In this document: one piece after another, positions 1-64,000 of the stretch
Position numbering within the stretch: the first letter of the stretch is position 1
How the letters are laid out: each line of letters opens with the position of its first letter
Assembly (NCBI GenBank): GCA_013001295.1
Contig: JABDMW010000024.1
Coordinates: 1 to 64,000, forward strand
Direction: 5' to 3'
DNA from: Hyphomonadaceae bacterium
GTDB lineage: Bacteria; Pseudomonadota; Alphaproteobacteria; Caulobacterales; Maricaulaceae
DNA length: 64,000 nucleotides
Translations under genes and position numbers: made by a program
The notes under the pieces: model-generated
The model's input: only the letters and a program-made list of their open reading frames with translations
Databases searched by the model: none
Told to the model about the DNA's origin: nothing

Positions 1-1
1 T

Positions 2-316
2 GCTTTTTCACTAGACGCGCTGGAGGATTTAGTTCATAAGGGCGGCGTTTTGGAGGCCCTGCTCGCCGTTGAGACCGCACTGGACGACATCCCGGTTCTG
101 GCCATAACGGCAGAAGAGCGAGCTGATCTAAAACAAGGACGGGCAATTGTTTTGCTTCCTTCCACCTTAGCAGCGCTCGAAGCTGCGTTTAGACCCCGCA
201 TGATCGGTGATTTGGACGCGAGCAAATATGTGCTTGCTCGGTTTGAGGATAAAGCAATTGCTCTTTGTGACGCACGCGATGGGAAATTAGTCCCAAAACG
301 TGTTTTTAATTTGTAA
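2..316 (+). CDS. truB: tRNA pseudouridine(55) synthase, C-terminal end (5' partial)
   Basis: The reading frame is open from base 2 and ends at the TAA at 314-316, so only about 104 C-terminal residues are present and the catalytic domain lies outside the window. The visible part matches the C-terminal region of TruB, which makes pseudouridine 55 in the T-loop of tRNAs: it ends in a small PUA-like segment with a run reading [20 protein letters not shown]. Position directly before rpsO and pnp is the classical truB-rpsO-pnp arrangement and is the main support for the name. The spacing to rpsO is 14 bases, so they are probably co-transcribed. Confidence 0.8.
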
Positions 317-330
317 CGATAGGAGATACG

Positions 331-600
331 ATGTCGATTACACCTGAGCGCAAAGCCGCGCTAATAAAAGAGCATGCCCAATCAGAGGGCGACACCGGTT
401 CACCGGAAGTTCAAATCGCGATCTTAACTGAACGTATTGTCAATCTGACAGAGCACTTCCAGACCAATAAAAAAGACAATCATTCCCGCCGTGGCCTGTT
501 GGCTATGGTGTCTCAGCGTAGACGTTTGCTGGACTATCTCAAAGGGAAAGACGCCGGGCGCTATCAAGCCCTGATTAAAAAGCTGGGACTACGCCGCTAA
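331..600 (+). CDS. rpsO: 30S ribosomal protein S15
   Basis: The 89-residue product is the normal length for bacterial S15, which binds 16S rRNA in the platform of the small subunit. It shows the family hallmarks: an N-terminal [16 protein letters not shown], then [17 protein letters not shown] and the [20 protein letters not shown] rRNA-binding helices. The ATG at 331 is preceded by AGGAGA at a good distance. The gene sits between truB and pnp, and a strong intrinsic terminator follows 18 bases after the stop. Confidence 0.98.
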
Positions 601-618
601 GGCAACCAGCACTCGAAG

Positions 619-641
619 GGCCGCCATGGGGGCGGCCTTTT
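619..641 (+). terminator. Rho-independent terminator after rpsO
   Basis: A perfect 7-bp GC stem (GGCCGCC at 619-625 with GGCGGCC at 631-637) closes a 5-base loop and is followed by TTTT. It lies 18 bases after the rpsO stop. Some readthrough into pnp is expected, as in other bacteria. Confidence 0.85.
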
Positions 642-643
642 GC

Positions 644-670
644 GCATATAACGATATGCAAAATACGTAT
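644..670 (+). promoter_or_regulatory. Small hairpin and palindrome in the pnp leader
   Basis: Directly after the rpsO terminator, GCATAT (644-649) pairs with ATATGC (654-659) around an AACG loop, and the palindrome ATACGTAT follows at 663-670. In other bacteria the pnp leader carries a hairpin cleaved by RNase III for autoregulation. This element is much smaller than the E. coli one, so a regulatory role is only a guess. Confidence 0.3.
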
Positions 671-689
671 GTGAAAGAAGAAACTAGAA

Positions 690-2846
690 ATGTTTGATAA
701 ACACACAGTAGAAATAGAATGGGCAGGACGTCCATTGAAACTAGAAACCGGCGGGATGGCTCGCCAAGCAGATGGCGCAGTTGTCGCCACTTATGGGGAA
801 ACCATTCTCCTTGCGACCGTATGTGCGGCCCGCAAACAAAAACCGGGTATGGATTTTTTCCCGCTGACGGTAAACTACCAAGAGAAATTTTATGCCGCGG
901 GTAAAATACCAGGCGGTTATTTCAAACGCGAAGGTCGTCCGACCGAACGCGAAACTTTGATCTCACGTTTGACCGACCGTCCGATCCGTCCGCTGTTCGT
1001 CAAAGGCTTTAAAAACGAAACACAAATCGTCATTACAGTTCTGCAACATGATCTGGAAAATGATCCGGACACGCTCGGCATGATAGCAGCTTCTGCGGCT
1101 CTGACATTATCAGGCCTGCCATTTATGGGCCCGATCGCGGCAGCACGCGTTGGCTTTATTGACGGCGAATATGTTTTACAGCCAACGATTCAGCAACTTG
1201 AAGAATCCGATCTCGATTTGGTAATCGCCGGTACTGCCGATGCGGTGATGATGGTTGAATCAGAAGCTAAAGAGCTTTCCGAAGACCAAATGCTCGGTGC
1301 TATCCAGCACGCACATGAGGGCTTCCAGCCGGTGATTGACGCGATTATTTCCTTGGCTGAAAAAGCAGCCAAAGAACCGTGGGACTTCCAAGCCCCTGAT
1401 TACTCAGCTGAGAAAAAGCTTGTTGCGAAGCTCGTCGAAAAAGACATCGCAGCGGCGTACAAGAAAACTGACAAAATGGAACGCCAAGAGGCTTTGGCTG
1501 AAGCACGTGACAAAGGTGCGGAACTTGTTGAATCGGACGAAAATCCGGACGGCATGCCAAACTCTGTGTTTGGCGAATGTTTCAAATCTATCGAGTCAGG
1601 CGTTGTTCGCTCAAGCGTGATCAAAACCGGTAAGCGGATTGATGGTCGTAAACTTGATCAAGTTCGTCAAATCGTTGGCGAAGCCGGCCTCTTGCCACGT
1701 ACACATGGTTCAGCCTTGTTTACACGCGGTGAAACGCAAGCGCTTTGTGTGGCCACACTCGGCACATCTGATGATGAGCAATTTGTTGATCAACTGACCG
1801 GTACAATTAAGAACCGCTTTTTGCTGCACTATAATTTCCCGCCATATTCTGTCGGTGAAGCCGGTCGTATGTTTGGCACAAGCCGTCGCGAAACAGGCCA
1901 CGGTAAATTGGCATGGCGCGCCCTGCAGGCAGTTCTTCCTGGACAGGAAGAATTCCCGTACACAATCCGTCTGGTTTCCGAAATCACGGAATCAAATGGA
2001 TCATCTTCAATGGCAACCGTTTGTGGGTGTTCATTGGCCATGATGGATGCAGGTGTTCCGCTAACGCGTCCGGTTTCCGGTATTGCGATGGGTCTGATCA
2101 AAGACGATGATGGCGTGGCTATCTTGTCTGATATCCTTGGTGACGAAGATCACCTTGGTGATATGGACTTTAAAGTGGCCGGTACCGAAGCAGGTATCAC
2201 CTCCTTGCAAATGGACATCAAGATTGCCGGTATCACCCAGGAAATTATGAAAGACGCCCTGACGCAAGCCAGCGGTGGACGTCTGCACATTCTTGATGAA
2301 ATGAACAAGGCTCTGAACGAATCCCGCGATGATGTTGGTGAATTTGCGCCGCGTATCGAAACCATGAAAATCCCGGTTGATAAAATCCGTGACGTGATTG
2401 GTTCTGGCGGTAAAGTTATCCGTGAAATCGTTGATACCACAGGCGCGCGCGTCAGTGTTGAAGACGACGGCACGATCAAGATCGCCTCCAATGATCAGAA
2501 GTCGATTGAAGCGGCCCGTGAATGGATCCACGGCTTAACTGCCGAGCCTGAAGAAGGTGTGATCTATGAAGGTAAAGTCGTCAAAGTGATGGACTTCGGT
2601 GCATTCGTGAACTTCTTTGGCAAACGTGACGGTCTCGTCCACGTTAGCCAGATCGCCAATGAGCGCGTCAATCATCCGTCTGATTACCTCAAAGAAGGTG
2701 ACCAGGTATGGGTCAAATTGATGGGCTTTGACAATCGCGGCAAGGTGCGTCTGTCGATGAAAGTCGTCGATCAGCACTCCGGCGAAGAAATCAAAGAAGG
2801 CGGCAAGCCTGAAAAGAAAAAGCGTAAGAGCGACGAAGAGGAATAG
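690..2846 (+). CDS. pnp: Polyribonucleotide nucleotidyltransferase (PNPase)
   Basis: This 718-residue enzyme degrades RNA 3'-to-5' by phosphorolysis and is a core component of the degradosome. The domain order is complete: a first RNase PH domain (about 1-210), an all-helical segment, a second RNase PH domain (about 315-550) with the [12 protein letters not shown] and [14 protein letters not shown] blocks, a KH domain around 555-620 with [11 protein letters not shown], and an S1 domain (about 622-690) with [13 protein letters not shown]. It ends in a charged Lys/Glu tail. The ATG at 690 lies 90 bases after rpsO, past a terminator, so pnp may have its own promoter in addition to readthrough. 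Confidence 0.98.
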
Positions 2847-2871
2847 TCGATTTTACAATCTTGAAAAGAGG

Positions 2872-2899
2872 CCCGGTTGCGGAAACGCAACCGGGTTTT
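2872..2899 (+). terminator. Rho-independent terminator after pnp
   Basis: A perfect 10-bp stem (CCCGGTTGCG at 2872-2881 with CGCAACCGGG at 2886-2895) closes a GAAA tetraloop and is followed by TTTT. The reverse strand has a CTTTTC tract three bases past the stem, so it may also stop the convergent HTH-TPR gene. Confidence 0.92.
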
Positions 2900-4123
2900 C
2901 TATTTACTGAACGTATTTGGAGAAATTGCACAATTTGCCAAGCCTATTTTTTCGAGTAGCTCTTTAAACCGCTTTGATTGTCGTAGCGGATCGAAAAAAG
3001 TTCCATGCCCAAGCATATTCAACTGCCAAACCCGTTGCTCATATGCAGATTCAAGTTGCGATATTGCTTGCCCATATTGGCGCAGCCCAATATTTACCAT
3101 TGCCATGTGAAATGCACCACAGCCTTCATTTCCAAATATTTTTCTTAATTCGCCCAGCGCTTCATGTGCTTTTTTGGTATGTCCGCCTTGCGCATAGGCA
3201 TAACCCCGAAGAGCAAGAAGATCCGGGCTTCCGTCGGTTCGATTTACGCCTTCAGCGAATGTTTCGATTGCGGACTCGAAATCCCCTAAACCTGATTGGG
3301 CCAATCCGAGATTTATATAGGCTAATGGGAAGTGTGGATTTCGAGACAAAAGATCATTCATTTCGTCAATTAACTCTGAATGTCTGCGTGACAGCCACAA
3401 TATATAGGCCTTGCTGCCGGCAATGGAAAACGACGATGGCGATAAGACACGCGCCCGCTCTATCGCCGCATCGGCTTCTGAAAACCGTCCAATAACTGCA
3501 AGATATTCGCCCTGCCATTGATGCGCTGACCACAGAGATGGATTATATGTAATGGCCCTGTCAAAAGCACGCCCAGCGGCCGGCCAATCATAGCTATAAC
3601 AGGTCATTATCATGCCAAGTGCAGCATTGACTTCTGCATTGTCGGGCGCATGCGCAAGAGCTATGGAAATTGTTTCCAAAGCTTCCGGCATGGCGTCATT
3701 GGGCTTGCGTGCGCCGAACACACACAGCAATTGCAGCGCCTCCGCTTTACGGGCATAGGCAAGGACGGAATCCGGTTGTATCCGAATGACTTGGTTGAAA
3801 TCGTCTACAGCTTTTTGTAATGCGACAGTATTGACTTGATCTAATTGCAGCAGGCCTTTTTGATAAAATTCGGTTGCTTTTGCATTTAGGTCGTCAGAAG
3901 GCTGAGACGGTTTCGGTGCTGTGCTGCGCGCTGCTAGCCAAGTATCAAGTTCGCAAGTAAAGGCGTAAACGCTACTCGCGCTCCCGTGTTGCAGTCTGTG
4001 AACAGGAAGGTTTTCGTTCAACTCCCAACGCCTTACCGTGCGTTCGGCGCGATTGAAATGACGGGCTATTCGCTTCCAGGAATCCAGGCGTTGTTCTTTA
4101 TCTGCTTCACTTATTTGGTTCAT
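2900..4123 (-). CDS. HTH-TPR protein (putative transcription regulator)
   Basis: The 407-residue product starts with a MerR/excisionase-like helix-turn-helix: residues about 11-65 include LDSWKRIARHF, RTVRRWE and LPVHRLQH, and end in a segment reading SSVYAFTCELDTWL. The rest, from about residue 80, is a series of tetratricopeptide repeats seen as repeated helical pairs with conserved Ala/Gly/Tyr spacing. No catalytic domain or membrane segment was found. N-terminal domains of this type are known from TPR proteins of Acidobacteria and some Proteobacteria; their ligands are unknown. The ATG at 4123 has GAAGGGA five bases upstream. It is divergent from the secreted protein at 4278, which may be its target. 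Confidence 0.7.
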   Translation of the reverse strand: MNQISEADKEQRLDSWKRIARHFNRAERTVRRWELNENLPVHRLQHGSASSVYAFTCELDTWLAARSTAPKPSQPSDDLNAKATEFYQKGLLQLDQVNTVALQKAVDDFNQVIRIQPDSVLAYARKAEALQLLCVFGARKPNDAMPEALETISIALAHAPDNAEVNAALGMIMTCYSYDWPAAGRAFDRAITYNPSLWSAHQWQGEYLAVIGRFSEADAAIERARVLSPSSFSIAGSKAYILWLSRRHSELIDEMNDLLSRNPHFPLAYINLGLAQSGLGDFESAIETFAEGVNRTDGSPDLLALRGYAYAQGGHTKKAHEALGELRKIFGNEGCGAFHMAMVNIGLRQYGQAISQLESAYEQRVWQLNMLGHGTFFDPLRQSKRFKELLEKIGLANCAISPNTFSK

Positions 4124-4277
4124 TTGATCCCTTCCAGTCTAGACCGCCCTTATATATCAGCCGGTCATTGCTGGCCATAGGCGGCCATTGAAACCATGTC
4201 CGCTCGCGGCGGCTTGTTTTTTCTCACCGATCCCTCAATGCATACCCATCCAGTGAAATTTAACAAAGGAGAAAAAC

Positions 4278-4781
4278 ATGAAACTCAACAAACTATCCCT
4301 GTTTAAAGGGGCGGCCGTTATTGCAATTTGTATCTTGTCATCCGCGGCCTCAACGCCAACGGCATTTGCGGCAGATAAATCGTTTGTTGGAGCCTGGGAG
4401 GTCAATGTGTCTCCCGATGGTTTTCCCTTTACGATTCCCACAAATTCCACTGTGACCAGCGACAATACAATCATCAGCGCCGATCCAACTTTCGGAAGCG
4501 GTCATGGCGTTTGGGAAAAAGTCGGGAACAATAAATTCGCTGTATCTTTCACCCATATATTTAACGCCAGCCTGTCGCCGTGCTCGGCTGACGCTGGTCC
4601 GTTTGAAGAGCTCACCGTCAACGGAGTTGTCACGGTCGATTCGACCGGCGAAACTGCGTCAGGTCCTTTTCTAACCGTATACAAGGAATTGTCCGGCACT
4701 ATCCTGTGCGCATTTGGGGGCGACGTTTCCATGACCAGATATAATGTAGATTACGATATTATTTCGACTCTGGACGAATAA
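4278..4781 (+). CDS. Small secreted protein of unknown function
   Basis: The 167-residue product has a clear Sec signal peptide: KLNKLSLFK, a hydrophobic core and a probable cleavage after the AFA of PTAFAADKS near residue 31. The mature part is about 135 residues, rich in Thr/Ser/Gly with alternating hydrophobics, and has two Cys (in LSPCSADAG and ILCAFGG) that could form a disulphide. The beta-rich pattern starting KSFVGAWEVN resembles small lipocalin-like or immunoglobulin-like exported proteins, but no family was recognised. AAAGGAGAAA precedes the ATG. It is divergent from the HTH-TPR gene. Confidence 0.7.
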   Translation: MKLNKLSLFKGAAVIAICILSSAASTPTAFAADKSFVGAWEVNVSPDGFPFTIPTNSTVTSDNTIISADPTFGSGHGVWEKVGNNKFAVSFTHIFNASLSPCSADAGPFEELTVNGVVTVDSTGETASGPFLTVYKELSGTILCAFGGDVSMTRYNVDYDIISTLDE

Positions 4782-4812
4782 GACACTCCAACCGTTAATG
4801 AAACGGGGCGCC

Positions 4813-4835
4813 GTGGCGACAGTTATTGTCGCCAC
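4813..4835 (+). terminator. GC-rich hairpin after the secreted-protein gene (no U tract)
   Basis: GTGGCGACA (4813-4821) pairs perfectly with TGTCGCCAC (4827-4835) around a 5-base loop, 32 bases after the stop of the secreted protein. No T run follows on either strand, so it may be a transcript-end stabiliser or an incomplete terminator. Confidence 0.4.
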
Positions 4836-4912
4836 TATCGCCTTGAAAGGCCATACCGTCGCAGGCTTAAGTCCGGCGTGGACGCGTGGCGCAATTGCGT
4901 TAAACTAATGCC

Positions 4913-6196
4913 ATGGCGAATGCGAAGCTAAATTTTGATGTTGTTATTGTTGGAGGCGGCTTGGTCGGCCTGACCGCGGCCCTTGCCTGTGCACAAGCCG
5001 GTTTTAAGATCGGTATTGTTGATCTCAAAGAACCTACGCTTCAGCTCAATGAAAGTTTTGACGGTCGCTCGTCTGCGATTGCTGCGGCCAGCTTTAAAAT
5101 GATGCGCGCCCTGGGCGTTGCGGATGCCTTGGCCGAAGCAAATGACAACCATGCTGGCGCGATTACAAAAATCCTTGTCAGCGACGGCGAGGCGGGGCAG
5201 GCGCCGTCGCCATTGACCTTATACTTCGACTCCGCGCAGATTGCGGAGGCAAATGAAGGCGAACCCTTGGGCTATATGGTTGAAAATCGCCGCATGCGCT
5301 TGGCGCTCATTCAAGTAGCCGAACAATCTGAACATATTCACTGGATCGCGCCGGCGCGGATAACGGATATTGAAGCGGGTCCGGCGCAAAGCAAGATCGC
5401 TCTAGAAGACGGGCGAGCGCTTAGCGCAGCGCTTGTGGTAGCAGCGGATGGACGCAATTCATTTGTACGCAAACAGGCAGGCATTGGCGTCACCGAATGG
5501 CCGTGCAACCAATCGGCACTTGTTACAACCGTTGAACATGATCTGCCCCACGAAGGCGTGGCACACGAACTGTTCCTGCCGAGCGGCCCGTTTGCGATTT
5601 TACCGCTTACGGGCAATCGCGCCAGTATTGTCTGGACAGAAACGCCGCGGGCTGCGGAAGCGGCAATGGCGTTAAGCGATGCGCAGTTCGAAGCTGAACT
5701 CGCGCGACGATTTGGCGACTTTTTAGGGGAGGTCAAAGTGATCGCGCCGCGATGGTCGTACCCGTTGAGCTTTGTTCATGCCAAATCTTATACGGCGCCG
5801 CGAACCGTTCTCATCGGAGATGCCGCTCATGCCATCCATCCGATAGCAGGGCAGGGCTTTAATATGGGACTGCGCGACGCGGCGGCCCTCGCCGAAATTC
5901 TCGTCCAGGCCCGCGCCGAAGGCCGCGATATTGGTTCGGAACTGGCACTCGCAGAGTTTGAGGATTGGCGCAAGTTTGACAATACCCTGCTGGTCCACGC
6001 GTGTGATATATTTAACCGTTTGTTTTCCAATAATATCGGACCGCTCAAACATGCCAGACGACTTGGACTTGGTCTGGTCGATAAAGTTGCGCCAGCCCGC
6101 GGTTTTTTCATGCGCGAGGCCAGCGGCCAAACCGGTGAACTGCCACCACTATTGCGAGGCCAGGCCTATAGTGAACCAACAAAGAGAGCCTCATGA
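4913..6196 (+). CDS. UbiH/UbiF/Coq6-family FAD-dependent hydroxylase
   Basis: This 427-residue protein has the features of flavin monooxygenases that hydroxylate the ubiquinone ring: an N-terminal dinucleotide-binding motif VIVGGGLVGL (residues 12-21), a central FAD/NADPH contact stretch LVVAADGRNS, and the second FAD motif GDAAHAIHPIAGQGFNMGLR starting at residue 302. Length and motif order match UbiH/UbiF/Coq6; which ring position is oxidised cannot be told from sequence. The ATG at 4913 is the first in frame. The stop overlaps the ATG of the ArsC-like gene by four bases, so the two are co-translated. Confidence 0.85.
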   Translation: MANAKLNFDVVIVGGGLVGLTAALACAQAGFKIGIVDLKEPTLQLNESFDGRSSAIAAASFKMMRALGVADALAEANDNHAGAITKILVSDGEAGQAPSPLTLYFDSAQIAEANEGEPLGYMVENRRMRLALIQVAEQSEHIHWIAPARITDIEAGPAQSKIALEDGRALSAALVVAADGRNSFVRKQAGIGVTEWPCNQSALVTTVEHDLPHEGVAHELFLPSGPFAILPLTGNRASIVWTETPRAAEAAMALSDAQFEAELARRFGDFLGEVKVIAPRWSYPLSFVHAKSYTAPRTVLIGDAAHAIHPIAGQGFNMGLRDAAALAEILVQARAEGRDIGSELALAEFEDWRKFDNTLLVHACDIFNRLFSNNIGPLKHARRLGLGLVDKVAPARGFFMREASGQTGELPPLLRGQAYSEPTKRAS

Positions 6197-6531
6197 ATTT
6201 CTACACATTAAAGACGTGTGACACTTGTCGCAAAGCACAAAAAGAACTGACCGCAGCCGGCAAGGAATTTACGAGCTTTGATGTCCGCGCCGACTGTATT
6301 AGCGCTGAAAAATTGAAAGCTTGGATAAATAAAGTGGAGTGGCAAAAGTTATTGAATACGCGTTCGACCACGTGGCGCGGCCTCGATGATGCAGACAAAT
6401 CCGATATGTCGGAGGAAAAAGCAGTCGCGTTAATGGCCGCCCATCCGACATTGATCAAACGCCCGATTATTGAAAAGGACGATGCCGTCTATGTGGGGTG
6501 GACACCGGCCACAAAAGCTGCAGTTCTTTAG
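6193..6531 (+). CDS. ArsC/Spx-family thioredoxin-fold protein
   Basis: The 112-residue protein has the family pattern: an N-terminal strand ending in a CDTC motif (residues 9-12), a central NTRSTTWRGL region, and a TLIKRPII block near residue 90 followed by a VGW turn. Family members include arsenate reductase ArsC, YffB and Spx. There is no ars context, and the length fits the YffB-type group, which is often annotated as arsenate reductase without evidence of that activity. It overlaps the Ubi hydroxylase gene by ATGA. Confidence 0.8.
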   Translation: MNFYTLKTCDTCRKAQKELTAAGKEFTSFDVRADCISAEKLKAWINKVEWQKLLNTRSTTWRGLDDADKSDMSEEKAVALMAAHPTLIKRPIIEKDDAVYVGWTPATKAAVL

Positions 6532-6540
6532 AATAGCGTA

Positions 6541-6738
6541 TTAGTCAAGCTCTCTGGCTTCGTCCGGGAGCATAATCGGCACGCCTTCGCGGATCTGATA
6601 GGCAAGCTTGGCTTTCTTGCTGATCAATTCCCCGGCCTCCCGGTCATATTGCAATGGACCGCCACTGACAGGGCAAATCAGAATTTCCAACAAGCGCGGA
6701 TCAATCGGTGCTGACTCTGTTTTTTCAGTATCACTCAT
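6541..6738 (-). CDS. Trm112-family small protein
   Basis: The 65-residue protein contains the core of Trm112/YcaR-type proteins: [18 protein letters not shown], then [20 protein letters not shown]. Trm112 proteins in other organisms act as small activators of methyltransferases; the bacterial role is not firmly established. Only one Cys of the zinc motif is obvious (in ICPVSG), which is usual for the bacterial version. It is the last gene of the reverse-strand thioredoxin/LON operon, 8 bases after the LON gene, and is convergent with the ArsC-like gene. Confidence 0.85.
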
Positions 6739-6746
6739 CTCGACAC

Positions 6747-7424
6747 CTATTGAACAGGACGGTCATTGCCGTCTTTTGGCGTATTGGAATACAGATGCAT
6801 CAAACCGATCAAAAGGCGGCGGCGCGCATCGGGGCTTTCCGCTTCGAGCAAGGATTGTTTATCTTCGGGACCAAACGGGCTGATCATGGCAGCCTGGTCA
6901 ACAAGCCGATTGAGCGGCACATCTTTCAATCCGTCCCAGTCCACCTGAACGCCCAGGGATTTGGCGAAGTTTTTCATCGCCATAGTCAGGGCAGAGCGCT
7001 CGCCTTTTGAGGCGGTAAAAGCTTCCGGTTCCTGTTTGTCGTCATGGACATTGATGTCGTCTTCAAACCCGTCAAAGCTGATTTCGGCCTGTTTGTAAGG
7101 CGTTTTTACATCCGCCAGCTTCTTGATCTTGAACCGCTTCAAGCCGCGCAACACAATCATATAGCGGCCGTCACTGGTTTCGGCGAATTGAACCAGACGT
7201 CCGAGACTGCCCGTTGAATTGAGCCGACCATCATTTCCTGAAGGTTGCACCATACCAATCAACCGATCCCCTTTCAGGGCGTCGTCGACCATATTCATAT
7301 ATCGGGGTTCAAAAATATTCAGGGGCAAATCGCAGCCCGGCAAAAGCACAGTCCCGTTCAGAGGGAAGACAGGCACAACGCCAGGGCGGGTTCGTTTCGC
7401 GAGGGCTTTCATATGGGCACTCAT
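6747..7424 (-). CDS. LON peptidase substrate-binding domain protein
   Basis: The 225-residue protein corresponds to the N-terminal (substrate-recognition) domain of Lon protease without its ATPase or protease parts. The family block is visible as [19 protein letters not shown] followed by [14 protein letters not shown] and the IGMVQPSG strand. Stand-alone LON_substr_bdg proteins are common in alphaproteobacteria next to thioredoxin and Trm112 genes, as here; the function is unknown but adaptor or quality-control roles are suspected. It lies 16 bases after the CnoX-like gene and 8 before Trm112. Confidence 0.88.
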
Positions 7425-7440
7425 GGGGTCACTCTATCCT

Positions 7441-8361
7441 TTACGCGAACAAAATGGAAGACAGGCGTTTGCGGCCTTCAATCGCAACTTCCGAATCAAC
7501 GCCTTCGGCTTCAAATATAGTCAGCAGAAACTTACGTGCCGCTTCATCATCATGGGCCCGATTTTTCTCTATGGAATACAGCAAATGCTCGACCGCGTTT
7601 TGATTATCGCCTTTAGCCGCCAAAACTTTCGCAAGCTCCAGCCGCGCGTCCAGATCATCCGGATTGGCATCAACAGCGGCTTGTTGAGCCAGTGGCCCGT
7701 CCTCAGCAATTTCTGGCGCTCCGCCGACGCCGTCTAAAAGGGACAAAGCCGCCATGGCACTGGCGACAGCCGGATGCGTCTGCATGCTGTCTGGCGCCTG
7801 TTCTAACAGGCCGCGTGCCTGATCCTCAGCACCACTATCAATATACATCCGGGCAAGTCCGCCGAGAGCATCCCCGTTTTCCGGGTTCATTTGCAAAGCT
7901 TCTGCATAATCTTGGGCTGCGCCGCCGGGATCGCCCGCTGCCAAACTGTCTTGCGCCCGCGCCACCAGGGCTTCAGCTTCGGCGACCACATCGGTGGCGC
8001 CGGTCAGCTTTCCGACAAATTTACGCAGCTCACTTTCCGGTTGGGCACCATTAAATCCGTCGACGGGTTGTCCATCTACGAAGGCATAAACGGTCGGGAC
8101 CGATTGCACGCGCAATTGTCCGGCAATGGCCTGGTTCTCATCAATATTGATTTTGACCAATTTTACTTTGCCAGCCTCTTCCGTAACGACTTTTTCAAGC
8201 GCCGGCATCATTTGCTTACAGGGCCCGCACCAAGGCGCCCAAAAATCGACGATAACGGGCACAGTTTTAGAGGCCTCAATGACATCCGCCATAAAGCTCA
8301 TATCATTGCTGTCTATGATCGAGGGTGCTGAAGCCGCGCCGTTTTGTAATGAATTGTCCAT
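7441..8361 (-). CDS. cnoX: Thioredoxin-TPR protein, CnoX (YbbN)-like co-chaperone
   Basis: The 306-residue product has an N-terminal thioredoxin fold (about residues 20-125) with active site WCGPCK and cis-Pro in SVPTVYAF, followed by a C-terminal TPR-like helical region (about 135-300). E. coli CnoX protects substrates from oxidation and hands them to GroEL/DnaK, and has lost the second redox pair; here both cysteines are present, so this version can be redox-active, as in other alphaproteobacteria. Its thioredoxin domain closely resembles the adjacent TrxA-like protein, pointing to a tandem duplication. Confidence 0.85.
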   Translation of the reverse strand: MDNSLQNGAASAPSIIDSNDMSFMADVIEASKTVPVIVDFWAPWCGPCKQMMPALEKVVTEEAGKVKLVKINIDENQAIAGQLRVQSVPTVYAFVDGQPVDGFNGAQPESELRKFVGKLTGATDVVAEAEALVARAQDSLAAGDPGGAAQDYAEALQMNPENGDALGGLARMYIDSGAEDQARGLLEQAPDSMQTHPAVASAMAALSLLDGVGGAPEIAEDGPLAQQAAVDANPDDLDARLELAKVLAAKGDNQNAVEHLLYSIEKNRAHDDEAARKFLLTIFEAEGVDSEVAIEGRKRLSSILFA

Positions 8362-8375
8362 AATCGTCTCTTTTT

Positions 8376-8732
8376 CTAAACGAGCGCCGCCCGTCCCAAT
8401 TGCTTGTCGATAAAGGCTTTTACTGCGCTTTCCGGCAGGCCGCCTTTAAACATATCAACCGGCTTGCCGTCTTTAAAGGCAAATACCGCTGGAATGCCCA
8501 TAACGCGGAGTTGTCCGGCAATGCCTTTTTCGTCATCGACATTGACTTTGACCAGTTTCACGGCGCCATCTTCGGCTTTCACCAAGCGCTCAATGACCGG
8601 CATCAGGTTTTTGCACGGGCCACACCAAGGCGCCCAGAAGTCGACCAATACCGGGACCGACTTAGAGGGCTCGATAACATCTTTGATGAAATCCGCGTCC
8701 GTGGTGCTGCTGATATGTTCTACATCGCTCAT
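8376..8732 (-). CDS. trxA: Thioredoxin
   Basis: The 118-residue protein is a single thioredoxin domain with the active site VDFWAPWCGPCKNLMP around residues 32-47 and the cis-Pro motif GIPAVFAF. It would reduce protein disulphides in the cytoplasm with thioredoxin reductase. It ends 14 bases before the CnoX-like gene and shares with it several identical stretches (VDFWAPWCGPCK, AIAGQLRV-like, and GxxPES). Because other trx genes may exist elsewhere, the symbol is by family, not proven orthology. Confidence 0.85.
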   Translation of the reverse strand: MSDVEHISSTTDADFIKDVIEPSKSVPVLVDFWAPWCGPCKNLMPVIERLVKAEDGAVKLVKVNVDDEKGIAGQLRVMGIPAVFAFKDGKPVDMFKGGLPESAVKAFIDKQLGRAALV

Positions 8733-8791
8733 AATTTGTTCCTTTAAGGCTATTTTATACCCAATATGGGCTGCGAAAGCGCGATTTCAAC

Positions 8792-9298
8792 CTAGGAAAC
8801 GGTGCTAAAATCAAGGATCACCGGATCGTGATCAACGGCCTTGGCGAATATGATGAGATCATCGGCCGCGATCGCGGTCGTTGCGGTGTTCTCCATGGGG
8901 TGAAAATTGACGATGTCATGGTCGAAAAGCGCTTTGTCGAGCACCAGTTTCACCTGGTTCTTCGTGTCATTCATAATGGCGAAGAATGTGACCGAACCCG
9001 GTGTCACGCCCAGATGTTCAAGAAGTGGCTCCGGTTTGCCAAATGACAGGCGTTTGCACTCAAAAAACCGGTGCAATTTATTCACGGGCACTTGTGTATC
9101 GCCGAGCGCGCAAATCAGGAAAAATTGACCGTTTTTATCTTTTAAAAACAGGTTTTTGGTGTGTCCGCCGGGTAAATTTGCTTTGATTTCGGCGCTTTCT
9201 TCGACCGTAAACACCGCTTTGTGCTCATGCGTGGTGTGCGAAATGCCAAGAGAATCCAGTTGTTCAAACAGGGCGGCGCGTTGGGGATGTGAGCTCAT
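8792..9298 (-). CDS. ProX/YbaK-family aminoacyl-tRNA editing protein
   Basis: The 168-residue protein belongs to the YbaK/ProX deacylase family, which hydrolyses mischarged tRNAs such as Ala-tRNA-Pro or Cys-tRNA-Pro. Typical blocks are SHTTHEHKAVFTVEESAE, GGHTKNLFLKDKNGQFFLI, the KLSFGKPE-like RLSFGKPEPL and VTPGSVTFFAIMND. I chose the ATG at 9298, which has AAAAGG seven bases upstream, over a GTG nine codons earlier. It probably leads the thioredoxin operon but is separated from trxA by 59 bases. Confidence 0.85.
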   Translation of the reverse strand: MSSHPQRAALFEQLDSLGISHTTHEHKAVFTVEESAEIKANLPGGHTKNLFLKDKNGQFFLICALGDTQVPVNKLHRFFECKRLSFGKPEPLLEHLGVTPGSVTFFAIMNDTKNQVKLVLDKALFDHDIVNFHPMENTATTAIAADDLIIFAKAVDHDPVILDFSTVS

Positions 9299-9476
9299 TT
9301 TCAAACCTTTTAATAAGAAGCTCACTCAATCAAAATACAGTCATTTCGTCCAGCTAATTTCGTGAATTTTTAGGCAAAAGAAAATCGCAGATAAAACAGC
9401 GAAAAGGGTTGCAGTTTGTTAAACTTTGGGCCATATACCCTCGTTCGCGGCTAACGCCGCACATATACGTCTTTGA

Positions 9477-9551
9477 GCGGGCGTAGCTCAGTGGTAGAGC
9501 ATCACCTTGCCAAGGTGAGGGTCGAGGGTTCGAATCTCTTCGCCCGCTCCA
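9477..9551 (+). tRNA. tRNA-Gly (anticodon GCC)
   Basis: A full cloverleaf can be folded. The acceptor stem GCGGGCG (9477-9483) pairs with CGCCCGC (9541-9547). The D-arm contains AGCTCAGTGGTAGAGC. The anticodon arm TCACC/GGTGA holds the loop TTGCCAA with anticodon GCC, and the T-arm contains GGTTCGAAT. The discriminator base T and an encoded CCA end the gene. A promoter-like TTGCAG at 9409 and TATACC at 9434 lie upstream but their spacing (19 bp) is long. Confidence 0.98.
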
Positions 9552-9572
9552 GAAGTTTCCCCGAAATTGTCG

Positions 9573-10124
9573 CTATTCATCCAGCCATTTCAAGCGGTGG
9601 AGCGGGTAGCCGAGATACCATTTCGACCGTTCCAGAATGATGCGGGTTTTGACGGTTTTGATCCCGAGCATCTCATTACCGCTGATCTCATCGACCAGCG
9701 CATTGAGCGCTTGCGTGTTTGAACAGCAGGTAAAAGAAATATAGTCGACACCTCCGGTGACGCGCAGGCAGTCCATGAATTCGGGAAAGTCCTCTATTGC
9801 CGCCTCAAACGCATTGCGTGATTTGGGACCATTGTTTTCAAGCGTAAATTCCACATAGGCCAATACATGTTCGACCATACGCTCAAGATCGAGGTCCGTG
9901 TGGAAGCTGACAAAATATCCCGCCTCTTTGAGCGCCTTTACCCGCTGGAAACAGGCACTATTAGAAAGCCCGACCCGTTGGGCCAGGTCCTGGTTGGAAA
10001 TATCGGCATTCTGATGAGTAATCGACAAAATGTTTTTGTTAATTTGGTCGAGTTTGATCCGCTTTTTATTATTATTCAATTGAACCTCACGAACTTGATT
10101 TAAAAATTTTATTTTTGATCCCAT
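9573..10124 (-). CDS. Lrp/AsnC-family transcription regulator
   Basis: The protein has the family layout: an N-terminal HTH (KLDQINKNILSITHQ ... NQDLAQRVGLSNSACFQRVK) and a C-terminal RAM/AsnC domain that senses amino acids and forms octamers (VEHVLAYVEFTL, RVTGGVDYISFTC, TRIILERSKW). The ATG at 10124 gives 183 residues. A TTG at 10079 with GAGG five bases upstream would give 168 residues, closer to the usual length, and would free the AT-rich stretch near 10095-10140 as operator DNA. It is divergent from the permease-hydantoinase genes and is a likely regulator of them. Confidence 0.88.
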   Translation of the reverse strand: MGSKIKFLNQVREVQLNNNKKRIKLDQINKNILSITHQNADISNQDLAQRVGLSNSACFQRVKALKEAGYFVSFHTDLDLERMVEHVLAYVEFTLENNGPKSRNAFEAAIEDFPEFMDCLRVTGGVDYISFTCCSNTQALNALVDEISGNEMLGIKTVKTRIILERSKWYLGYPLHRLKWLDE

Positions 10125-10213
10125 GCCACAACAAAATTTTGCGGCGTGCTGTCCATAGACTTCGATACCCAATTTAGTATGACTTGCGGTACAATAAATG
10201 AAAAGGGGAGACT

Positions 10214-11557
10214 ATGTCAGAAGAAAATAGCGAATTTGCCGCCGTCGCCATATCTGATGACCAGCTCGTGGCCTGGCCGCGTGTTGCGGCAGTGGCGGCC
10301 ATGGTGGCTTTTTCACTCCCGACATTTTTAACGGGGCTTGAGGTTTTCAGCGGCCTTTTACCGGCAAATGCCATGTCGGCTTTGGTGCTTGGATCGTTGA
10401 TCGTCGTCATTATTGGAAGCGTCATGGGATTCATCGGGGCTTCGGACAGGATGAGCTCTTATCTGCTTGTACGTGTCGCTTTTGGCGATAAAGGTGCGGG
10501 CCTTGTTAACATCGCCTTTGCCATCTCGTTGTTGGGTTGGTTCGGCGTCAATATAAATCTGTTTATGGATACCGTGGCCCGGTTAGGAACGGATTTGTGG
10601 GATGTCAGCCTGCCGCCGGTATTGTTAGCCGTGCTTGCCAGTTTTTGTATGACATTGACCACATTGGTTGGATTTAAAGCGATCAATATTTTGTCGACGC
10701 TCCTCGTTCCGGTTCTGGTAATTGTCACCGCTTTATTCGCGAAGTCGGCTTTTTCAAATAATTCATTTTCCGAATTTTTAGCGATGGGAGAGCCAATCCG
10801 CGTTACAGCAGAAAATGCCATGACGATTGGTGATGGCATTTCCTGGGTCGTCGGTGCCGTGATCATTGGCGCCATTATTCTACCAGATATAACGCGCTTT
10901 ATCCGAAAACCCTCAGGGGCGATCTATACGGCGATTATCGCCTATCTAATTGTTCAACTCTTGGTCATGGGCTCGGCTGGTTTGGCAGGGGTCAGTTCGG
11001 GCGCGTTTAATGAGCTATTTGACGCCGAGGGCGTTTCCAGAACGGACGTCATTCTCAAACTTATGTTAGACGTAAATTTGGGATTCGGCGCTTTTATTAT
11101 CGTCATCGCAGGTAGCTGGGTGCTCAATTCACTCAACCTCTACTCGACGGTGCTCAGCACCAAGGCGACCTTTCCCAAGCTCAATACCAAATGGCTGACG
11201 ATTGGTCTCGGTGCAGTAGGTGTCATCGCTGCTTTGATGAATATATTGGAAAAGTTTGAAGTATTTCTCTGGTATTTATCAATCTTGTTTATTCCGGTCG
11301 CCGGTGTTTTGATCATTGACCGATTATTGCTGCGTCCGAATGCCTATAATCTGGAAACCCTGCAAGACAACAATACACTCAATCTCCCGGCCTTTATCGC
11401 CTGGGCGGTTGGAGCCACCCTTGCCATATTTGCTGAACGGGGGACTGTCCCGACCGTGACCGGTATCGGGGCCATGGATGCCCTGATTCTGAGCGGTCTA
11501 CTCTATATCGTGCTGTCATTGATCTTGCGCCGGAAAACGAACGGGGTCAGCACATGA
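10214..11557 (+). CDS. NCS1-type cytosine/purine permease-like transporter
   Basis: The 447-residue integral membrane protein has about twelve hydrophobic segments and matches the CodB-like branch of the NCS1 nucleobase:cation symporters (FLTGLEVFSGLL in TM1, SLLGWFGVNINLFMDT, then TRFIRKP and SWVLNSLNLYSTVL). Substrates in this branch include cytosine, hydantoins and related heterocycles. AAAGGGGAG precedes the ATG. The stop overlaps the start of the hydantoinase gene (ATGA), so import and hydrolysis of the same ring compound is likely. Confidence 0.85.
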   Translation: MSEENSEFAAVAISDDQLVAWPRVAAVAAMVAFSLPTFLTGLEVFSGLLPANAMSALVLGSLIVVIIGSVMGFIGASDRMSSYLLVRVAFGDKGAGLVNIAFAISLLGWFGVNINLFMDTVARLGTDLWDVSLPPVLLAVLASFCMTLTTLVGFKAINILSTLLVPVLVIVTALFAKSAFSNNSFSEFLAMGEPIRVTAENAMTIGDGISWVVGAVIIGAIILPDITRFIRKPSGAIYTAIIAYLIVQLLVMGSAGLAGVSSGAFNELFDAEGVSRTDVILKLMLDVNLGFGAFIIVIAGSWVLNSLNLYSTVLSTKATFPKLNTKWLTIGLGAVGVIAALMNILEKFEVFLWYLSILFIPVAGVLIIDRLLLRPNAYNLETLQDNNTLNLPAFIAWAVGATLAIFAERGTVPTVTGIGAMDALILSGLLYIVLSLILRRKTNGVST

Positions 11558-13119
11558 GAATAGGGATTGATGTCGGCGGAACGCATACGGACGCGGTCAT
11601 TCTGAACGGCGATGAAATTGTTGCTTCAATCAAGGCTCTAACGTCAGCAGACGTTGTTGGCGGGATTACAGCCGCGCTCGACACGATCCTGGCTGACAGC
11701 GGCGTACAGCATAGTGAAATCGACACGGTCATGATCGGGACCACCCAATTCACCAATGCCATTGTCGAGCGACGGGAATTATCATCTGTCGCGGCGATCC
11801 GGATCGGCCTGCCGTCGGGGCGGGGCATGCCGCCCATGGTTGACTGGCCAGAGGATTTGGCGACGGCACTGGGCCGGCACACCTACCAATTGCATGGGGG
11901 ATATCTGTACGACGGCTTTAAACTGGCCAATCTGCGCGATGATGAAATCGAGGCCGCAATCACGGACATCGCCGCCAAGGGGATAAAGGATATTGCCATC
12001 GCTTCGGCGTTCTCGCCAATGAACAGCGCGCCGGAAAAAGACGTCGGGGCACGCATCAAGGCCGCAATTCCGGATGCGCGCATCACCCTGTCGTATAATT
12101 TTGGTCGCCTTGGGCTAATGGAACGCGAAAACGCGGCCATCCTCAACACCAGCCTGTTGTCATTTGCCGATCGGGTGGTGAGTTCGTTTTTAGAGGCGCT
12201 GGCCAAGCGGGGCCTGAAATGCCCTGTCTATATCAGCCAGAACGACGGCACCTTGATGAGCGCCGATTTTGTGCGGACTTATCCAGCCCTGACCTTCGCG
12301 TCCGGCCCGACCAACTCTCTGCGCGGTGCCTGCAAACTTACCGGTCTGCAAGACGCAATCGTGGTCGACATTGGCGGCACGACGTCGGATATCGGCGTAT
12401 TACAGGACGGCTTTCCGCGCGAAAGCAATGTGGTTGTAAACATTGGTGGCGTACGCACCAACTTCCGCATGCCCGATATATTGGCGATCGGTCTTGGTGG
12501 CGGTAGTCTCGTGTCTACTGACGGCAAAACCGTTGGACCTCAATCCGTCGGACACAAACTGGTCACGGAAGGATTAGTGTTTGGCGGCAAGACGCTGACA
12601 ACAACCGATATCCTGGTGGCTTCCGGTAAGGCGGAACTCGGCGATAAGACGGCCGTAGCGGATCTGGGGCAAGACCTGGTGAGGACGGCGCAGGCAACAA
12701 TACACCGGATGCTCGACCAAAATATCGAAATGATGAAACCGGGCGGCAAGGCCTTGCCCGTGATCCTGGTCGGCGGTGGTGCCGTACTGGTGACTGATGG
12801 GCTCAAGGCGGCTTCCAAACTTTACATTCCTGAAAATGCCGGTGTCGCGAATGCGATCGGTGCCGCGATCGCACAGATTGGCGGCGAGTCCGAGCGTTTG
12901 GTCTCGTACCGGGACATGACGCGCGATGCGGCTATTGCCAAGGTCACAGCGGAAGCGACGGAACGCGCTGTCAATGCCGGCGCTGACCGGCATACGATCC
13001 GCGCCGTTGATATTGAGGAAACGCCTATACCCTATATGGACGAGGCCAGCACCCGCGTGCGCGTCAAAGTCATCGGCGATATTGCGACCGGTTCGAAATT
13101 GCAAAAGGCGGCGTCATGA
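11554..13119 (+). CDS. Hydantoinase/oxoprolinase family protein (HyuA-like)
   Basis: The 521-residue protein belongs to the ATP-dependent hydantoinase A / 5-oxoprolinase / acetone carboxylase family. The N-terminal phosphate-binding motif MRIGIDVGGTHTDAVIL, the central ASGPTNSLRGA and VVDIGGTTSDIGVL, and the GLGGGSLV motif are all present, so it is probably an active ATP-dependent ring-opening enzyme. It is shorter than full HyuA because the C-terminal extension is reduced, as is typical of the versions paired with DUF917 proteins. It overlaps both neighbours by four bases. Confidence 0.85.
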   Translation: MRIGIDVGGTHTDAVILNGDEIVASIKALTSADVVGGITAALDTILADSGVQHSEIDTVMIGTTQFTNAIVERRELSSVAAIRIGLPSGRGMPPMVDWPEDLATALGRHTYQLHGGYLYDGFKLANLRDDEIEAAITDIAAKGIKDIAIASAFSPMNSAPEKDVGARIKAAIPDARITLSYNFGRLGLMERENAAILNTSLLSFADRVVSSFLEALAKRGLKCPVYISQNDGTLMSADFVRTYPALTFASGPTNSLRGACKLTGLQDAIVVDIGGTTSDIGVLQDGFPRESNVVVNIGGVRTNFRMPDILAIGLGGGSLVSTDGKTVGPQSVGHKLVTEGLVFGGKTLTTTDILVASGKAELGDKTAVADLGQDLVRTAQATIHRMLDQNIEMMKPGGKALPVILVGGGAVLVTDGLKAASKLYIPENAGVANAIGAAIAQIGGESERLVSYRDMTRDAAIAKVTAEATERAVNAGADRHTIRAVDIEETPIPYMDEASTRVRVKVIGDIATGSKLQKAAS

Positions 13120-14204
13120 AAATAAACACCCACCATCTTGACGACCTGGCGCTCGGGTCTGTGTTTCTAGCCACCGGCGGTGGCGGTGATCCGCATATTC
13201 AACAATTGATCACCCATCAGGCTTTGAAGCAATACGGACCTGTTGACGTGATTGACCCGCAATCGCTGCCCGATGACGCCTATGTGGTAACCGTTGGCTG
13301 TGTCGGGGCGCCAACGGTCAGTCTGGAGCTCTTGCCGTCCGTCGATGAAGCGGCCCAAACTCTGGAAGCTTTTGAAGACCATGTCGGGCGCACGGTAGAC
13401 GCGGTCGCCTCGTTCGAGATCGGCGGCGGCAATTCCATGATTCCGCTGGTGGCAGCCGTGGGTCGCGGTCTGCCCGTCATTGACGGGGACGGCATGGGAC
13501 GGGCCCTGCCGGAAGCGCAAATGATGAGCTACCCGATTGGCGGGGTCCGGCCGACACCCGCCGTCGCCTATGATTATGCCGGAAATTTTGCAACCTTCTC
13601 GACTGACACGACCGAAACGTATGAACGTCATATCAGAAGCTTTGCCATGGCCGCAGGTGGCATGGTCATGACCGCAGAGCACCCGATGACCGGGCGTCAG
13701 CTGAAAGACACGGTTATTCCGGGCACGCTCAGTTTTACGATCGAGCTCGGCCGCGTCATCCGCGAAAACCGGGGGCAGGCGGACACATTGCTGGAACCAC
13801 TCCAGGAGGTATTTGCGCCGTCCATCTACGGCGAAGTGCGTCAATTGTTTATCGGCAAAGTAATTGACAAAGCGACCCGTATCATTGGCGGTTATGATAT
13901 CGGGGAAGCCACGATTGAAGCATTTGATGGCGAAGGGCCTAATCTGGCGCTCAACATCAAGAACGAGTTTTTATTGGCAAAGCTGGGTGGAAGGGTAGTG
14001 GCCAGCGTGCCCGATCTCATCGTCATCGTCGACTACGAAACCTCAACACCGATCAATGCTGAACGACTGCGTTATGGCCACCGGGTTGCAGTTTTTGCCA
14101 TCGGATGTCCAAATTTTTACCGATCAGAAGCTGCGCTTAAGGTCGTGGCCCCGCGTTGTTTCGGGTTTGATATCGATTATGTGCCGCTGGAAAAGCTTAG
14201 CTAA
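13116..14204 (+). CDS. DUF917 (S-Me-THD-like) family protein
   Basis: The 362-residue protein begins MKINTHHLDDLALGSVFLAT and runs on into GGGGDPHIQQL, the characteristic start of DUF917 proteins, and contains EIGGGNSMIPLVAA and DGDGMGRALPEAQM. The family has been renamed after an S-methyl thiohydantoin desulfurase, and members are almost always encoded with hydantoinase-like enzymes. Here it is the third gene of a permease-HyuA-DUF917 operon. A role in breakdown of a sulphur- or nitrogen-containing hydantoin-like compound is inferred, not shown. The stop overlaps the stop of the convergent sulfotransferase. Confidence 0.85.
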   Translation: MKINTHHLDDLALGSVFLATGGGGDPHIQQLITHQALKQYGPVDVIDPQSLPDDAYVVTVGCVGAPTVSLELLPSVDEAAQTLEAFEDHVGRTVDAVASFEIGGGNSMIPLVAAVGRGLPVIDGDGMGRALPEAQMMSYPIGGVRPTPAVAYDYAGNFATFSTDTTETYERHIRSFAMAAGGMVMTAEHPMTGRQLKDTVIPGTLSFTIELGRVIRENRGQADTLLEPLQEVFAPSIYGEVRQLFIGKVIDKATRIIGGYDIGEATIEAFDGEGPNLALNIKNEFLLAKLGGRVVASVPDLIVIVDYETSTPINAERLRYGHRVAVFAIGCPNFYRSEAALKVVAPRCFGFDIDYVPLEKLS

Positions 14205-15769
14205 TTCTCGTCCGCGAGGTCACCCAGGGCATTGCGGAGAGCGTCCAGTTTATCGCCATATTTTTTCCAGCGTCCGATCGATCCAGCGTAGAGCGGCTGT
14301 CTGACTTGTACGGAACTCGCCGTTGAGACCGGGGCCTTGTTTTCGTGAAAGCGCATACAGGCTTCGTCCCACGGCAGATCACAAAACCCGAGCAGGCGGC
14401 GTGTCTGGTTTTCCTGATCAAATACGATGTCTTCATATCGGACTTCCATAAACCGATCAGCGGGCAATGTTTCTCGCCAATGAGCCATCAGATCGTCAAA
14501 ACCGCGATAGAACAGGGCGGTATCTTCGAGATCAAAAGTGTAATTGTAGAATGAATACTGGGTTGAAAAAAGCTGCCTGAAGTTTGACAGACAACTGTCC
14601 ATTGCCCCCCGCCTCAGACCGATAATGCGGGCATTGGGCAGCGCTTGATGAATGAGTCCTGCATAGAAAAAATTAAGTGGCATTTTGTCGACCATGTGCT
14701 GAGCTCCGCGGGCCAGGCCTTTGGTGGTTTCTACATAGGCTTTACCGATCTCCGACAGATCAAGCGATGGTGCTTTTTCAAATGTCTCGGCATCCATGAC
14801 CAGATTAGATGTGGTTCCCGCTTTTTCTTTGATCAGTTCAGCAAACCGGTTGAGCTCGCCGGCAGAAATCACGTCGGCATGCGATGAGAGAATTCGGTCC
14901 ACCAAAGTTGTTCCGGTGCGCGGTAATCCCACAACGAAAATCGGTGCACCCTTCGAGGCGCTGGATTTCGGATCTCGCTCAAGCGGCGCTGTCGTTTTGG
15001 CAGCCGTAAAAAGGGCGGCGCCGGCGTCTCGGTCATAGCGCAATTGCTGCCGTTTGGCCTTTTTTGCATTCAACAACCAATCAAGACTTTCAGGGTGACG
15101 TCTGAGATCTTCCAGGGTTTTGGCGATCGCATGCCCGAGCTGTAATTGGGCGTCAGCATCATTTCCGGCCGCTTTGAAATTGGTAATCAGTGCGTCGAGT
15201 TGGTTGTCATCTTCGGTTTGTTTGCTGAGCGAAATCAGGGAAGAGCGGGCCCGATAGAAACCGGGATCAAGATCCAACGTGTTCCGGTATGCTGTTTTCG
15301 CTTTTTTAAAGTCGCCGATAAACTGCGCCGAAGCCCCGAGATTATAATGATAATTGGCCTGGTTTGGATCAAAGGCCACGGCCTTTTCAAACAAGGGAAT
15401 CGCTTGTTCATGATACCCGCAACGACTGTACACCACGCCGAGCGTGTCGGCGATGAAGGCATCATTGATCTCAAGGACACTGGCTTTATCGGCCACGTCC
15501 TTCGCCTCATTTTGCCGCCGCAGGGTCGACAGGATTTTGGCGCGGTGCGCGTGGTATAAACCATTATCGGCGTCCAGAGCAGACGCTTTTTCGATTAATT
15601 CAAGCGCCTTCGCCGTATTGGCATGCTCGGCCGCGATCATGCCCAGTAGAAAATAGGGAATTGGGTTGTTGACGTCGCCGCGGATCAATTCAATCGCGGC
15701 GGAATGCACAGTCTTAAACTCCCGTTTGTTTAAGAGACGAAGGCCATTTTCCAGTGTCAAATCAATCAT
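14201..15769 (-). CDS. TPR-containing sulfotransferase
   Basis: With the ATG at 15769 the protein has 522 residues. The N-terminal half (to about residue 265) is TPR repeats; the C-terminal half is a sulfotransferase domain with the 5'-phosphosulfate loop VVGLPRTGTTLVDRILSSH and the later RRGAMDSCLSNFRQLF block that binds the 3'-phosphate of PAPS. An upstream TTG would add 15 residues but lacks a ribosome site. This architecture is frequent in marine alphaproteobacteria; acceptors are unknown and may be polysaccharide, lipid or peptide. It is convergent with, and four bases overlapping, the DUF917 gene. Confidence 0.88.
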   Translation of the reverse strand: MIDLTLENGLRLLNKREFKTVHSAAIELIRGDVNNPIPYFLLGMIAAEHANTAKALELIEKASALDADNGLYHAHRAKILSTLRRQNEAKDVADKASVLEINDAFIADTLGVVYSRCGYHEQAIPLFEKAVAFDPNQANYHYNLGASAQFIGDFKKAKTAYRNTLDLDPGFYRARSSLISLSKQTEDDNQLDALITNFKAAGNDADAQLQLGHAIAKTLEDLRRHPESLDWLLNAKKAKRQQLRYDRDAGAALFTAAKTTAPLERDPKSSASKGAPIFVVGLPRTGTTLVDRILSSHADVISAGELNRFAELIKEKAGTTSNLVMDAETFEKAPSLDLSEIGKAYVETTKGLARGAQHMVDKMPLNFFYAGLIHQALPNARIIGLRRGAMDSCLSNFRQLFSTQYSFYNYTFDLEDTALFYRGFDDLMAHWRETLPADRFMEVRYEDIVFDQENQTRRLLGFCDLPWDEACMRFHENKAPVSTASSVQVRQPLYAGSIGRWKKYGDKLDALRNALGDLADEN

Positions 15770-15832
15770 CTTATTTTTTATCACGCTGGAGCCTAAAAAT
15801 TCAATTTTGTACAAGGACGGGAAGGAAACAAC

Positions 15833-15862
15833 TTATTGAGCTTTATGGTAAACTTTCAATAA
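15833..15862. promoter_or_regulatory. Inverted repeat upstream of the TonB receptor gene
   Basis: TTATTGA (15833-15839) and TCAATAA (15856-15862) form a 7-bp inverted repeat with a 16-base spacer, about 90 bases before the receptor ATG. It might be an operator for carbohydrate control of the locus. The sequence is AT-rich, so chance occurrence is not excluded. Confidence 0.25.
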
Positions 15863-15953
15863 CCTATTTTGTCGATACTATAGTAATATTAGACTAGATC
15901 GAGTTTAGCTGCGAGGCAACGGCTCAAGAAGAGCGACCAAAAAGGGAAATATC

Positions 15954-18440
15954 ATGTCCATCCACCGCGCCCACAAGAATTATCTTAAATCCACCACCAG
16001 TATGATCGCCCTCCCGATCTGTCTTGCGGCTTTATCTGCCCCGGCACTCGCTCAAGTTAATGATGAAATCATCGTGACCGCTACACGCCGTGCTGAATCA
16101 ATTCAGGACATCCCGCTCAATATCAGCGCTGTCGGTGCTGAACAGCTGGAAGAGCAGGGACTCGGAGATATTTCCGAGCTTATGTCTTATGTCCCTGGCA
16201 TAAATGTTGCCGATCAAGGCGGTCGTGACGGAAACCGCATTGTAGTGCGGGGCCTCAATGCTGACCCGATTTCCAATGCCTTTGGACAGGAAGACGGTGG
16301 CGGTACGGTCGCGACCTATGTGGGTGAGATTCCTTTATTTGTTGATCTGCGTTTAAACGATCTACAGCGGGTCGAGGTGTTACTCGGCCCACAAGGTACC
16401 CTTTATGGTGCCGGGACGATGGGGGGTGCCGTGCGGTATATTCCCAACAAGCCTAATTTTAATGGCCAAATGTTTGAACTCAGAGCCGATGCTTATTCAT
16501 ATAGCGACGGAAGCGGAATCAGCACTGATCTTGGGTTTACCGGAAATATTCCTGTCTCGGATACCTTGGCTTTGCGCGTCTCTCTGGATAATTTGAATGA
16601 CCAGGGATTTATTGATTACCCCTATGTTGTTCAAAATATCGGCATTTCAGAACCCGATCCGGATTTCAGTGACCCGGCAGCCCGGTCGGCAAACTTACGA
16701 CCGATCGAAGACGCCAATACCGAACAGATTCTTTCTGGTAAATTTGCGGCGCGCTGGCAACCCGTCGACGCTGTTGATGCGACACTGAGCTATTATTTCC
16801 AAGAAGGTAAGTATGGCGGTCGGAATACATCGTCTTTCAGGAATACAACAATACCGGCTGATGAGTATGAATTCGGTGCCCGTGTTCCTGAACCCAATGA
16901 GCGCAATACGGACTTAATCGCGCTGGAAGTCATCGCTGATCTTGGGTTTGCCGAGCTGACATCCGCGACCGGATACGCGACCGTGGATGAAAACGGACAA
17001 CGTGACCAAACCGACTTATTGATTTCATTGGAATACTATTACGAGACATTCCCCACATTCACCGCTTTCACGTTCGAAGACGAGGAAACCGAAATCTTCA
17101 ATCAGGAGCTCCGGCTGGTCTCAAAAGGTGATGGCCCGTTGAGCTGGATTTTGGGTGGTTTTTACAATCGCAATCAATATGATGCTTTGTCGTCCGAGTT
17201 TACACCGGGGATCGGTGCTTTCAACGATATATTCGGGTTCCGTCAGGACTTAAATGATCTTGAATATTTTGAAGCGGACCGGACCGATCTAAAAGAGAAA
17301 GCCGTTTTCGGTGAAATCGGATATGACATATCGGAAGCCTGGGACGTAACCGTTGGTGCCCGGTTCTATGAATATGATCTGGAATCCGCCAATGATACGC
17401 AATTCCCGTATTTCACAACCGCGGCTGATTTTAATCCTTATCCGTTAAGCGAGCTTCCAAACCAGTTGCCGCTGTCACCTGATCAGTCCTTTAGCGGTGA
17501 GTTGTTCAAAGTGAACACGTCTTATAAATTTGGCGGTGGCAATACGGTCTATGCAACGTTCAGCCAGGGCTACCGGGTTGGTGCGACGAATGGCGGTCAG
17601 CCTTGTCCAGATATTTTTGTACCGGGGCCGCAGGGCCTCTGCCTGTTATCTCCAGGTCAGCAATTTGGTCCCAATCCGGGTGACATCGCGCAGATTAACG
17701 AGCGCGATTACTTCCCCGATACTGTGGACAATTATGAACTGGGCGCGAAAACAACGTGGCTTGATGGCTCGCTGACCTTGAACGGTGCGGTCTTCTTCAT
17801 GGACTGGAGCGATCCGCAAGTGTCGTCTGTATCGGTAAATGCGGGTACGAATATTACTGTAAACGCCGGTGCTGCTGAAACCAAAGGTTTTGAACTCGCC
17901 GCCAATTGGCAAGTGACAGACCAGTTTAACATGCGTGGTAATTTCAGTTATACGGATGCGAAATTGACAGAAGGTGTGGCCTCGTTGATCACGACGATTT
18001 CACCGCCCGGATTTGGCACCGTGTTTGAGGATGGCCAGGAAGGCGACCGGCTTCCGGGATCACCCAAAACTCAATTTTCTTTCTACGGCAGTTATGATCA
18101 CCCGCTTTCCAACGGAAATAATATCCTTGTAAACGCGGGTTATGCTTGGCAGGGGGACGTGCTTTCGCGGACTGGCGGCCGCGGTGGCAGCTTTACGCTT
18201 GATAGCTTTGGGCGCGCCAATGCGTCGATCGGATACAATACGGATCGTTGGGCTTTAACCGCTTATGTCGACAATATCTTCAATGATTTCTCAGAGTCGA
18301 GCGTGACAAGTACATCTCTGTTAAATCAGACAATCCCTGCCTTCGGCGGCGACGCGAACCCAGCTAATGTCCGGAGTTTCAGAACCAATGTATTGCCGCC
18401 GCGTTCCATTGGCGCACGCTTGAGGGTGAGGTTTGAGTAA
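15954..18440 (+). CDS. TonB-dependent outer-membrane receptor
   Basis: The 828-residue protein has a signal peptide cleaved after ALAQ near residue 34, a TonB box-like NDEIIVTATRR, a plug domain (about 45-165: DIPLNISAVG, VPGINVADQGG, RVEVLLGPQGTLYGAGTMGG) and a 22-stranded barrel ending in the terminal aromatic/basic strand SIGARLRVRFE. The receptor would take up a substrate too large for porins. Its neighbours, an SSS symporter, GH42 and GH36, make a galactose-containing oligosaccharide the most likely substrate, although the barrel gives no direct evidence. AAAGGGAAATATC precedes the ATG. Confidence 0.93.
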   Translation: MSIHRAHKNYLKSTTSMIALPICLAALSAPALAQVNDEIIVTATRRAESIQDIPLNISAVGAEQLEEQGLGDISELMSYVPGINVADQGGRDGNRIVVRGLNADPISNAFGQEDGGGTVATYVGEIPLFVDLRLNDLQRVEVLLGPQGTLYGAGTMGGAVRYIPNKPNFNGQMFELRADAYSYSDGSGISTDLGFTGNIPVSDTLALRVSLDNLNDQGFIDYPYVVQNIGISEPDPDFSDPAARSANLRPIEDANTEQILSGKFAARWQPVDAVDATLSYYFQEGKYGGRNTSSFRNTTIPADEYEFGARVPEPNERNTDLIALEVIADLGFAELTSATGYATVDENGQRDQTDLLISLEYYYETFPTFTAFTFEDEETEIFNQELRLVSKGDGPLSWILGGFYNRNQYDALSSEFTPGIGAFNDIFGFRQDLNDLEYFEADRTDLKEKAVFGEIGYDISEAWDVTVGARFYEYDLESANDTQFPYFTTAADFNPYPLSELPNQLPLSPDQSFSGELFKVNTSYKFGGGNTVYATFSQGYRVGATNGGQPCPDIFVPGPQGLCLLSPGQQFGPNPGDIAQINERDYFPDTVDNYELGAKTTWLDGSLTLNGAVFFMDWSDPQVSSVSVNAGTNITVNAGAAETKGFELAANWQVTDQFNMRGNFSYTDAKLTEGVASLITTISPPGFGTVFEDGQEGDRLPGSPKTQFSFYGSYDHPLSNGNNILVNAGYAWQGDVLSRTGGRGGSFTLDSFGRANASIGYNTDRWALTAYVDNIFNDFSESSVTSTSLLNQTIPAFGGDANPANVRSFRTNVLPPRSIGARLRVRFE

Positions 18441-18465
18441 CGACCCTTAGAATTTTGGATTAAGG

Positions 18466-18492
18466 AACGGGGCCTTTACGCCCCGTTTTTTT
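18466..18492 (+). terminator. Rho-independent terminator after the TonB receptor gene
   Basis: AACGGGGC (18466-18473) pairs perfectly with GCCCCGTT (18480-18487) around CTTTAC and is followed by a 7-T run. Its end touches the stop codon of the convergent symporter gene. Confidence 0.93.
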
Positions 18493-19942
18493 ATGGTCGT
18501 TTTGAAAATACCTCATGAGCGTCCCATTTTGCTTTTTGGCCAAATAAGAACCTGTTGAGAAACAGGGAAACACAAATACTGCTGATCAGGGTCACCGCCA
18601 TCATGTGAATATAATTTCCGCCCGGGAGTGTCGGCCAGACATTCAGGAAGAACGCATACAGGGCAACGCCGAAGATCACGCCGATAATGACCGCGTTGGC
18701 ATTGACGTTTTTAAACAGCAATCCAACAATAAAAGCCGACAGGATCGGCATGGAAAGATAGCCGTAAAATTCCTGAACCTTATTGATCAGGCTTTCAGAG
18801 TTTTGGAACACCGGAAACATGATGAATGCCAGTAAGACCATGACAATAGATACCCAGAAGGATAGCCGTTTTATGTTCGGATCTTTCTTGATGTACGTCT
18901 CGTGGATATCACATACCCACAGTGCGGCGGACGCATTCAGGATCGAGTTAAATGTGGTCAGAACAGCGGCGGCGATGGCGGCTGCAAACGCACCGGACAG
19001 GAATCCGGGCAAGAGATCGCCGACAATTCGCCCATAAGCAGCATCGCCAATATCTCCATACAGCTTGTATGAAATAATGCCGGGAATGACGATTATGGGA
19101 GGCACAATCAGCAACCTGATCCCCGCCGCCGCCAAAATCCCTTTTTGCGCTTCTTTGACGCTCGGTGACGCCATGGCCCGCTGGGTAATTGTTTGGTTGG
19201 TTGACCAGTAAAACATTTGAATGAACAACATGCCGGTAAACAGTGTCGCAAAAGGAATGGGTGAGTCATAAGACCCGATCATGGAGAGGCGTTCGATTGG
19301 AATATCTGAAAAATCAAAATTGATGGCCTTCAGCGCAACCCAAACCACAAGTAGGGCGAGACAGAGTAGTAAGATCCCTGAGAACGTGTCGGACACGGCA
19401 ACGGCGCGCAAGCCGCCAAAAATGGCGTAGGCCGATCCGACAACGGCAAACGCAATAGCAATGTAGTAAATATTGACGGATTCGATACCGAACATTTGCT
19501 GCATAAACAGCGATCCGCCATACAGGATCGCTGGCAGGAATATGAAAATATTACCAGCAAGAAACAAAATCGAGATTAAAGCCCGGATATGCTTGTTGTT
19601 GTAACGACGTTCCAACAGCTCCGTCGTCGTTGTGCATTGGTATTTGTAATAAACGGGAATGAAGACGAAACACAGCATGATAAGACCAACAACCGCCGCC
19701 AATTCCCACCAGGCCAACAAGGCCATTTGATTGCCATTCATGCCGACAAGTTGATCAGTTGACAGATTGGTCAGGGTGATCGATCCGGCCACGAAATACC
19801 ATTTCAATCCGCCGCCGGCGAGGAAATATTCTTTCTCACTGTCACGTGACGTTCCGGCCCGGGCACAGACCCAAATCGTCACTGCGGCGATCAAGGCTGT
19901 AAGGCCAACAAAAACCAGTATTTGTGAGAGCTGTAAATCCAT
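18491..19942 (-). CDS. Sodium:solute symporter (SSS family), probable sugar importer
   Basis: The 483-residue protein has about thirteen hydrophobic segments and SSS landmarks: AGGGLKWYFVAGSITLTNLS near the first substrate-site helix, then STDQLVG, ATTTELLERRYN-like TTTELLERRYNNK, YAIFGGLRAVAVSD and QMFYWSTNQTITQRAMA. This is the pattern of the SGLT-like sugar branch (vSGLT, sodium/glucose-galactose transport). Placed beside GH42 and GH36 genes, it probably imports galactosides or galactose across the inner membrane. It is 23 bases downstream of the GH42 gene and likely co-transcribed with it. Confidence 0.88.
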   Translation of the reverse strand: MDLQLSQILVFVGLTALIAAVTIWVCARAGTSRDSEKEYFLAGGGLKWYFVAGSITLTNLSTDQLVGMNGNQMALLAWWELAAVVGLIMLCFVFIPVYYKYQCTTTTELLERRYNNKHIRALISILFLAGNIFIFLPAILYGGSLFMQQMFGIESVNIYYIAIAFAVVGSAYAIFGGLRAVAVSDTFSGILLLCLALLVVWVALKAINFDFSDIPIERLSMIGSYDSPIPFATLFTGMLFIQMFYWSTNQTITQRAMASPSVKEAQKGILAAAGIRLLIVPPIIVIPGIISYKLYGDIGDAAYGRIVGDLLPGFLSGAFAAAIAAAVLTTFNSILNASAALWVCDIHETYIKKDPNIKRLSFWVSIVMVLLAFIMFPVFQNSESLINKVQEFYGYLSMPILSAFIVGLLFKNVNANAVIIGVIFGVALYAFFLNVWPTLPGGNYIHMMAVTLISSICVSLFLNRFLFGQKAKWDAHEVFSKRP

Positions 19943-19965
19943 TGTAGGTCCCCTTGTGTGCGGCG

Positions 19966-21894
19966 CTATTGAAGCCGCTTGTTATTTTGATCGACGAGTA
20001 GGATATCCGTGCCGTTGATTTCGTGATCGCCTACCACAGCCCGATCGGCGGCGTAATTAACATAAAGTTGTTTATTGCCGAAGGTGCGACACCGGACCCC
20101 TGTTGGAAGGTGTTCTATGTCAACACCGGCTGTCGTCGCCATTTGTTCGAGTATTCGGATCATTGCCGTATCGTCAGGCCAACCGCAAAGATAATAAAGA
20201 TTGTCAGATTTTAGTAAGGCCGGATGCCCGTCTTCAGAGGCTTCCACGACTTCCGCATTTGTTTCAATAAATTCGCGCCAGATCCGGAATTGACCGCCTT
20301 TTTCCAAAGCAATTTCGCCGCCGGGTCTTCGGCTTTCAACAGCTGTGATTTTCACATCTAGACCATCAAGGTCAGGCGGCAGAGCAGCGGGAATTTGAAA
20401 GTCTGATGTTTTGGACCCCGACCGGGGACCGATCAGTACATGACCGCTAAAATTATCGATCGCCTGGCGCAAATTGTCAGACCACGACATAAGCCCCGGG
20501 ATAACAACCAGCTTACGGTTGCCGAAGTCGCGCATATTTGGGGGCAAGATGTCGATGGACAGACCTAATCGTCTCAACTGACGGTAAAAATCAAACACAA
20601 GACGGAAATAGTCGAAATCCTGTCCTTGCGGTTGCGTGTCCCAGGCCCAAGCCGAGGTATAATCAAATACAATTGCAACATCAGCGGCACGGGTTTCGGT
20701 TTTTCCAATGGTCGCTATTTCTTGCGCGACGCGCTTCACCTCGCCCATCACAGATGCGTCCTCACCATCCGGCCGCAACAAGCCCGCATGCATTTGTTCC
20801 TGGGCGAACGGCGCTTGACGCCACCGAAAATAACTGACGGTTTCGGCCCCGTGGGCAATCGCTTCCCATGTCCACAGCCGCGCCATGCCGGTCAGGGGGG
20901 CCGGGTTATACGGCGCCCAATTCACCGGTCCGGGCTGTTGTTCCATCACCCACCAGCGGCCTTTCCCGACGGCACGGTATAGATCATGATGAAAGGCCTG
21001 AAAGTCCGGATCGCCCTGACGCATGAATTTCGTGCGCCATTCATCGCCCAGGTCCGAACGGTCTTCCAAAAACCCCAGCGGGTAGCTATCCCAGCTGGCG
21101 ATGTCCAGATCAGAGCCGACCTCGAAATGATCAAAATCGGTAATCCGGCCCATATAATTGTGAATGAGCGGCTTGTCGGTATGGGCGCGCAGCGTTTCGC
21201 ATTGCGCGCGGTTGAATGCGACAACTTGGTCGGATGAAAAACACCTGAAATCTAAAATGTGGGCCGGGTTGGGTTCCGTGACCGTCAAGTTGGGCAGGCC
21301 GATTTCATCAAAATCACCATATTCCATTGACCAAAACACATTACCCCAGGCGGTATTGAGGGCTGCTGGCGATTTATATTTATTCATGAGCCATTTTTGA
21401 AAACTATCCCGGGCGGCAGGGCTGTAAGAAACCGTCGTATCATGGCATCCATATTCATTGTCGATCTGCCACCCCTGAATATAGGAATTACCGCCGTACC
21501 GGTGCCCGAGCGCATCGGCAATGCGGGCGCATTCACGCTTATACCCTTCATGGGAAAAACAATAGTGCCGCCGGGACCCGAAGGTGCGCGGCCGACCCTC
21601 ATGGTCATACGCCAACATGTCCGGGTGTTTCGCGACCATCCACCGCGGCGGCGTCGCGGTAGGCGTACCTAAAATTATGTCGAGGCCGGCTGACCCCAGG
21701 GTTTCGATGGCGGTATCGAGCCAGCCCCAATTAAACTCACCTTCCCTTGGTTCAATCCGGCTCCAGGCAAATTCGCCGATGCGAACCCGCTGGATCCCAG
21801 CCGCGGTCATTCTAGCAGCGTCTTGCGCCCACTCGCTTTCCGGCCAATGTTCGGGATAATAGCAAACGCCCAAGTTTGGAATTGTCGCCGACAT
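19966..21894 (-). CDS. Beta-galactosidase, GH42 family
   Basis: The 642-residue protein starts at the ATG at 21894; a TTG four codons earlier is less likely. The GH42 catalytic barrel is clear: LGVCYYPEHWPESEW at the N-terminus, acid/base Glu147 in QIDNEYG, and nucleophile Glu318 in WVMEQQPG, positions typical of GH42. A middle trimerisation domain and a C-terminal beta domain follow. No signal peptide is present, so hydrolysis of terminal beta-galactosides is cytoplasmic. The gene is upstream of the SSS symporter and divergent from GH36. Confidence 0.93.
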   Translation of the reverse strand: MSATIPNLGVCYYPEHWPESEWAQDAARMTAAGIQRVRIGEFAWSRIEPREGEFNWGWLDTAIETLGSAGLDIILGTPTATPPRWMVAKHPDMLAYDHEGRPRTFGSRRHYCFSHEGYKRECARIADALGHRYGGNSYIQGWQIDNEYGCHDTTVSYSPAARDSFQKWLMNKYKSPAALNTAWGNVFWSMEYGDFDEIGLPNLTVTEPNPAHILDFRCFSSDQVVAFNRAQCETLRAHTDKPLIHNYMGRITDFDHFEVGSDLDIASWDSYPLGFLEDRSDLGDEWRTKFMRQGDPDFQAFHHDLYRAVGKGRWWVMEQQPGPVNWAPYNPAPLTGMARLWTWEAIAHGAETVSYFRWRQAPFAQEQMHAGLLRPDGEDASVMGEVKRVAQEIATIGKTETRAADVAIVFDYTSAWAWDTQPQGQDFDYFRLVFDFYRQLRRLGLSIDILPPNMRDFGNRKLVVIPGLMSWSDNLRQAIDNFSGHVLIGPRSGSKTSDFQIPAALPPDLDGLDVKITAVESRRPGGEIALEKGGQFRIWREFIETNAEVVEASEDGHPALLKSDNLYYLCGWPDDTAMIRILEQMATTAGVDIEHLPTGVRCRTFGNKQLYVNYAADRAVVGDHEINGTDILLVDQNNKRLQ

Positions 21895-22092
21895 TATGCG
21901 ACCCAAAACACCTGGTTGTGATTGTTAGCGCGCATCCTGCGCCTAAAATCATCATTTTTCTTGCTCATATTTCCCCAACGCAACGTGATACTATTATCTT
22001 TAAAATTGATCCTGCTCTTACCGTTTTAAGTCACTAAACACCAGTCGATTATTTCGCTTTCCAAATCTCGTCATTCATCTCTATGTATATGC
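21895..22092. other. Divergent promoter region between GH42 and GH36 genes
   Basis: This 198-base AT-rich region must carry the promoters for the GH42-symporter operon and the GH36 gene. A TGTTAGCG half-site at 21923-21930 resembles half of a LacI-family operator, but the other half does not match, so no operator is called. No structured RNA or ORF was seen. Confidence 0.4.
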
Positions 22093-24315
22093 ATGGCGTC
22101 GATGATTTCAGTTTCAAAAAATAGAATATTTTCCCTGTCTAATCGGTTTTATTCCTATGTTTTCAGGGTGACACCGGAAGGCCTGTTGGAGCACATGTAT
22201 TACGGCGCCCCCTTATCTAAACCGTTGGATATACCGGTTCATCATCATCGGACGCTCCGTCACGCGGTCAGCCATTTTGAGGGACATGAGCATTTCAATC
22301 TCAACGATACGCCTCAGGAATTCCCAAGTTTTGGCACTTCGGACTACCGGTTTCCTGCCATACATGGGCGGAATTCAGACGGCAACACCGTGTTTTCACT
22401 GTTGTACAAAAAACACAAAATCACATCTTCAAAGCCGGATTTGAAAAACCTTCCCTCAGCGCGAGGCGGCGATAGCCATACTTTGATCGTAACTTTGGAA
22501 GATCCGCTCCATAAGCTGACGGTTGATCTTCACTACACCATTTATGCCGAATACGGTGTTTTGGTTCGATCGGCCAAGTTCAAAAACAAAAGCGATCAGG
22601 AAATTCAGCTTCAACACGCGTTTAGTAGCGCCTTGGATTTCCCACCGGGCGATTATGAGGTTCTGCATTTGCACGGAACCTGGTCGCGTGAGTTTAATGA
22701 GGAGCGTATCAGCGTGCCCAAGGGGCGTTTTGTTGTCGATTCCGCACGCGGCACTTCGAGCGCGGCCCACAATCCCTTTATTGCGCTTATGCAAAAAGGG
22801 ACAACCGAGGAGTTTGGCCGGGTTTACGGTACGACACTCATGTATAGTGGAAATTTCGCACTGAGTGTTGAGCGGGGAGAATTTGAAGACGTTCGCCTGC
22901 TGGCCGGGATCAATCCGTTCAACTTCCATTGGCGTCTGAAGCCTGGAAAATCATTTGAAACGCCGGAAGCCCTGCATGTGTATGCGGATCAGGGACTGCG
23001 CTCTATGAGTCATATGTGGCATGAATTTGTGCGCGATAAAATTTCGCCGCCCCAATTCCGCTATGCGCCGAGAGCCACATATCTCAACACCTGGGAAGCC
23101 GCCTATTTCGATGTCGATGGAGACAAAGTTCTCAAAATGGCTGACAAAGCCAAAGAGATCGGCGTTGATATGTTGGTGTTGGATGATGGCTGGTTTGAAG
23201 GCCGCAAAGACGATACGTCCTCGCTTGGCGACTGGGTCGCCGATCAGCAACGCTTCCCTTCCGGCATTCCAGCCTTGGCCAAAAAGGTAAAAGCCAAAGG
23301 CTTGAAGTTCGGCATTTGGTTTGAACCGGAAATGGTCAACCCAAAGAGCGCATTGTTTGAAAAACACCCGGACTGGGTTTTGCATGTACCAGGCCGGACA
23401 TCGTCATTGGGGCGCAATCAACTGACACTCGATCTGTCGCGTGACGAGGTCACCGATTATTTGTTTGATCAAATTGATGCGTTTTTGTCCTGTGGGGATG
23501 TGGATTATGTCAAATGGGATATGAACCGCAATATGACCGAAGTTGGTTCTGCAGGTCTCGCAAAAAACCGGCAACGGGAAGTATCCCATAGATATATGTT
23601 GGGGCTTTATAAATTGCTCGGCAAACTGACGAAGAAATACCCGGATATCATTTTTGAAAATTGCGCCAGCGGCGGTAACCGGTTTGATCTGGGTATGCTC
23701 AGTTTCATGCCGCAAGGCTGGATCAGTGATATGTGTGATCCGGTCGGGCGACTAGGGATTATCAACGGAGCGTCCTATCTTTATCCGCTGGATACGATGG
23801 CCGCTTATATCGGTCCGTCACCAAACCATCAAAATGGTCGCGTCTCATCGATCCAAACCCGGTTTATGGCCGGGGTGTTCTGCGCCGCGCGCGGCGTATC
23901 CTTAAACGAAGAAACCATCGATGCACACAAAGACGAACTGAAACACCTTATGGCCCTCGCGAAAAAGACCAGTGCCGACATGGTCGGTGGGCGGTTCGAC
24001 CGATTGATCAACAATGGCAATGCGGTCTGTTGGCAATATACTAGCCGTGATGAAAGCACGGTCTATCTCGCATATTTTCATATTCTTGCAGCGCCCAATC
24101 TTCCCTTCAGGCGGGCCCATTTGACGGGCTTGGACTCAAAAGCTGTTTACGAGTTGGAAGAAGACGGCTCGCGCTTCCAAGGCGACGCCTTAATGCACAG
24201 CGGTATGCCCATGCCCTATGTGGCGACGGGGCAAGTGAAAGATGATATGCGCTATATGGAGAAGGGCGACTTCTCTTCATATCTGTTTGTTTTTCGAAAA
24301 GAAGACAAAAAATGA
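22093..24315 (+). CDS. Alpha-galactosidase, GH36 family
   Basis: The 740-residue protein is a GH36 enzyme. It has the N-terminal beta-supersandwich, then the catalytic barrel starting at about residue 330 (TWEAAYFDVDGDKVLKMADK, LDDGWFEGR). Nucleophile Asp476 lies in DYVKWDMNRN and the acid/base Asp546 in GWISDMCDP, and the CASGGNRFDLGM block lies between them. These are the positions usual for bacterial GH36 alpha-galactosidases. There is no signal peptide, so it would remove alpha-1,6-galactose from raffinose-type sugars, melibiose or galactomannan fragments inside the cell. It ends 22 bases from the convergent inositol-cluster gene. Confidence 0.93.
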   Translation: MASMISVSKNRIFSLSNRFYSYVFRVTPEGLLEHMYYGAPLSKPLDIPVHHHRTLRHAVSHFEGHEHFNLNDTPQEFPSFGTSDYRFPAIHGRNSDGNTVFSLLYKKHKITSSKPDLKNLPSARGGDSHTLIVTLEDPLHKLTVDLHYTIYAEYGVLVRSAKFKNKSDQEIQLQHAFSSALDFPPGDYEVLHLHGTWSREFNEERISVPKGRFVVDSARGTSSAAHNPFIALMQKGTTEEFGRVYGTTLMYSGNFALSVERGEFEDVRLLAGINPFNFHWRLKPGKSFETPEALHVYADQGLRSMSHMWHEFVRDKISPPQFRYAPRATYLNTWEAAYFDVDGDKVLKMADKAKEIGVDMLVLDDGWFEGRKDDTSSLGDWVADQQRFPSGIPALAKKVKAKGLKFGIWFEPEMVNPKSALFEKHPDWVLHVPGRTSSLGRNQLTLDLSRDEVTDYLFDQIDAFLSCGDVDYVKWDMNRNMTEVGSAGLAKNRQREVSHRYMLGLYKLLGKLTKKYPDIIFENCASGGNRFDLGMLSFMPQGWISDMCDPVGRLGIINGASYLYPLDTMAAYIGPSPNHQNGRVSSIQTRFMAGVFCAARGVSLNEETIDAHKDELKHLMALAKKTSADMVGGRFDRLINNGNAVCWQYTSRDESTVYLAYFHILAAPNLPFRRAHLTGLDSKAVYELEEDGSRFQGDALMHSGMPMPYVATGQVKDDMRYMEKGDFSSYLFVFRKEDKK

Positions 24316-24337
24316 AAGCCGCTTACGATCAGTTTGT

Positions 24338-25933
24338 TTAGCTGATTTCGGGATCGCCGAGGTCGAGCAAAGCGGCCGGTTGATAGTCCCGACCCAAGAC
24401 GTCGTTTTGTAAAAGGTCGCGGCTTTCCAGGTACGGGATCAGCCGGTCAAGATGATCGGTTTGAATGAACAAGGCGCCGGCTCTAATGCTGTCTTCAAAT
24501 CCGCGTTCGTTATCAGAGAACCCCATAACATTGCAAAACAGATGAAAATCCGAAGATTTAATGGCGCGGGCGGCCTTAAAGCTAAAGGACAAGCGCCGCA
24601 ATCCCATGATCTCGAGTGAATGTTCTCGGGCCAGCCATCGGGTGCGGCGCACGCTGATATAATGGGGACGCAGTGCGTATTGCGGCGACAGGGATTTCAA
24701 AATGCCGAAATGATGGCGTCGGGCAAATATGGTCACCAGATGTCCGGATGAAAATCCTTCTTCTTCGAGCAGGTTCGACAGGATTTCCGCTGAGTTGCGC
24801 GGACCGCCCTTAAAATCGATATCAACCACATACCGGCCTTTTACGTTACGCAAGGCTTCGCGCAAGGTCGGTACCGGCTCGCCAGCAAATTCCGAGCCTT
24901 TCCACGATCCGGCATCGAGCTTTTTGACCTGTTCGAGGGTCATTTTCTTGATACGGCCAAAACCATTGGTGGTGCGGTTGACTGTGGCATCATGCATCAG
25001 CACGAAGTGACCATCCTTGGTGCAACGGACATCAAACTCAATCGCCCGTGCCCCGAGAGCAAAGGCGGCTTCATGGGCCGCCAACGTGTTTTCCGGCGCA
25101 AACTTTTTTGAGCCCCGGTGTCCAACGGCGACGATCTTGTGCCCGTGGCCATTCATACCGTTCACTTTAGTTTTTCTGCTAGAGTCCGTATCTTGTCGAC
25201 TGCGCATCCATTTGTGGGCAATTTTATGCATTTGAGGGCTGTCGACATCGATCCAGCGGGAATTGCCAATATCGATGGTGTGCGCTTGCCCGGCATTTGA
25301 GAGAATTTTCATGCCGCCGGATATGCTGCAATCGCCCGTGTCTTCAACGCTTTTTTCAATTGCGGCAAACAGGTTGGGGTTGGCGCGAAAAATGCCGCAA
25401 TCAAAGGCATTATATTTTTTAACCTCTTTGCCGATTTTCTCGATCTTGCCGTCTTGTCCGGCGACAACCCGGGTTACGTCTTTGATGTCCACATCGGGGT
25501 TCTTAAGACGTTTGTCGACACCCAGGCCAACCGTGCCAGGTGCTAAATCCGCTGACATCAGGGCTTCATATATTTGCGGCTCTACTACATGATCGCACAT
25601 GGATAGGAAGAAGTTCGATTTGAGATAGGGCTTAGCGGCCAAGACTGACAGGCCATTGGCTTTCTCATATTCTGGGTTCTCGACAATAGTGATTTTCCAG
25701 CGGTATTTCTTACGCAGGGATTGCAGGAAATTTTTCAATATTCCGGCTTTATATCCAGTGACGATTACAAAGTTCGTGACACCTGCATCCGACGCCGACC
25801 GCATGGCATGCTCGATCAAAGGGCGCCCACACAGATTGACCAGAGGCTTTAAATCGCCAAAGCCTTTTAAGCGCGTGCCTTTGCCTGCGGCAACGATCAA
25901 ACAATCCGTAATTTGGGCTCTAGCTTGCAGCAC
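24338..25933 (-). CDS. CTP:inositol-1-phosphate cytidylyltransferase fused to glycerophosphodiester phosphodiesterase
   Basis: The 531-residue product is a two-domain fusion. Residues about 8-245 are a sugar nucleotidyltransferase with LIVAAGKGTRL and KPLVNLCGRPLIEH. They carry the hallmarks of the IPCT half of archaeal IPCT/DIPPS enzymes: EKANGLSVLAAK, FLSMCDHVVEP, IEKIGKEVKKYNAFDCGIF and RWIDVDS. Residues about 268-520 are a glycerophosphodiester phosphodiesterase with all catalytic elements: His272-Arg in VGHRG, PENTLAAHEAA, AIEFDVR, and LMHDATVNRTTNGFGRI. The GTG start at 25933 has a strong GGGAGG six bases upstream and overlaps the MMPL gene by 14 bases. With inositol synthase and a CDP-alcohol transferase nearby, it would make CDP-inositol and perhaps recycle inositol phosphate from glycerophosphoinositol. 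Confidence 0.85.
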   Translation of the reverse strand: MLQARAQITDCLIVAAGKGTRLKGFGDLKPLVNLCGRPLIEHAMRSASDAGVTNFVIVTGYKAGILKNFLQSLRKKYRWKITIVENPEYEKANGLSVLAAKPYLKSNFFLSMCDHVVEPQIYEALMSADLAPGTVGLGVDKRLKNPDVDIKDVTRVVAGQDGKIEKIGKEVKKYNAFDCGIFRANPNLFAAIEKSVEDTGDCSISGGMKILSNAGQAHTIDIGNSRWIDVDSPQMHKIAHKWMRSRQDTDSSRKTKVNGMNGHGHKIVAVGHRGSKKFAPENTLAAHEAAFALGARAIEFDVRCTKDGHFVLMHDATVNRTTNGFGRIKKMTLEQVKKLDAGSWKGSEFAGEPVPTLREALRNVKGRYVVDIDFKGGPRNSAEILSNLLEEEGFSSGHLVTIFARRHHFGILKSLSPQYALRPHYISVRRTRWLAREHSLEIMGLRRLSFSFKAARAIKSSDFHLFCNVMGFSDNERGFEDSIRAGALFIQTDHLDRLIPYLESRDLLQNDVLGRDYQPAALLDLGDPEIS

Positions 25934-28373
25934 GAAGAGCCTCCCTTTTATCTGCCTGCTCGCGATATATCTGCATCAGCACAGGAAGCAAGACCCAAGT
26001 CATAATCAAACAGCAAATAAATCCGATAATGGCCAACAAGCCCATGGACCGGAGACCGCCCATCGACGCCGTCACCATGCCGCCGAACCCGATCAAGGTC
26101 GTGATTGTTGTGAGAACGGCGGCACGCCCGGTCGTGTTCATGATTTTAGCGATATCGGCGTCTTTGCCCTCATGTTGGAACCTGTGGAAAATATGAATGG
26201 CGTTATCAACGGCAATCCCGATCAGGGAGGGCAAGATCACCATATTCATAATCGAGAGCGTAGGCCCAAATGCACCCATAATGCCTATGGTAAGAAGAAC
26301 GCCGAGCAGGGGCGGGATCAAAACGACCAATGTACCTCGCCAGGTGCGGATGAAATAAAACACCAACAGTGCTGTTGTGAGGGTCACAAGCGCGATGGCT
26401 TTGACGGCATCGCTCTTCATCAGGGCGATCATTTCCACAAAAATAAAGCTCTCCGATGCGCTGTAATATTGCTTGCCATTGACGATAAACCCGGCCGCAT
26501 CGTCATAGAATTGCTTGGCGAGCACACTGTCGTCCGTGGTCACCGAATTATAGATATACATCAGATAACCGGGCTCGCTATCTGTGCCGAGATAGGTCCG
26601 CCGCAAGGCATCGGGAAGATCAAGAATATTGAGATCTTCAATAGTGAGATAACGTTGGGTAGCTCTGTATTTCGTCGGATCAAAGCTTTGCAAAGCTTCC
26701 GCCCGCGCGCCCAAACGGGCAATAACCTCAAGACGTTTCACCTGGGCGGCCTGATCGGGGACGAAATCCAACAGGCTGCCAATTTTTTTGATGGTTGGCG
26801 TTTCGGTGTCTTCTTTGATCAAGCCTTTAAAATACTTGTCGATAGCCACAACTTCTTCCTGGGTTTTGACCACGACGATGGCGCGGTCATGTCCGTCCGA
26901 GAACACTTTATTGACCGCTTCTGTCGCGATGGTCAGATCGGCCGGGCGCTGGGCCTCCAGGTTTTTGATATTGCGCTCAAATTGGATTTGCGGGGCAAAA
27001 ATAGTGATGAAGATCAGCACCAATACAGTCGCGCGGGTAATAAATTTCGTATGCGTAAGTGGGTTCAGGTTATCGTTAGCGCCCATGCGTACCCAAAATG
27101 CTTTGGGAATTTTGCGCGCATTCCAGCCCAACCTCTCCATGACGACAAGCAGGGAGGGAAAAATCGTGTACATAGAGAGAAAGGTGAAGGCGATCCCCAT
27201 GCCGGCGATCGCTCCAAATTCCGTAAAGGCCCGAAACTCGGTCAGCATGAGCGAGAAGAAGGCGCAACCCGTTGTCAACGCGGCGATTAAGGACGCTGCT
27301 CCGGTGCTCTGCATGACGATTGTTAAAGCTTCTAGCGTCTTTTTACCGCCGCGCCGTTCTTCGCGAAAACGGCTGAAGTTGTGAATACCGAAATCAATAC
27401 CAAGCCCGAACAGGATCAATGTCAGAAACACGGTGATCAGGTTTAGACCGCCCACAGTCACCGCGGTCATACCGAGCGTCCAGACAATGCCAATCGCCAA
27501 AGGGATGAAAATCGCAGGAATGGCGGCGAAGCTGCGATAAGAGAAAATAATCAGAATGGCGATGAGTGAAATCGACCACATCAGCCCGGTTTTTAAATCA
27601 TTCATAATGGCGTCAAATTGGGCGACCTTATTGGCAATACGTCCTGCGACACCAGCCGTCAGTCCGTCGCCAAATTGCGAGGGGTCGATCTTGGCGATCG
27701 CGGCTTTCGAGGCTTCGACCATATTTTTGGCGTCGGTAAGCGATTCAAGACCGGGTTTGGGCCAGACGACCAGCACCATAATTTTTTCGTCGTCGGAAAC
27801 AAATTTGCGGACCGTTTGTGGGGTGGAGGATACCTGTCCTTGGATGTCATCAATACGGGATTGGTCAAGTTCGGTATTGGAATTGCCGACGAGATTTTCA
27901 CCACGTAGTGTAAATGTGACTTCCGCGCCCATGATTTCTGAAAGTTGTTTAGCGACAATAGTTGGGTAGGCTTCGTTTATATCCGCTTCGAGAGATTGGA
28001 GTTCATTCAGACTTAATAGCAAGAGTTTGTGTTGCTCGAGAACTTCCACATCTTCATAATATTGGCTGGATTGCACCCAGTCTTCTTTGTCAATTTCCGC
28101 CTGGACCTGAGCGATGAATGCGGCCGAGGTTTCCGGGTTGTCCGATTCGGCAACAATTTGAATGGAGGCGAAACTTCCGGTTTTCTTCAACGCATTGTTC
28201 AGCGTTTTTACGCTTTCTGCGCCTTGGGGCATTAGACCTTCCAGCCGGGTTGAAACGCTGATGTTCATTGTCGATTTGACGGCGAAATAAGTGACGATTA
28301 CGCCCAGGATCAGAATGGCGACCGCATAACGATACACAATCCTGGCCCAAAATGCAGCAAAACGGGAAATCAT
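25920..28373 (-). CDS. MMPL/RND-family transporter
   Basis: The 817-residue protein is a two-fold repeated membrane protein: a single N-terminal helix, a large periplasmic loop (about 35-250), a five-helix bundle with FLTLILFGLGIDFGIHNFSR and an RGGKKTLEA segment, a second loop, and a second bundle with LPSLIGIAVDNAIHIFHRF. The GIDFGIH and AVDNAIH stretches correspond to the proton-relay helices of MMPL proteins. Family members export lipids (MmpL3, HpnN). Its stop overlaps the cytidylyltransferase gene and its start overlaps the flippase gene, so a role in moving the lipid product of this locus is inferred. Confidence 0.88.
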   Translation of the reverse strand: MISRFAAFWARIVYRYAVAILILGVIVTYFAVKSTMNISVSTRLEGLMPQGAESVKTLNNALKKTGSFASIQIVAESDNPETSAAFIAQVQAEIDKEDWVQSSQYYEDVEVLEQHKLLLLSLNELQSLEADINEAYPTIVAKQLSEIMGAEVTFTLRGENLVGNSNTELDQSRIDDIQGQVSSTPQTVRKFVSDDEKIMVLVVWPKPGLESLTDAKNMVEASKAAIAKIDPSQFGDGLTAGVAGRIANKVAQFDAIMNDLKTGLMWSISLIAILIIFSYRSFAAIPAIFIPLAIGIVWTLGMTAVTVGGLNLITVFLTLILFGLGIDFGIHNFSRFREERRGGKKTLEALTIVMQSTGAASLIAALTTGCAFFSLMLTEFRAFTEFGAIAGMGIAFTFLSMYTIFPSLLVVMERLGWNARKIPKAFWVRMGANDNLNPLTHTKFITRATVLVLIFITIFAPQIQFERNIKNLEAQRPADLTIATEAVNKVFSDGHDRAIVVVKTQEEVVAIDKYFKGLIKEDTETPTIKKIGSLLDFVPDQAAQVKRLEVIARLGARAEALQSFDPTKYRATQRYLTIEDLNILDLPDALRRTYLGTDSEPGYLMYIYNSVTTDDSVLAKQFYDDAAGFIVNGKQYYSASESFIFVEMIALMKSDAVKAIALVTLTTALLVFYFIRTWRGTLVVLIPPLLGVLLTIGIMGAFGPTLSIMNMVILPSLIGIAVDNAIHIFHRFQHEGKDADIAKIMNTTGRAAVLTTITTLIGFGGMVTASMGGLRSMGLLAIIGFICCLIMTWVLLPVLMQIYREQADKREALRAAS

Positions 28374-29896
28374 GACTCAATCTTTACCGGGACGCGAGAT
28401 GTTCGCCTGCTTCTGCCCTGGCCCAATACACGGAATAAAATTTTATCAGATTTCGTCAGGGCGAAGACTTTGATCATCAATGCAAAAACGGTCAAATTAA
28501 CCACCACACCTGCTATAATTAACCAGCCTTGTTCAGGCGAAACAAAGTGTCGAATAGCCAATAGGCTGGCCAACATCAAGAGGGCGAAAACAGTGGGTAA
28601 AATATAACTCATATTGATCACATTGATCTTGAGATGTTTTGACAGACTCCAAAGACGCCCGAGATTGAGAAAACATACCGCAATCAAGAAACCAACGGCC
28701 GCGCCCTCGACGCCGTAAAGATAAGAGAGCAGGGCGATCAGGGCGATCTCGATGATCAGAGTAAATACCAAAAGAGTTGGCGGGATTTTCGGTTTTGCAA
28801 ACACCAAAGGCGTTTCGGTTGAAATGAAGGTACCATCAATGACTTCGGCGACGAGAATAATGGTCAGGACCAATCCACCTGTTATAAACGCTGCATTGAA
28901 CAAGCCCAGCAGATAGTCACCAAAGACGACCATCGGGACCGCGATCACGAGTTGAATAATGAAAATCCATCGGCAAATGCCAATCATATTAGCCCGTATG
29001 CGCTTTGCATTTAATTGATTATGAAGGCGCGCAATCACCGGCGATAACATAGGCTCAAACAGGCCCGCCAACCTTTGCTGGATCGTCACCAACTGCTGTA
29101 CCATGAAGTATAAGCCTGTTGCAGTGGGTCCGACGAAGATGCTGAGCACAATCAGATCAATACGGCGTAGCGCCATTATGCCCATGTCGGTAATCCCGAC
29201 CGGAACTGATTGTCTAACGATTTTGGGAATGTCTGAAAAATTTGCGCGGGCCGCTGCAAGGGTTTTTGCAGGGTAGGTTGAAAGCAGCCCGTAAGCAGCG
29301 ACCAGGGCCGCGACAAATAATGAGCCGGCATAGGCCAGAACGAGGCCGGTTTCCTTCATACCTAGACCCAGGAACAGCAGCGCCAATAGAAACAATCCCC
29401 AGGACTCGGCGATACTGCGCGACCAGACGTCCCATTTGACGATGCGCTTGTATTTAATCGCGGTCAGGCAGACATCGATAAATATACTGGCCGGCATGGC
29501 AAAAAATAACAATGCCCATATGGCTGGTTGCCCGGGCAAAACCAAAGGCCAGACAAAAAGAAGCAGTGTTGATATGGCAAACCCGGCGCCCAGCGCGATG
29601 ATAAAAGCTTCTTTAATCCGTGGGGCCGGCTCTAATCCGGCTTCGTGCCGCTCGCTCAACATATCGAGCAGGCTTCGCTTTAAGCCCATGACGCCAATGG
29701 CCGCGGTAATTTCCGTAATGGCTGCGACCAACCCCAGAATACCGAGGGCTTTAGGACCAAATGACTGTGCTGCGACCACCATAAAAGCAACACGCGCAGC
29801 CAATCGCCCGCCAAAGCCGAAGAGTGAGGCCGCAGCTCCCCTTACAACGTCACGATAGTCAGCAATCCCGCTCACGGCTTGACCATGATTTGGCAT
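28370..29896 (-). CDS. Wzx/MATE-like polysaccharide flippase
   Basis: The 508-residue integral membrane protein has about 12-14 hydrophobic segments and starts with an amphipathic VVRGAAASLFGFGGRLAARV stretch typical of Wzx/MurJ-like (MVF superfamily) flippases; later blocks PVGITDMGIMALRRIDLIVL and QRLAGLFEPMLSPVIARLHN fit the polysaccharide-biosynthesis C-terminal family. Such proteins turn over lipid-linked molecules. The stop overlaps the ATG of the MMPL transporter by four bases, so flippase, exporter and cytidylyltransferase form one operon. The substrate is not identified. Confidence 0.85.
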   Translation of the reverse strand: MPNHGQAVSGIADYRDVVRGAAASLFGFGGRLAARVAFMVVAAQSFGPKALGILGLVAAITEITAAIGVMGLKRSLLDMLSERHEAGLEPAPRIKEAFIIALGAGFAISTLLLFVWPLVLPGQPAIWALLFFAMPASIFIDVCLTAIKYKRIVKWDVWSRSIAESWGLFLLALLFLGLGMKETGLVLAYAGSLFVAALVAAYGLLSTYPAKTLAAARANFSDIPKIVRQSVPVGITDMGIMALRRIDLIVLSIFVGPTATGLYFMVQQLVTIQQRLAGLFEPMLSPVIARLHNQLNAKRIRANMIGICRWIFIIQLVIAVPMVVFGDYLLGLFNAAFITGGLVLTIILVAEVIDGTFISTETPLVFAKPKIPPTLLVFTLIIEIALIALLSYLYGVEGAAVGFLIAVCFLNLGRLWSLSKHLKINVINMSYILPTVFALLMLASLLAIRHFVSPEQGWLIIAGVVVNLTVFALMIKVFALTKSDKILFRVLGQGRSRRTSRVPVKIES

Positions 29897-30073
29897 TCAG
29901 GATGTGAATTATGAACCCAGCAAAAAATCATGCACCTCTCTATCAGGAATCCGAGGCGAACGAAGCAAAATTTTCATCAATGATCGATGTTAAGGTGGAT
30001 GCAGGTTTCCTACTACAAAGCTTTTGCCCCCCGCCTTGTTTTATGGAATAGGAAGCCGGTATAAGGAATTGGT

Positions 30074-31174
30074 ATGAAATTTGACATCCTGATTGGATCG
30101 GACAATTTTTGGAATGCGTTGGAAGCGGATATATTGTCCGCTCAAAACCGTGTTCATATCCAGGCGATGACGTTTGAAGGCGACAGCGTTGGTTTGAAGG
30201 CATTTGAAGCCATGAAGCAGTCAAATGCCGCCGATAAACACCTTTGTGTCGATCATTTCTCAAATCTCGTGATCAGTGATGATTTTATCTATGGCCGCCG
30301 CCGTTTGCGCGATGCGGAATTTCGTCAAGAAGTCCGCGCTACAAGGGAAATGTTCCGCTCCGCACCATCTGAAAACATCCAATTGGCCTTTACTAACCCA
30401 ATGGGATTTTTGTTCTCCAAATATCCGCACCGCAATCATAAAAAGCTGATGCTGATCGATGATCATATTGCTTATGTCGGTGGGATAAATTTCAGCGAAC
30501 ATAATTTCGAATGGCACGATATTATGCTGCGGATTGAAAACCCCGATATGGCAGAATTGCTTGGCGAAGATTATCAGCATACGGTCAATGGTCGAAACCA
30601 GTCTCTGCGCACGCAAGTGGGTGACGCGGATGTGTTTATTCTCGATGGTCGTCGCAGTTGGGGGCTGTATGAGGATCTATTTGATGTCCTGAAATCAGCC
30701 AAACATTCAATTAAAGTGATCTCGCCCTATATCACATGGCCGTTTCTGGATGTTATTGGCGAAAAGGCCAAGCAAGGTGTGGATGTTCAGATCATCTCGC
30801 CTGAATCAAACAATAAATCACTGTTGAAATATTATTTGCAGCACCAGCAGCAAAAATACCCATTCTCGATTTTCATGTATGAAAAGAAAATGTCACATCT
30901 TAAAGCGATCCTGATCGATGACGAGATCCTGGTGATGGGCTCGACCAATTTCGATTTTGCCAGCTATTGTCTGGAACAGGAGTTTTGCTTTGTTTTACGC
31001 AACCCTGATCTGATTGAGCAGTTCAAGGAAAAAGTCGTTGATGATGCTATGGCCCATTCGCGTGCTCATTTGCCCGAAACCACAAACTGGAAACACAACG
31101 CTGCAGGCGCGGTGATCAGTATCGCGATCTCTGGATGTAAGGGGCTTTCAAAGATAATTTATCGCGGCAGGTGA
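30074..31174 (+). CDS. Phospholipase D-like domain protein (two HKD motifs)
   Basis: The 366-residue protein carries two intact HKD motifs: His122-Lys124-Asp129 in HKKLMLID with a following GGINF, and His275-Lys277-Asp282 in HLKAILID with GSTNFD. It resembles the catalytic part of cardiolipin synthases but lacks their N-terminal transmembrane helices and has no signal peptide. Possible reactions are phosphatidyl transfer or hydrolysis of phospholipid head groups. It is transcribed away from the flippase operon (177-base divergent gap), which suggests it belongs to the same lipid locus. A nuclease role cannot be excluded. Confidence 0.85.
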   Translation: MKFDILIGSDNFWNALEADILSAQNRVHIQAMTFEGDSVGLKAFEAMKQSNAADKHLCVDHFSNLVISDDFIYGRRRLRDAEFRQEVRATREMFRSAPSENIQLAFTNPMGFLFSKYPHRNHKKLMLIDDHIAYVGGINFSEHNFEWHDIMLRIENPDMAELLGEDYQHTVNGRNQSLRTQVGDADVFILDGRRSWGLYEDLFDVLKSAKHSIKVISPYITWPFLDVIGEKAKQGVDVQIISPESNNKSLLKYYLQHQQQKYPFSIFMYEKKMSHLKAILIDDEILVMGSTNFDFASYCLEQEFCFVLRNPDLIEQFKEKVVDDAMAHSRAHLPETTNWKHNAAGAVISIAISGCKGLSKIIYRGR

Positions 31175-31214
31175 GCGCGCTAACTTGCTGCAAGTTTGTT
31201 GTAAGGATGGCCGC

Positions 31215-31670
31215 CTACAATGTTTTTGCAGCGTCCATTATGGCTTTGCGAATACGCACATAGGTCGCGCAACGACAGATATTGCCGTCCATCGCACTGT
31301 CAATGTCTTCATCTGACGGTGATGCATTTGTCTCCAGCAAATTGATAGCACTCATGATTTGTCCAGCTTGGCAATACCCGCATTGCGGCACCGCTAACTC
31401 TTCCCATGCGGCACGTATTGCCGAGGCGACTTTTCCATTGGCAGATTCTATGGTCGTGACTTCGCTGCCTTCGACATCTTCATGAGGGGTAATGCATGAT
31501 CGAATTGGCGCCCCGTCAACGTGAACCGTACACGCGCCGCATTGGGCGACACCGCAGCCAAATTTTGCGCCTGTCAAACCGAGATGGTCGCGTAAAACCC
31601 AGAGCAGGGGGGTGCCTTCTGCGGCTGTGACAGTTTCTTTCTTACCATTGATTTTGAGTGTGATCGCCAT
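31215..31670 (-). CDS. iorA: 2Fe-2S subunit of Ior-type molybdenum oxidoreductase
   Basis: The 151-residue protein is the small electron-transfer subunit of the isoquinoline 1-oxidoreductase type. It carries a plant-type ferredoxin cluster motif ([15 protein letters not shown] with a later SC) and a second cluster motif ([10 protein letters not shown] and NICRCATY). Length and layout are standard. It is three bases downstream of the large subunit gene and is co-transcribed with it. A FAD-binding subunit is absent, as expected for the Ior type, which passes electrons to a cytochrome or other acceptor. Confidence 0.92.
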
Positions 31671-31673
31671 GGC

Positions 31674-34019
31674 TTATCCCTCCCCCGCCATCGTTAAGCG
31701 GTTCTTTTGCCCGAGCAAAGGCAATGTGCGCAATCGCTGTCCGGTTGCCGCGAAGATCGCATTTGCCAAAGCCGGTGCTGCGGGCGGCGTACCAGGTTCA
31801 CCGACTCCACCCGGCGGAGCGTCACTTTCCATAATGTGAACCTCAAGATTGTGCGGGGCCTCTGAGAGGCGCATAACGCGCCAGGCGGGGAAATTGCCTT
31901 GCACAACGGCCCCGTCCTTGGCAGTAATTTCGCCGTATAACGCATTGGATAAACCATACAACGTACCGCCTTCCATTTGCACCTTTGTGTTGGCCGGATT
32001 GACGACGGTTCCTGCGTCAACAGCCACCCATACACCTGGGAAGGTGATGTTTCCGTCACTGTCCACGGCAACCTCTATTGCAGTGGCAACATATGAAAGA
32101 AATGAGCGATGAACCGAGATACCCAAGCCGTGGCCTTTCGGGACATCGCGCCCCCATTTCGCCATGCTCGCTGCTTTATCGAGTACAGATTTCAAACGAG
32201 CCGTGTCGAGCGGATGCTCTTCAATAGACGCACCATAATTTGGGTAGATAACGCCGTCCTTCGACAAATCAATTTCCCGGTCGGGTCCAATAAGATCGAG
32301 TAAATAATCTTTTTGGTCTTTTCCGGCGGCATGGGCCAATTCTGCCGCAAAACTTTGCTGCGCAAAGGCGTGATAGACATTGGCGACAGAACGAAGCCAG
32401 CCGATCCGAATATGGGCTTCTGCCTTGCCGACTTCGACGCGCATGTTCGGCACGTTCCAGGGACTGTCAGTCGCGCCGAGAGACAGCTCAAAGTCGGAGC
32501 CCTGATCGGCGGCTCCAAAGGTGGAATTGATCGAAGGAAAAACTGTCCGGTGTAGAACAGCTACGGGTAAACCGTCTTCATTTAACCCCGCTTCCATACG
32601 TTGAGCTGATACCGAATGAAAATAACCGTGACGTACGTCGTCTTCTCTGGTCCACGTGACCTTAACCGGGGCACCAACCTCCCTAGCAATTAATGCGGCC
32701 TCGGCAACATAGTCGGGTTTGGATTTACGGCCGAACCCACCGCCCAATAAAGTAACATTGATCGTCACGTTTTCTTCGGGAATACCGCATAGTGAGGCAA
32801 CGGTTGTGCGGGCTGCTTGCGGGTTTTGCGTGCAGGCCCAGCATTCGATCTTGTCGCCCGTCCACCGCGCTGTCGCGGCGGGCGGCTCCATGGGCGCTTG
32901 TGACAGGTGAGGCGCATAGTAATCAGCTGTTACTTTCTTGGCCGCCGTTTCCATTGCGGAATCCACATCTCCTCGATTGCGTTTTACCTCGCCGGGCTTG
33001 CGCGCAGTTGCCCGCAGTTCTTGCCCATAAAGATCAGAATCATAATTTGCATTAGACCCCGCGTCCCACGTGACATTGAGTGCCTCGCGGCCTTTTATCG
33101 CCGCCCATGTATCTGTTGCGATAACGGCTACACCGCCAAGCGGTTGGAAGGCTGCCACTTCGCCTTGTAGATCGGGAAGCTTCATGACTTTGGTTACACC
33201 GGGAACAGCCAAAGCAGCTGTATCATCCAATGTTTTGATTTTGCCAAACACTGTCGGTGGGCGGGCGATGACTGCGTAGACCATATCGGGGACGCGTACA
33301 TCGATGCCAAACGTCCCTTTGCCGTGAATGATATCAGGTATTGTGAATGAAGGTTTGTCTTTTCCAATGTAACGCCATTGATCACGCCGTTTCAATGTCA
33401 CGCTGGCCTCGGCGGGCACATCTAGCTTGCTCGCCGCTTTGGCGACATCACCATAGGTCAGTATTTTGCCGGACGAATGTTCGATCGTCCCAAGCTTGCT
33501 GGAGCACTCCGAAATATCAACGCCCCATTCGTTTGCCGCGGCCTGCGTGAGCATGTGACGCATCAAGGCGCCCGCCATGCGGAAACGGTTGATGTGATTT
33601 CGAATTGACGTGGACCCGTCCGTATTCTGATCCCCATATTTAGAATCGCCGACGGCCTGCTCTATAACGAGCTTATCCCATTCAACATCTAGCTCATCCG
33701 CAATCATTTGCGCGACGGCTGTGATAACTTGTTGTCCCATTTCTGACCGCGGATTTGTGATTTGAGTGCGTCCATCTGCGGCAATTGAAATAAGGACTAG
33801 CGGGCCGCTTTCTACAGTCGAATGATCTGGAAGCGGCGCCTCGGATTTGCTTTTGCTCTCGGACTTTTTGGGGGCACATGCGGCAAGCGCCAAAGTGAAC
33901 GTCAATCCTGTTGCGCCACCTACGAACCCGCGACGGCTTACATTTATAATTTCCAAGGATGTATTTTCTATTTGGCTATCAGGTGTTTGATATATCGGTT
34001 TTGCAAGGTGCATGAACAT
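31674..34019 (-). CDS. iorB: Molybdopterin subunit of Ior-type aldehyde/heterocycle oxidoreductase
   Basis: The 781-residue protein has a twin-arginine signal (SRRGFVGG) followed by a hydrophobic stretch ending in LALAAC, a possible lipobox. The mature part shows the molybdenum-hydroxylase layout: [35 protein letters not shown] and [12 protein letters not shown] near the C-terminus with GVGEPG. Substrates in this family range from aldehydes to N-heterocycles. Electrons would go to the 2Fe-2S subunit and the electron-transport chain from the periplasm. It sits within the inositol locus in the same orientation but shows no enzymatic link to it. Confidence 0.9.
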
Positions 34020-34178
34020 AGGGCTTCTCTCGCTTTTGTGATGGGAACAGCATTGGTCAATTTTCCCAATGTGTCAAATCACAGTTGAACGAGTAAACGT
34101 AATCTTGCTCTATCGTAGATTTCCAGATTGAAAATCGCTGTCATTCAGCAATTTAAAGCGCGGGAACAATGTCCATTT

Positions 34179-35078
34179 TTAGTTCCCCGACGGGCTAGCC
34201 GCAATCGTGGCTTCCACCTTGCGCTCATAAATGATCAGTCCAATCAATACGATGTTGAGCAGCACAATTTCATAGACGAAATACATGGCCGGCAGGCCGA
34301 GACCTGCGAAGATGGCAATGGCGATGGTGCGGTTATTGGCGTTTAAGAGCGCCCAGGCCCGCACTATGCCGGATGTTTTATTGATTAGGGTCTGCACATC
34401 GCCAAAACTGGCATTGTCATCGCGCATTTGTTTGAGCTTGGCATCCAGAGGCGAGGCCCCACCCGATACAAGGCGTTGCGCGGCGTCATATATGCCTGCC
34501 AGCGTCGATTTCTTGCCATCAACGGATAATAACTTATCTGTGACGTCACTGCGCTCAATGCCACGTGTGCGACGTTGGTATTTCTGGCGCCGTTCTTCAT
34601 ATCCGGCTGCTTGCACGGCGTGGCTAGCGCCAGCTGCCAAGGCCAAGAGCCAGACCATGGGAGAGCTGCCGGTTTTGAGGAGATAGAGCACGAAAGCGAT
34701 ATAAACGGCGCCAAACACCAGATGATCACAGATCCCGTCTATGATCCGACCAAAAGCACTGCTGGTCCCCGTGGCACGGGCGACACGGCCATCAGCCCCA
34801 TCAAACACATGCCAAGCAAGCATGGATAGAAACCCGGCGAGAACGAAGCCGAGCGCAGGCTGTTGATAATAGAAATAGGCCGCCAGCCATCCTGCGCCAA
34901 GTCCAATGAATGAAATGATATTCGCGCTTACGCTCATTTTAATCGCGATTTTGGCAATCACCGCCGAAATCGGGTGCACAACATATTGATTGGAGAGTTC
35001 TTCAATAGAATTCGGACGCCCATACTCAGCCTGTTTCTTTTGAGGTTGAACCTCTGGCTGAGCTTGAGCGTCCGGCAT
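34179..35078 (-). CDS. CDP-alcohol phosphatidyltransferase family protein
   Basis: The 299-residue integral membrane protein has the complete CDP-alcohol phosphotransferase signature: Asp93, Asp96-Gly, Ala100-Arg101, Gly110, Asp114 and Asp118 in a run from WHVFDGADGRVAR to GRIIDGICD. The preceding MSVSANIISFIGLGAGWLAA helix resembles the DIPPS part of IPCT/DIPPS enzymes. With the cytidylyltransferase fusion, it would transfer phosphoinositol from CDP-inositol to a lipid alcohol or to a second inositol phosphate. About six membrane segments follow. It is 43 bases downstream of the inositol-phosphate synthase gene. Confidence 0.85.
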   Translation of the reverse strand: MPDAQAQPEVQPQKKQAEYGRPNSIEELSNQYVVHPISAVIAKIAIKMSVSANIISFIGLGAGWLAAYFYYQQPALGFVLAGFLSMLAWHVFDGADGRVARATGTSSAFGRIIDGICDHLVFGAVYIAFVLYLLKTGSSPMVWLLALAAGASHAVQAAGYEERRQKYQRRTRGIERSDVTDKLLSVDGKKSTLAGIYDAAQRLVSGGASPLDAKLKQMRDDNASFGDVQTLINKTSGIVRAWALLNANNRTIAIAIFAGLGLPAMYFVYEIVLLNIVLIGLIIYERKVEATIAASPSGN

Positions 35079-35121
35079 ATTCTGGTGTCCTGATCTTAGG
35101 CGAAAAGGATTGTGTAAGTGG

Positions 35122-36264
35122 CTAGCTGCCAGTTACTTGCTTGAGGACTTCCACAGATTCACCGGCAATGAAGGACTCGGTGAGTTGGTGGGCAACCTCA
35201 TCTGTGTATTGCACCGGTGGATGCTTACAGAAGAAAGATGATGGTGCGGCGATGGCACCGGAGACGCCGCGGTCCATGGCAACTTTTGCGCACCGCAGCA
35301 TATCGATGGCCACACCAGCGGAGTTCGGGCTGTCTTCGACAGACAGGCGAAGTTCAAGATTCATCGGCACGTCGCCAAACAAGCGACCTTCCATGCGAAT
35401 AAAGCAGATTTTGTTATCGTTTTGCCATGGCACATAATCGGACGGGCCGACATGAATGTTTTCGTCTTCAATACGCTCCGCTGCTACTGACTGCACGGCT
35501 TCAGTCTTGCTTTCTTTCTTTGATTCCAATCGAAGCTGGTTTTTCATATTCAGAAAGTCGGTATTACCGCCTGTATTGAGCTGATATGTGCGATCAACCG
35601 GTACACCGCGTTTGTGGAATAGATCGGTGAGGACGCGGTGAACGATGGTTGCGCCCATTTGGGCTTTAATATCGTCGCCAATGATCGGCAGGCCTGCATC
35701 TTCAAAACGCTTCGCCCAAGCCGGCGTCGACGCGATAAAGACCGGAATATTGTTGACGAAAGCACATCCGGCTTCGATCGCACATTCGGCGTAGAACTCG
35801 GTTGCTTCCTGGCTGCCGACGGGCAGGTAATTGGTCAAAACGTCAACTTTGGCGTCTTTCAAAGCCTTGACGACTTCCGCTTTCGTGGGTTCACGGGTGA
35901 AAAGTGGAATGAAACGCCGGTCATCTGAATACGATGCCATATGGTCGGAATATCCGTCCATAATGCAACCCATCTGGACTTTTACGCCTGTTTTAGGCAC
36001 GTCCGGACAGAAAACCTCGGTACAATTTGGTTTCTCGAAAATGGCTTCTGCAACGTCTTTACCGACTTTGCGCTGGTCAATATCAAATGCGGCAACGATT
36101 TTGACGTCGCGGCTATGATAACCCGCCAGTGTTGAGTGCATAAGACCGGCAGATTCGGTCTCGTTTTTATTGCCATAGTAAGTCAGTCCCTGAACAAGCG
36201 AACTTGCACAATTTCCCACGCCCACAATAGCAACATTGATTTGTTTTTTGTCCTGATTTGTCAT
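35122..36264 (-). CDS. ino1: Inositol-3-phosphate synthase
   Basis: The 380-residue enzyme makes myo-inositol 3-phosphate from glucose 6-phosphate using NAD. It is of the shorter prokaryotic type: N-terminal NAD-binding motif VAIVGVGNCASSLVQGL, DVLTNYLPVGSQ, the NTGGNTDFLNM signature, and a C-terminal VAIDMLRCAKVAMDRG. I chose the ATG at 36264, preceded by GAGGG five bases away, over a start nine codons upstream. MIPS of this type is rare in Proteobacteria and in this window is next to the CDP-alcohol transferase, so the product probably feeds an inositol-containing lipid or solute. Confidence 0.93.
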   Translation of the reverse strand: MTNQDKKQINVAIVGVGNCASSLVQGLTYYGNKNETESAGLMHSTLAGYHSRDVKIVAAFDIDQRKVGKDVAEAIFEKPNCTEVFCPDVPKTGVKVQMGCIMDGYSDHMASYSDDRRFIPLFTREPTKAEVVKALKDAKVDVLTNYLPVGSQEATEFYAECAIEAGCAFVNNIPVFIASTPAWAKRFEDAGLPIIGDDIKAQMGATIVHRVLTDLFHKRGVPVDRTYQLNTGGNTDFLNMKNQLRLESKKESKTEAVQSVAAERIEDENIHVGPSDYVPWQNDNKICFIRMEGRLFGDVPMNLELRLSVEDSPNSAGVAIDMLRCAKVAMDRGVSGAIAAPSSFFCKHPPVQYTDEVAHQLTESFIAGESVEVLKQVTGS

Positions 36265-36330
36265 ATTTCCCTCAGCTTTTGCCGGTGCCAATTCTTAGGT
36301 TTTTATATGGCCCGAACGTCGATGCTGTCC

Positions 36331-36362
36331 TTTGTCTCATTCTGGACAAAAAAGCAAGTCAA
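36331..36362 (-). promoter_or_regulatory. Candidate promoter and inverted repeat before ino1
   Basis: On the reverse strand a perfect -35 like element TTGACT lies at 36362-36357. About 17 bases further is a weak -10 (ATGAGA-like). The inverted repeat TTTGTC/GACAAA (36331-36336 and 36345-36350) overlaps the -10 region and could be an operator. The start of ino1 is 70-100 bases downstream. Confidence 0.35.
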
Positions 36363-36371
36363 TTACCGCAT

Positions 36372-36391
36372 AAAAAAACCCCCAAAAGGGG
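36372..36391 (-). terminator. Rho-independent terminator after the DUF2141 gene
   Basis: On the reverse strand CCCC (36391-36388) pairs with GGGG around a short TTTTG loop and is followed by seven T residues. It lies 47 bases after the DUF2141 stop, separating that gene from ino1. Confidence 0.65.
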
Positions 36392-36437
36392 ATTGATTAG
36401 ATATTATCGCCCAAAATGTGTGCGGGCTTAATTCCTA

Positions 36438-37337
36438 TTAATCTTGATTGCCGCTGATGACATCCTTGGTTCTGCGGAGTTTAATTTCCATGTCGACGCC
36501 CTCTGCCGGAACTGCGAAAGTAGCTTCCTCAAATTTCGGTGATTTCGTTGTAAATTTCGGGTTATTTGACATGCCAAATCGTTCTTTTGGCAGGCCTAAG
36601 AAGTTTTTGTCAAAGAAAGCATTGCTGTTCTTGTCGTGATAGATGGCCACGGAGTAATTTCCCGGCTCCGGAACGGGCATGCAGAAAAAGGTTTCGTCTT
36701 CGACAGCTGTCGCACGAACGCGTAAGACGACTTTTTCCCAGTCCAGAAAGTTTTCTTTCACGTCGTCGTGCAGATCAGCGACGATGATGCCTTTTGAGTT
36801 CTTGACATTCGAAACTTTGATGCGAAGTGACGGATTGCCGTCTTCGCAACTGGTTGGGTCCTTCATGATGGGAGCACCGACAATGACGTCGATAAATTGT
36901 TTGCGGATTCCATTGGGCCAATTGGGCGCGCTGTTGAGCGCTGCATTTGACGGTAAATTCGGGTTTACCTCGCCAATGGCTTCGGTTTTAGCATCGTTTG
37001 TTGATGGTATCACCGTGAGATCATTCGTGCTTAAATTGACCTGCTGCTCGGTTTGAACCGGATCAGTTTTTGGTTGCGCGGGGGCTGGCGTTTCCACAAC
37101 AGGCGGAGTTCCGCCATAAACACGTGGCTTAAACTTGTCTTCGACAACCGGCTGCGTTTCATTTGGAGTCTGTGCCTGGGCCGCAGTTTGTTGCGCCGAT
37201 GCGCTCACAGGAATCGAGTTTTGCGCGGAGGCCGTTGCGGCAATGGCCATTAAGGAAACAGTGTTGACCGCCACCAAAAGGTTTCGGGTCAATCGTCTCG
37301 CTGGCGCTATATTTGTGTCACGTGTTGAGTGTGTCAT
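36438..37337 (-). CDS. DUF2141 secreted protein with Pro/Gln-rich linker
   Basis: The 299-residue protein has a signal sequence near residues 18-39 (RNLLVAVNTVSLMAIAATAS followed by AQ), a low-complexity linker rich in Gln, Ala, Pro and Thr to about residue 135, and a C-terminal DUF2141 domain (about 165-290). That domain has the characteristic GNYSVAIYHDKNSNAFFDKN and GLPKERFGMSNNP. DUF2141 proteins are exported beta proteins of unknown function, often found in sphingomonads and caulobacters. Its linker could span the periplasm or attach to the cell wall. A terminator separates it from ino1. Confidence 0.85.
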   Translation of the reverse strand: MTHSTRDTNIAPARRLTRNLLVAVNTVSLMAIAATASAQNSIPVSASAQQTAAQAQTPNETQPVVEDKFKPRVYGGTPPVVETPAPAQPKTDPVQTEQQVNLSTNDLTVIPSTNDAKTEAIGEVNPNLPSNAALNSAPNWPNGIRKQFIDVIVGAPIMKDPTSCEDGNPSLRIKVSNVKNSKGIIVADLHDDVKENFLDWEKVVLRVRATAVEDETFFCMPVPEPGNYSVAIYHDKNSNAFFDKNFLGLPKERFGMSNNPKFTTKSPKFEEATFAVPAEGVDMEIKLRRTKDVISGNQD

Positions 37338-37719
37338 GAATGTCCTTACTAGCTACGCTTTCATCATGTCTGTGCGCGTAGTTATGTCTTGCCTGATTGA
37401 TTTAGAAAGATAACGCTTAGAGTCAAGATTGGGTAACATTACCATGCAGTTATGGTTCTTAACCTGAGCTGAACACTCCCTATGGAATGCCCCATTTACC
37501 GCATATGCAGCGTAAAGCCGATTAAATTCACAATATCTTACATAATGTTACGTTTGCCCGTTTAAGGTAAGTCTTTGTCGCTTTTGCAGAAAGTCTGGCG
37601 AACAACGTATTTGTTTTAACATTCGCGACGGATGCCGAATGGTTGCCATGAATACTTAAAAAACCAGTAACAAAATAGTGGGTTTTTTATCATTTAACTT
37701 TCATGGATCGACGTTAATC

Positions 37720-37876
37720 CGAAATACGGGGCGCACATCGCAGCGATTCTTCCCTTCGCTGGATTTCGCAAAGGAAGAATGTACCGGTTCTTGGATCCCT
37801 CAGCGACTGGTACATTCAACCGCCCATAACCTCAGGCGCATCTATCTGGAAAGCAATCTAGACAGGCGCTTTTTTT
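37720..37876 (+). ncRNA. Candidate structured small RNA
   Basis: Three nested or alternative stems can be read directly. CAGCGA (37741-37746) pairs with TCGCTG (37756-37761). A 13-bp stem GAATGTACCGGTT (37777-37789) with GACTGGTACATTC (37805-37817) has only two wobble pairs and a 15-base loop. An alternative 8-bp pairing ATTCTTCC (37746-37753) with GGAAGAAT (37773-37780) would exclude both, a switch-like layout. The region ends in an imperfect hairpin and T7 at 37836-37876. The start is not defined. It does not match 6S, SRP or tmRNA by eye. Confidence 0.45.
37836..37876 (+). terminator. Terminator-like hairpin ending the candidate RNA
   Basis: GCGC (37836-37839) and CTATCT (37842-37847) pair with AGACAG (37860-37865) and GCGC (37866-37869), with a 2-base bulge and one A-C mismatch, directly followed by seven T residues. 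It is an imperfect but plausible intrinsic terminator. Confidence 0.5.
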
Positions 37877-37902
37877 GCTACGGTCGGTTTTGAGGTGTTC
37901 AC

Positions 37903-37946
37903 AAAAAAATCGCCTGCTTCGGGGCGCGAGGCAGGCGATCGTTTTT
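37903..37946. terminator. Bidirectional Rho-independent terminator
   Basis: ATCGCCTGC (37909-37917) pairs perfectly with GCAGGCGAT (37931-37939) around a 13-base loop. T5 follows on the plus strand, and the A7 run at 37903-37909 gives a U tract on the minus strand. It insulates the his promoter region from transcription out of the small-RNA region. Confidence 0.8.
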
Positions 37947-38174
37947 AAATCTCAGCTAAGAGATGCCCCTAAATATGTTAAATGTAACTAATTCGCAACA
38001 TCTTATTGTGCGAACTGATGGTAAAATACCGAAATAATTCATATAGATACCGTCTTAAGTAGTATTTTAGCGGAATAAACCGATGTAAAGCCGAATTTGA
38101 CGGACAACGCTGTCAAATTTTGCCGGCAGTAAGTCGTCGAACGAATCACCTTATTTTTATATTTAAAAACGAAC

Positions 38175-38202
38175 TTGACTCCTTTACGTGTCAATGTATT
38201 AG
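38175..38202 (+). promoter_or_regulatory. Candidate his operon promoter
   Basis: TTGACT (38175-38180) and TATTAG (38197-38202) are spaced by 16 bases and lie 37 bases before the TrpR-like regulator ATG. They are the best sigma-70-like match in the intergenic region. Confidence 0.5.
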
Positions 38203-38215
38203 CGTGTTGGCACGC
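38202..38215. promoter_or_regulatory. Palindrome at the predicted his transcription start
   Basis: GCGTG (38202-38206) and CACGC (38211-38215) form a perfect 5-bp inverted repeat around TTGG, just after the predicted -10 element. Its position would allow a repressor, for example the TrpR-like protein encoded next, to block initiation. This is inference. Confidence 0.35.
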
Positions 38216-38238
38216 TTTGTTTGCATTATGAGATCAAC

Positions 38239-38583
38239 ATGTCCGATAGAGAAATAATAGAGAAAGATCAATTTCCACCAACGCTCGCGCGCCGCCGCGA
38301 ATTGGCGGAAGGGCTTTACGCCGTAATGTCAATTGAAGAGATGGAGCGATTCCTTGTTGATCTGTGTACGCCCGCCGAACTACGGGCTTTGGCCGAGCGG
38401 TGGCATGTCGCTAAACTCCTAGACTCGACCGACCTTTCATATCGAGATATCAATGCAAAAACCGGCGTAAGTACGACGACGATCGGTCGGGTCGCCAGAT
38501 TTTTAAAAGATGAACCACATCAAGGCTACCGAGCCGTGCTGGATCGCCAAGCTAAACAAAAATCAGAAATATCAGAGAAATAA
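38239..38583 (+). CDS. TrpR-like YerC/YecD-family regulator, candidate his repressor
   Basis: The 114-residue protein belongs to the TrpR superfamily. The YerC/YecD pattern is visible: LARRRELAEGLYAVMSIEEM, FLVDLCTPAELRALAERWHV and the HTH LSYRDINAKTGVSTTTIGRV followed by ARFLKD. I chose the ATG at 38239 over an upstream ATG at 38221, since the family starts near this point. It lies one base before the hisG ATG region as first gene of the his operon. In comparative studies TrpR-family genes next to his genes have been proposed as histidine regulators (HisR), so autoregulated control of this operon is likely. Confidence 0.85.
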   Translation: MSDREIIEKDQFPPTLARRRELAEGLYAVMSIEEMERFLVDLCTPAELRALAERWHVAKLLDSTDLSYRDINAKTGVSTTTIGRVARFLKDEPHQGYRAVLDRQAKQKSEISEK

Positions 38584-38584
38584 T

Positions 38585-39469
38585 ATGACAGATCGATTAA
38601 GGATTGCCGTACAAAAAAAAGGCCGCTTGGCCGACGACAGTTTTGACATGCTGAAGAAGTGCGGACTACGGTTTTCCGTGCGCGGTGACGGACTGTTGGC
38701 GCGCGTTAAAAACATGCCGGTCGATCTTTTACTGGTACGTGACGATGATATTCCGGCGTTTGTCGCCAACGGAGCCAGTGATCTCGGAATTGCGGGCGAG
38801 AATGTGCTCGTCGAAGAAGTTCTTCTCTCAAATGGCAAAATGGATGCAGTCATCGATCGCCGACTTGGGTTTTCGCGCTGCAAATTATGTCTTGCGGCAG
38901 ATGCTGACGGTGCGATTCAAATCCCCGCTAATTTATCGGGAACGAAGATCGCAACGACCTATCCGGGCGTACTTCGAAACTATCTAAGTGAACAGGGCAT
39001 TGATGCTAATTGTGTTGAAATGAAAGGGGCTGTTGAGCTGGCCCCCAGTATTGGCATCGCAGACTCTATATGTGATCTGGTTTCCTCCGGCGCGACGCTG
39101 GAGGCCAATGGTTTATCTGCTTTCGAAACGATATTGGAAAGTGAAGCCGTGTTAATCCGCTCAAGCCGCACCCTAAGCCCCGCCAAACAGAATATTTATG
39201 ACAAGCTTGTTAATCGCATTGACGGCGTTATTCGCTCAACCGATTCAAAATACATAATGTTAAACGCACCTGCGTCCGCGATAGATAAAATATCTCAAAT
39301 TTTACCGGGCTCCGATGCGCCGACAATAATTCCGCTTTCAGGCAGCGATGATTTGGTGGCGGTGCAGGCGGTGTGCACAGAAAACGTTTTCTGGGAAACC
39401 CTCGAAGATCTGAAAGCCAATGGCGCGCGTTCTATTCTGGTTTTACCAATCGAAAAGATGATGGGGTAA
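38585..39469 (+). CDS. hisG: ATP phosphoribosyltransferase (long form)
   Basis: The 294-residue enzyme catalyses the first step of histidine synthesis, joining ATP and PRPP. It is the long form with a C-terminal ACT-like regulatory domain (about 225-290), so it needs no HisZ. Motifs include RLRIAVQKKGRLADDSFDML, the ENVLVEE turn, DAICDLV-like DSICDLVSSGATLEANGL and the end FWETLEDLKANGARSILVLP. It is strikingly similar by eye to E. coli HisG, unusual for an alphaproteobacterium. The true start is the ATG at 38585, two bases after the regulator stop. Confidence 0.95.
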   Translation: MTDRLRIAVQKKGRLADDSFDMLKKCGLRFSVRGDGLLARVKNMPVDLLLVRDDDIPAFVANGASDLGIAGENVLVEEVLLSNGKMDAVIDRRLGFSRCKLCLAADADGAIQIPANLSGTKIATTYPGVLRNYLSEQGIDANCVEMKGAVELAPSIGIADSICDLVSSGATLEANGLSAFETILESEAVLIRSSRTLSPAKQNIYDKLVNRIDGVIRSTDSKYIMLNAPASAIDKISQILPGSDAPTIIPLSGSDDLVAVQAVCTENVFWETLEDLKANGARSILVLPIEKMMG

Positions 39470-39471
39470 TC

Positions 39472-40773
39472 GTGCGTATCGTAAACTGGAGCGATTGTGA
39501 CAAGGGGGAACGTGCCAATGTATTGGCGCGGCCAGAGATCCTATCCGATGCCAAAATCCTGAGAAATGTCGATAATATACTTGGAATGGTTCGAGATAGC
39601 GGAGACGCGGCTCTACTCGATCTTACGCTTAAATTTGACGGCATCGTCCTGTCTTCGCTCCGTGTACCTATTAGCGAGAGCGAAGCGGCGTGGAGTGGTT
39701 TGGATTTGCTTGACCAACAGGCGATGCAGACAGCAAAAACCAACATAGAAGCCTTTCATCTCCCGCAGAAACCAAAGCCTCTCAATGTTGAAACTATGCC
39801 TGGGGTTGTGTGTCGGCGCGAACCGCGCGCCCTGGATAGTGCAGGGCTCTATGTTCCTGCAGGGACGGCGCCATTGGTTTCTACATTGATGATGCTGGCT
39901 ATTCCGGCAAAATTGGCCGGTGTGCCCCGTTGTGTTGTAACAACCCCGCCAGGGAAAGACGGGAAAATCGATAAACATGTTTTGGCGGCGGCCCATCTTT
40001 GTGGCGTCGACGAGGTCTATTGTGTTGGCGGTGCTCAAGCGATCGCCGCATTGGCCTTTGGTACGGAGAGTATTGCGAAAGTGGCCAAAATATTTGGCCC
40101 GGGTAATGCGTATGTGTCAACCGCGAAAGCCCGGGTCGCGCAAATGGCCGGAGGCCCTGCCATTGATCTCCCGGCTGGCCCATCCGAAGCCATGGTTCTG
40201 GCCGATGATCAGGCGGATCCGGTATTCGTGGCATCTGATCTTCTGAGCCAAGCCGAACATGATACGATGGCACAAGTTGTCTGCGTGTGTCGGTCGCAAA
40301 AATTCGCGCAGTGCCTGACGGATGAAATCAACAACCAGTTGACCGATCTTCCCCGGCGAAATATTGCAGAGGCGTCATTGGAAAATGGACGGATTATCGT
40401 CGTCAATGATCGAAATACGATGATTGAAATTGCCAATACCTACGCCGCAGAACACTTGATTGTACAAATTGATAAACCCGAAAGCGCTGTGCCGCACATT
40501 CAGAATGCTGGATCTGTTTTCCTGGGTCCGTGGACACCTGAGTCCGTCGGTGATTACGCCAGCGGTACCAATCATACATTACCGACGAATGGCGCAGCGC
40601 GCGCTTACTCCGGTGTGGTGCTTGAAAGCTTCATCAAATATATCAGTGTCCAGCAATTAAGCCGGGCCGGATTAGAAGCTTTGGGCCCCAGCGTAGAACG
40701 CCTTGCGAATATGGAAGGGCTAGAAGCCCACCGTCGGGCCGTCTCACTACGACTGGAAAGGGGAGAGCAATAA
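39472..40773 (+). CDS. hisD: Histidinol dehydrogenase
   Basis: The 433-residue protein oxidises histidinol to histidine in two NAD-dependent steps. It shows the family motifs: VPAGTAPLVSTLMMLAIPAK, the long VYCVGGAQAIAALAFGTESI, the metal/NAD site GPGNAYVSTAKA, IDLPAGPSEAMVLAD and QAEHDTMAQ. The GTG start at 39472 follows the hisG stop by two bases, and an ORF extension upstream would overlap hisG and is rejected. The stop shares a base with the hisC-hisB ATG (TAATG). Confidence 0.95.
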   Translation: MRIVNWSDCDKGERANVLARPEILSDAKILRNVDNILGMVRDSGDAALLDLTLKFDGIVLSSLRVPISESEAAWSGLDLLDQQAMQTAKTNIEAFHLPQKPKPLNVETMPGVVCRREPRALDSAGLYVPAGTAPLVSTLMMLAIPAKLAGVPRCVVTTPPGKDGKIDKHVLAAAHLCGVDEVYCVGGAQAIAALAFGTESIAKVAKIFGPGNAYVSTAKARVAQMAGGPAIDLPAGPSEAMVLADDQADPVFVASDLLSQAEHDTMAQVVCVCRSQKFAQCLTDEINNQLTDLPRRNIAEASLENGRIIVVNDRNTMIEIANTYAAEHLIVQIDKPESAVPHIQNAGSVFLGPWTPESVGDYASGTNHTLPTNGAARAYSGVVLESFIKYISVQQLSRAGLEALGPSVERLANMEGLEAHRRAVSLRLERGEQ

Positions 40774-42413
40774 TGAACTGGCCACATACCATTGCCCGAA
40801 AAGCCATCGTTGACTTTGCCGCTTATTCTGCGCGCGGCGGATCCACGGGTGCTTTGCACCTGGATGCCAACGAATCTCCATGGGCGCCGCCGCCGGTTTC
40901 TTCGACAAAGGAATATAATCGGTATCCGGAACAACAACCAGCCAGTTTACGCGCGCGTCTCGCCGATCTATATGGCGTGAATTCTGATCAAATCATGATC
41001 GGGCGCGGGGCTGATGAGGGGATTGAAGTTTTGCTGCGTACGTTTTGCGAAGCCGGGCAAGACAATATTTTGATTTGCCCGCCGACATTCGGGTATTTTA
41101 AAACTGCGGCTGATATTCAAGGAGCCGGCATTGTCGAGGCGCCCCTGAATGAAGATTTTACCTGGAATAGAGACCAAGTGCTTAAAAGTGCTTCATCGGT
41201 CAATAATCTGAAACTGATTTTTTTATGTTCACCCAACAACCCAACAGGGAATGTGATCGAAGGCGATCTGGTGGAAGCTCTCTGTGAAGCGCACCCAAAT
41301 TCACTGGTCGTTGTTGATGAAGCCTATCAGGAATTTTCAAACGCCATAAGTTACACTGAAAAGCTGACCCAATATCAAAACCTTGTCGTCTTGCGCACGC
41401 TTTCAAAGGTGTATGGACTTGCCGGGGTTCGAACCGGCGTTGCAATCGCTGACCCGCGCGTGATCGATTTGATGCTGAAAGTATTGCCGCCTTACCCGGT
41501 TCCCAGGCCCGTGGAACGCACGGTAATGGCCGCCTTGTCGCCCGCTGCTATGTCCGTACACGCTGCACGGCTTGATGTGTGGAAATCAGAACGTACCCGT
41601 CTGTCCAAATCTCTCATAAATTCTCCTTACGTCAAAACAGTCTATCCATCTCAGGCGAACTTTTTACTGTTGGATATTGCGGATGAGGATGGATTGATCG
41701 CCGAATTGAAAAAACGGCAAGTTAAAATCCGCGATTTTAGAGCCAAAATGCCCGGTAAAATGCGCATCTCGATCGGAACGCCGGAGGAAAATGACATCGC
41801 GATCGCTGCCTTCGGTGTCAGTGTGACTTCAATGCTCCCAGATAGGATCGGGGAAGAACACCGCACAACAAAAGAAACCGACATTGCAATTCGGGTCAAT
41901 CTTGACGATGCTTCGATCACCAAAATTGATACGGGAATCGGGTTCTACGATCATATGCTGGAATCTTTTGCCAAACATGGCGATCTCGGTCTGGTCTTGA
42001 CGTGCAAGGGCGATCTGGAAATTGATCCGCATCACACGATTGAAGATTGCGCGCTTGCGCTCGGCACTGCGCTTAAACGAGCGCTCGGGAATAAGGCGGG
42101 CATTGGACGCTTCGGATTTGTCATGCCCATGGACGAGACCCAGGCCCGGGTGGCCATCGACTTGTCCGGGCGTCCCGCGATGACATTCAAAGGCGAATTT
42201 CCGACGGATCGTGCGGGCGAGTTTCCAGCTGAGATGTGCCCGCATTTCTTCGAAAGCCTTGCCCAAACAATGGGGGCGGCCATTCAAATTGAAGTCGATG
42301 GCGAAAATACTCACCACATGATTGAGGCGAGCTTCAAAGGTGTTGCCAAGGCTTTGGCGCCGGCCTTTAAACGAGAAGGTGACATTATTCCCTCGACCAA
42401 GGGCGTGCTCTAA
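40773..42413 (+). CDS. hisCB: Histidinol-phosphate aminotransferase fused to imidazoleglycerol-phosphate dehydratase
   Basis: One 546-codon frame encodes two enzymes. Residues 1-350 are HisC, a PLP aminotransferase with RGADEGIEVLLRTFCEAGQD, SPNNPTGN and the PLP lysine Lys212 in LRTLSKVYGLAG. Residues 354-546 are HisB dehydratase with TKETDIAIRVNL, GFYDHMLESFAKHG, the metal motif HHTIEDCALALG, RFGFVMPMDE and the end IPSTKGVL. No stop or frameshift separates them; an internal ATG at 41832 has no ribosome site. The HisN phosphatase domain usual in E. coli HisB is missing. Deletion of that domain from an enterobacterial-type hisC-hisB pair would produce exactly this fusion. Confidence 0.92.
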   Translation: MNWPHTIARKAIVDFAAYSARGGSTGALHLDANESPWAPPPVSSTKEYNRYPEQQPASLRARLADLYGVNSDQIMIGRGADEGIEVLLRTFCEAGQDNILICPPTFGYFKTAADIQGAGIVEAPLNEDFTWNRDQVLKSASSVNNLKLIFLCSPNNPTGNVIEGDLVEALCEAHPNSLVVVDEAYQEFSNAISYTEKLTQYQNLVVLRTLSKVYGLAGVRTGVAIADPRVIDLMLKVLPPYPVPRPVERTVMAALSPAAMSVHAARLDVWKSERTRLSKSLINSPYVKTVYPSQANFLLLDIADEDGLIAELKKRQVKIRDFRAKMPGKMRISIGTPEENDIAIAAFGVSVTSMLPDRIGEEHRTTKETDIAIRVNLDDASITKIDTGIGFYDHMLESFAKHGDLGLVLTCKGDLEIDPHHTIEDCALALGTALKRALGNKAGIGRFGFVMPMDETQARVAIDLSGRPAMTFKGEFPTDRAGEFPAEMCPHFFESLAQTMGAAIQIEVDGENTHHMIEASFKGVAKALAPAFKREGDIIPSTKGVL

Positions 42414-43006
42414 TGGATGTGGCAATCGTCGATACGGGATGTGCAAATCTTGCATCTGTGAAATTTGCATTCGACCGGCTGGGCGCGCTAAGCGTGATTA
42501 CACGGGATGCAGATACAATCTATGCGGCACCACGTGTGATTCTACCGGGCGTGGGATCGGCAGGATATGCAATGGACCGGCTGCGCGAAAGAGAGCTGAT
42601 TCCCGTTATTCAAAACCTGGTCCAGCCGGTCATGGGTATTTGTCTGGGTATGCAACTGATCTTTGATTGTTCAGAAGAGGGCGATGTCGACGGTCTCGCA
42701 ATGGTGGACGGAAAAATAGAAGCTTTGGAAACAGGGGATTTACCGTGCCCGCACATGGGGTGGAACACATTGACGGATTTGAAAGATGATCCTTTACTCA
42801 ATGGAGTTGAGGAAAATGCCTATGCTTATTTTGTGCATTCTTTCGCTGCACCTGTTTCAGCCAAAACGCTGGCGTGTTCGACATACGGTACAAAATTCAG
42901 CGCTATTGTGCGACAAGGCAATGTGTATGGATGCCAATTTCATCCAGAACGATCAGGTGAAACCGGCGCTCAAATATTCAGGAATTTTTTAAAGGTGGCA
43001 GCATGA
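42413..43006 (+). CDS. hisH: Imidazole glycerol phosphate synthase, glutamine amidotransferase subunit
   Basis: The 197-residue class-I glutaminase provides ammonia to HisF. The N-terminal VAIVDTGCANLASVKFAFDR, the nucleophile Cys in GICLGMQLIFD and the catalytic His-Pro-Glu in CQFHPERSGETG are visible. The TAATG overlap with the HisC-HisB gene, and a 4-base overlap with hisA, indicate translational coupling in the operon. Confidence 0.96.
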   Translation: MDVAIVDTGCANLASVKFAFDRLGALSVITRDADTIYAAPRVILPGVGSAGYAMDRLRERELIPVIQNLVQPVMGICLGMQLIFDCSEEGDVDGLAMVDGKIEALETGDLPCPHMGWNTLTDLKDDPLLNGVEENAYAYFVHSFAAPVSAKTLACSTYGTKFSAIVRQGNVYGCQFHPERSGETGAQIFRNFLKVAA

Positions 43007-43728
43007 TATTTCCGGCGATTGATTTGATGGATGGGGGATGTGTTCGTTTGTTCAAAGGCGACTTTAACCAACGTACCGACTATGAGCTATCTCCTGTGGA
43101 AATGGCTACAAAATTTGCCGATGCCGGCGCGGAGTGGATTCACGTCGTTGATCTTGACGGCGCTCAATCGGGCCGGGCCGAACAGGCGCCATTGATTATA
43201 GAGATCGCTCAGCAAACCGGATTGAAAATCCAAACCGGCGGCGGAATTCGTGAACTTTCCCAAATTCAAACCCTGCTAAACGGCGGCGTCGAGCGGGTTG
43301 TGATCGGGTCGCTTGCGATCAGTAATCCAGAAATGATTAAATACTGGATGTCTGAACTGGGCCCTGAACGGATTGTGCTGGCCTTGGATGTTATGATCGG
43401 TGATGACGGCGTGCCAAGACCGGCAATCCGCGGGTGGACAGAAGAGTCTGATAAAACACTGTGGCATGTGATCGAGTCCTATTTGCCGTCCGGTCTCAAA
43501 AATATTTTGGTGACCGACATTGCCAGAGACGGCGTCCTGGAAGGGTCGAATGTTGAGCTCTATAAAAAAATCCGCAAGAAGCATCCGAAACTGGATTTGA
43601 TCACATCCGGCGGCGTTGGAAGTTTGAAGGATGTGAAGGCCTTAAAAAAAATTAAACCTGCGGGAATCATCATCGGTAAGGCCTTATATGAAGGCAAGTT
43701 CGACGTAAAACAGGCAATCGCGTGCTAG
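43003..43728 (+). CDS. hisA: ProFAR isomerase
   Basis: The 241-residue TIM-barrel enzyme isomerises the ProFAR aminoaldose to PRFAR. Family motifs are the start [29 protein letters not shown], the phosphate site [12 protein letters not shown] and [12 protein letters not shown] with [10 protein letters not shown]. It overlaps hisH (ATGA) and hisF. Confidence 0.96.
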
Positions 43729-44489
43729 CCCGAAGAATTATTCCCTGTCTGGATGTGCGCGATGGTCGTGTGGTCAAAGGCGTACAATTTCGAAATCATG
43801 AAGATGTTGGTGATATTCTCGATCTTGCACTTCGGTATCGCGATGAAGGGGCGGATGAGCTGGTTTTCTATGATATTACGGCCAGCGTTGATGACCGGAC
43901 CGTCAGCCCAAAATGGGTCGAGCGCGTATCGGCGATGCTTGATATTCCCTTTTGTGTGGCGGGCGGTATTAAGACGGTCGATGCTGCACGGGCGAGGCTG
44001 GAATGCGGTGCAGATAAAATCTCTGTCAATTCCCCGGCCCTCGAAAGACCAGAGCTGATCAATGAGCTCCATGATGCGTTTGGCAAACAATGCATCGTTG
44101 TCGGCGTGGACAGTTTTGAAGACCAGGGCACATACCGGGTTAAATCCCACACGGGTGACGCGAACAAGACGAAAGAAACGGGCCGGGAAACGTTGGCATG
44201 GATCGAGGAGGCGCAGTCTCGCGGCGCCGGTGAAATCGTTCTTAATTGCATGAACCAGGACGGTGTGCGCAGAGGGTATGATATTGCTCAACTGACTGCC
44301 GTTCGCGCGATTTGCCGGGTTCCGTTAATCGCATCCGGTGGTGCTGGCGCAGTCGAACATTTTGAAGATGTGTTTAAACGAGCAAATGTGGACGGCGCTT
44401 TGGCGGCCAGCGTTTTTCACAAAAACATCATTCCAATCCCGGCGCTCAAGCAAGTGCTCAAGGCTAACGGCATAGAGATACGCATATGA
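43722..44489 (+). CDS. hisF: Imidazole glycerol phosphate synthase, cyclase subunit
   Basis: The 255-residue TIM-barrel protein condenses PRFAR with ammonia from HisH. It has [19 protein letters not shown], the catalytic Asp in [31 protein letters not shown] and the phosphate site [15 protein letters not shown] at 43722 is the start, overlapping hisA by seven bases. Its stop overlaps hisIE by four bases. Confidence 0.96.
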
Positions 44490-45079
44490 AAATTGATTTT
44501 AAGAAAAGCGATGGCCTTGTTCCCGCAATCGTTCAGGATGCTGATACGCAACAAGTTCTTATGCTGGGGTATATGAACGCTGAAGCGGTTAAGAAAACCC
44601 GCGAAAGCGGTTTTGTGACATTTTACAGTCGATCCCGGCAGACGATTTGGCAAAAGGGAGAAACGTCGGGGAATACGCTCTCCCTCATTGATATGAAAAT
44701 AGATTGCGACCAGGATTCGATCCTCATTCAAGCTCGGCCAGCAGGTCCAACATGTCATTTGGGGACCACATCCTGTTTTGGTGACGAAGGCCCCGAAGGT
44801 CTTGGGTTTTTGGCAGACCTGACCAAGACAATCGAACAGCGACGCGCTGCGGATCCGCAAAGTTCTTATACGGCGTCTTTGTTACAGGGCCCGTTGACGC
44901 GTACAGCTCAAAAAGTTGGAGAGGAGGGCGTCGAGACGGTCATAGCGGCCTTGGCGCAATCCGATGAAGCATTTCTTTCTGAGTCGGCGGATCTGCTTTA
45001 TCACCTCATGGTCTTGCTTGGTGCAAAGGGGCATACATTGCAAGACGTTGTCGCAACCCTAAAAGCACGTTCACATTAA
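44486..45079 (+). CDS. hisI: Bifunctional phosphoribosyl-AMP cyclohydrolase / phosphoribosyl-ATP pyrophosphatase
   Basis: The 197-residue protein joins HisI (about 1-110) and HisE (about 115-197). HisI shows [30 protein letters not shown] and [13 protein letters not shown], HisE shows [26 protein letters not shown] and [13 protein letters not shown]. The fusion and the order are those of E. coli HisIE. Most alphaproteobacteria carry hisI and hisE as separate genes. It is the last gene of the operon. Confidence 0.95.
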
Positions 45080-45235
45080 CACCTAACCCGCCTTAATTGT
45101 GCTTGTTCATGGAACGGAAACCATGATCTTACATCCATAATTAACCGCTTTCCTTCACCGCATTTTCACTGCCCTCCTGTAGCTAAACATCAACGGTCAT
45201 ATTGACGAAAATATGGTCGATGCAGGGGGAATAAG
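45080..45235. other. Intergenic region between hisIE and cpaB
   Basis: This 156-base stretch separates the his and cpa operons. A short TCATGG/CCATGA stem (45107-45112, 45121-45126) is visible but no T run follows it. A strong ribosome site AGGGGGA precedes the GTG of cpaB. The cpa promoter must lie here but was not clear. Confidence 0.4.
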
Positions 45236-46186
45236 GTGAGAACCAATACAATAATTACGCTCGGCGCGTCTGCAGCATTCGGAATCCTGGCTATCGTGAT
45301 TGCCCGGGGCTGGGTAAATGATGCGGTCAGCGTTCAATATCAGCAAAGCCGCGCTCAAACAGCAACTGTTTCGGTTCCGAACGTTAAAACCGTTCCGGTG
45401 TTAGTGGCCGACATGGACTTAAATTTCGGCGATCAGTTATCACAACAAAGCGTCCGGCTCGTCGATATGCCTGAAGATGCATTACCGTTTGGAAGCTACT
45501 CAGGATTTGATCAGCTTTTTGTTGACCCAACGCTTCCGACCGTTGCTTTGACCCATATGGTTGCAAACGAGCCCATTCTTGATTTTAAAGTCAGTGGGCC
45601 AGGTGGCCGCGGTTCTCTATCCGCGATTATCGGCGAAGATATGCGCGCCGTTGCTATTCGGGTAAATGATGTGGCGGGCGTCGGCGGTTTCATCGTCCCG
45701 GGTGATTATGTCGACGTCATGATGACACGCGATATGGATCCAACGAAACCTGGTGGCGACAAAGCAACCAGCTTACTCGTACAAAAACTCAAAGTGCTGG
45801 GCACCGATCAAAATAATGATCAACAAGCGGCATCTCCGCAAGTTGTCCAAACAGTTACGCTCGAAGTGAAAAACCAAGAAGCCCAGAAACTTATTCTGGG
45901 AATGACAGTTGGTAAGCTGAGCCTGACATTGCGTCGGGCTGGTGAAACCGACGAGGATCCGACGCAGGTAATTTCTGTCGCTGATTTACAGGACGCGCCA
46001 AGAAAACGATCCGTTGTCAGGCGCGCATCATCCAAGCGTTCAAATTCAAAATCTGTTTCGACCGTAAAACAAACCAGGCAAGGATCTAGTGCACGTGTCA
46101 CCGTTATTCGCGACGGCGAACGTGAACAGGTGAAAGTCAAAAAAGAACCAGAAACACAGCCAAACATGGCGGGAGGATCGCTGTAA
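45236..46186 (+). CDS. cpaB: Flp pilus assembly protein CpaB (RcpC)
   Basis: The 316-residue protein has one N-terminal membrane helix and a SAF-like domain starting near residue 55 (KTVPVLVADMDLNFGDQLS), then a larger RcpC-like domain with VAIRVNDVAGVGGFIVPGDY followed by VDVMMT. The C-terminal tail is basic and rich in Ser, Lys and Arg. CpaB is a periplasmic part of the tad system. The GTG start is preceded by AGGGGGA. The stop is one base before the CpaC ATG. Confidence 0.9.
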   Translation: MRTNTIITLGASAAFGILAIVIARGWVNDAVSVQYQQSRAQTATVSVPNVKTVPVLVADMDLNFGDQLSQQSVRLVDMPEDALPFGSYSGFDQLFVDPTLPTVALTHMVANEPILDFKVSGPGGRGSLSAIIGEDMRAVAIRVNDVAGVGGFIVPGDYVDVMMTRDMDPTKPGGDKATSLLVQKLKVLGTDQNNDQQAASPQVVQTVTLEVKNQEAQKLILGMTVGKLSLTLRRAGETDEDPTQVISVADLQDAPRKRSVVRRASSKRSNSKSVSTVKQTRQGSSARVTVIRDGEREQVKVKKEPETQPNMAGGSL

Positions 46187-47604
46187 TGTATGTGCGTACA
46201 ACAAAATCTGGCTGGGCAATCAAATCATTGGGAATAGCCGCACTAATCGGCATTTACTTATCGTCAAGCCCCGAAGCTCTGGCCAAGTCGTGGGTTGAAA
46301 CAACCCACAGTTCTGAGCGTGTTGCTGCCGATCTCGTCAAAGACGGAACGATTACGTTGAAATCTGATCAACCGTTTTCAGAGGTGAATGTCGCAAACAC
46401 GAAAATCGCGGATATCGTTGTTCTTACCGACAAATCTTTTCACGTTATGGGAAAAGAGCGCGGCAAGACCAGTGTGCTGGTTTATGACCAACAAAAACGC
46501 TTGATGGATGTCATAGACGTGACAGTGAATTATGACATTCAGGGCTTGAAGAAAAGCTTGTTTGAGGCTTTTCCCAACGAAGAAGTTGAAGTTCGACGTC
46601 TCGCGAGCAAAGTTTATTTATCAGGTGATGTGAGCACGGCAGCAATCGCTGAGCAGGCGGAAAAAATTGCTCAGGCTTATGCAGGCGAATCTGTGACCAA
46701 TGGTTTATCCATACGGGATTCCCATCAAGTTATGCTCGAAGTCCGGTTTATCGAAGCCTCTCGCAGTGCAATCAAGGAATTGGGCCTTGGAATATTGGCG
46801 CAACAGGCGGGTGAATTTACCTATTTGAGCGGTGCAGGGACCGTCAGCGGGACATCTGTTGGAACTGCCGTCCTTTCTGAATTGATTGGTCCAACCAGCA
46901 TTGATGTACAAATCGATGCTTTGGAAGAAAAAGGTGTTATTCGGACTTTAGCGGAACCTAACCTGGTTTCAATGTCCGGCGAGAGCGCCAGTTTTTTAGC
47001 GGGTGGAGAATTTCCAATTCCTGTTAATGGCAATGACGGCGAAGTCACCATTACATATCGTCAATTCGGTGTCGGTCTTGCCTTTACACCGACCGTCCTG
47101 GATGACGGGATTATCAATCTAAAAGTTTCGCCGGAAGTCAGTCAGCTCGATCAAAACAATGCAGTACGGGTAGGCGACGTCCAGGTTCCGGCCCTCAGTG
47201 TCCGCCGCGCGGATACCACGGTTGAGCTTCGCAACTCTCAAAGTTTCGCGATTGCCGGCCTCCTGCAAAACACACAGTCTAACAACAATGTGCAAGTTCC
47301 TTGGTTGGGCGACATTCCAATACTGGGGTCATTATTCAGATCATCCAGCTATCGCAATAACGAAACCGAATTGGTGATCGTGGTCACGCCGAAACTGGTG
47401 CAACCCGTTTCTGATATCAGTCAGATCAGAACACCGCTCGACAATGTAACGACGCCGAGCGAAATCAACCAGTTTTTGAACGGAAAACTCGAGGGCCCGA
47501 CGACCGGTTCATATTCTTCAAGCGGACCGGGATTTTCAGCTCAACCCGCAAAAACAGAAGCGCAAGGCGGCCTTTCTGCCAGCTACGGCCACGTCATTCA
47601 GTAG
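46186..47604 (+). CDS. cpaC: Flp pilus secretin CpaC (RcpA)
   Basis: The 472-residue protein forms the outer-membrane secretin pore. It has a signal region with hydrophobic IKSLGIAALIGIYLSS, N-terminal secretin domains with KTSVLVYDQQ and VMLEVRFIEASRSAIKELG, and a secretin core with QIDALEEKGVIRTLAEPNLV, SGESASFLAGGEFP and VPWLGDIPILGSLFRS. The tail is Ser/Gly-rich. The start overlaps cpaB by one base. Confidence 0.93.
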   Translation: MYVRTTKSGWAIKSLGIAALIGIYLSSSPEALAKSWVETTHSSERVAADLVKDGTITLKSDQPFSEVNVANTKIADIVVLTDKSFHVMGKERGKTSVLVYDQQKRLMDVIDVTVNYDIQGLKKSLFEAFPNEEVEVRRLASKVYLSGDVSTAAIAEQAEKIAQAYAGESVTNGLSIRDSHQVMLEVRFIEASRSAIKELGLGILAQQAGEFTYLSGAGTVSGTSVGTAVLSELIGPTSIDVQIDALEEKGVIRTLAEPNLVSMSGESASFLAGGEFPIPVNGNDGEVTITYRQFGVGLAFTPTVLDDGIINLKVSPEVSQLDQNNAVRVGDVQVPALSVRRADTTVELRNSQSFAIAGLLQNTQSNNNVQVPWLGDIPILGSLFRSSSYRNNETELVIVVTPKLVQPVSDISQIRTPLDNVTTPSEINQFLNGKLEGPTTGSYSSSGPGFSAQPAKTEAQGGLSASYGHVIQ

Positions 47605-47613
47605 GATTGAAAA

Positions 47614-47880
47614 ATGAGAACACATATCAAATTATCAATTGGTTGTATCGTGTCGGTCCTTGTCTTGGGTGGTTGCGCGACAAGTAAGCCAGCTCTTGAA
47701 GGGCAATTAAACCCGGCATTGGGACATGCTGTTGACGCAAATAAAGCGGCCCACGCGGTTGCACCGAGTGCGGCTCAAAAAGCCAATACATTTATTCCGG
47801 CAGATCCGATGCGTGCCCAACAAGCCCGTCAAAATTACCGCAATAACACGATTGCCAAACCCAATCGGGACGAGCAGTAG
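47614..47880 (+). CDS. Small lipoprotein at the CpaD position of the tad operon
   Basis: The 88-residue protein has a lipobox (VLVLGGC at about residue 23-24, followed by ATS) after a hydrophobic stretch, so it is a likely outer-membrane lipoprotein. The remainder is Ala/Gln/Asn-rich and probably unstructured. In other cpa operons this place is taken by CpaD of about 200-240 residues; only a very small protein is present here. A truncated or replaced CpaD is one reading. It lies nine bases after cpaC. Confidence 0.6.
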   Translation: MRTHIKLSIGCIVSVLVLGGCATSKPALEGQLNPALGHAVDANKAAHAVAPSAAQKANTFIPADPMRAQQARQNYRNNTIAKPNRDEQ

Positions 47881-47901
47881 ATCAAACGGTTGAGCAAATA
47901 A

Positions 47902-48801
47902 ATGAGCGATGAAAACCTCGATAATAATATTCTGCTGTTGACAGACCTCGCCGATGACATGGCGGACTCAAACGGGTCAGTCAACAAAGTCGATGAAGCC
48001 AGAGAAGCTCAAGTCTGGAGCTTTCAGGGCGTGCATGGCGGTGCTGGTGTCACCAGTCTTGTCGTGCAAATGGCCTATGATTTATCAGTGGGGAAAGGCA
48101 AAAAGAAAGAAGAACTACCCAATGTCTTACTGATTGATCTGGATTTTGAGCGCGGCAATTGCAGCTCCTATCTGGATATTCCTCCGAGTATGAAAGTGGA
48201 AGAATTAAACGCTGCTGCCGGCCGAATGGATGAAGCCCTTGCGCAAACATTCATCAGAAAGTGCGGCGAAAATTTATCGATCATTGCATCGGAAAGTGAA
48301 TTGGGCGGGAATGACAAGGTCAATCCGCATGCTTTGCTGGCTCTCCTGGACAAGATTTCCACTGCGTACGATTATATCTTGATTGATAGTCCGCAAATGT
48401 GGCGATCATGGACACAGGCCGTCATTGGCGCCAGTGACAAGTTTACCTTGGTTCTGGAACCGAGTGTTCCCGCGCTGCATCGAACCAAACAGTTGAGCAA
48501 TATGATTGTTTCCACGATGAGCTTGTCGACACCGCCCGAAATATTATTGAATAAATTTGAAAGACGATCTTTAAAACACGGCGTTACATTGCGTGACGCC
48601 GCTCAAGTTACAGAACGTTCCGATTTGTTGACGGTGAGTTACGATGAAGATGTCCTACGTCAATCCATCAATAGCGGTCAACCTGTCGGATATTTTAAAC
48701 CCGAGAGCCGATACGCCAAGTCAATTCGTGAAATCACACGGAACTGGCGTCGTGACGCCAATGATTTTGTAGAACAGCGAGAGGAGAGACGCCGCGCTTA
48801 A
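47902..48801 (+). CDS. cpaE: CpaE/TadZ-like pilus localisation ATPase (short form)
   Basis: The 299-residue protein has a MinD/ParA-like ATPase domain from about residue 32: the modified P-loop VHGGAGVTSLVVQMA, LLIDLDFERGNCSSYLD and DYILIDSPQMWRSWTQAVI. The lysine of the canonical KGGVGKT motif is replaced, as in other CpaE proteins. The N-terminal receiver-like domain of longer CpaE proteins is missing. TadZ/CpaE helps to place the secretion machine at the pole. It is 21 bases after the lipoprotein. Confidence 0.82.
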   Translation: MSDENLDNNILLLTDLADDMADSNGSVNKVDEAREAQVWSFQGVHGGAGVTSLVVQMAYDLSVGKGKKKEELPNVLLIDLDFERGNCSSYLDIPPSMKVEELNAAAGRMDEALAQTFIRKCGENLSIIASESELGGNDKVNPHALLALLDKISTAYDYILIDSPQMWRSWTQAVIGASDKFTLVLEPSVPALHRTKQLSNMIVSTMSLSTPPEILLNKFERRSLKHGVTLRDAAQVTERSDLLTVSYDEDVLRQSINSGQPVGYFKPESRYAKSIREITRNWRRDANDFVEQREERRRA

Positions 48802-48823
48802 TGGTGTCGCGACAGGGAATAGT

Positions 48824-50314
48824 ATGGGACGATTTTCAAAAATAAAAACGGCGCAAACCGCGAGCGAACCCATCGCCCGGCAAGCGGTTGATTCCGCCTC
48901 TCCAATTGCGGACGTCGCCACTGAAAAAGCGATTCAGAATCCTGAGAAAGCCAGAGCGAAGAAAAAAAAAGCTGAAGCCGAAAAGAAATCAGAAGCTCAA
49001 AGAGCTGAAATGTTGCGGACGAAACTTCGGATTCACTCTCAAATTCTTGATACTTTGGATCTGGGTAGCCTCGATACGCTCGACACGTCTAACATCAGAA
49101 GTGAAATAGAATCCAAAGTCATTGAAATGGTGCGCGATGAAAAGATGCGCATGAACGGTGAGGAGGTCAAATCCTTCGCAGGTAGCATCATTGATGAAAT
49201 GATCGGTCTCGGACCTTTAGAGCCACTTCTGGCCGACGAAACAATCAGCGATATCTTGATCAATACTCATGAAAAAGTATTTGTCGAACGCCGTGGTGAA
49301 TTGGAACAAACAGACGTTAAATTTGCGGACGAAGACCATTTGCTTCGGATCGTCAACAAGATCGTGGCAGCCGTTGGACGCCGCATTGATGAAAGTCAAC
49401 CAATGGTCGATGCGCGCCTTTTGGATGGCAGCCGGGTCAATGTTGCCATTGCGCCGATCGCCGTTGATGGACCGCTGGTTTCAATTCGTAAGTTTTCAAA
49501 AAAGCCGTTTACAATCGACAAATTGGTTGAATTTGAAGCGGTTCCAGACGTTGTTGCCCAGTTCCTTTGGGCAGCATGCAAAGCCCGTGTTACGATTTTG
49601 ATTTCCGGCGGTACCGGGTCGGGGAAAACGACATTGCTCAACGCGCTCTCCCAATCAATCAATCACAAAGAACGCTTGATTACGATTGAGGATGCAGCGG
49701 AACTGCAACTCCAGCAACCTCATGTTGCTCGAATGGAAACCCGCCCGCCAAATATGGAAGGCAATGGGGAAATCCGTCAACGTGAGCTTGTCAAAAACGC
49801 CCTGCGGATGCGTCCTGATCGGGTCATCCTGGGTGAGGTGCGCGGTGAAGAAGCATTCGATATGTTGCAAGCTATGAATACCGGCCATGAAGGCAGTTTG
49901 GCAACCCTTCACGCCAATACACCCCGGGATGCAATTACCCGGTTGGAACAGATGGTGGCGATGGGAGACATGAAAATTAGCCCGGAAGCGATTGCAGGTC
50001 AGATTGCATCGGCTGTTGGTTTAATTATCCAGGCCCAAAGACTGAGCGACGGTCAGCGTAAAATCACAAGCGTTACAGAAGTGACCGGCATGGAAGGCCG
50101 GGTCATTCAGATGCAGGAAATCTTCAATTATACGCGCACAGGGACCGGACCGAAAAATGAAGTTGTCGGTGAATTCAGATCTACGGGAATTCGCCCAAGG
50201 TGCTTACACGAAATTATCACACGCGACATCTATGTCGACGAAACAATATTCGAACCGAAAACCTTGCCTGTTGGCAAATTGACGGATGTTCCAATTGCGG
50301 ACCTGATCCCCTAG
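48824..50314 (+). CDS. cpaF: Flp pilus ATPase CpaF (TadA)
   Basis: The 496-residue secretion ATPase powers pilus assembly. The Walker [10 protein letters not shown] spans residues 262-270, then the Asp box [11 protein letters not shown], Walker [20 protein letters not shown] and the His-box [19 protein letters not shown] charged N-terminal region of about 90 residues with a Lys/Glu run precedes the catalytic part, as in other TadA proteins. Confidence 0.94.
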
Positions 50315-50317
50315 ATC

Positions 50318-51277
50318 ATGAGCGATATCCCCAAAACCCTGATCTACCTTTTGGTCTTTGGTTGTGCATTCATGTTGATGCAGTTGATCATTGGCGCTGG
50401 CAAGCAGGGTGCGCGAAAAGTTAAATGGGCCAATATGCGGATGAAGGTTTTAGCGTCTGCGGATTCGCAATCAGAAGCTTTGAATAAACTGCGTGCGTCG
50501 CGAGGTATCACCCATAAAAACGGCATAGTCAGGGCAATGAAATGGATTGATTCCATGGTTGTGCATTCCGGTCTGCCGCTTGGCGTTTTTGGTATTTATG
50601 TCGCGATTGTTGGTACCGGGCTTACCCTTGCACTGGTCGCGGCCTTGATCAAACCGTTGGTGATTTATGTTGCACTCGCCTTTGTGATTGGACTGGTTTT
50701 GCCAGTCTTTGTGTTAAAATTTCTGGTGAATATGCGTCGCGCAAAAGCGGTGCGGCAATTACCTGAGGCCCTTGATATTATTGTCCGATCATTGCGGGCA
50801 GGGCATCCCGTGCCGGTCGCTCTTGAATTGGTGGCGCGCGAAATGCCGGATCCCGTCGGATCTGAATTCGGCATTGCCAATGATGAAATCACCTACGGAA
50901 CGGGTCTGGGTAAGGCTATGCAAAGGTTGGCCGAGCGCGTTGGCCATGCAGACTATGATCTTTTGGCTGCAACCATACGATTGCAGGAACGGACGGGTGG
51001 CAATCTCGGCGAGCTCTTGCAAACCAATGCACAAATGGTTCGTGACCGTCAAAAAATGCGCCTGAAAATCAAAGCGGCATCCTCCGAAGGTCGCATGTCA
51101 GCCATGATTCTTAATGCTGCACCAATTCTCTTATATGTGGCAATTCAGCTCGTCTCTCCAAGCTTCTACGGCGATGTCGAAGGAAGTCTCTTGGTACGGA
51201 ACGGATTGATCGCAATCGTCGTCTGGATGGTCATCGGAAACCTGATCATGCGCAAAATGATCAATTTCAGGATATAG
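50318..51277 (+). CDS. tadB: Flp pilus assembly membrane protein TadB
   Basis: The 319-residue protein is a GspF-like inner-membrane platform protein with transmembrane segments near residues 5-22, 85-140 and 265-310. The central block LPEALDIIVRSLRAGHPVPV and DYDLLAATIRLQERTGGNLG is the family signature. It follows cpaF by three bases. Confidence 0.92.
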   Translation: MSDIPKTLIYLLVFGCAFMLMQLIIGAGKQGARKVKWANMRMKVLASADSQSEALNKLRASRGITHKNGIVRAMKWIDSMVVHSGLPLGVFGIYVAIVGTGLTLALVAALIKPLVIYVALAFVIGLVLPVFVLKFLVNMRRAKAVRQLPEALDIIVRSLRAGHPVPVALELVAREMPDPVGSEFGIANDEITYGTGLGKAMQRLAERVGHADYDLLAATIRLQERTGGNLGELLQTNAQMVRDRQKMRLKIKAASSEGRMSAMILNAAPILLYVAIQLVSPSFYGDVEGSLLVRNGLIAIVVWMVIGNLIMRKMINFRI

Positions 51278-51284
51278 CCTCGCC

Positions 51285-52208
51285 ATGTTGTCATCTCTTT
51301 CACCTGGATTTACTTTATTAATGGTCATTTTCTGTTTGGCCATGACTTTTGGTATTCTCATGGTCAGCATTCGCGGCATCCTGAGTAAGCATCAGGTTAT
51401 GAACCGACGACTGGCTGGTCTTCCGGGAAAACCCCTGGAGATCAAACGTAAGTCCCGCAAAAATTTAATCGCGCTGTTTGGCCAACATTTATCATTGCCC
51501 GACGCAAAAGAGATTACCCGTATGCGGTTCGTCTTATCGCAGGCCGGGTTTTATACTGCGCAATCTGTCCCCATTTTCTACGCGGTTCGCGTTTTGTCAC
51601 TCATTCTGCCACAATTCATTTTGATTGCGACATGGTGGTTTTACGCCAAAAGCCTGGAGCCGCAAAAAATCGTGCTCATCGGGAGTGTGCTGATTCTTGC
51701 AGGTATGTTTGGGCCGAGCCTGTTTGTGCAATCGCGCGTCAAAAAAAGACGACAAAACGCCCGGGAAGGGTTCCCGGACATGGTCGACTTGCTCGTATCA
51801 TGTGTGGAGGCAGGCCTTGGGTTGGACGCAGCCTTGATGAATGTTTCCAAAGAGATCGGAGATCGTTATCCAGTTCTCAAAGTTAATCTCGATCTTTTAA
51901 ATCTTGAACTGATGGCCGGGCGCAGCCGCCATGAGGCTTTGAAGAATTTCGCCGATCGGTTGGGACTGGAGGAAACCAAGGCTCTGGCTGTCATGCTGAA
52001 ACAGGCCGAAGAAATGGGCAGCCCGATCGGGAAGGCACTGCGAATATTTTCAGATGAAATGCGCACGAAAAGAATGTTATTGGCGGAAGAACGCGCGCTT
52101 GCTCTTTCTGCGAAACTCACCGTTCCATTGGTCGTTTTTATTTTTCCAACCATTATGGGCATGTTGATGTTGCCAGCGGCAGTCAAACTTGGTGAAGCGT
52201 TCGTATGA
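51285..52208 (+). CDS. tadC: Flp pilus assembly membrane protein TadC
   Basis: The 307-residue GspF-like protein has N-terminal and C-terminal membrane segments and the family motif FPDMVDLLVSCVEAGLGLDA, NLELMAGRSRHEAL and LAVMLKQAEEMGSPIGKALR. It forms the platform with TadB. The stop overlaps the TadD ATG by four bases. Confidence 0.92.
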   Translation: MLSSLSPGFTLLMVIFCLAMTFGILMVSIRGILSKHQVMNRRLAGLPGKPLEIKRKSRKNLIALFGQHLSLPDAKEITRMRFVLSQAGFYTAQSVPIFYAVRVLSLILPQFILIATWWFYAKSLEPQKIVLIGSVLILAGMFGPSLFVQSRVKKRRQNAREGFPDMVDLLVSCVEAGLGLDAALMNVSKEIGDRYPVLKVNLDLLNLELMAGRSRHEALKNFADRLGLEETKALAVMLKQAEEMGSPIGKALRIFSDEMRTKRMLLAEERALALSAKLTVPLVVFIFPTIMGMLMLPAAVKLGEAFV

Positions 52209-53152
52209 TCAGAACCATTGGCATATCATTGTTAGTACTAAGCTTGTGTGCGTGTACGTCAACGAAAACCAAAGACGCCAAGTTCATGGAAAAGGTTGAA
52301 GTTCGCGCTGCAGAAATCGTTGAAAGCGAGTCGTTTGATATCGACGCCGAATTTGAAAAGGCCAGCATCTCTTATTTTATGGGTGACTTTAATAAGGCGC
52401 TTCTGATTTACGAAAATATATTGAACATTGCCGACGAAGACTATGAGAACTACCACCATGTCATTTTGGGCTATGGCGACAGCGCCTTGGCACTTGCCTC
52501 GGTTTCAGGTCTGCATCGGGTAAAGGCTGAAACCGCCTATAAAACGCTCACCCAATTTGAATATCTTTCTGATGAGCTTTCCAACAAAACACTGGCCGGC
52601 CAGGTTCTCCTGGAAATCGCTTCTGGCAACAGCGATGACATCGAGGTACGTCTGAACGAAGCCCTGGAATTAAATCTACATGATCCACGGTTGTGGAATG
52701 CATTGGGTCGGTTTCATGACGGCGCAGAGGATTGGGTTCTGGCAACCGAAACCTATGTCAAAGCCATGGAAGCGGCAGGCGAAGTTGGCTATACGATCGC
52801 GCCAATCGTCAACAATATGGGCATGTCATATTTGATGCGCGGGAAAGCCCGGGACGCGCTTAAAAAGTTCGAACAAGCGCTTGCCCTTAACGCTGACATC
52901 ACAATCTACGATAATAACCGCCGTTTGGCACTTGTCTTGACGGGCCGAACCCACATGGCGGTTGACGGTTTGACAGATAAACGCGCTGCCCAAATATACA
53001 ATGATGCAGGTTTCGTGCTGGCCGGTCGCGGGCAAAGGCGAAAAGCGCGATCTTATTATAAAAAAGCGATTGAGCTCAGCCCGGTCTATTTCGAAAAAGC
53101 CGAACTGAATTTACTGGCGCTTGCCAACGACACCGAGCAAGCGGGGACTTAA
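52205..53152 (+). CDS. tadD: TPR lipoprotein TadD
   Basis: The 315-residue protein has a signal with lipobox (VLSLCAC) and TPR repeats from about residue 50, including [40 protein letters not shown] and [20 protein letters not shown]. TadD is a presumed pilotin or assembly factor of the tad system. The stop overlaps the convergent rpe gene by four bases. Pilin, prepilin peptidase (CpaA) and TadE/F/G are not in this window. Confidence 0.88.
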
Positions 53153-53820
53153 CTGGTTGCGGCTGTCCTGAGGGCAGCAATATTGGCGGCATAGACACTT
53201 TCCTCTTGGGCGCCTTTGCCAAAAATTGCAGATCCCGCAACCAAAGCATCGGCACCAGCGCCGGCAATCATTTTGGCATTCTCAGGTGTGACGCCGCCGT
53301 CTACTTCGATTAAAATATCACGTCCGGCAATCATTTTCTTAATCCGTCCGATTTTTGGCAGTTGCGAGGTGAGGAAGCTTTGTCCGCCAAACCCGGGATT
53401 GACGCTCATCACCAAAATCAAATCGATGCGGTCGAGCACATACTCCAGACATGTTTCCGGCGTTGAGGGATTTAGAGCGACACCGGCCTTACATCCCAGA
53501 TCGCGAATAACTTGAAGTGAGCGATCCAAATGCGGCCCCGCCTCCGGGTGGATGGAAATATAGTCTGCGCCTGCGTCAGCAAAGTCTTTCAAATAAGGAT
53601 CGGCTGGTTCGATCATCAAATGCACATCCATGACGGTTTTGATGTGGGGGCGGATGGCTTTGCAGACGCCTGGCCCAATTGTCAGATTGGGGACGTAATG
53701 ACCGTCCATAACGTCCACATGTACCCAATCACAGCCTGCGCTTTCTATGGCTTTAATTTCACGGCCCAACTGCGCGAAGTCGGCGGACAGGATGGAGGGC
53801 GAAATAATGATGTCAGACAT
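53149..53820 (-). CDS. rpe: Ribulose-phosphate 3-epimerase
   Basis: The 223-residue TIM-barrel enzyme interconverts ribulose 5-phosphate and xylulose 5-phosphate. The start [44 protein letters not shown] and [11 protein letters not shown] are all present. It lies 20 bases downstream of fbp, so the two genes are probably one transcript. They would serve gluconeogenesis and the pentose phosphate pathway; no Rubisco context is visible. Confidence 0.96.
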
Positions 53821-53840
53821 ACGAATCTCTATGCGAATCT

Positions 53841-54824
53841 TTAAACGGCATTGATATGGTATTCCCCGACCTGCTCGACCATGTCAACTGAGCCAAATAC
53901 GAAGGGGACACGTTCGTGCAGGCTATCTTGTTTGATATCCAAAATGCGGTCGGTTCCGTTGCTGGCTTTACCACCGGCCTGTTCAATAACGAAGGCGACC
54001 GGGTGCGCTTCATACAGAATGCGCAATCGTCCCGCCTCATAGCCCTTGCGGTCATCCGCAGGATACATAAATAAACCGCCGCGCATCAAGATACGATTGG
54101 CATCTGCGACCAGCGATCCGACCCAGCGCATGCCTTGTTTCTTGCCCATCGGGCCATCGGCTCCTTTCATCGCGTCTTCAATATAGGCGCGCACGGGCGG
54201 GTGCCAGTGATTGAAATTGGAAGCATTAATAGCAAATTCGTGGGCGCTTTCGGAAATGCGCATCGCCGGGACGGCCAGTTTGAATTTTCCCGACATCCAA
54301 TCCAGGATGTAAAGCTCGGTCCCATCGCCCGTCGTAATCACCAAACTGGTCTGCGGGCCATAGACGAAAAACCCACCGGCCACTTGTTCCGACCCTTTTC
54401 TCAGGAACGACGCTTCCGGATCGTTTTCTACCGCCGGAAAAATGGCGAAAATCGTTCCGATCGATACATTGGTGTCAATATTCGATGATCCGTCCAAAGG
54501 GTCGCTGGCCACAGCCAGAGGGAGGCCGTGCTCTAAAGTAATAATATCGTCGCGTTCTTCGGAAGCATAGTAGGCGACCGGGACGGTTTTTAAGGCGGCT
54601 GTGATGATTTCATCTGAGCGCACATCCAAGGCCTTTTGGCTGTCTCCATCGGAATTCTCAGTTCCTGCCACATCCCCAAAGGCGGCTTCAAGCGGACCTT
54701 TGGCGCATATTTTTGCGATATCCCTGGCGCTCTCGCACAGGGCATTGACCGTGTCTAACACCGCGGTTCGGATTTCCACCTCTTCGATATTCTTGGCCAG
54801 TTTTGTTGAAAAATCGATATTCAT
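53841..54824 (-). CDS. fbp: Class 1 fructose-1,6-bisphosphatase
   Basis: The 327-residue enzyme hydrolyses fructose 1,6-bisphosphate. Metal and substrate motifs include [26 protein letters not shown]-like [37 protein letters not shown] and an Asp/Glu pair around [10 protein letters not shown] chose the ATG at 54824, preceded by AAAGAGA, over a start ten codons upstream. It is divergent from ogt. Confidence 0.93.
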
Positions 54825-54914
54825 AAAATCTCTTTCTGATTCTGTGTTCTTCATCTAGCGCAAAAGTGCTTGGATGTGTATTGAATAATCCGGTCCGGGG
54901 CGAAAGATAGATTT

Positions 54915-55457
54915 ATGGAAGACATACCCACAGCTGATAAAAAACAAGTATCGGAGAATATCGCGCATTACACCTATATGGACAGCCCGATCGGGTTGCT
55001 TTTATTGGCGGGGTGCAAGAATGCATTGCGCATGGTCAGTTTTCCAAAAGGTTCGCAAATCAAGAAACCGCATCCGGACTGGATCGCTGACGCTGAATTA
55101 TTCGGGGCGGCCAAGCGTGAACTTGATGAATACTTCGCGGGCACCCGCACCCACTTTACGGTTCCAATGATTTTGGACGGCACCGATTTCCAAAAACAGG
55201 TCTGGCAGGCCTTAATCGACGTAGAGTACGGGCATCTCGCCACCTATGGCGATATCGCCAAATCGCTTGGCAAGCCCGGCGCGGCGCGCGCCGTTGGTGG
55301 GGCCAACAATGCCAATCCCATCCCGATCATTGTGCCGTGTCACCGCATTATCGGCTCCGACCAATCTCTCACCGGGTTTGGCGGCGGCCTCCCGACCAAG
55401 CAATACCTTCTCGACCATGAAGCGAAGTATGCGGTGATTGAGGGACGGCTGATTTAA
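54915..55457 (+). CDS. ogt: Methylated-DNA-protein-cysteine methyltransferase
   Basis: The 180-residue protein transfers methyl groups from O6-methylguanine to its own cysteine. The active site is Cys142 in IPIIVPCHRIIGSD, and the helix-turn-helix VEYGHLATYGDIAKSLGKPG, which flips the base, precedes it. The length and the absence of an AraC-type domain make this the Ogt type. It is convergent with the RibD-like gene, one base apart. Confidence 0.92.
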   Translation: MEDIPTADKKQVSENIAHYTYMDSPIGLLLLAGCKNALRMVSFPKGSQIKKPHPDWIADAELFGAAKRELDEYFAGTRTHFTVPMILDGTDFQKQVWQALIDVEYGHLATYGDIAKSLGKPGAARAVGGANNANPIPIIVPCHRIIGSDQSLTGFGGGLPTKQYLLDHEAKYAVIEGRLI

Positions 55458-55458
55458 G

Positions 55459-55998
55459 TCATTCAACCCGTTTTCGATAGTCGAGCAGAACCACACCGCT
55501 TTGATAAGGCTTGGACCTCACCAGTTCGAAATTCGTCGTGTCGACATTCGAATTTGAAAATAGCGGCAGCCCGCTTCCGAATAACACAGGGTTTAGCTTC
55601 AGTTTTAAAGTGTCTATTTTTCCAAGCGACAACAGCCAACCGGCAAAAACCGATCCGCCGCACAAATAGATATCCGACCCGTCAGTTTTTTGAATTTCCT
55701 CGATAGTTTCCAACCAATGATCGCGAACAAGATGAACGCCGTCTTGCGGCACAACATCGATCGATTTTGAAAATATCCAGTGCTTCATATGCAGATAGGC
55801 CCGGTGCCCGGGTTCCAACCCGAACGCATAGCCAAATTCATAGGTCTTTCGGCCCATGATTACCGTGTCATAGTCCTCTAAGGCCTTCATGTAATCGTCG
55901 ACATGATCGCCTTCTGCCGGAAAACCGCCAATGGACCCATCGGTGTGGGCGATAAACCCATCAAGCGTGACGGCGACATGATAACAAACTTTTCTCAT
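55459..55998 (-). CDS. Dihydrofolate reductase / RibD C-terminal family protein
   Basis: The 179-residue protein has the NADPH-binding RibD_C fold: a start MRKVCYHVAVTLDGFIAHTD, the GRKTYEFGY turn, and the DIYLCGGSVFAGWLLSLGKI stretch near residue 120. Family members reduce pyrimidine intermediates or have unknown roles; no partner gene gives a hint here. The ATG at 55998 was chosen over an 18-codon extension that would run into the terminator of hppA. Confidence 0.85.
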   Translation of the reverse strand: MRKVCYHVAVTLDGFIAHTDGSIGGFPAEGDHVDDYMKALEDYDTVIMGRKTYEFGYAFGLEPGHRAYLHMKHWIFSKSIDVVPQDGVHLVRDHWLETIEEIQKTDGSDIYLCGGSVFAGWLLSLGKIDTLKLKLNPVLFGSGLPLFSNSNVDTTNFELVRSKPYQSGVVLLDYRKRVE

Positions 55999-56013
55999 GC
56001 GTATGTGTATCAC

Positions 56014-56048
56014 AAAAAAACCGGCCCCCTCAATCAAGAGAGGGCCGG
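56014..56048 (-). terminator. Rho-independent terminator after hppA
   Basis: CCGGCCC (56021-56027) pairs with GGGCCGG (56042-56048), with one mismatch and a CTC/GAG extension. On the reverse strand a T7 run follows. It is 25 bases past the hppA stop. Confidence 0.88.
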
Positions 56049-56073
56049 GCAATCGGTTTAAAATTTGGCTGGG

Positions 56074-58164
56074 TTAGTGAGCCAGGATCGCCAGCATCAG
56101 CAATGCGATGATATTTGTAATCTTGATCATCGGATTGACCGCTGGACCAGCTGTATCCTTGTACGGGTCACCAACAGTGTCACCGGTCACGGAAGCTTTA
56201 TGGGCTTCTGAACCTTTACCACCGTGATTACCATCTTCGATATATTTCTTGGCATTGTCCCAAGCACCACCGCCGGCTGTCATCGACAGGGCAACGAACA
56301 GGCCGGTCACAATCACACCCAAGAGCATCGCGCCAAGTGCGGCCAATGCCTGTTCCATGCCTGCCATGGTTTTGACAGCGAAGAACAGAACGATCGGAGC
56401 CAGGATTGGCAAGAGCGATGGCTTGATCATCTCTTTGATGGCTGCGCCGGTCAGAAGATCAACCGCCTTGGCATAGTCCGGGCGAGATGTGCCTTTCATG
56501 ATACCAGGATCAGCTTTGAACTGACGGCGAACTTCTTCAACAATTGCACCCGCAGCACGACCGACTGATTGCATGGCCCACGCACCAAACAGGTATGGCA
56601 AGAGACCACCAATAAACAGGCCGACAATCACATAAGGATTGGTCAGCGAGAAGTCAGCCACAAGACCTGTCAGCGCATTGTCCGGCTGTGCCGAGAAATA
56701 CTCGATGTCTTTGTAATAGGCTGCGAAGAGAACGAGAGCACCGAGACCCGCAGAGCCAATAGCATAGCCTTTGGTCACCGCTTTGGTCGTATTGCCCACC
56801 GCATCAAGTGCATCTGTTGTCTTGCGAACTTCTGGCTCGAGTTCGGCCATTTCCGCAATACCACCCGCATTGTCGGTCACAGGACCGAAAGCGTCGAGCG
56901 CAACGATCATACCGGCAACGCCGAGCATAGCCGTAACCGCGATCGCAATACCGTAAAGTCCGGCCAGCGAAAATGTTGTGATAATACCGAAGACAATGAT
57001 CAGAACCGGAATGGCTGTTGCTTCCATAGAGACCGCTAGGCCCTGGATAACATTGGTCCCGTGTCCGGATTCAGACGCAGCGGCTACAGACTTAACCGGG
57101 CGGAAACTTACGCCCGTATAGTATTCTGTGACCACAACAATTGCGCCGGTAATGATCAGACCAATAACGGAACAAATAAACAAGTCCTGTCCTGAGAAAG
57201 CCGTGCCTGCGATGTCGCCAAAGCCGAGCATATAGTGTGTCACACCGGCGATTGCTGCTGCGGATAAAACACCTGTTGCAATCAAGCCTTTATACAGCGC
57301 GCCCATGACGTTGGTTGAGCCTTTGCCCAAACGAACGAAATAGGTTCCGATAATAGACGTGACGATACACGCGGCTGCGATCCCCATTGGATACAAGGCC
57401 AGAGACCCGACCGTACCAAATAGAATTGAACCCAAAACCATAGTCGCGGCGATTGTCACCACATAGGTTTCAAACAAATCAGCGGCCATACCAGCACAGT
57501 CCCCAACATTATCACCAACATTATCAGCAATTGTTGCCGGGTTGCGGGGATCATCTTCCGGGATACCCGCTTCGACTTTACCGACCAAATCGCCGCCAAC
57601 GTCCGCACCTTTAGTAAAGATGCCGCCGCCGAGACGGGCAAATACGGAAATCAAAGAAGCACCGAGAGACAGTGATACGAGACCGTCAATAACGCCGCGT
57701 TCGTCTGCACCCATTGGACCGGTCAACATCATGTAATAAACGGACAGACCAAGCAGCGCCAGACCGGCGACTAGCATGCCTGTGATGGCGCCGGCTTTAA
57801 AGGCAATATCAAGACCAGCGCCTAAGCTTTTGCGTGAGGCTTCGGTTGTCCGGACATTGGCCTGAACAGACACCAACATGCCGACATAGCCTGCAAGACC
57901 TGACAGAACAGCGCCGATGACAAAGCCAACAGGCGCGATGGCGTTTTTAAACAGAACAAACAATAAAATGGCGACCACAACACCGACAACGGCGATGGTC
58001 TTATATTGTTTGGCGAGATAGGCTTTCGCGCCTTCCTGAATCGCACCCGCGATTTCATTCATGCGTTCATTGCCGGTTGAGGCTTTCATAAGCCCCGCAC
58101 GGGTAACTATCCCGTAAAGTACCGCGAGCAGGCCTGCCCCGATAATTAGATAAAGAGTATTCAC
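56074..58164 (-). CDS. hppA: Proton-translocating membrane pyrophosphatase, K+-independent type
   Basis: The 696-residue protein is a 16-helix proton pump driven by pyrophosphate hydrolysis. The catalytic loops are visible: [40 protein letters not shown] and [32 protein letters not shown] has Lys at the position that is Ala in potassium-dependent enzymes, so this pump is likely K+-independent. The start is a GTG with GGGAGAG upstream. It shares its neighbourhood with soluble pyrophosphatase ppa. Confidence 0.94.
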
Positions 58165-58221
58165 TTGATCTCTCCCTCATTATTAGACGCTCTTTGATGA
58201 GTGTCCGTTGATTAAATGAAG

Positions 58222-58301
58222 TTGGCCGTGCTTGATCCGCACGCTTCCCCTCGCGATTAGTGAGATTGGCCGTATTTTCGAAAAATACGCTTCCCCTCGC
58301 G
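58222..58301 (-). repeat. Two tandem hairpin units in the hppA leader
   Basis: Two units of 34 and 36 bases (58222-58255 and 58266-58301) share eight bases on one side (TTGGCCGT) and fifteen on the other (ACGCTTCCCCTCGCG), while the centres differ in sequence. In both, the centre extends the flanking CGT/ACG pairing: GC/GC around a 7-base loop in one, ATTTT/AAAAT around three bases in the other. Paired variation of this kind points to selection on structure. In hppA orientation each reads CGCGAGGGGAAGCGT, stem-loop, ACGGCCAA. They lie 58-140 bases before the hppA start. Confidence 0.7.
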
Positions 58302-58312
58302 TGATGGGGGGC

Positions 58313-58340
58313 AAAGTAACGTCATTCCGCGAGGAATCAA
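58313..58340 (-). promoter_or_regulatory. Candidate hppA promoter
   Basis: On the reverse strand TTGATT (58340-58335) and TACTTT (58318-58313) are spaced by 16 bases. A start near 58306 would place both tandem hairpin units within the first 90 nucleotides of the hppA leader. Confidence 0.45.
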
Positions 58341-58377
58341 GGGAGAATTAAGGAAAGATAAAGGGTGAAAAAATGGC

Positions 58378-58902
58378 CTATTTTGCGGCTTTGACCCCGG
58401 CTCTGATCAAGGCTTCGGCCTTTTCTTTGCCTTCCCAACCCAGGACTTTGACCCATTTATTGTCTTCAAGGTCTTTATAATGGTCAAAGAAATGCGAGAT
58501 CCGCTTGAGCATGATTTCCGGCATATCCGTGTGGGTTTCAACTTTGTCATAGAAACGGGTGAGGCTATGATGGGGGACGGCGAGGATTTTCTCATCAATC
58601 CCGGCTTCATCTTCCATCATCAACACGCCGATCGGACGGGCCCGAACGACCGCACCCGGCACCAAAGCCCGATTGCCATAGACCAAAACATCTGTCGGGT
58701 CCCCGTCGTCGGACAAAGTGTGGGGGATGAAGCCATAATTACATGGATAGCGCATGGATGTGTACAGGAAACGATCAACAAACATGGCACCAGAGGCCTT
58801 GTCCATTTCGTATTTGATCGGTTCACCGCCCAAAGGCACTTCAATAATCACATTGATATCGGTGGGCGGGTTTTCACCCGCTGGGATTTTTGACATATCC
58901 AT
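58378..58902 (-). CDS. ppa: Inorganic pyrophosphatase (soluble, family I)
   Basis: The 174-residue enzyme hydrolyses pyrophosphate to phosphate. Family I motifs are [40 protein letters not shown] and the metal-binding DEAGIDEKI. It lies immediately upstream of hppA on the same strand, separated by 213 bases that contain the candidate promoter and the tandem hairpins. Having both pyrophosphate-consuming enzymes adjacent is notable. Confidence 0.96.
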
Positions 58903-58991
58903 GGTTTGGCCCTTTCAAATTTCGCCACATACCTAGCGGAATTGGGGTTTAGATCAACCGTCTTTATCACATATTCAATGCGACGTATTGT

Positions 58992-59615
58992 TTAATGTCC
59001 GCCTGCAAGTATGATGGCTGCGCCACCGGCGATGATCATGACACTGCCGACGATCAGATTGAATATTCGGGCTGCACGCGGCGAGGTCAGTTTTGCGCGG
59101 ATGAAACGGCCAAAGCCCGCATAAATGGCCAAGCCATTGAGCTCTAAAATCGTCAATGTCGTGATCATGATCAGAAATTGCGGCGGGATTGAGCGGCTTG
59201 TGTCAAAGAATGTCGGGAGAATGCCGGCGAAGGTAACCAATGCCAAAGGGTTTGAGCTTTGAAGCGCTAAGCCCTTAAAATAGAGTTTGCGCCTTGGCGG
59301 TACATCTTGATCGATTTTCGTCATCCGGTCGGTTGGACCGAAAATGGTTGAGAGGCCGAGCCAAAGAATAATAGTAAAGCCAACGATCCGTAGACCTGTG
59401 AAAGCTTGCGGGTAGGTGGCGGCCAGTGCGGCCGCGCCGCTGGCCGCCAGGATCAGCCAAAAGACATTGGACGAGGCAACTCCAAGCGCTGCCATCATGG
59501 CAGGCTTAAACCCGTAGCGGAATGAGGAAGCGAGGACCAACAAAACGGCCGGTCCGGGCGTTAATCCGCCGACAAAGAACAGCGCGACGAGGGCCAGCCA
59601 AAGCTCAAACGCCAT
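58992..59615 (-). CDS. LysE/RhtB-family exporter
   Basis: The 207-residue protein has about six membrane helices and the family start FVGGLTPGPAVLLVLASSFR, YGFKPAMMAALGVASSNVFW and a second amphipathic KGLALQSSNPLALVTFAGIL. Such proteins export amino acids or homoserine lactones. It is 17 bases downstream of argG on the same strand, so export of arginine or a related amino acid is plausible but not shown. Confidence 0.88.
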   Translation of the reverse strand: MAFELWLALVALFFVGGLTPGPAVLLVLASSFRYGFKPAMMAALGVASSNVFWLILAASGAAALAATYPQAFTGLRIVGFTIILWLGLSTIFGPTDRMTKIDQDVPPRRKLYFKGLALQSSNPLALVTFAGILPTFFDTSRSIPPQFLIMITTLTILELNGLAIYAGFGRFIRAKLTSPRAARIFNLIVGSVMIIAGGAAIILAGGH

Positions 59616-59632
59616 AGGGTAGGTCTTTCGAC

Positions 59633-60859
59633 TTAAGAGTTTTTGCCGGCTTTGCGATCGCGGGCTTTTAAGAGGCGCAGGCGCAAGGCGTTGATCTTGA
59701 TGAATCCGCCCGCATCAGCCTGATCATATACATCGTCTTCTTCAAATGTGACATGTTCCTGCGAATACAAAGAATAGGGAGAACTCCGCCCGACAATATC
59801 CACATTGCCTTTATAGAGTTTCAGGCGCACCGATCCCGTGACCAATTCCTGGCTCTTATCGATAGCAGCTTGCAACATTTCACGCTCAGGGGAGTACCAG
59901 TATCCATTGTAAACGAGCTCGGCATATTTTGGCATCAATTCGTCTTTGAGATGCATGGCACCCTTATCCATGGTGATTTGTTCAATGCCGCGATGGGCCA
60001 TCAGGAGGACGGTGCCGCCGGGCGTTTCATAAATGCCGCGGGATTTCATACCGACATAGCGGTTTTCCAGCAGATCCAACCGACCTATACCGTTGGCACC
60101 GCCGAGTTCATTGAGCTTGGTCAGGATCGTTGCCGGGCTCATTTCTTCGCCGTCAATACCGACCGCGTCACCGCGCTCAAATTCAACCGTGATATAGGTC
60201 GGCTTGTCAGGTGCTTCTTCCGGCGAAACCGTGCGCTGATAGACAAATTCCGGTGCTTCGTCCGCCGGGTCTTCCAAGGCCTTGCCTTCAGATGAAGTGT
60301 GCAAAAGATTGGCATCAACCGAGAAGGGCGCTTCCCCGCGCTTGTCTTTGGCGATTTCGATGCCGTGCTTTTCGGCATATTCAATCAGCTTGGTGCGGGA
60401 GTTGAGATCCCACTCGCGCCAGGGCGCGATCACTTTGATGTCGGGATCCAGGGCATAATAGCCAAGCTCGAAGCGGACCTGGTCATTGCCTTTACCGGTT
60501 GCGCCGTGACAGACAGCGTCCGCGCCGACTTGGTGGGCAATTTCGATTTGCCGTTTTGAAATCAATGGCCGGGCGATTGACGTGCCGAGCAAATAAAGCC
60601 CTTCATAAAGTGCATTAGCCCGGAACATGGGAAACACGAAATCGCGAACAAATTCTTCGCGCAAATCATCAATGAAAATTTCCTTGATACCTTGGGCTTC
60701 GGCCTTTTTGCGGGCCGGTTCTAATTCTTCGCCTTGGCCTAGATCAGCGGTGAAGGTAACGACTTCGCAGCCTTTTTCCTCCTGCAACCATTTCAGAATA
60801 ATCGATGTGTCCAATCCGCCGGAATAGGCCAGGACAACTTTTTTCGGATGTGCAGCCAT
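59633..60859 (-). CDS. argG: Argininosuccinate synthase
   Basis: The 408-residue ATP-dependent ligase joins citrulline and aspartate. Its ATP-pyrophosphatase loop [34 protein letters not shown], and YTYEGT-type [20 protein letters not shown] block are present. Length is standard. It is followed on the same strand by the LysE-type exporter, and is divergent from the MscS channel gene. Confidence 0.97.
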
Positions 60860-61018
60860 ATCGGGCCCCTCGTATATTTCACTTAACTCAGGGCTTTACT
60901 TTCTCTGGAACGCCTTGACCAGTCCTTAATTAGCAATAATTGACCTCCTCTTTGATAGGTATTTGGGTTTACAAAGGCTGTTCGCGACTTTAGAAAGCCC
61001 GAGACTTTTGGGGATACA

Positions 61019-62446
61019 ATGTCACAGCAAGCTGAACAAGAAACACCGCAAACGGAAGATCAGCCGATACCGGAAACCGCACGACCTACTGAAACGGCGC
61101 AGGACATTGCTACGACTCCGGTCACTGAGACTGAAAGCACCGGATTTTCAATTCCAACCAGCCCTGATGAATTCAAAGAGATATTCGCGAACGTCGGCGG
61201 ACAAATACTGGATTGGCTGCAAAGTCCGGCATTTCTGGCGCAAGTTGGCGCTGTCGTTATCGGCTATATTCTCGCCAAATTTATCACGCGTATGCTCCTT
61301 AAAAAAATAGAGTTTTTTAAAGACGAACCGAAAGACGGTAAATTTCTCAAATTGCGCCAAATCGGATACTCCCTACGCGATCTGATTTTCCCTGCTGTTC
61401 TCATCGCTCTTTATGCGGTGTGCTCGCCCGCCTTAAAAGGTGTGGATGTGCTGGGGCAGGACTGGCTCGTCAAAATCGCCCAAGGGCTGGCAGTCGTCTT
61501 CCTCCTCTACACAGCCATTAAGCGTTTTATCAAACATCCGCTGGTGCAGAAAGCGGTCATGTGGATCGCAATTCCTGTAGCAATGCTCAAAGTCTTTGGC
61601 AAATACAACGCTTTTCGTAGCTTCCTGCAAGAAGACGCACTGTTGGAACTTGGCGAAATCAGTATCCCGGCCTGGACAATAATCAATTTACTTATTTTTG
61701 GTGCGATCTTGTTCTGGATCGGCCGCGTGTCCAACAATCGAGGTAAAGACGCCATCCGCAGTCAAGACAGCCTCGACGTGGCCACGAAAGAGGTCTTCGC
61801 AAAAATATTTGAGCTTTTCGTATTTATGGTCTTGTTTGTTCTATTGATGAGCATAGCGGGGATTCCTTTAACATCTCTACTTCTCTTGGGCGGGCCACTC
61901 ATGCTCGGTATCGGTCTGGGCTTGCAACCGATCGCGGCAAATTTTGTTTCCGGTATGATCCTCCTGCTCGATCGCACGCTGAAGATCGGTGATTTTGTCG
62001 AATTGCCGGATGGTAAGCAGGGCTATGTGGAAGCGATGAATATGCGCTCAGCGACCATTGAAACAACGGATGGCAAAGATATTATGGTGCCCAATGTCAC
62101 CTTCATCGAAGAAGCATATGAAAATTGGACGCACAAAGATCCGCGCCAACGCTATGAAGTTTATTTCTCTGTCGCCTATGATACCGATCTAGATAAACTC
62201 GAAGACATTGTTATTCCTGCGGTCTCCAAACATCCGTTGGTCTTACAGGAACCGGAAAAACCGGATCTAGAGCTGAGGGATTTTGGCGATTTTGGCATTA
62301 ATTTTGCTGTTGAGTTCTGGGTCGAAGGTATTGATGACGGGGTAAACAAATTCACGTCAGATCTCAATTTCATCATCTGGCGAACGCTGAAGAAACACGG
62401 TGTTGTCATGCCGCTTCCACAACGCGAAGTTCGCAACATCAAATAA
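61019..62446 (+). CDS. MscS-family mechanosensitive channel
   Basis: The 475-residue protein has an acidic, Thr/Glu/Pro-rich N-terminal region (about 1-55), about four to five membrane segments, and the MscS core: the pore helix LLLGGPLMLGIGLGLQPIAA with Gly/Ala packing, then NFVSGMILLLDRTLKIGDFV and the C-terminal beta domain with GYVEAMNMRSATIETTDGKD and IMVPN. MscS channels release solutes after osmotic downshock. It is convergent with the penicillin acylase family gene, two bases apart. Confidence 0.93.
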   Translation: MSQQAEQETPQTEDQPIPETARPTETAQDIATTPVTETESTGFSIPTSPDEFKEIFANVGGQILDWLQSPAFLAQVGAVVIGYILAKFITRMLLKKIEFFKDEPKDGKFLKLRQIGYSLRDLIFPAVLIALYAVCSPALKGVDVLGQDWLVKIAQGLAVVFLLYTAIKRFIKHPLVQKAVMWIAIPVAMLKVFGKYNAFRSFLQEDALLELGEISIPAWTIINLLIFGAILFWIGRVSNNRGKDAIRSQDSLDVATKEVFAKIFELFVFMVLFVLLMSIAGIPLTSLLLLGGPLMLGIGLGLQPIAANFVSGMILLLDRTLKIGDFVELPDGKQGYVEAMNMRSATIETTDGKDIMVPNVTFIEEAYENWTHKDPRQRYEVYFSVAYDTDLDKLEDIVIPAVSKHPLVLQEPEKPDLELRDFGDFGINFAVEFWVEGIDDGVNKFTSDLNFIIWRTLKKHGVVMPLPQREVRNIK

Positions 62447-62448
62447 AA

Positions 62449-64000
62449 TTACGGGTTTTGCGGGCTATAGGTTCGGCTCGCATTAGCTTCAATTTCGCTG
62501 CGGGATCGCACAGCTTTTCGCCATTTCCGGTTCACAAACATCTCTGCCTGATCGCTATAGTGTTCAGACGTTGTATCGAGTGTAGCGCTGCCAAATTGAT
62601 GAATGACATCTGCATTCATCTTGCCATTTGCGTCCCATTCAACAAGGGCAATCCAGGTATCTCCTGCATTGGCGCGTAGTTTGCCGTCCTTTCCGATAGC
62701 AGCCGGATAGATGGCCCGCAACACATCCGGGGCCCCGTCAATCGGAAGATCAACATCGCCGCGGACAAATCGATTTAATTCGCCCCATTCCGGGTCAATA
62801 CGGCCATACTGGGTCATTAAATAATCGACGGCAAACCGAAAGGCATCCGTCGGCTCAGGCGCTTTCTCATGGGTGAATTTTTCCATGATCGCTTTCATGG
62901 CCGTTAAGGCCCCCAGTGCGGCATGCCGGTTTGCTGATTCGGTATCCATATTCCAGGCCCGTAAATGATCGGCGGCCTTTTGCATATCTGGCTCGGCGCT
63001 CCAGTCATGCGCGAGAACGGCCTGCATAACTTCCGCCGCTTGCGATTTCGCGGAATACGCATTGTCAAATTTAATTCTGAGAAGCTCGTCTCGATCAATC
63101 AGTTTTGCCGGATCGGTCAACTCCATCAAGCGTAGCGAACGATTGGTTTGGTTGGTTTGCAATCCCAATGTTTTGGGCAATTCTGTCGCGATTAAATTGT
63201 CGGGCCCGTCCGTAGCGTGGGTCGGTGCATTATTGGCATTGTAGATCAAGCCGCTGACCGGATTAAACAGTTTCGGAACGTCAGAAAATGGCCGGTAGCC
63301 ATCCCAGATTAAATCAGCCCGGTCCCCGGGTAGATATTTGTCCCAGTCCCACCCGCCGATCCGGTTCGGATATTGGCCATTATGAATAAACCCGATATTG
63401 GCTTTCCTGTCGCCATAGACGTAATTGATACTGGGCAGCGCATTCATCGACATGGCATTCATGAACTCGCCGATATTCTCCGAACGGTTAAGCCGGTAAT
63501 ATTGTTCGAGCTGTCGCACTTCTCCCATGCCCGCATAGCGCACGGCATAGGTGCCGTGTTTGGCTTCAATTACCGGCCCATGTCTAGAGCGCAACACTTT
63601 ACGTCTGGCTTTGAAAGCAAATGGCCCGGCGAGTTTCACACGGATTATTTTGGTGTAAATTTCAAAATCGTGCCAGGCATCGTCGAGCTTATACTGGGTG
63701 CTATTATCCGGGTGGCGGGTGAGTTGGTAGACATCGGCCAGATCCTGTTCGCTGACCGTATTGGCCCACCCAAGATGATCATTAAATCCGTGCAGGATAA
63801 TAGGGGTACCCGGGAACAGGCCGCCGCTCATATTCCACCCCTCATCGGATACAAGGTGGGCTTCATACCAAGCGACGGGCCCGGTCATCGGTTGGTGTGA
63901 ATTGATCATCAACCGGGTCACGCCGTCGCCGGAGCGTTTGGGCGCCACGGCTATGGCATTGGAGCCGCGCTTGGTCAGCGATTGAGGTGCGGCATGCCAG
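62449..64000 (-). CDS. Penicillin acylase family protein (5' partial)
   Basis: The frame continues past the window end, so the alpha chain and signal sequence are not seen. The catalytic beta-chain N-terminus is visible: the nucleophile Ser is the TCC at 63963-63961 in the motif RGSNAIAVAPKRSG, equivalent to GSNxWAV of penicillin acylases. Downstream are MINSHQPMTGPVAWYEAHLV, GLFPGTPIILHGFNDHLGW and NANNAPTHATD. Members cleave amide bonds of beta-lactams or acyl homoserine lactones; substrate cannot be told here. An in-frame GTG at 63948 is an internal codon, not a start. Confidence 0.9.
   Translation of the reverse strand, partial: WHAAPQSLTKRGSNAIAVAPKRSGDGVTRLMINSHQPMTGPVAWYEAHLVSDEGWNMSGGLFPGTPIILHGFNDHLGWANTVSEQDLADVYQLTRHPDNSTQYKLDDAWHDFEIYTKIIRVKLAGPFAFKARRKVLRSRHGPVIEAKHGTYAVRYAGMGEVRQLEQYYRLNRSENIGEFMNAMSMNALPSINYVYGDRKANIGFIHNGQYPNRIGGWDWDKYLPGDRADLIWDGYRPFSDVPKLFNPVSGLIYNANNAPTHATDGPDNLIATELPKTLGLQTNQTNRSLRLMELTDPAKLIDRDELLRIKFDNAYSAKSQAAEVMQAVLAHDWSAEPDMQKAADHLRAWNMDTESANRHAALGALTAMKAIMEKFTHEKAPEPTDAFRFAVDYLMTQYGRIDPEWGELNRFVRGDVDLPIDGAPDVLRAIYPAAIGKDGKLRANAGDTWIALVEWDANGKMNADVIHQFGSATLDTTSEHYSDQAEMFVNRKWRKAVRSRSEIEANASRTYSPQNP

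Follow-up and report, generated by a model that had tools for sequence, protein, structure and literature searches.

A cytidylyltransferase-glycerophosphodiesterase fusion in a predicted inositol-lipid cluster of marine Alphaproteobacteria

A single gene in the 64,000-nucleotide stretch of DNA analysed here (the window) encodes a protein that unites an inositol-1-phosphate cytidylyltransferase (IPCT) half with a glycerophosphodiesterase (GDPD) half. The enzymes and the pathway are of known kinds; the combination of IPCT and GDPD domains appears to be new. The reading that we favor, with some reservation, is that the gene belongs to a cluster for the de novo synthesis of an inositol phospholipid, and that its GDPD half serves a general lipid turnover linked to an MMPL-family transporter and was fused to the IPCT through adjacency. 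The locus points to a predicted, complete make-and-export inositol-lipid cluster in marine Alphaproteobacteria and ties a subfamily of GDPDs to MMPL lipid transporters. PMC9246714 describes inositol lipids as relatively uncommon among bacteria.

The fusion is genuine and conserved within one genus

The fusion gene (24338..25933, minus strand; 531 amino acids) forms one open reading frame, which extends from a GTG start at position 25933 to a stop ending at position 24338 and has no internal stops. The assignment of the GTG as start is supported by a Shine-Dalgarno-like site (GGGAGG; 25940..25945, minus strand) six bases 5′ of it. Unbroken fusions are present in 5 of the 137 genomes of the family, namely in that of the window and in G002, G005, G007, and G012, all from a single genus, of which 14 genomes were searched. 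The homologs in the other four genomes are 63-72% identical to the window protein and contain no stop. Public contigs with the fusion are JAJRSJ010000023.1, NVVO01000002.1 (Robiginitomaculum sp. NORP61), and JAJRSG010000092.1.

The join of the two halves is real. A sequencing error can be dismissed because four further genomes of the genus have the same unbroken fusion, and the chance that two genes were merged by an artefact of assembly or sequencing is negligible. Although the related sequences are assemblies in many contigs, several of them titled as MAGs, the identical join recurs in divergent, stop-free homologs; the artefact reading was rejected on account of the one unbroken frame common to five genomes. 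A preliminary description had already proposed a single fused protein and had named a stop near residue 250 as the sign of an error; no such stop exists in any of the five genomes, and the fused protein is borne out. The junction, which had been placed at residues 240-268, is indeed a linker, but its range is corrected to about residues 241-264 (25142..25213, minus strand), which are poorly conserved and have a low pLDDT at residues 250-264.

Strong purifying selection acts on both halves and exempts the linker. Between G002 and G007, dN/dS is 0.07 for the IPCT half, 0.64 for the linker (19 aligned codons), and 0.033 for the GDPD half; therefore, both halves are maintained, with the linker free to vary. 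These figures rest on one pair because most pairs showed synonymous saturation; G002-G007 alone combined a dS of about 1 or below with finite values in each of the three segments.

Both halves are probably catalytic

The IPCT half (residues 8-240; 25214..25912, minus strand) contains a GKGTR motif (residues 17-21), K29, D114, and D229/D231, and is recognized by Pfam as NTP_transf_3 (residues 11-128). In the PDB, it is closest to 2xme, 4mnd, and 4jd0, the three IPCTs with solved structures (E-values 1e-19 to 1e-20); the next-best family follows at 2.6e-9. A Foldseek search with the full-length AlphaFold model also ranked 4jd0, 4mnd, and 2xme first. The mean pLDDT of that model is 70.2, with low confidence in the GDPD half, which was modelled separately; the relative placement of the domains in the full-length model was left unused. 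R21, K29, and D114 are invariant in the six aligned rows and align with residues of the IPCT of T. maritima (R16, K26, and D112) that are named as critical in PMC12275187. The top-scoring model for the N-terminal half is that of the bifunctional IPCT/DIPP synthase, whose cut-off of 580 bits is not attained by the match (119.7 bits). Together, the nearest solved structures, the active-site residues, and the linkage to myo-inositol-phosphate synthase (MIPS; see below) support its prediction as an inositol-1-phosphate cytidylyltransferase.

The GDPD half (residues 265-520; 24374..25141, minus strand) matches the Pfam family GDPD (PF03009) at residues 272-375 with 111.6 bits (gathering cut-off, 23.6), and the match spans just positions 1-107 of the 244 positions of the profile. 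The best PDB match is 2pz0 (E-value 4.2e-32), and the separate model of this half is a complete alpha/beta barrel (mean pLDDT 69.8; TM-score by target 0.75 with 2pz0). H272 and H314, which we take to be the catalytic histidine pair, are retained, as are E299 and D301, two of the three carboxylates that presumably serve as metal ligands. The third is Asp373 (Glu in 2pz0), an Asp common to all eight GDPD rows; the half also carries K375. The exchange at this ligand and the limited Pfam coverage could be taken to mean that the half is catalytically dead, or that it serves the MMPL transporter or the membrane in a scaffolding or regulatory capacity. Such a role is very improbable, however, given that both catalytic histidines and the first two carboxylates are retained, that the predicted barrel is complete, and that dN/dS is 0.033. 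The degenerate-half reading was rejected on the basis of dN/dS and motifs.

The assignment of both halves agrees with that of the preliminary description, and the catalytic motifs that it reported are present. Also its expectation of a bifunctional protein is supported as probable.

The fusion gene lies in a putative inositol-lipid cluster

Directly upstream of the fusion gene is the gene of an MMPL-family (HpnN/BstA-like) transporter (25920..28373, minus strand), whose last 14 bases are also the first 14 of the fusion gene. The start of the MMPL gene in turn has a 4-base overlap with the gene of a flippase-like membrane protein (28370..29896, minus strand), which has a weak match to WZX_like, below the cut-off. 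Further upstream are a CDP-alcohol phosphatidyltransferase (34179..35078, minus strand; Pfam, 47.1 bits), MIPS (35122..36291, minus strand; a family match), and a DUF2141 protein (36438..37337, minus strand) that most relatives likewise have in the cluster. The preliminary description had overlooked these surroundings. MIPS, MMPL, and the CDP-alcohol transferase pass the Pfam cut-offs; these three and the flippase all score below the NCBIfam equivalog cut-offs. With 271.4 bits against the model of the HpnN hopanoid transporter (cut-off, 751.85), the MMPL protein is HpnN-like only. The motif of the CDP-alcohol transferases as defined in PMC9246714 (DX2DGX2AR...GX3DX3D) is intact in the window, where the sequence reads DGADGRVAR...GRIIDGICD.

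The order DUF2141-MIPS-transferase-flippase-MMPL-IPCT(-GDPD) is contiguous in four relatives (L001, L002, L003, and L102); in L005 and L101, the same order starts at MIPS, and in L004, the contig end truncates it at the transferase. In the window, xanthine-dehydrogenase-like Fe-S and molybdopterin subunits (31215-34019, minus strand) and a PLD-like gene (30074-31174, plus strand) split the flippase from the transferase; the two are contiguous in the relatives. The cluster is adjoined by genes for galactoside use (15954-24315), comprising an SSF symporter, a GH42 beta-galactosidase, a GH36 alpha-galactosidase, and a TonB receptor. The window also contains an apparent HisC-HisB fusion (40773-42413, plus strand), a frame of 546 amino acids with an aminotransferase class I/II domain (residues 42-346) and an imidazoleglycerol-phosphate dehydratase domain (residues 387-528), which adjoins HisG and HisD.

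The gene content suggests the following pathway. MIPS enzymes form inositol phosphate from glucose 6-phosphate, and the homolog in the cluster would make L-myo-inositol 1-phosphate de novo. The IPCT half would then use CTP to convert L-myo-inositol 1-phosphate to CDP-inositol, from which the CDP-alcohol transferase would transfer the phosphoinositol moiety to a lipid glycerol acceptor. With the help of the flippase-like protein and the MMPL transporter, the resulting inositol lipid may be moved to the other side of the inner membrane or released from it.

The product of the cluster might also be a soluble di-inositol or glycero-inositol phosphate, with the GDPD half degrading that phosphodiester. 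This is suggested by the best-scoring model of the N-terminal half, the bifunctional IPCT/DIPP synthase, and by homologs that are IPCT-CDP-alcohol transferase fusions of the same kind. Nevertheless, we regard it as unlikely, because flippase-like and lipid-type MMPL genes are conserved in the cluster, and because solutes of the di-inositol phosphate type are known from hyperthermophiles.

The two halves occur separately in related genomes

Either half was found in 19 genomes of the family: fused in 5, as IPCT alone in 7 (all from the genus g7), and as GDPD alone in 7 (G010, G021, G031, G082, G085, G087, and G089). MIPS is present in all 12 genomes with an IPCT, whereas it is absent from the 7 genomes with only the GDPD (all 19 were checked); the G007 gene reads as two pieces, on a contig that contains undetermined bases, and G153 has a partial match. 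Among 61 relatives, MIPS is present in six, which are exactly those with an IPCT half at least 58% identical. Because MIPS accompanies the IPCT in all 12 genomes, inositol probably comes from de novo synthesis, and its predicted use is a CDP-inositol lipid route fed by the IPCT half.

Both halves usually have MMPL in their vicinity. The IPCT lies directly behind MMPL in all seven IPCT-only genomes. The GDPD directly adjoins MMPL in G085, G087, G089, and with one of its copies in G082; in G010 and G021, a single gene of the cluster separates it from MMPL. No MMPL was found in the 17.9-kb contig of G031, nor within the 12 kb of the second GDPD copy of G082, which is accompanied by DUF2141 and glycosyltransferases. 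Because the GDPD accompanies MMPL also in inositol-free genomes, it likely acts on lipids handled by MMPL. The GDPD half would then be a phosphodiesterase of glycerophosphodiesters or lysophospholipids that functions in the turnover of MMPL-linked lipids and is not specific for inositol.

In three clusters, those of G010 and G021 and one of G082, two glycosyltransferases are located near the GDPD. Those of G021 score 261 and 153 bits against GlcN_PG_synth, below the cut-off of 480, and those in the G010 and G082 clusters are homologous to the G021 pair. Clusters that combine a GDPD with a pair of GT4 glycosyltransferases, GpgS-like in L039, occur at L038:2982-7359, L039:2989-10763, and L095:4983-9166, in part with an additional Pfam-less membrane protein, MMPL, and DUF2141; possibly, they represent glycosyl-phosphatidylglycerol loci.

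The separate occurrence of the halves also bears on a single route of salvage and synthesis, which the preliminary description had proposed. In such a route, the GDPD half would cut glycerophosphoinositol or lyso-phosphatidylinositol at the inositol-phosphate side and pass inositol 1-phosphate to the IPCT half. Both halves are conserved and apparently catalytic in five genomes, and cleavage on the inositol side of a headgroup built from L-myo-inositol 1-phosphate would return the right isomer. The proposal is nonetheless unsupported, because MIPS already supplies the substrate de novo, IPCT and MIPS occur together whether or not the IPCT is fused, seven genomes have the inositol cluster without this GDPD, and the seven GDPD-only genomes lack both IPCT and MIPS. 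Moreover, free inositol is no substrate of IPCTs. The canonical GDPDs yield glycerol 3-phosphate and the free alcohol (PMC4926365). We consider such coupling improbable, and a dedicated enzyme of glycerophosphoinositol salvage is possible but not favored. A low probability also applies to a recycling of headgroups in which the GDPD releases inositol 1-phosphate from a deacylated or lyso inositol lipid and the IPCT on the same chain re-activates it, closing a bacterial phosphatidylinositol cycle beside the exporting MMPL. If the halves were shown to cooperate, the protein would represent an enzyme that recycles phosphoinositides within one polypeptide chain.

Origin of the fusion

Because the halves also occur apart in relatives, a merger of neighboring genes is likelier than a recycling machine. 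A position of the IPCT gene between those of MMPL and the GDPD, once acquired, could have led to its fusion with the latter. It would co-locate two activities of one lipid locus, and channelling between them would not be required. The halves have remained together in each of the five genomes, at identities as low as 63%, a persistence for which a functional coupling would likewise account.

The GDPD of G010 opens with about 30 residues that resemble the start of an IPCT and then continues straight into the GDPD. In the GDPD tree, it is placed among the GDPDs of the fusions, in a seven-row set (98/97) that includes the unfused copy of G082; an inner five-row set (85/88) does not resolve. The simplest reading suggests a fusion followed by the loss of the IPCT in G010, and a chimeric contig is a possible alternative.

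IPCT homologs in wider samples

Homologs of the N-terminal half were also identified in samples of the class (385 genomes) and the phylum (398 genomes) at an E-value of at most 1e-25, with the best few candidates per genome scored. In the class sample, 10 of the 11 other homologs have MIPS and/or a CDP-alcohol transferase as a neighbor or fusion partner (flank of about 1.5 kb); the flank in L079 contains neither. In the phylum sample, 13 of 15 adjoin MIPS; L104 has MMPL and a flippase instead, and the flank in L111 contains none of the queried genes. In view of these contexts, inositol is the most probable substrate of the IPCT and de novo synthesis its most probable source.

A GDPD match was absent from the flanks (about 1.5 kb) of all 11 class and 15 phylum loci; rarer or more distant fusions may have escaped because the scans sampled genomes and scored the best few candidates of each. 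A literature search recognized no paper on an IPCT-GDPD fusion, which does not prove its absence. Other fusions are present: homologs in L081, L082, L084, L085, L105, and L117 are fused to a CDP-alcohol transferase, and MIPS-IPCT fusions of about 625-700 amino acids, which unite two consecutive steps of the pathway, occur in other Alphaproteobacteria (L077:1489-3366, L083:334-2229, and L088:1477-3573). The long CDP-alcohol transferases encoded at L078, L080, L083, and L088 gave no Pfam match to a HAD domain.

Comparison with known systems

The closest counterpart of the fusion is the bifunctional IPCT/DIPP synthase (Archaeoglobus, 4mnd; NF041135), which likewise has two domains, an N-terminal IPCT, and a CDP-inositol chemistry. 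However, its second domain is a CDP-alcohol transferase. The fusion has a GDPD at that place, and the transferase of the cluster is encoded by a separate gene.

A CDP-inositol route to inositol phospholipids was reportedly described by Jorge in 2015. As in the window, the genes for MIPS, the nucleotidyltransferase, and the CDP-alcohol transferase of this phospholipid route are clustered; the window differs in its additional flippase-like, MMPL, and DUF2141 genes and in the fusion of a GDPD to the IPCT. For Bacteroidetes (B. vulgatus and relatives), a CDP-inositol route to phosphatidylinositol via an NTP transferase and a CDP-alcohol transferase has been proposed in PMC9246714, which does not confirm it by enzymology; the proposal is repeated in a review (PMC10191378). 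The alternative cluster that PMC9246714 describes for B. vulgatus has a HAD hydrolase, unlike that of the window.

CpgD of Caulobacter, a CTP:phosphoglycerate cytidylyltransferase (PMC12275187), likewise comes from the Alphaproteobacteria, is IPCT-like, and serves a lipid headgroup. By its published description, it acts on phosphoglycerate for a sphingolipid, whereas the linkage to MIPS points to inositol in the present case. The GpgS/GlcN-PG operon of Pseudomonas, with an enzyme that makes GlcNAc-phosphatidylglycerol (PMC12713373), shares GpgS-like glycosyltransferases with some of the GDPD-only clusters, but the matches here are below the cut-off, and the abstract of that paper mentions neither GDPD nor MMPL.

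The GDPD half shares its fold, the histidine pair, and the Glu/Asp metal ligands with the group of cytosolic GDPDs and lysophospholipases D represented by 2pz0, 8ghh, and 7ym0. It differs from them in the Asp at the position of the third metal ligand, in its fusion to a cytidylyltransferase, and in its linkage to MMPL.

Follow-up and report, generated by a model that had tools for sequence, protein, structure and literature searches.

The window analysed here, a 64,000-nucleotide stretch of DNA, carries two similar hairpins in tandem ahead of a pyrophosphatase gene, and the question raised by this locus is whether they form a regulatory RNA and, if so, how they might act on that gene. The gene, hppA (56074..58164, minus strand, GTG start), encodes a membrane pyrophosphatase (NCBIfam V_PPase and PRK00733.1-2 above cut-off) with the GNTTKA signature of the K+-independent type, and is the presumed target. 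Its upstream neighbour is ppa (58378..58902, minus strand), encoding a soluble inorganic pyrophosphatase (NCBIfam NF002317 above cut-off).

Architecture of the hppA leader

The minus strand between ppa and hppA reads CGCGAGGGGAAGCGU-AUUUUUCGAAAAU-ACGGCCAA-UCUC and then CGCGAGGGGAAGCGU-GCGGAUCAAGC-ACGGCCAA-CUUC, giving two units between a likely promoter and hppA with the general form CGC-GAGG-GGAA-GC-variable hairpin-GGCCAA-CUUC. The preliminary description had placed two units of 34-36 nt within 58222-58301, with 23 identical flanking bases and centres that differ in sequence while retaining self-pairing. This is confirmed: the units lie at 58222-58255 (34 nt) and 58266-58301 (36 nt), the identical bases are TTGGCCGT (8) and ACGCTTCCCCTCGCG (15), and covariation across related leaders agrees with the pairing of the centres. 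The flanking arms, which it took as the core, are indeed conserved, but the core also comprises a 4-pair stem, P1, and an invariant internal loop. The element exceeds the earlier coordinates, adding the 3′ strands UCUC (58262-58265) and CUUC (58218-58221) and a possible Shine-Dalgarno partner at 58175-58181.

Unit 1 occupies 58260..58301 on the minus strand, with P1 formed by GAGG (58295-58298) and UCUC (58262-58265), the invariant loop by GGAA (58291-58294) and CAA (58266-58268), and the apical stem-loop in between; covariation also supports it. Unit 2 (58216..58255, minus strand) has the same loop and apical stem-loop, with P1 formed by GAGG (58249-58252) and CUUC (58218-58221). Covariance model R1 matches unit 1 at 58260-58301 with 50.9 bits (E 4.7e-7) and unit 2 at 58216-58255 with 54.8 bits (E 7.0e-8), E values that must be read with both window units being among the 50 sequences from which the model was built.

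A likely sigma-70-type promoter, TTGATT-16-TACTTT, was read from the sequence at 58313..58340 on the minus strand. The preliminary description had proposed this promoter; its sequence is as described and nearly all 43 related leaders have a TTGA-type −35 ~40 nt ahead of unit 1, but a generic consensus promoter scan did not list 58313-58340. From the −35 spacing we infer a transcription start a few bases before unit 1, near 58305 in the window. In two leaders (L008, L009) terminator-like hairpins, each with a T run after it, are found between the upstream gene and the hppA promoter.

Alignment of the units defines a 4-pair P1 (GAGG/CUUC), topped by an asymmetric internal loop that is invariant (GGAA on the 5′ strand, CAA on the 3′ strand, one G bulged) and then by an apical stem that varies. 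Pairing is kept in 92.4% of the alignment cells, compared with 38-50% when the alignment is slid, and 83 double-change cells are observed against 26.6 in shuffles. P1 is paired in 99% of cells, including the variants GAAG/CUUC, GGGG/CUCC and GAGG/UCUC. Shifting P1 to the register GAAG/CUUC accounts for the variants less well than GAGG/CUUC and reveals no compensation. Because P1 hardly varies in unit 2, covariation does not speak separately for its pairing in that unit. Seventeen columns of the alignment are invariant, and all 50 aligned units share a 5′ GGAAGCG and a 3′ CGGCCAA. The apical parts range from 13 to 64 nt, show compensatory changes and fold better than their shuffles (mean z −2.3). 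A purine-rich, Shine-Dalgarno-like apical loop, GGGGAG or GGGAGG, recurs in one of the two units in many leaders, for example L006, L007, L021 and L054.

Variable apical parts that keep pairing and covary around an invariant internal loop argue for an RNA structure rather than a DNA operator or REP element. Paired DNA operators for a transcription factor acting just downstream of the promoter would account for two like palindromic units beside that promoter; the inserts between the conserved arms, however, vary from 13 to 64 nt with pairing kept, the orientation is always sense to hppA, and the units carry complementarity to the hppA start region, so we consider operators very unlikely. The comparative data instead support the earlier suggestion of a selected, tandem and apparently riboswitch-like RNA structure in the hppA 5′ leader, and a conserved structure in the regulated gene's 5′ leader is what is expected of a riboswitch.

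Distribution and linkage to hppA

In the 3.49-Mb genome the exact pattern occurs only at the two window sites, and among 137 family genomes it occurs in 23, with no matches for the reversed-pattern control in either search; in all 23 it lies just upstream of hppA in the sense orientation. A second collection (one genome per species, 84,980 species) gave matches in Hellea (among them Hellea balneolensis DSM 19091), in Robiginitomaculum and in contigs of uncultured Caulobacterales, every one of them located at hppA. Both named genera belong to Robiginitomaculaceae in the NCBI taxonomy. Five further matches outside this group had no hppA nearby and were set aside.

The unit is present in 43/43 leaders from one hppA clade (Hellea, Robiginitomaculum and relatives), taken from the hppA genes closest to that of the window, whose full-length members are at least 83% identical to it. 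Two units separated by 2-6 nt are found in 42 of these leaders, the sole exception being L069, in which the first unit is degenerate. More distant hppA genes of the family (~73% identity or less when full-length) have leaders without the element, and inspection by eye found no such element ahead of hppA in sequences from a further 29 families of the class.

The covariance model, built from 50 units, was run on the genomes of the order and class. In the order it matched 26 genomes of the window's family, while among 385 genomes of the class only the window's own genome was matched at meaningful scores. There were two further matches: one in G800 is weak (E 0.08), and one in G396, from the order, is spurious, as it falls within a coding sequence of cysN/C type and has abutting arms and no apical stem. 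The preliminary description had proposed both an arm search and a covariance model; the genuine whole-genome matches from these are all directly upstream of hppA. Its expectation of conservation upstream of hppA in relatives holds for the clade leaders and fails for the family's other genera and the rest of the class. Conservation ahead of hppA is thus confined to the clade and does not extend through the family or class; the element is specific to this lineage and linked to a single clade of hppA genes.

The same distribution bears on the proposal of a REP-like or other mobile repeat. Palindromic units in tandem are compatible with such a repeat, but the genome holds just two, adjacent, copies rather than the many dispersed copies of a REP family, none is scattered away from hppA, and the genuine copies in relatives are all at hppA. 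The distribution therefore excludes this explanation.

The element follows hppA rather than ppa, which is found within ~1.5 kb upstream in only 11 of 23 leaders; ppa is a neighbour, not an obligatory partner. In both of two hppA trees a single change of label (element present or absent) suffices. A single origin in the hppA tree is not firm, as branch support depends on the rows used: it is 100 in a tree that included two rows translated out of frame, and 58 in the corrected tree.

Other pyrophosphatase leaders show features of their own. Instead of this hppA, the window's genus mates (G105-G117; L189, L190) have a pyrophosphatase of 38-48% identity; two that were checked carry the GNTTAA signature of the K+-dependent type, and two leaders of GNTTAA-type pyrophosphatases examined in full are without the element. 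In other genera of the family (L070-L109) a different 5′ element is seen, in which GGGGAGGG stands shortly downstream of the −10 and a hairpin and a CCUC-like partner come next; CCUCA of L079 and L085 is also able to pair with the Shine-Dalgarno, and the L070-L109 element possibly follows the same logic as the tandem leader with another core. In 37 leaders of the L070-L109 set, the last 130 nt before hppA hold 23 copies of GANTC, the site methylated by CcrM (~4.8 per kb vs 2.0 per kb just upstream); GANTC is not enriched in the tandem leaders. Across the class (L143-L171) a promoter-like block, GGTTGC...TTTGGCATGTTCCGCGCG, recurs upstream of hppA in many families.

Pairing with the start region and proposed mechanism

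Adding to the preliminary reading, the 3′ strand of unit 2 is by sequence also complementary to the ribosome-binding site or the start codon. The tail of this unit (CUUCAUAAC and variants) can pair either with its own GAGG or with the hppA Shine-Dalgarno region or start codon. In the window, the putative anti-Shine-Dalgarno strand CUUCAUU (58215..58221, minus strand) shares its CUUC with P1 of unit 2 and makes a 7-pair match to AAUGAGG at 58175-58181, within the Shine-Dalgarno and the bases 5′ of it, AAUGAGGGAGAG (58170..58181, minus strand). In the leaders, unit 2 is followed by CUUCAUAA, CUUCAUU or CUUCAG, complementary to a Shine-Dalgarno region that reads UUAUGGGG, AAUGAGG or CUGAGG. One subclade differs in that its UCAUAACA is complementary to UGUUAUGA, a site containing the start codon. 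This complementarity persists across the clade through sequence changes.

The unit 2 strand pairs with its own start region at −6.2 kcal/mol and with swapped regions at −5.15 (0/5000 permutations as good), although the leaders are related and the swap test overstates their independence. In an internal control, predicted pairing of the start region is stronger with the unit 2 strand than with its unit 1 counterpart in 29/41 leaders (p 1e-4). The match in a single leader beats its own shuffles at 0.05 in 23/43 cases, the window leader not being among them (p 0.18), and several leaders (L011, L016, L052, L056, L059) have weak extended pairing with the start region. The swap and internal-control tests support a second pairing option for the unit 2 strand, with the Shine-Dalgarno or start codon, as a prediction from sequence. 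In the unbound predicted ensembles CUUC of unit 2 is paired with the start region at 0.56 and with its own unit at 0.16, and CUUC of unit 1 with its own unit, in either register, at 0.76. Cross-pairing of the unit 1 CUUC with the unit 2 GAGG has low predicted probability (mean 0.07).

Comparison of the leaders establishes conservation, pairing, tandem architecture, exclusive linkage to hppA and start-region complementarity. On these grounds the hppA mRNA probably begins with a cis-regulatory RNA composed of two like tandem sensor hairpins and an expression platform controlling translation. Because CUUC of unit 2 is common to P1 and the anti-start helix, a translational switch is the natural model. 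In the default fold, the unit 2 CUUC strand and the next bases would pair with the Shine-Dalgarno or start codon, which would lower hppA translation. A ligand or factor occupying the invariant loops would allow P1 of unit 2 to form and reclaim CUUC, and the ribosome-binding site would then be freed; two units would steepen the response. The switching itself, its sign (ON when bound) and the signal are what we infer here. When both units were forced to form, mean predicted Shine-Dalgarno accessibility went from 0.23 to 0.24 (p 0.51), with gains in some leaders only, so the folding predictions do not on average support the freeing of the Shine-Dalgarno by unit formation, and the energies do not support the sign. 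The energy model is blind to the invariant loop, to ligand and to protein, and this result is neither proof nor disproof.

Candidate signals would include pyrophosphate, phosphate, Mg2+, fluoride and pH. Pyrophosphatases are inhibited by fluoride, which makes it plausible as a signal for the hppA leader. A symmetric 5x5 loop (GGAAG vs GCCAA), if formed, could oppose A and C as protonated A.C pairs and respond to acidity. Tentatively, the leader may represent a new riboswitch class in which two homologous aptamers sense pyrophosphate or a linked energy, ion or pH signal and tune the membrane proton-pumping pyrophosphatase.

It is also possible, though doubtful, that an RNA-binding protein, perhaps dimeric, recognises the two units and so represses or activates translation of hppA, and the same CUUC toggle may follow. 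A short hairpin with an invariant asymmetric internal loop, in two adjacent copies at one target gene in one clade, would suit a protein site as well; nothing in the sequence separates protein from ligand. A purely structural role, in which the folded 5′ end shields the mRNA from decay or fixes the translation rate without sensing, is unlikely: the units start within a few bases of where the mRNA is predicted to begin and the predicted default fold is stable, as this would require, but the invariant internal-loop bases and the alternative partner of CUUC are left unexplained.

Comparison with known leader RNAs

Rfam 15 contains no family matching the region around the element at E up to 5. A further Rfam 15 scan gave only chance matches to two non-bacterial snoRNA/scaRNA models (E 1.3 and 3.7), and the leaders of 10 relatives had no match. 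By covariance-model match the element therefore belongs to no Rfam 15 family, the glycine, guanidine-II and fluoride families included. The hppA leader RNA is not described in the literature searched; a 2017 survey of 224 candidate structured RNAs fell outside that search, so novelty is provisional, and we regard the element as a candidate class of leader RNA, tandem and translational, with a core of its own. Neither Rfam nor the literature searched yielded an RNA that regulates membrane pyrophosphatases in bacteria. With its tandem units and its restriction to hppA, which encodes a pyrophosphate-driven proton pump, in ~43 genomes of a group of marine bacteria, the leader would represent an RNA sensor tied to pyrophosphate energy metabolism. 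Since the element is small, with clear invariant positions and specific predicted mutations, ligand and mechanism are directly testable.

The tandem glycine riboswitch has cooperative homologous aptamers that are directly adjacent and serve one expression platform (PMC9481103). The hppA leader resembles it in having two homologous adjacent units with one putative expression platform, and differs in that its units are single hairpins with an internal loop. The guanidine-II (mini-ykkC) riboswitch likewise consists of two small tandem hairpins; its conserved bases are, however, in the apical loops, whereas the hppA units have variable apical loops and an invariant internal loop. The fluoride riboswitch (crcB), unlike the hppA leader, is a single pseudoknotted aptamer. 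Similar in predicted logic are translational riboswitches in which the anti-Shine-Dalgarno strand is shared with aptamer P1, as the hppA leader appears, from sequence and folding models, to use one strand for both P1 and the start-region helix.
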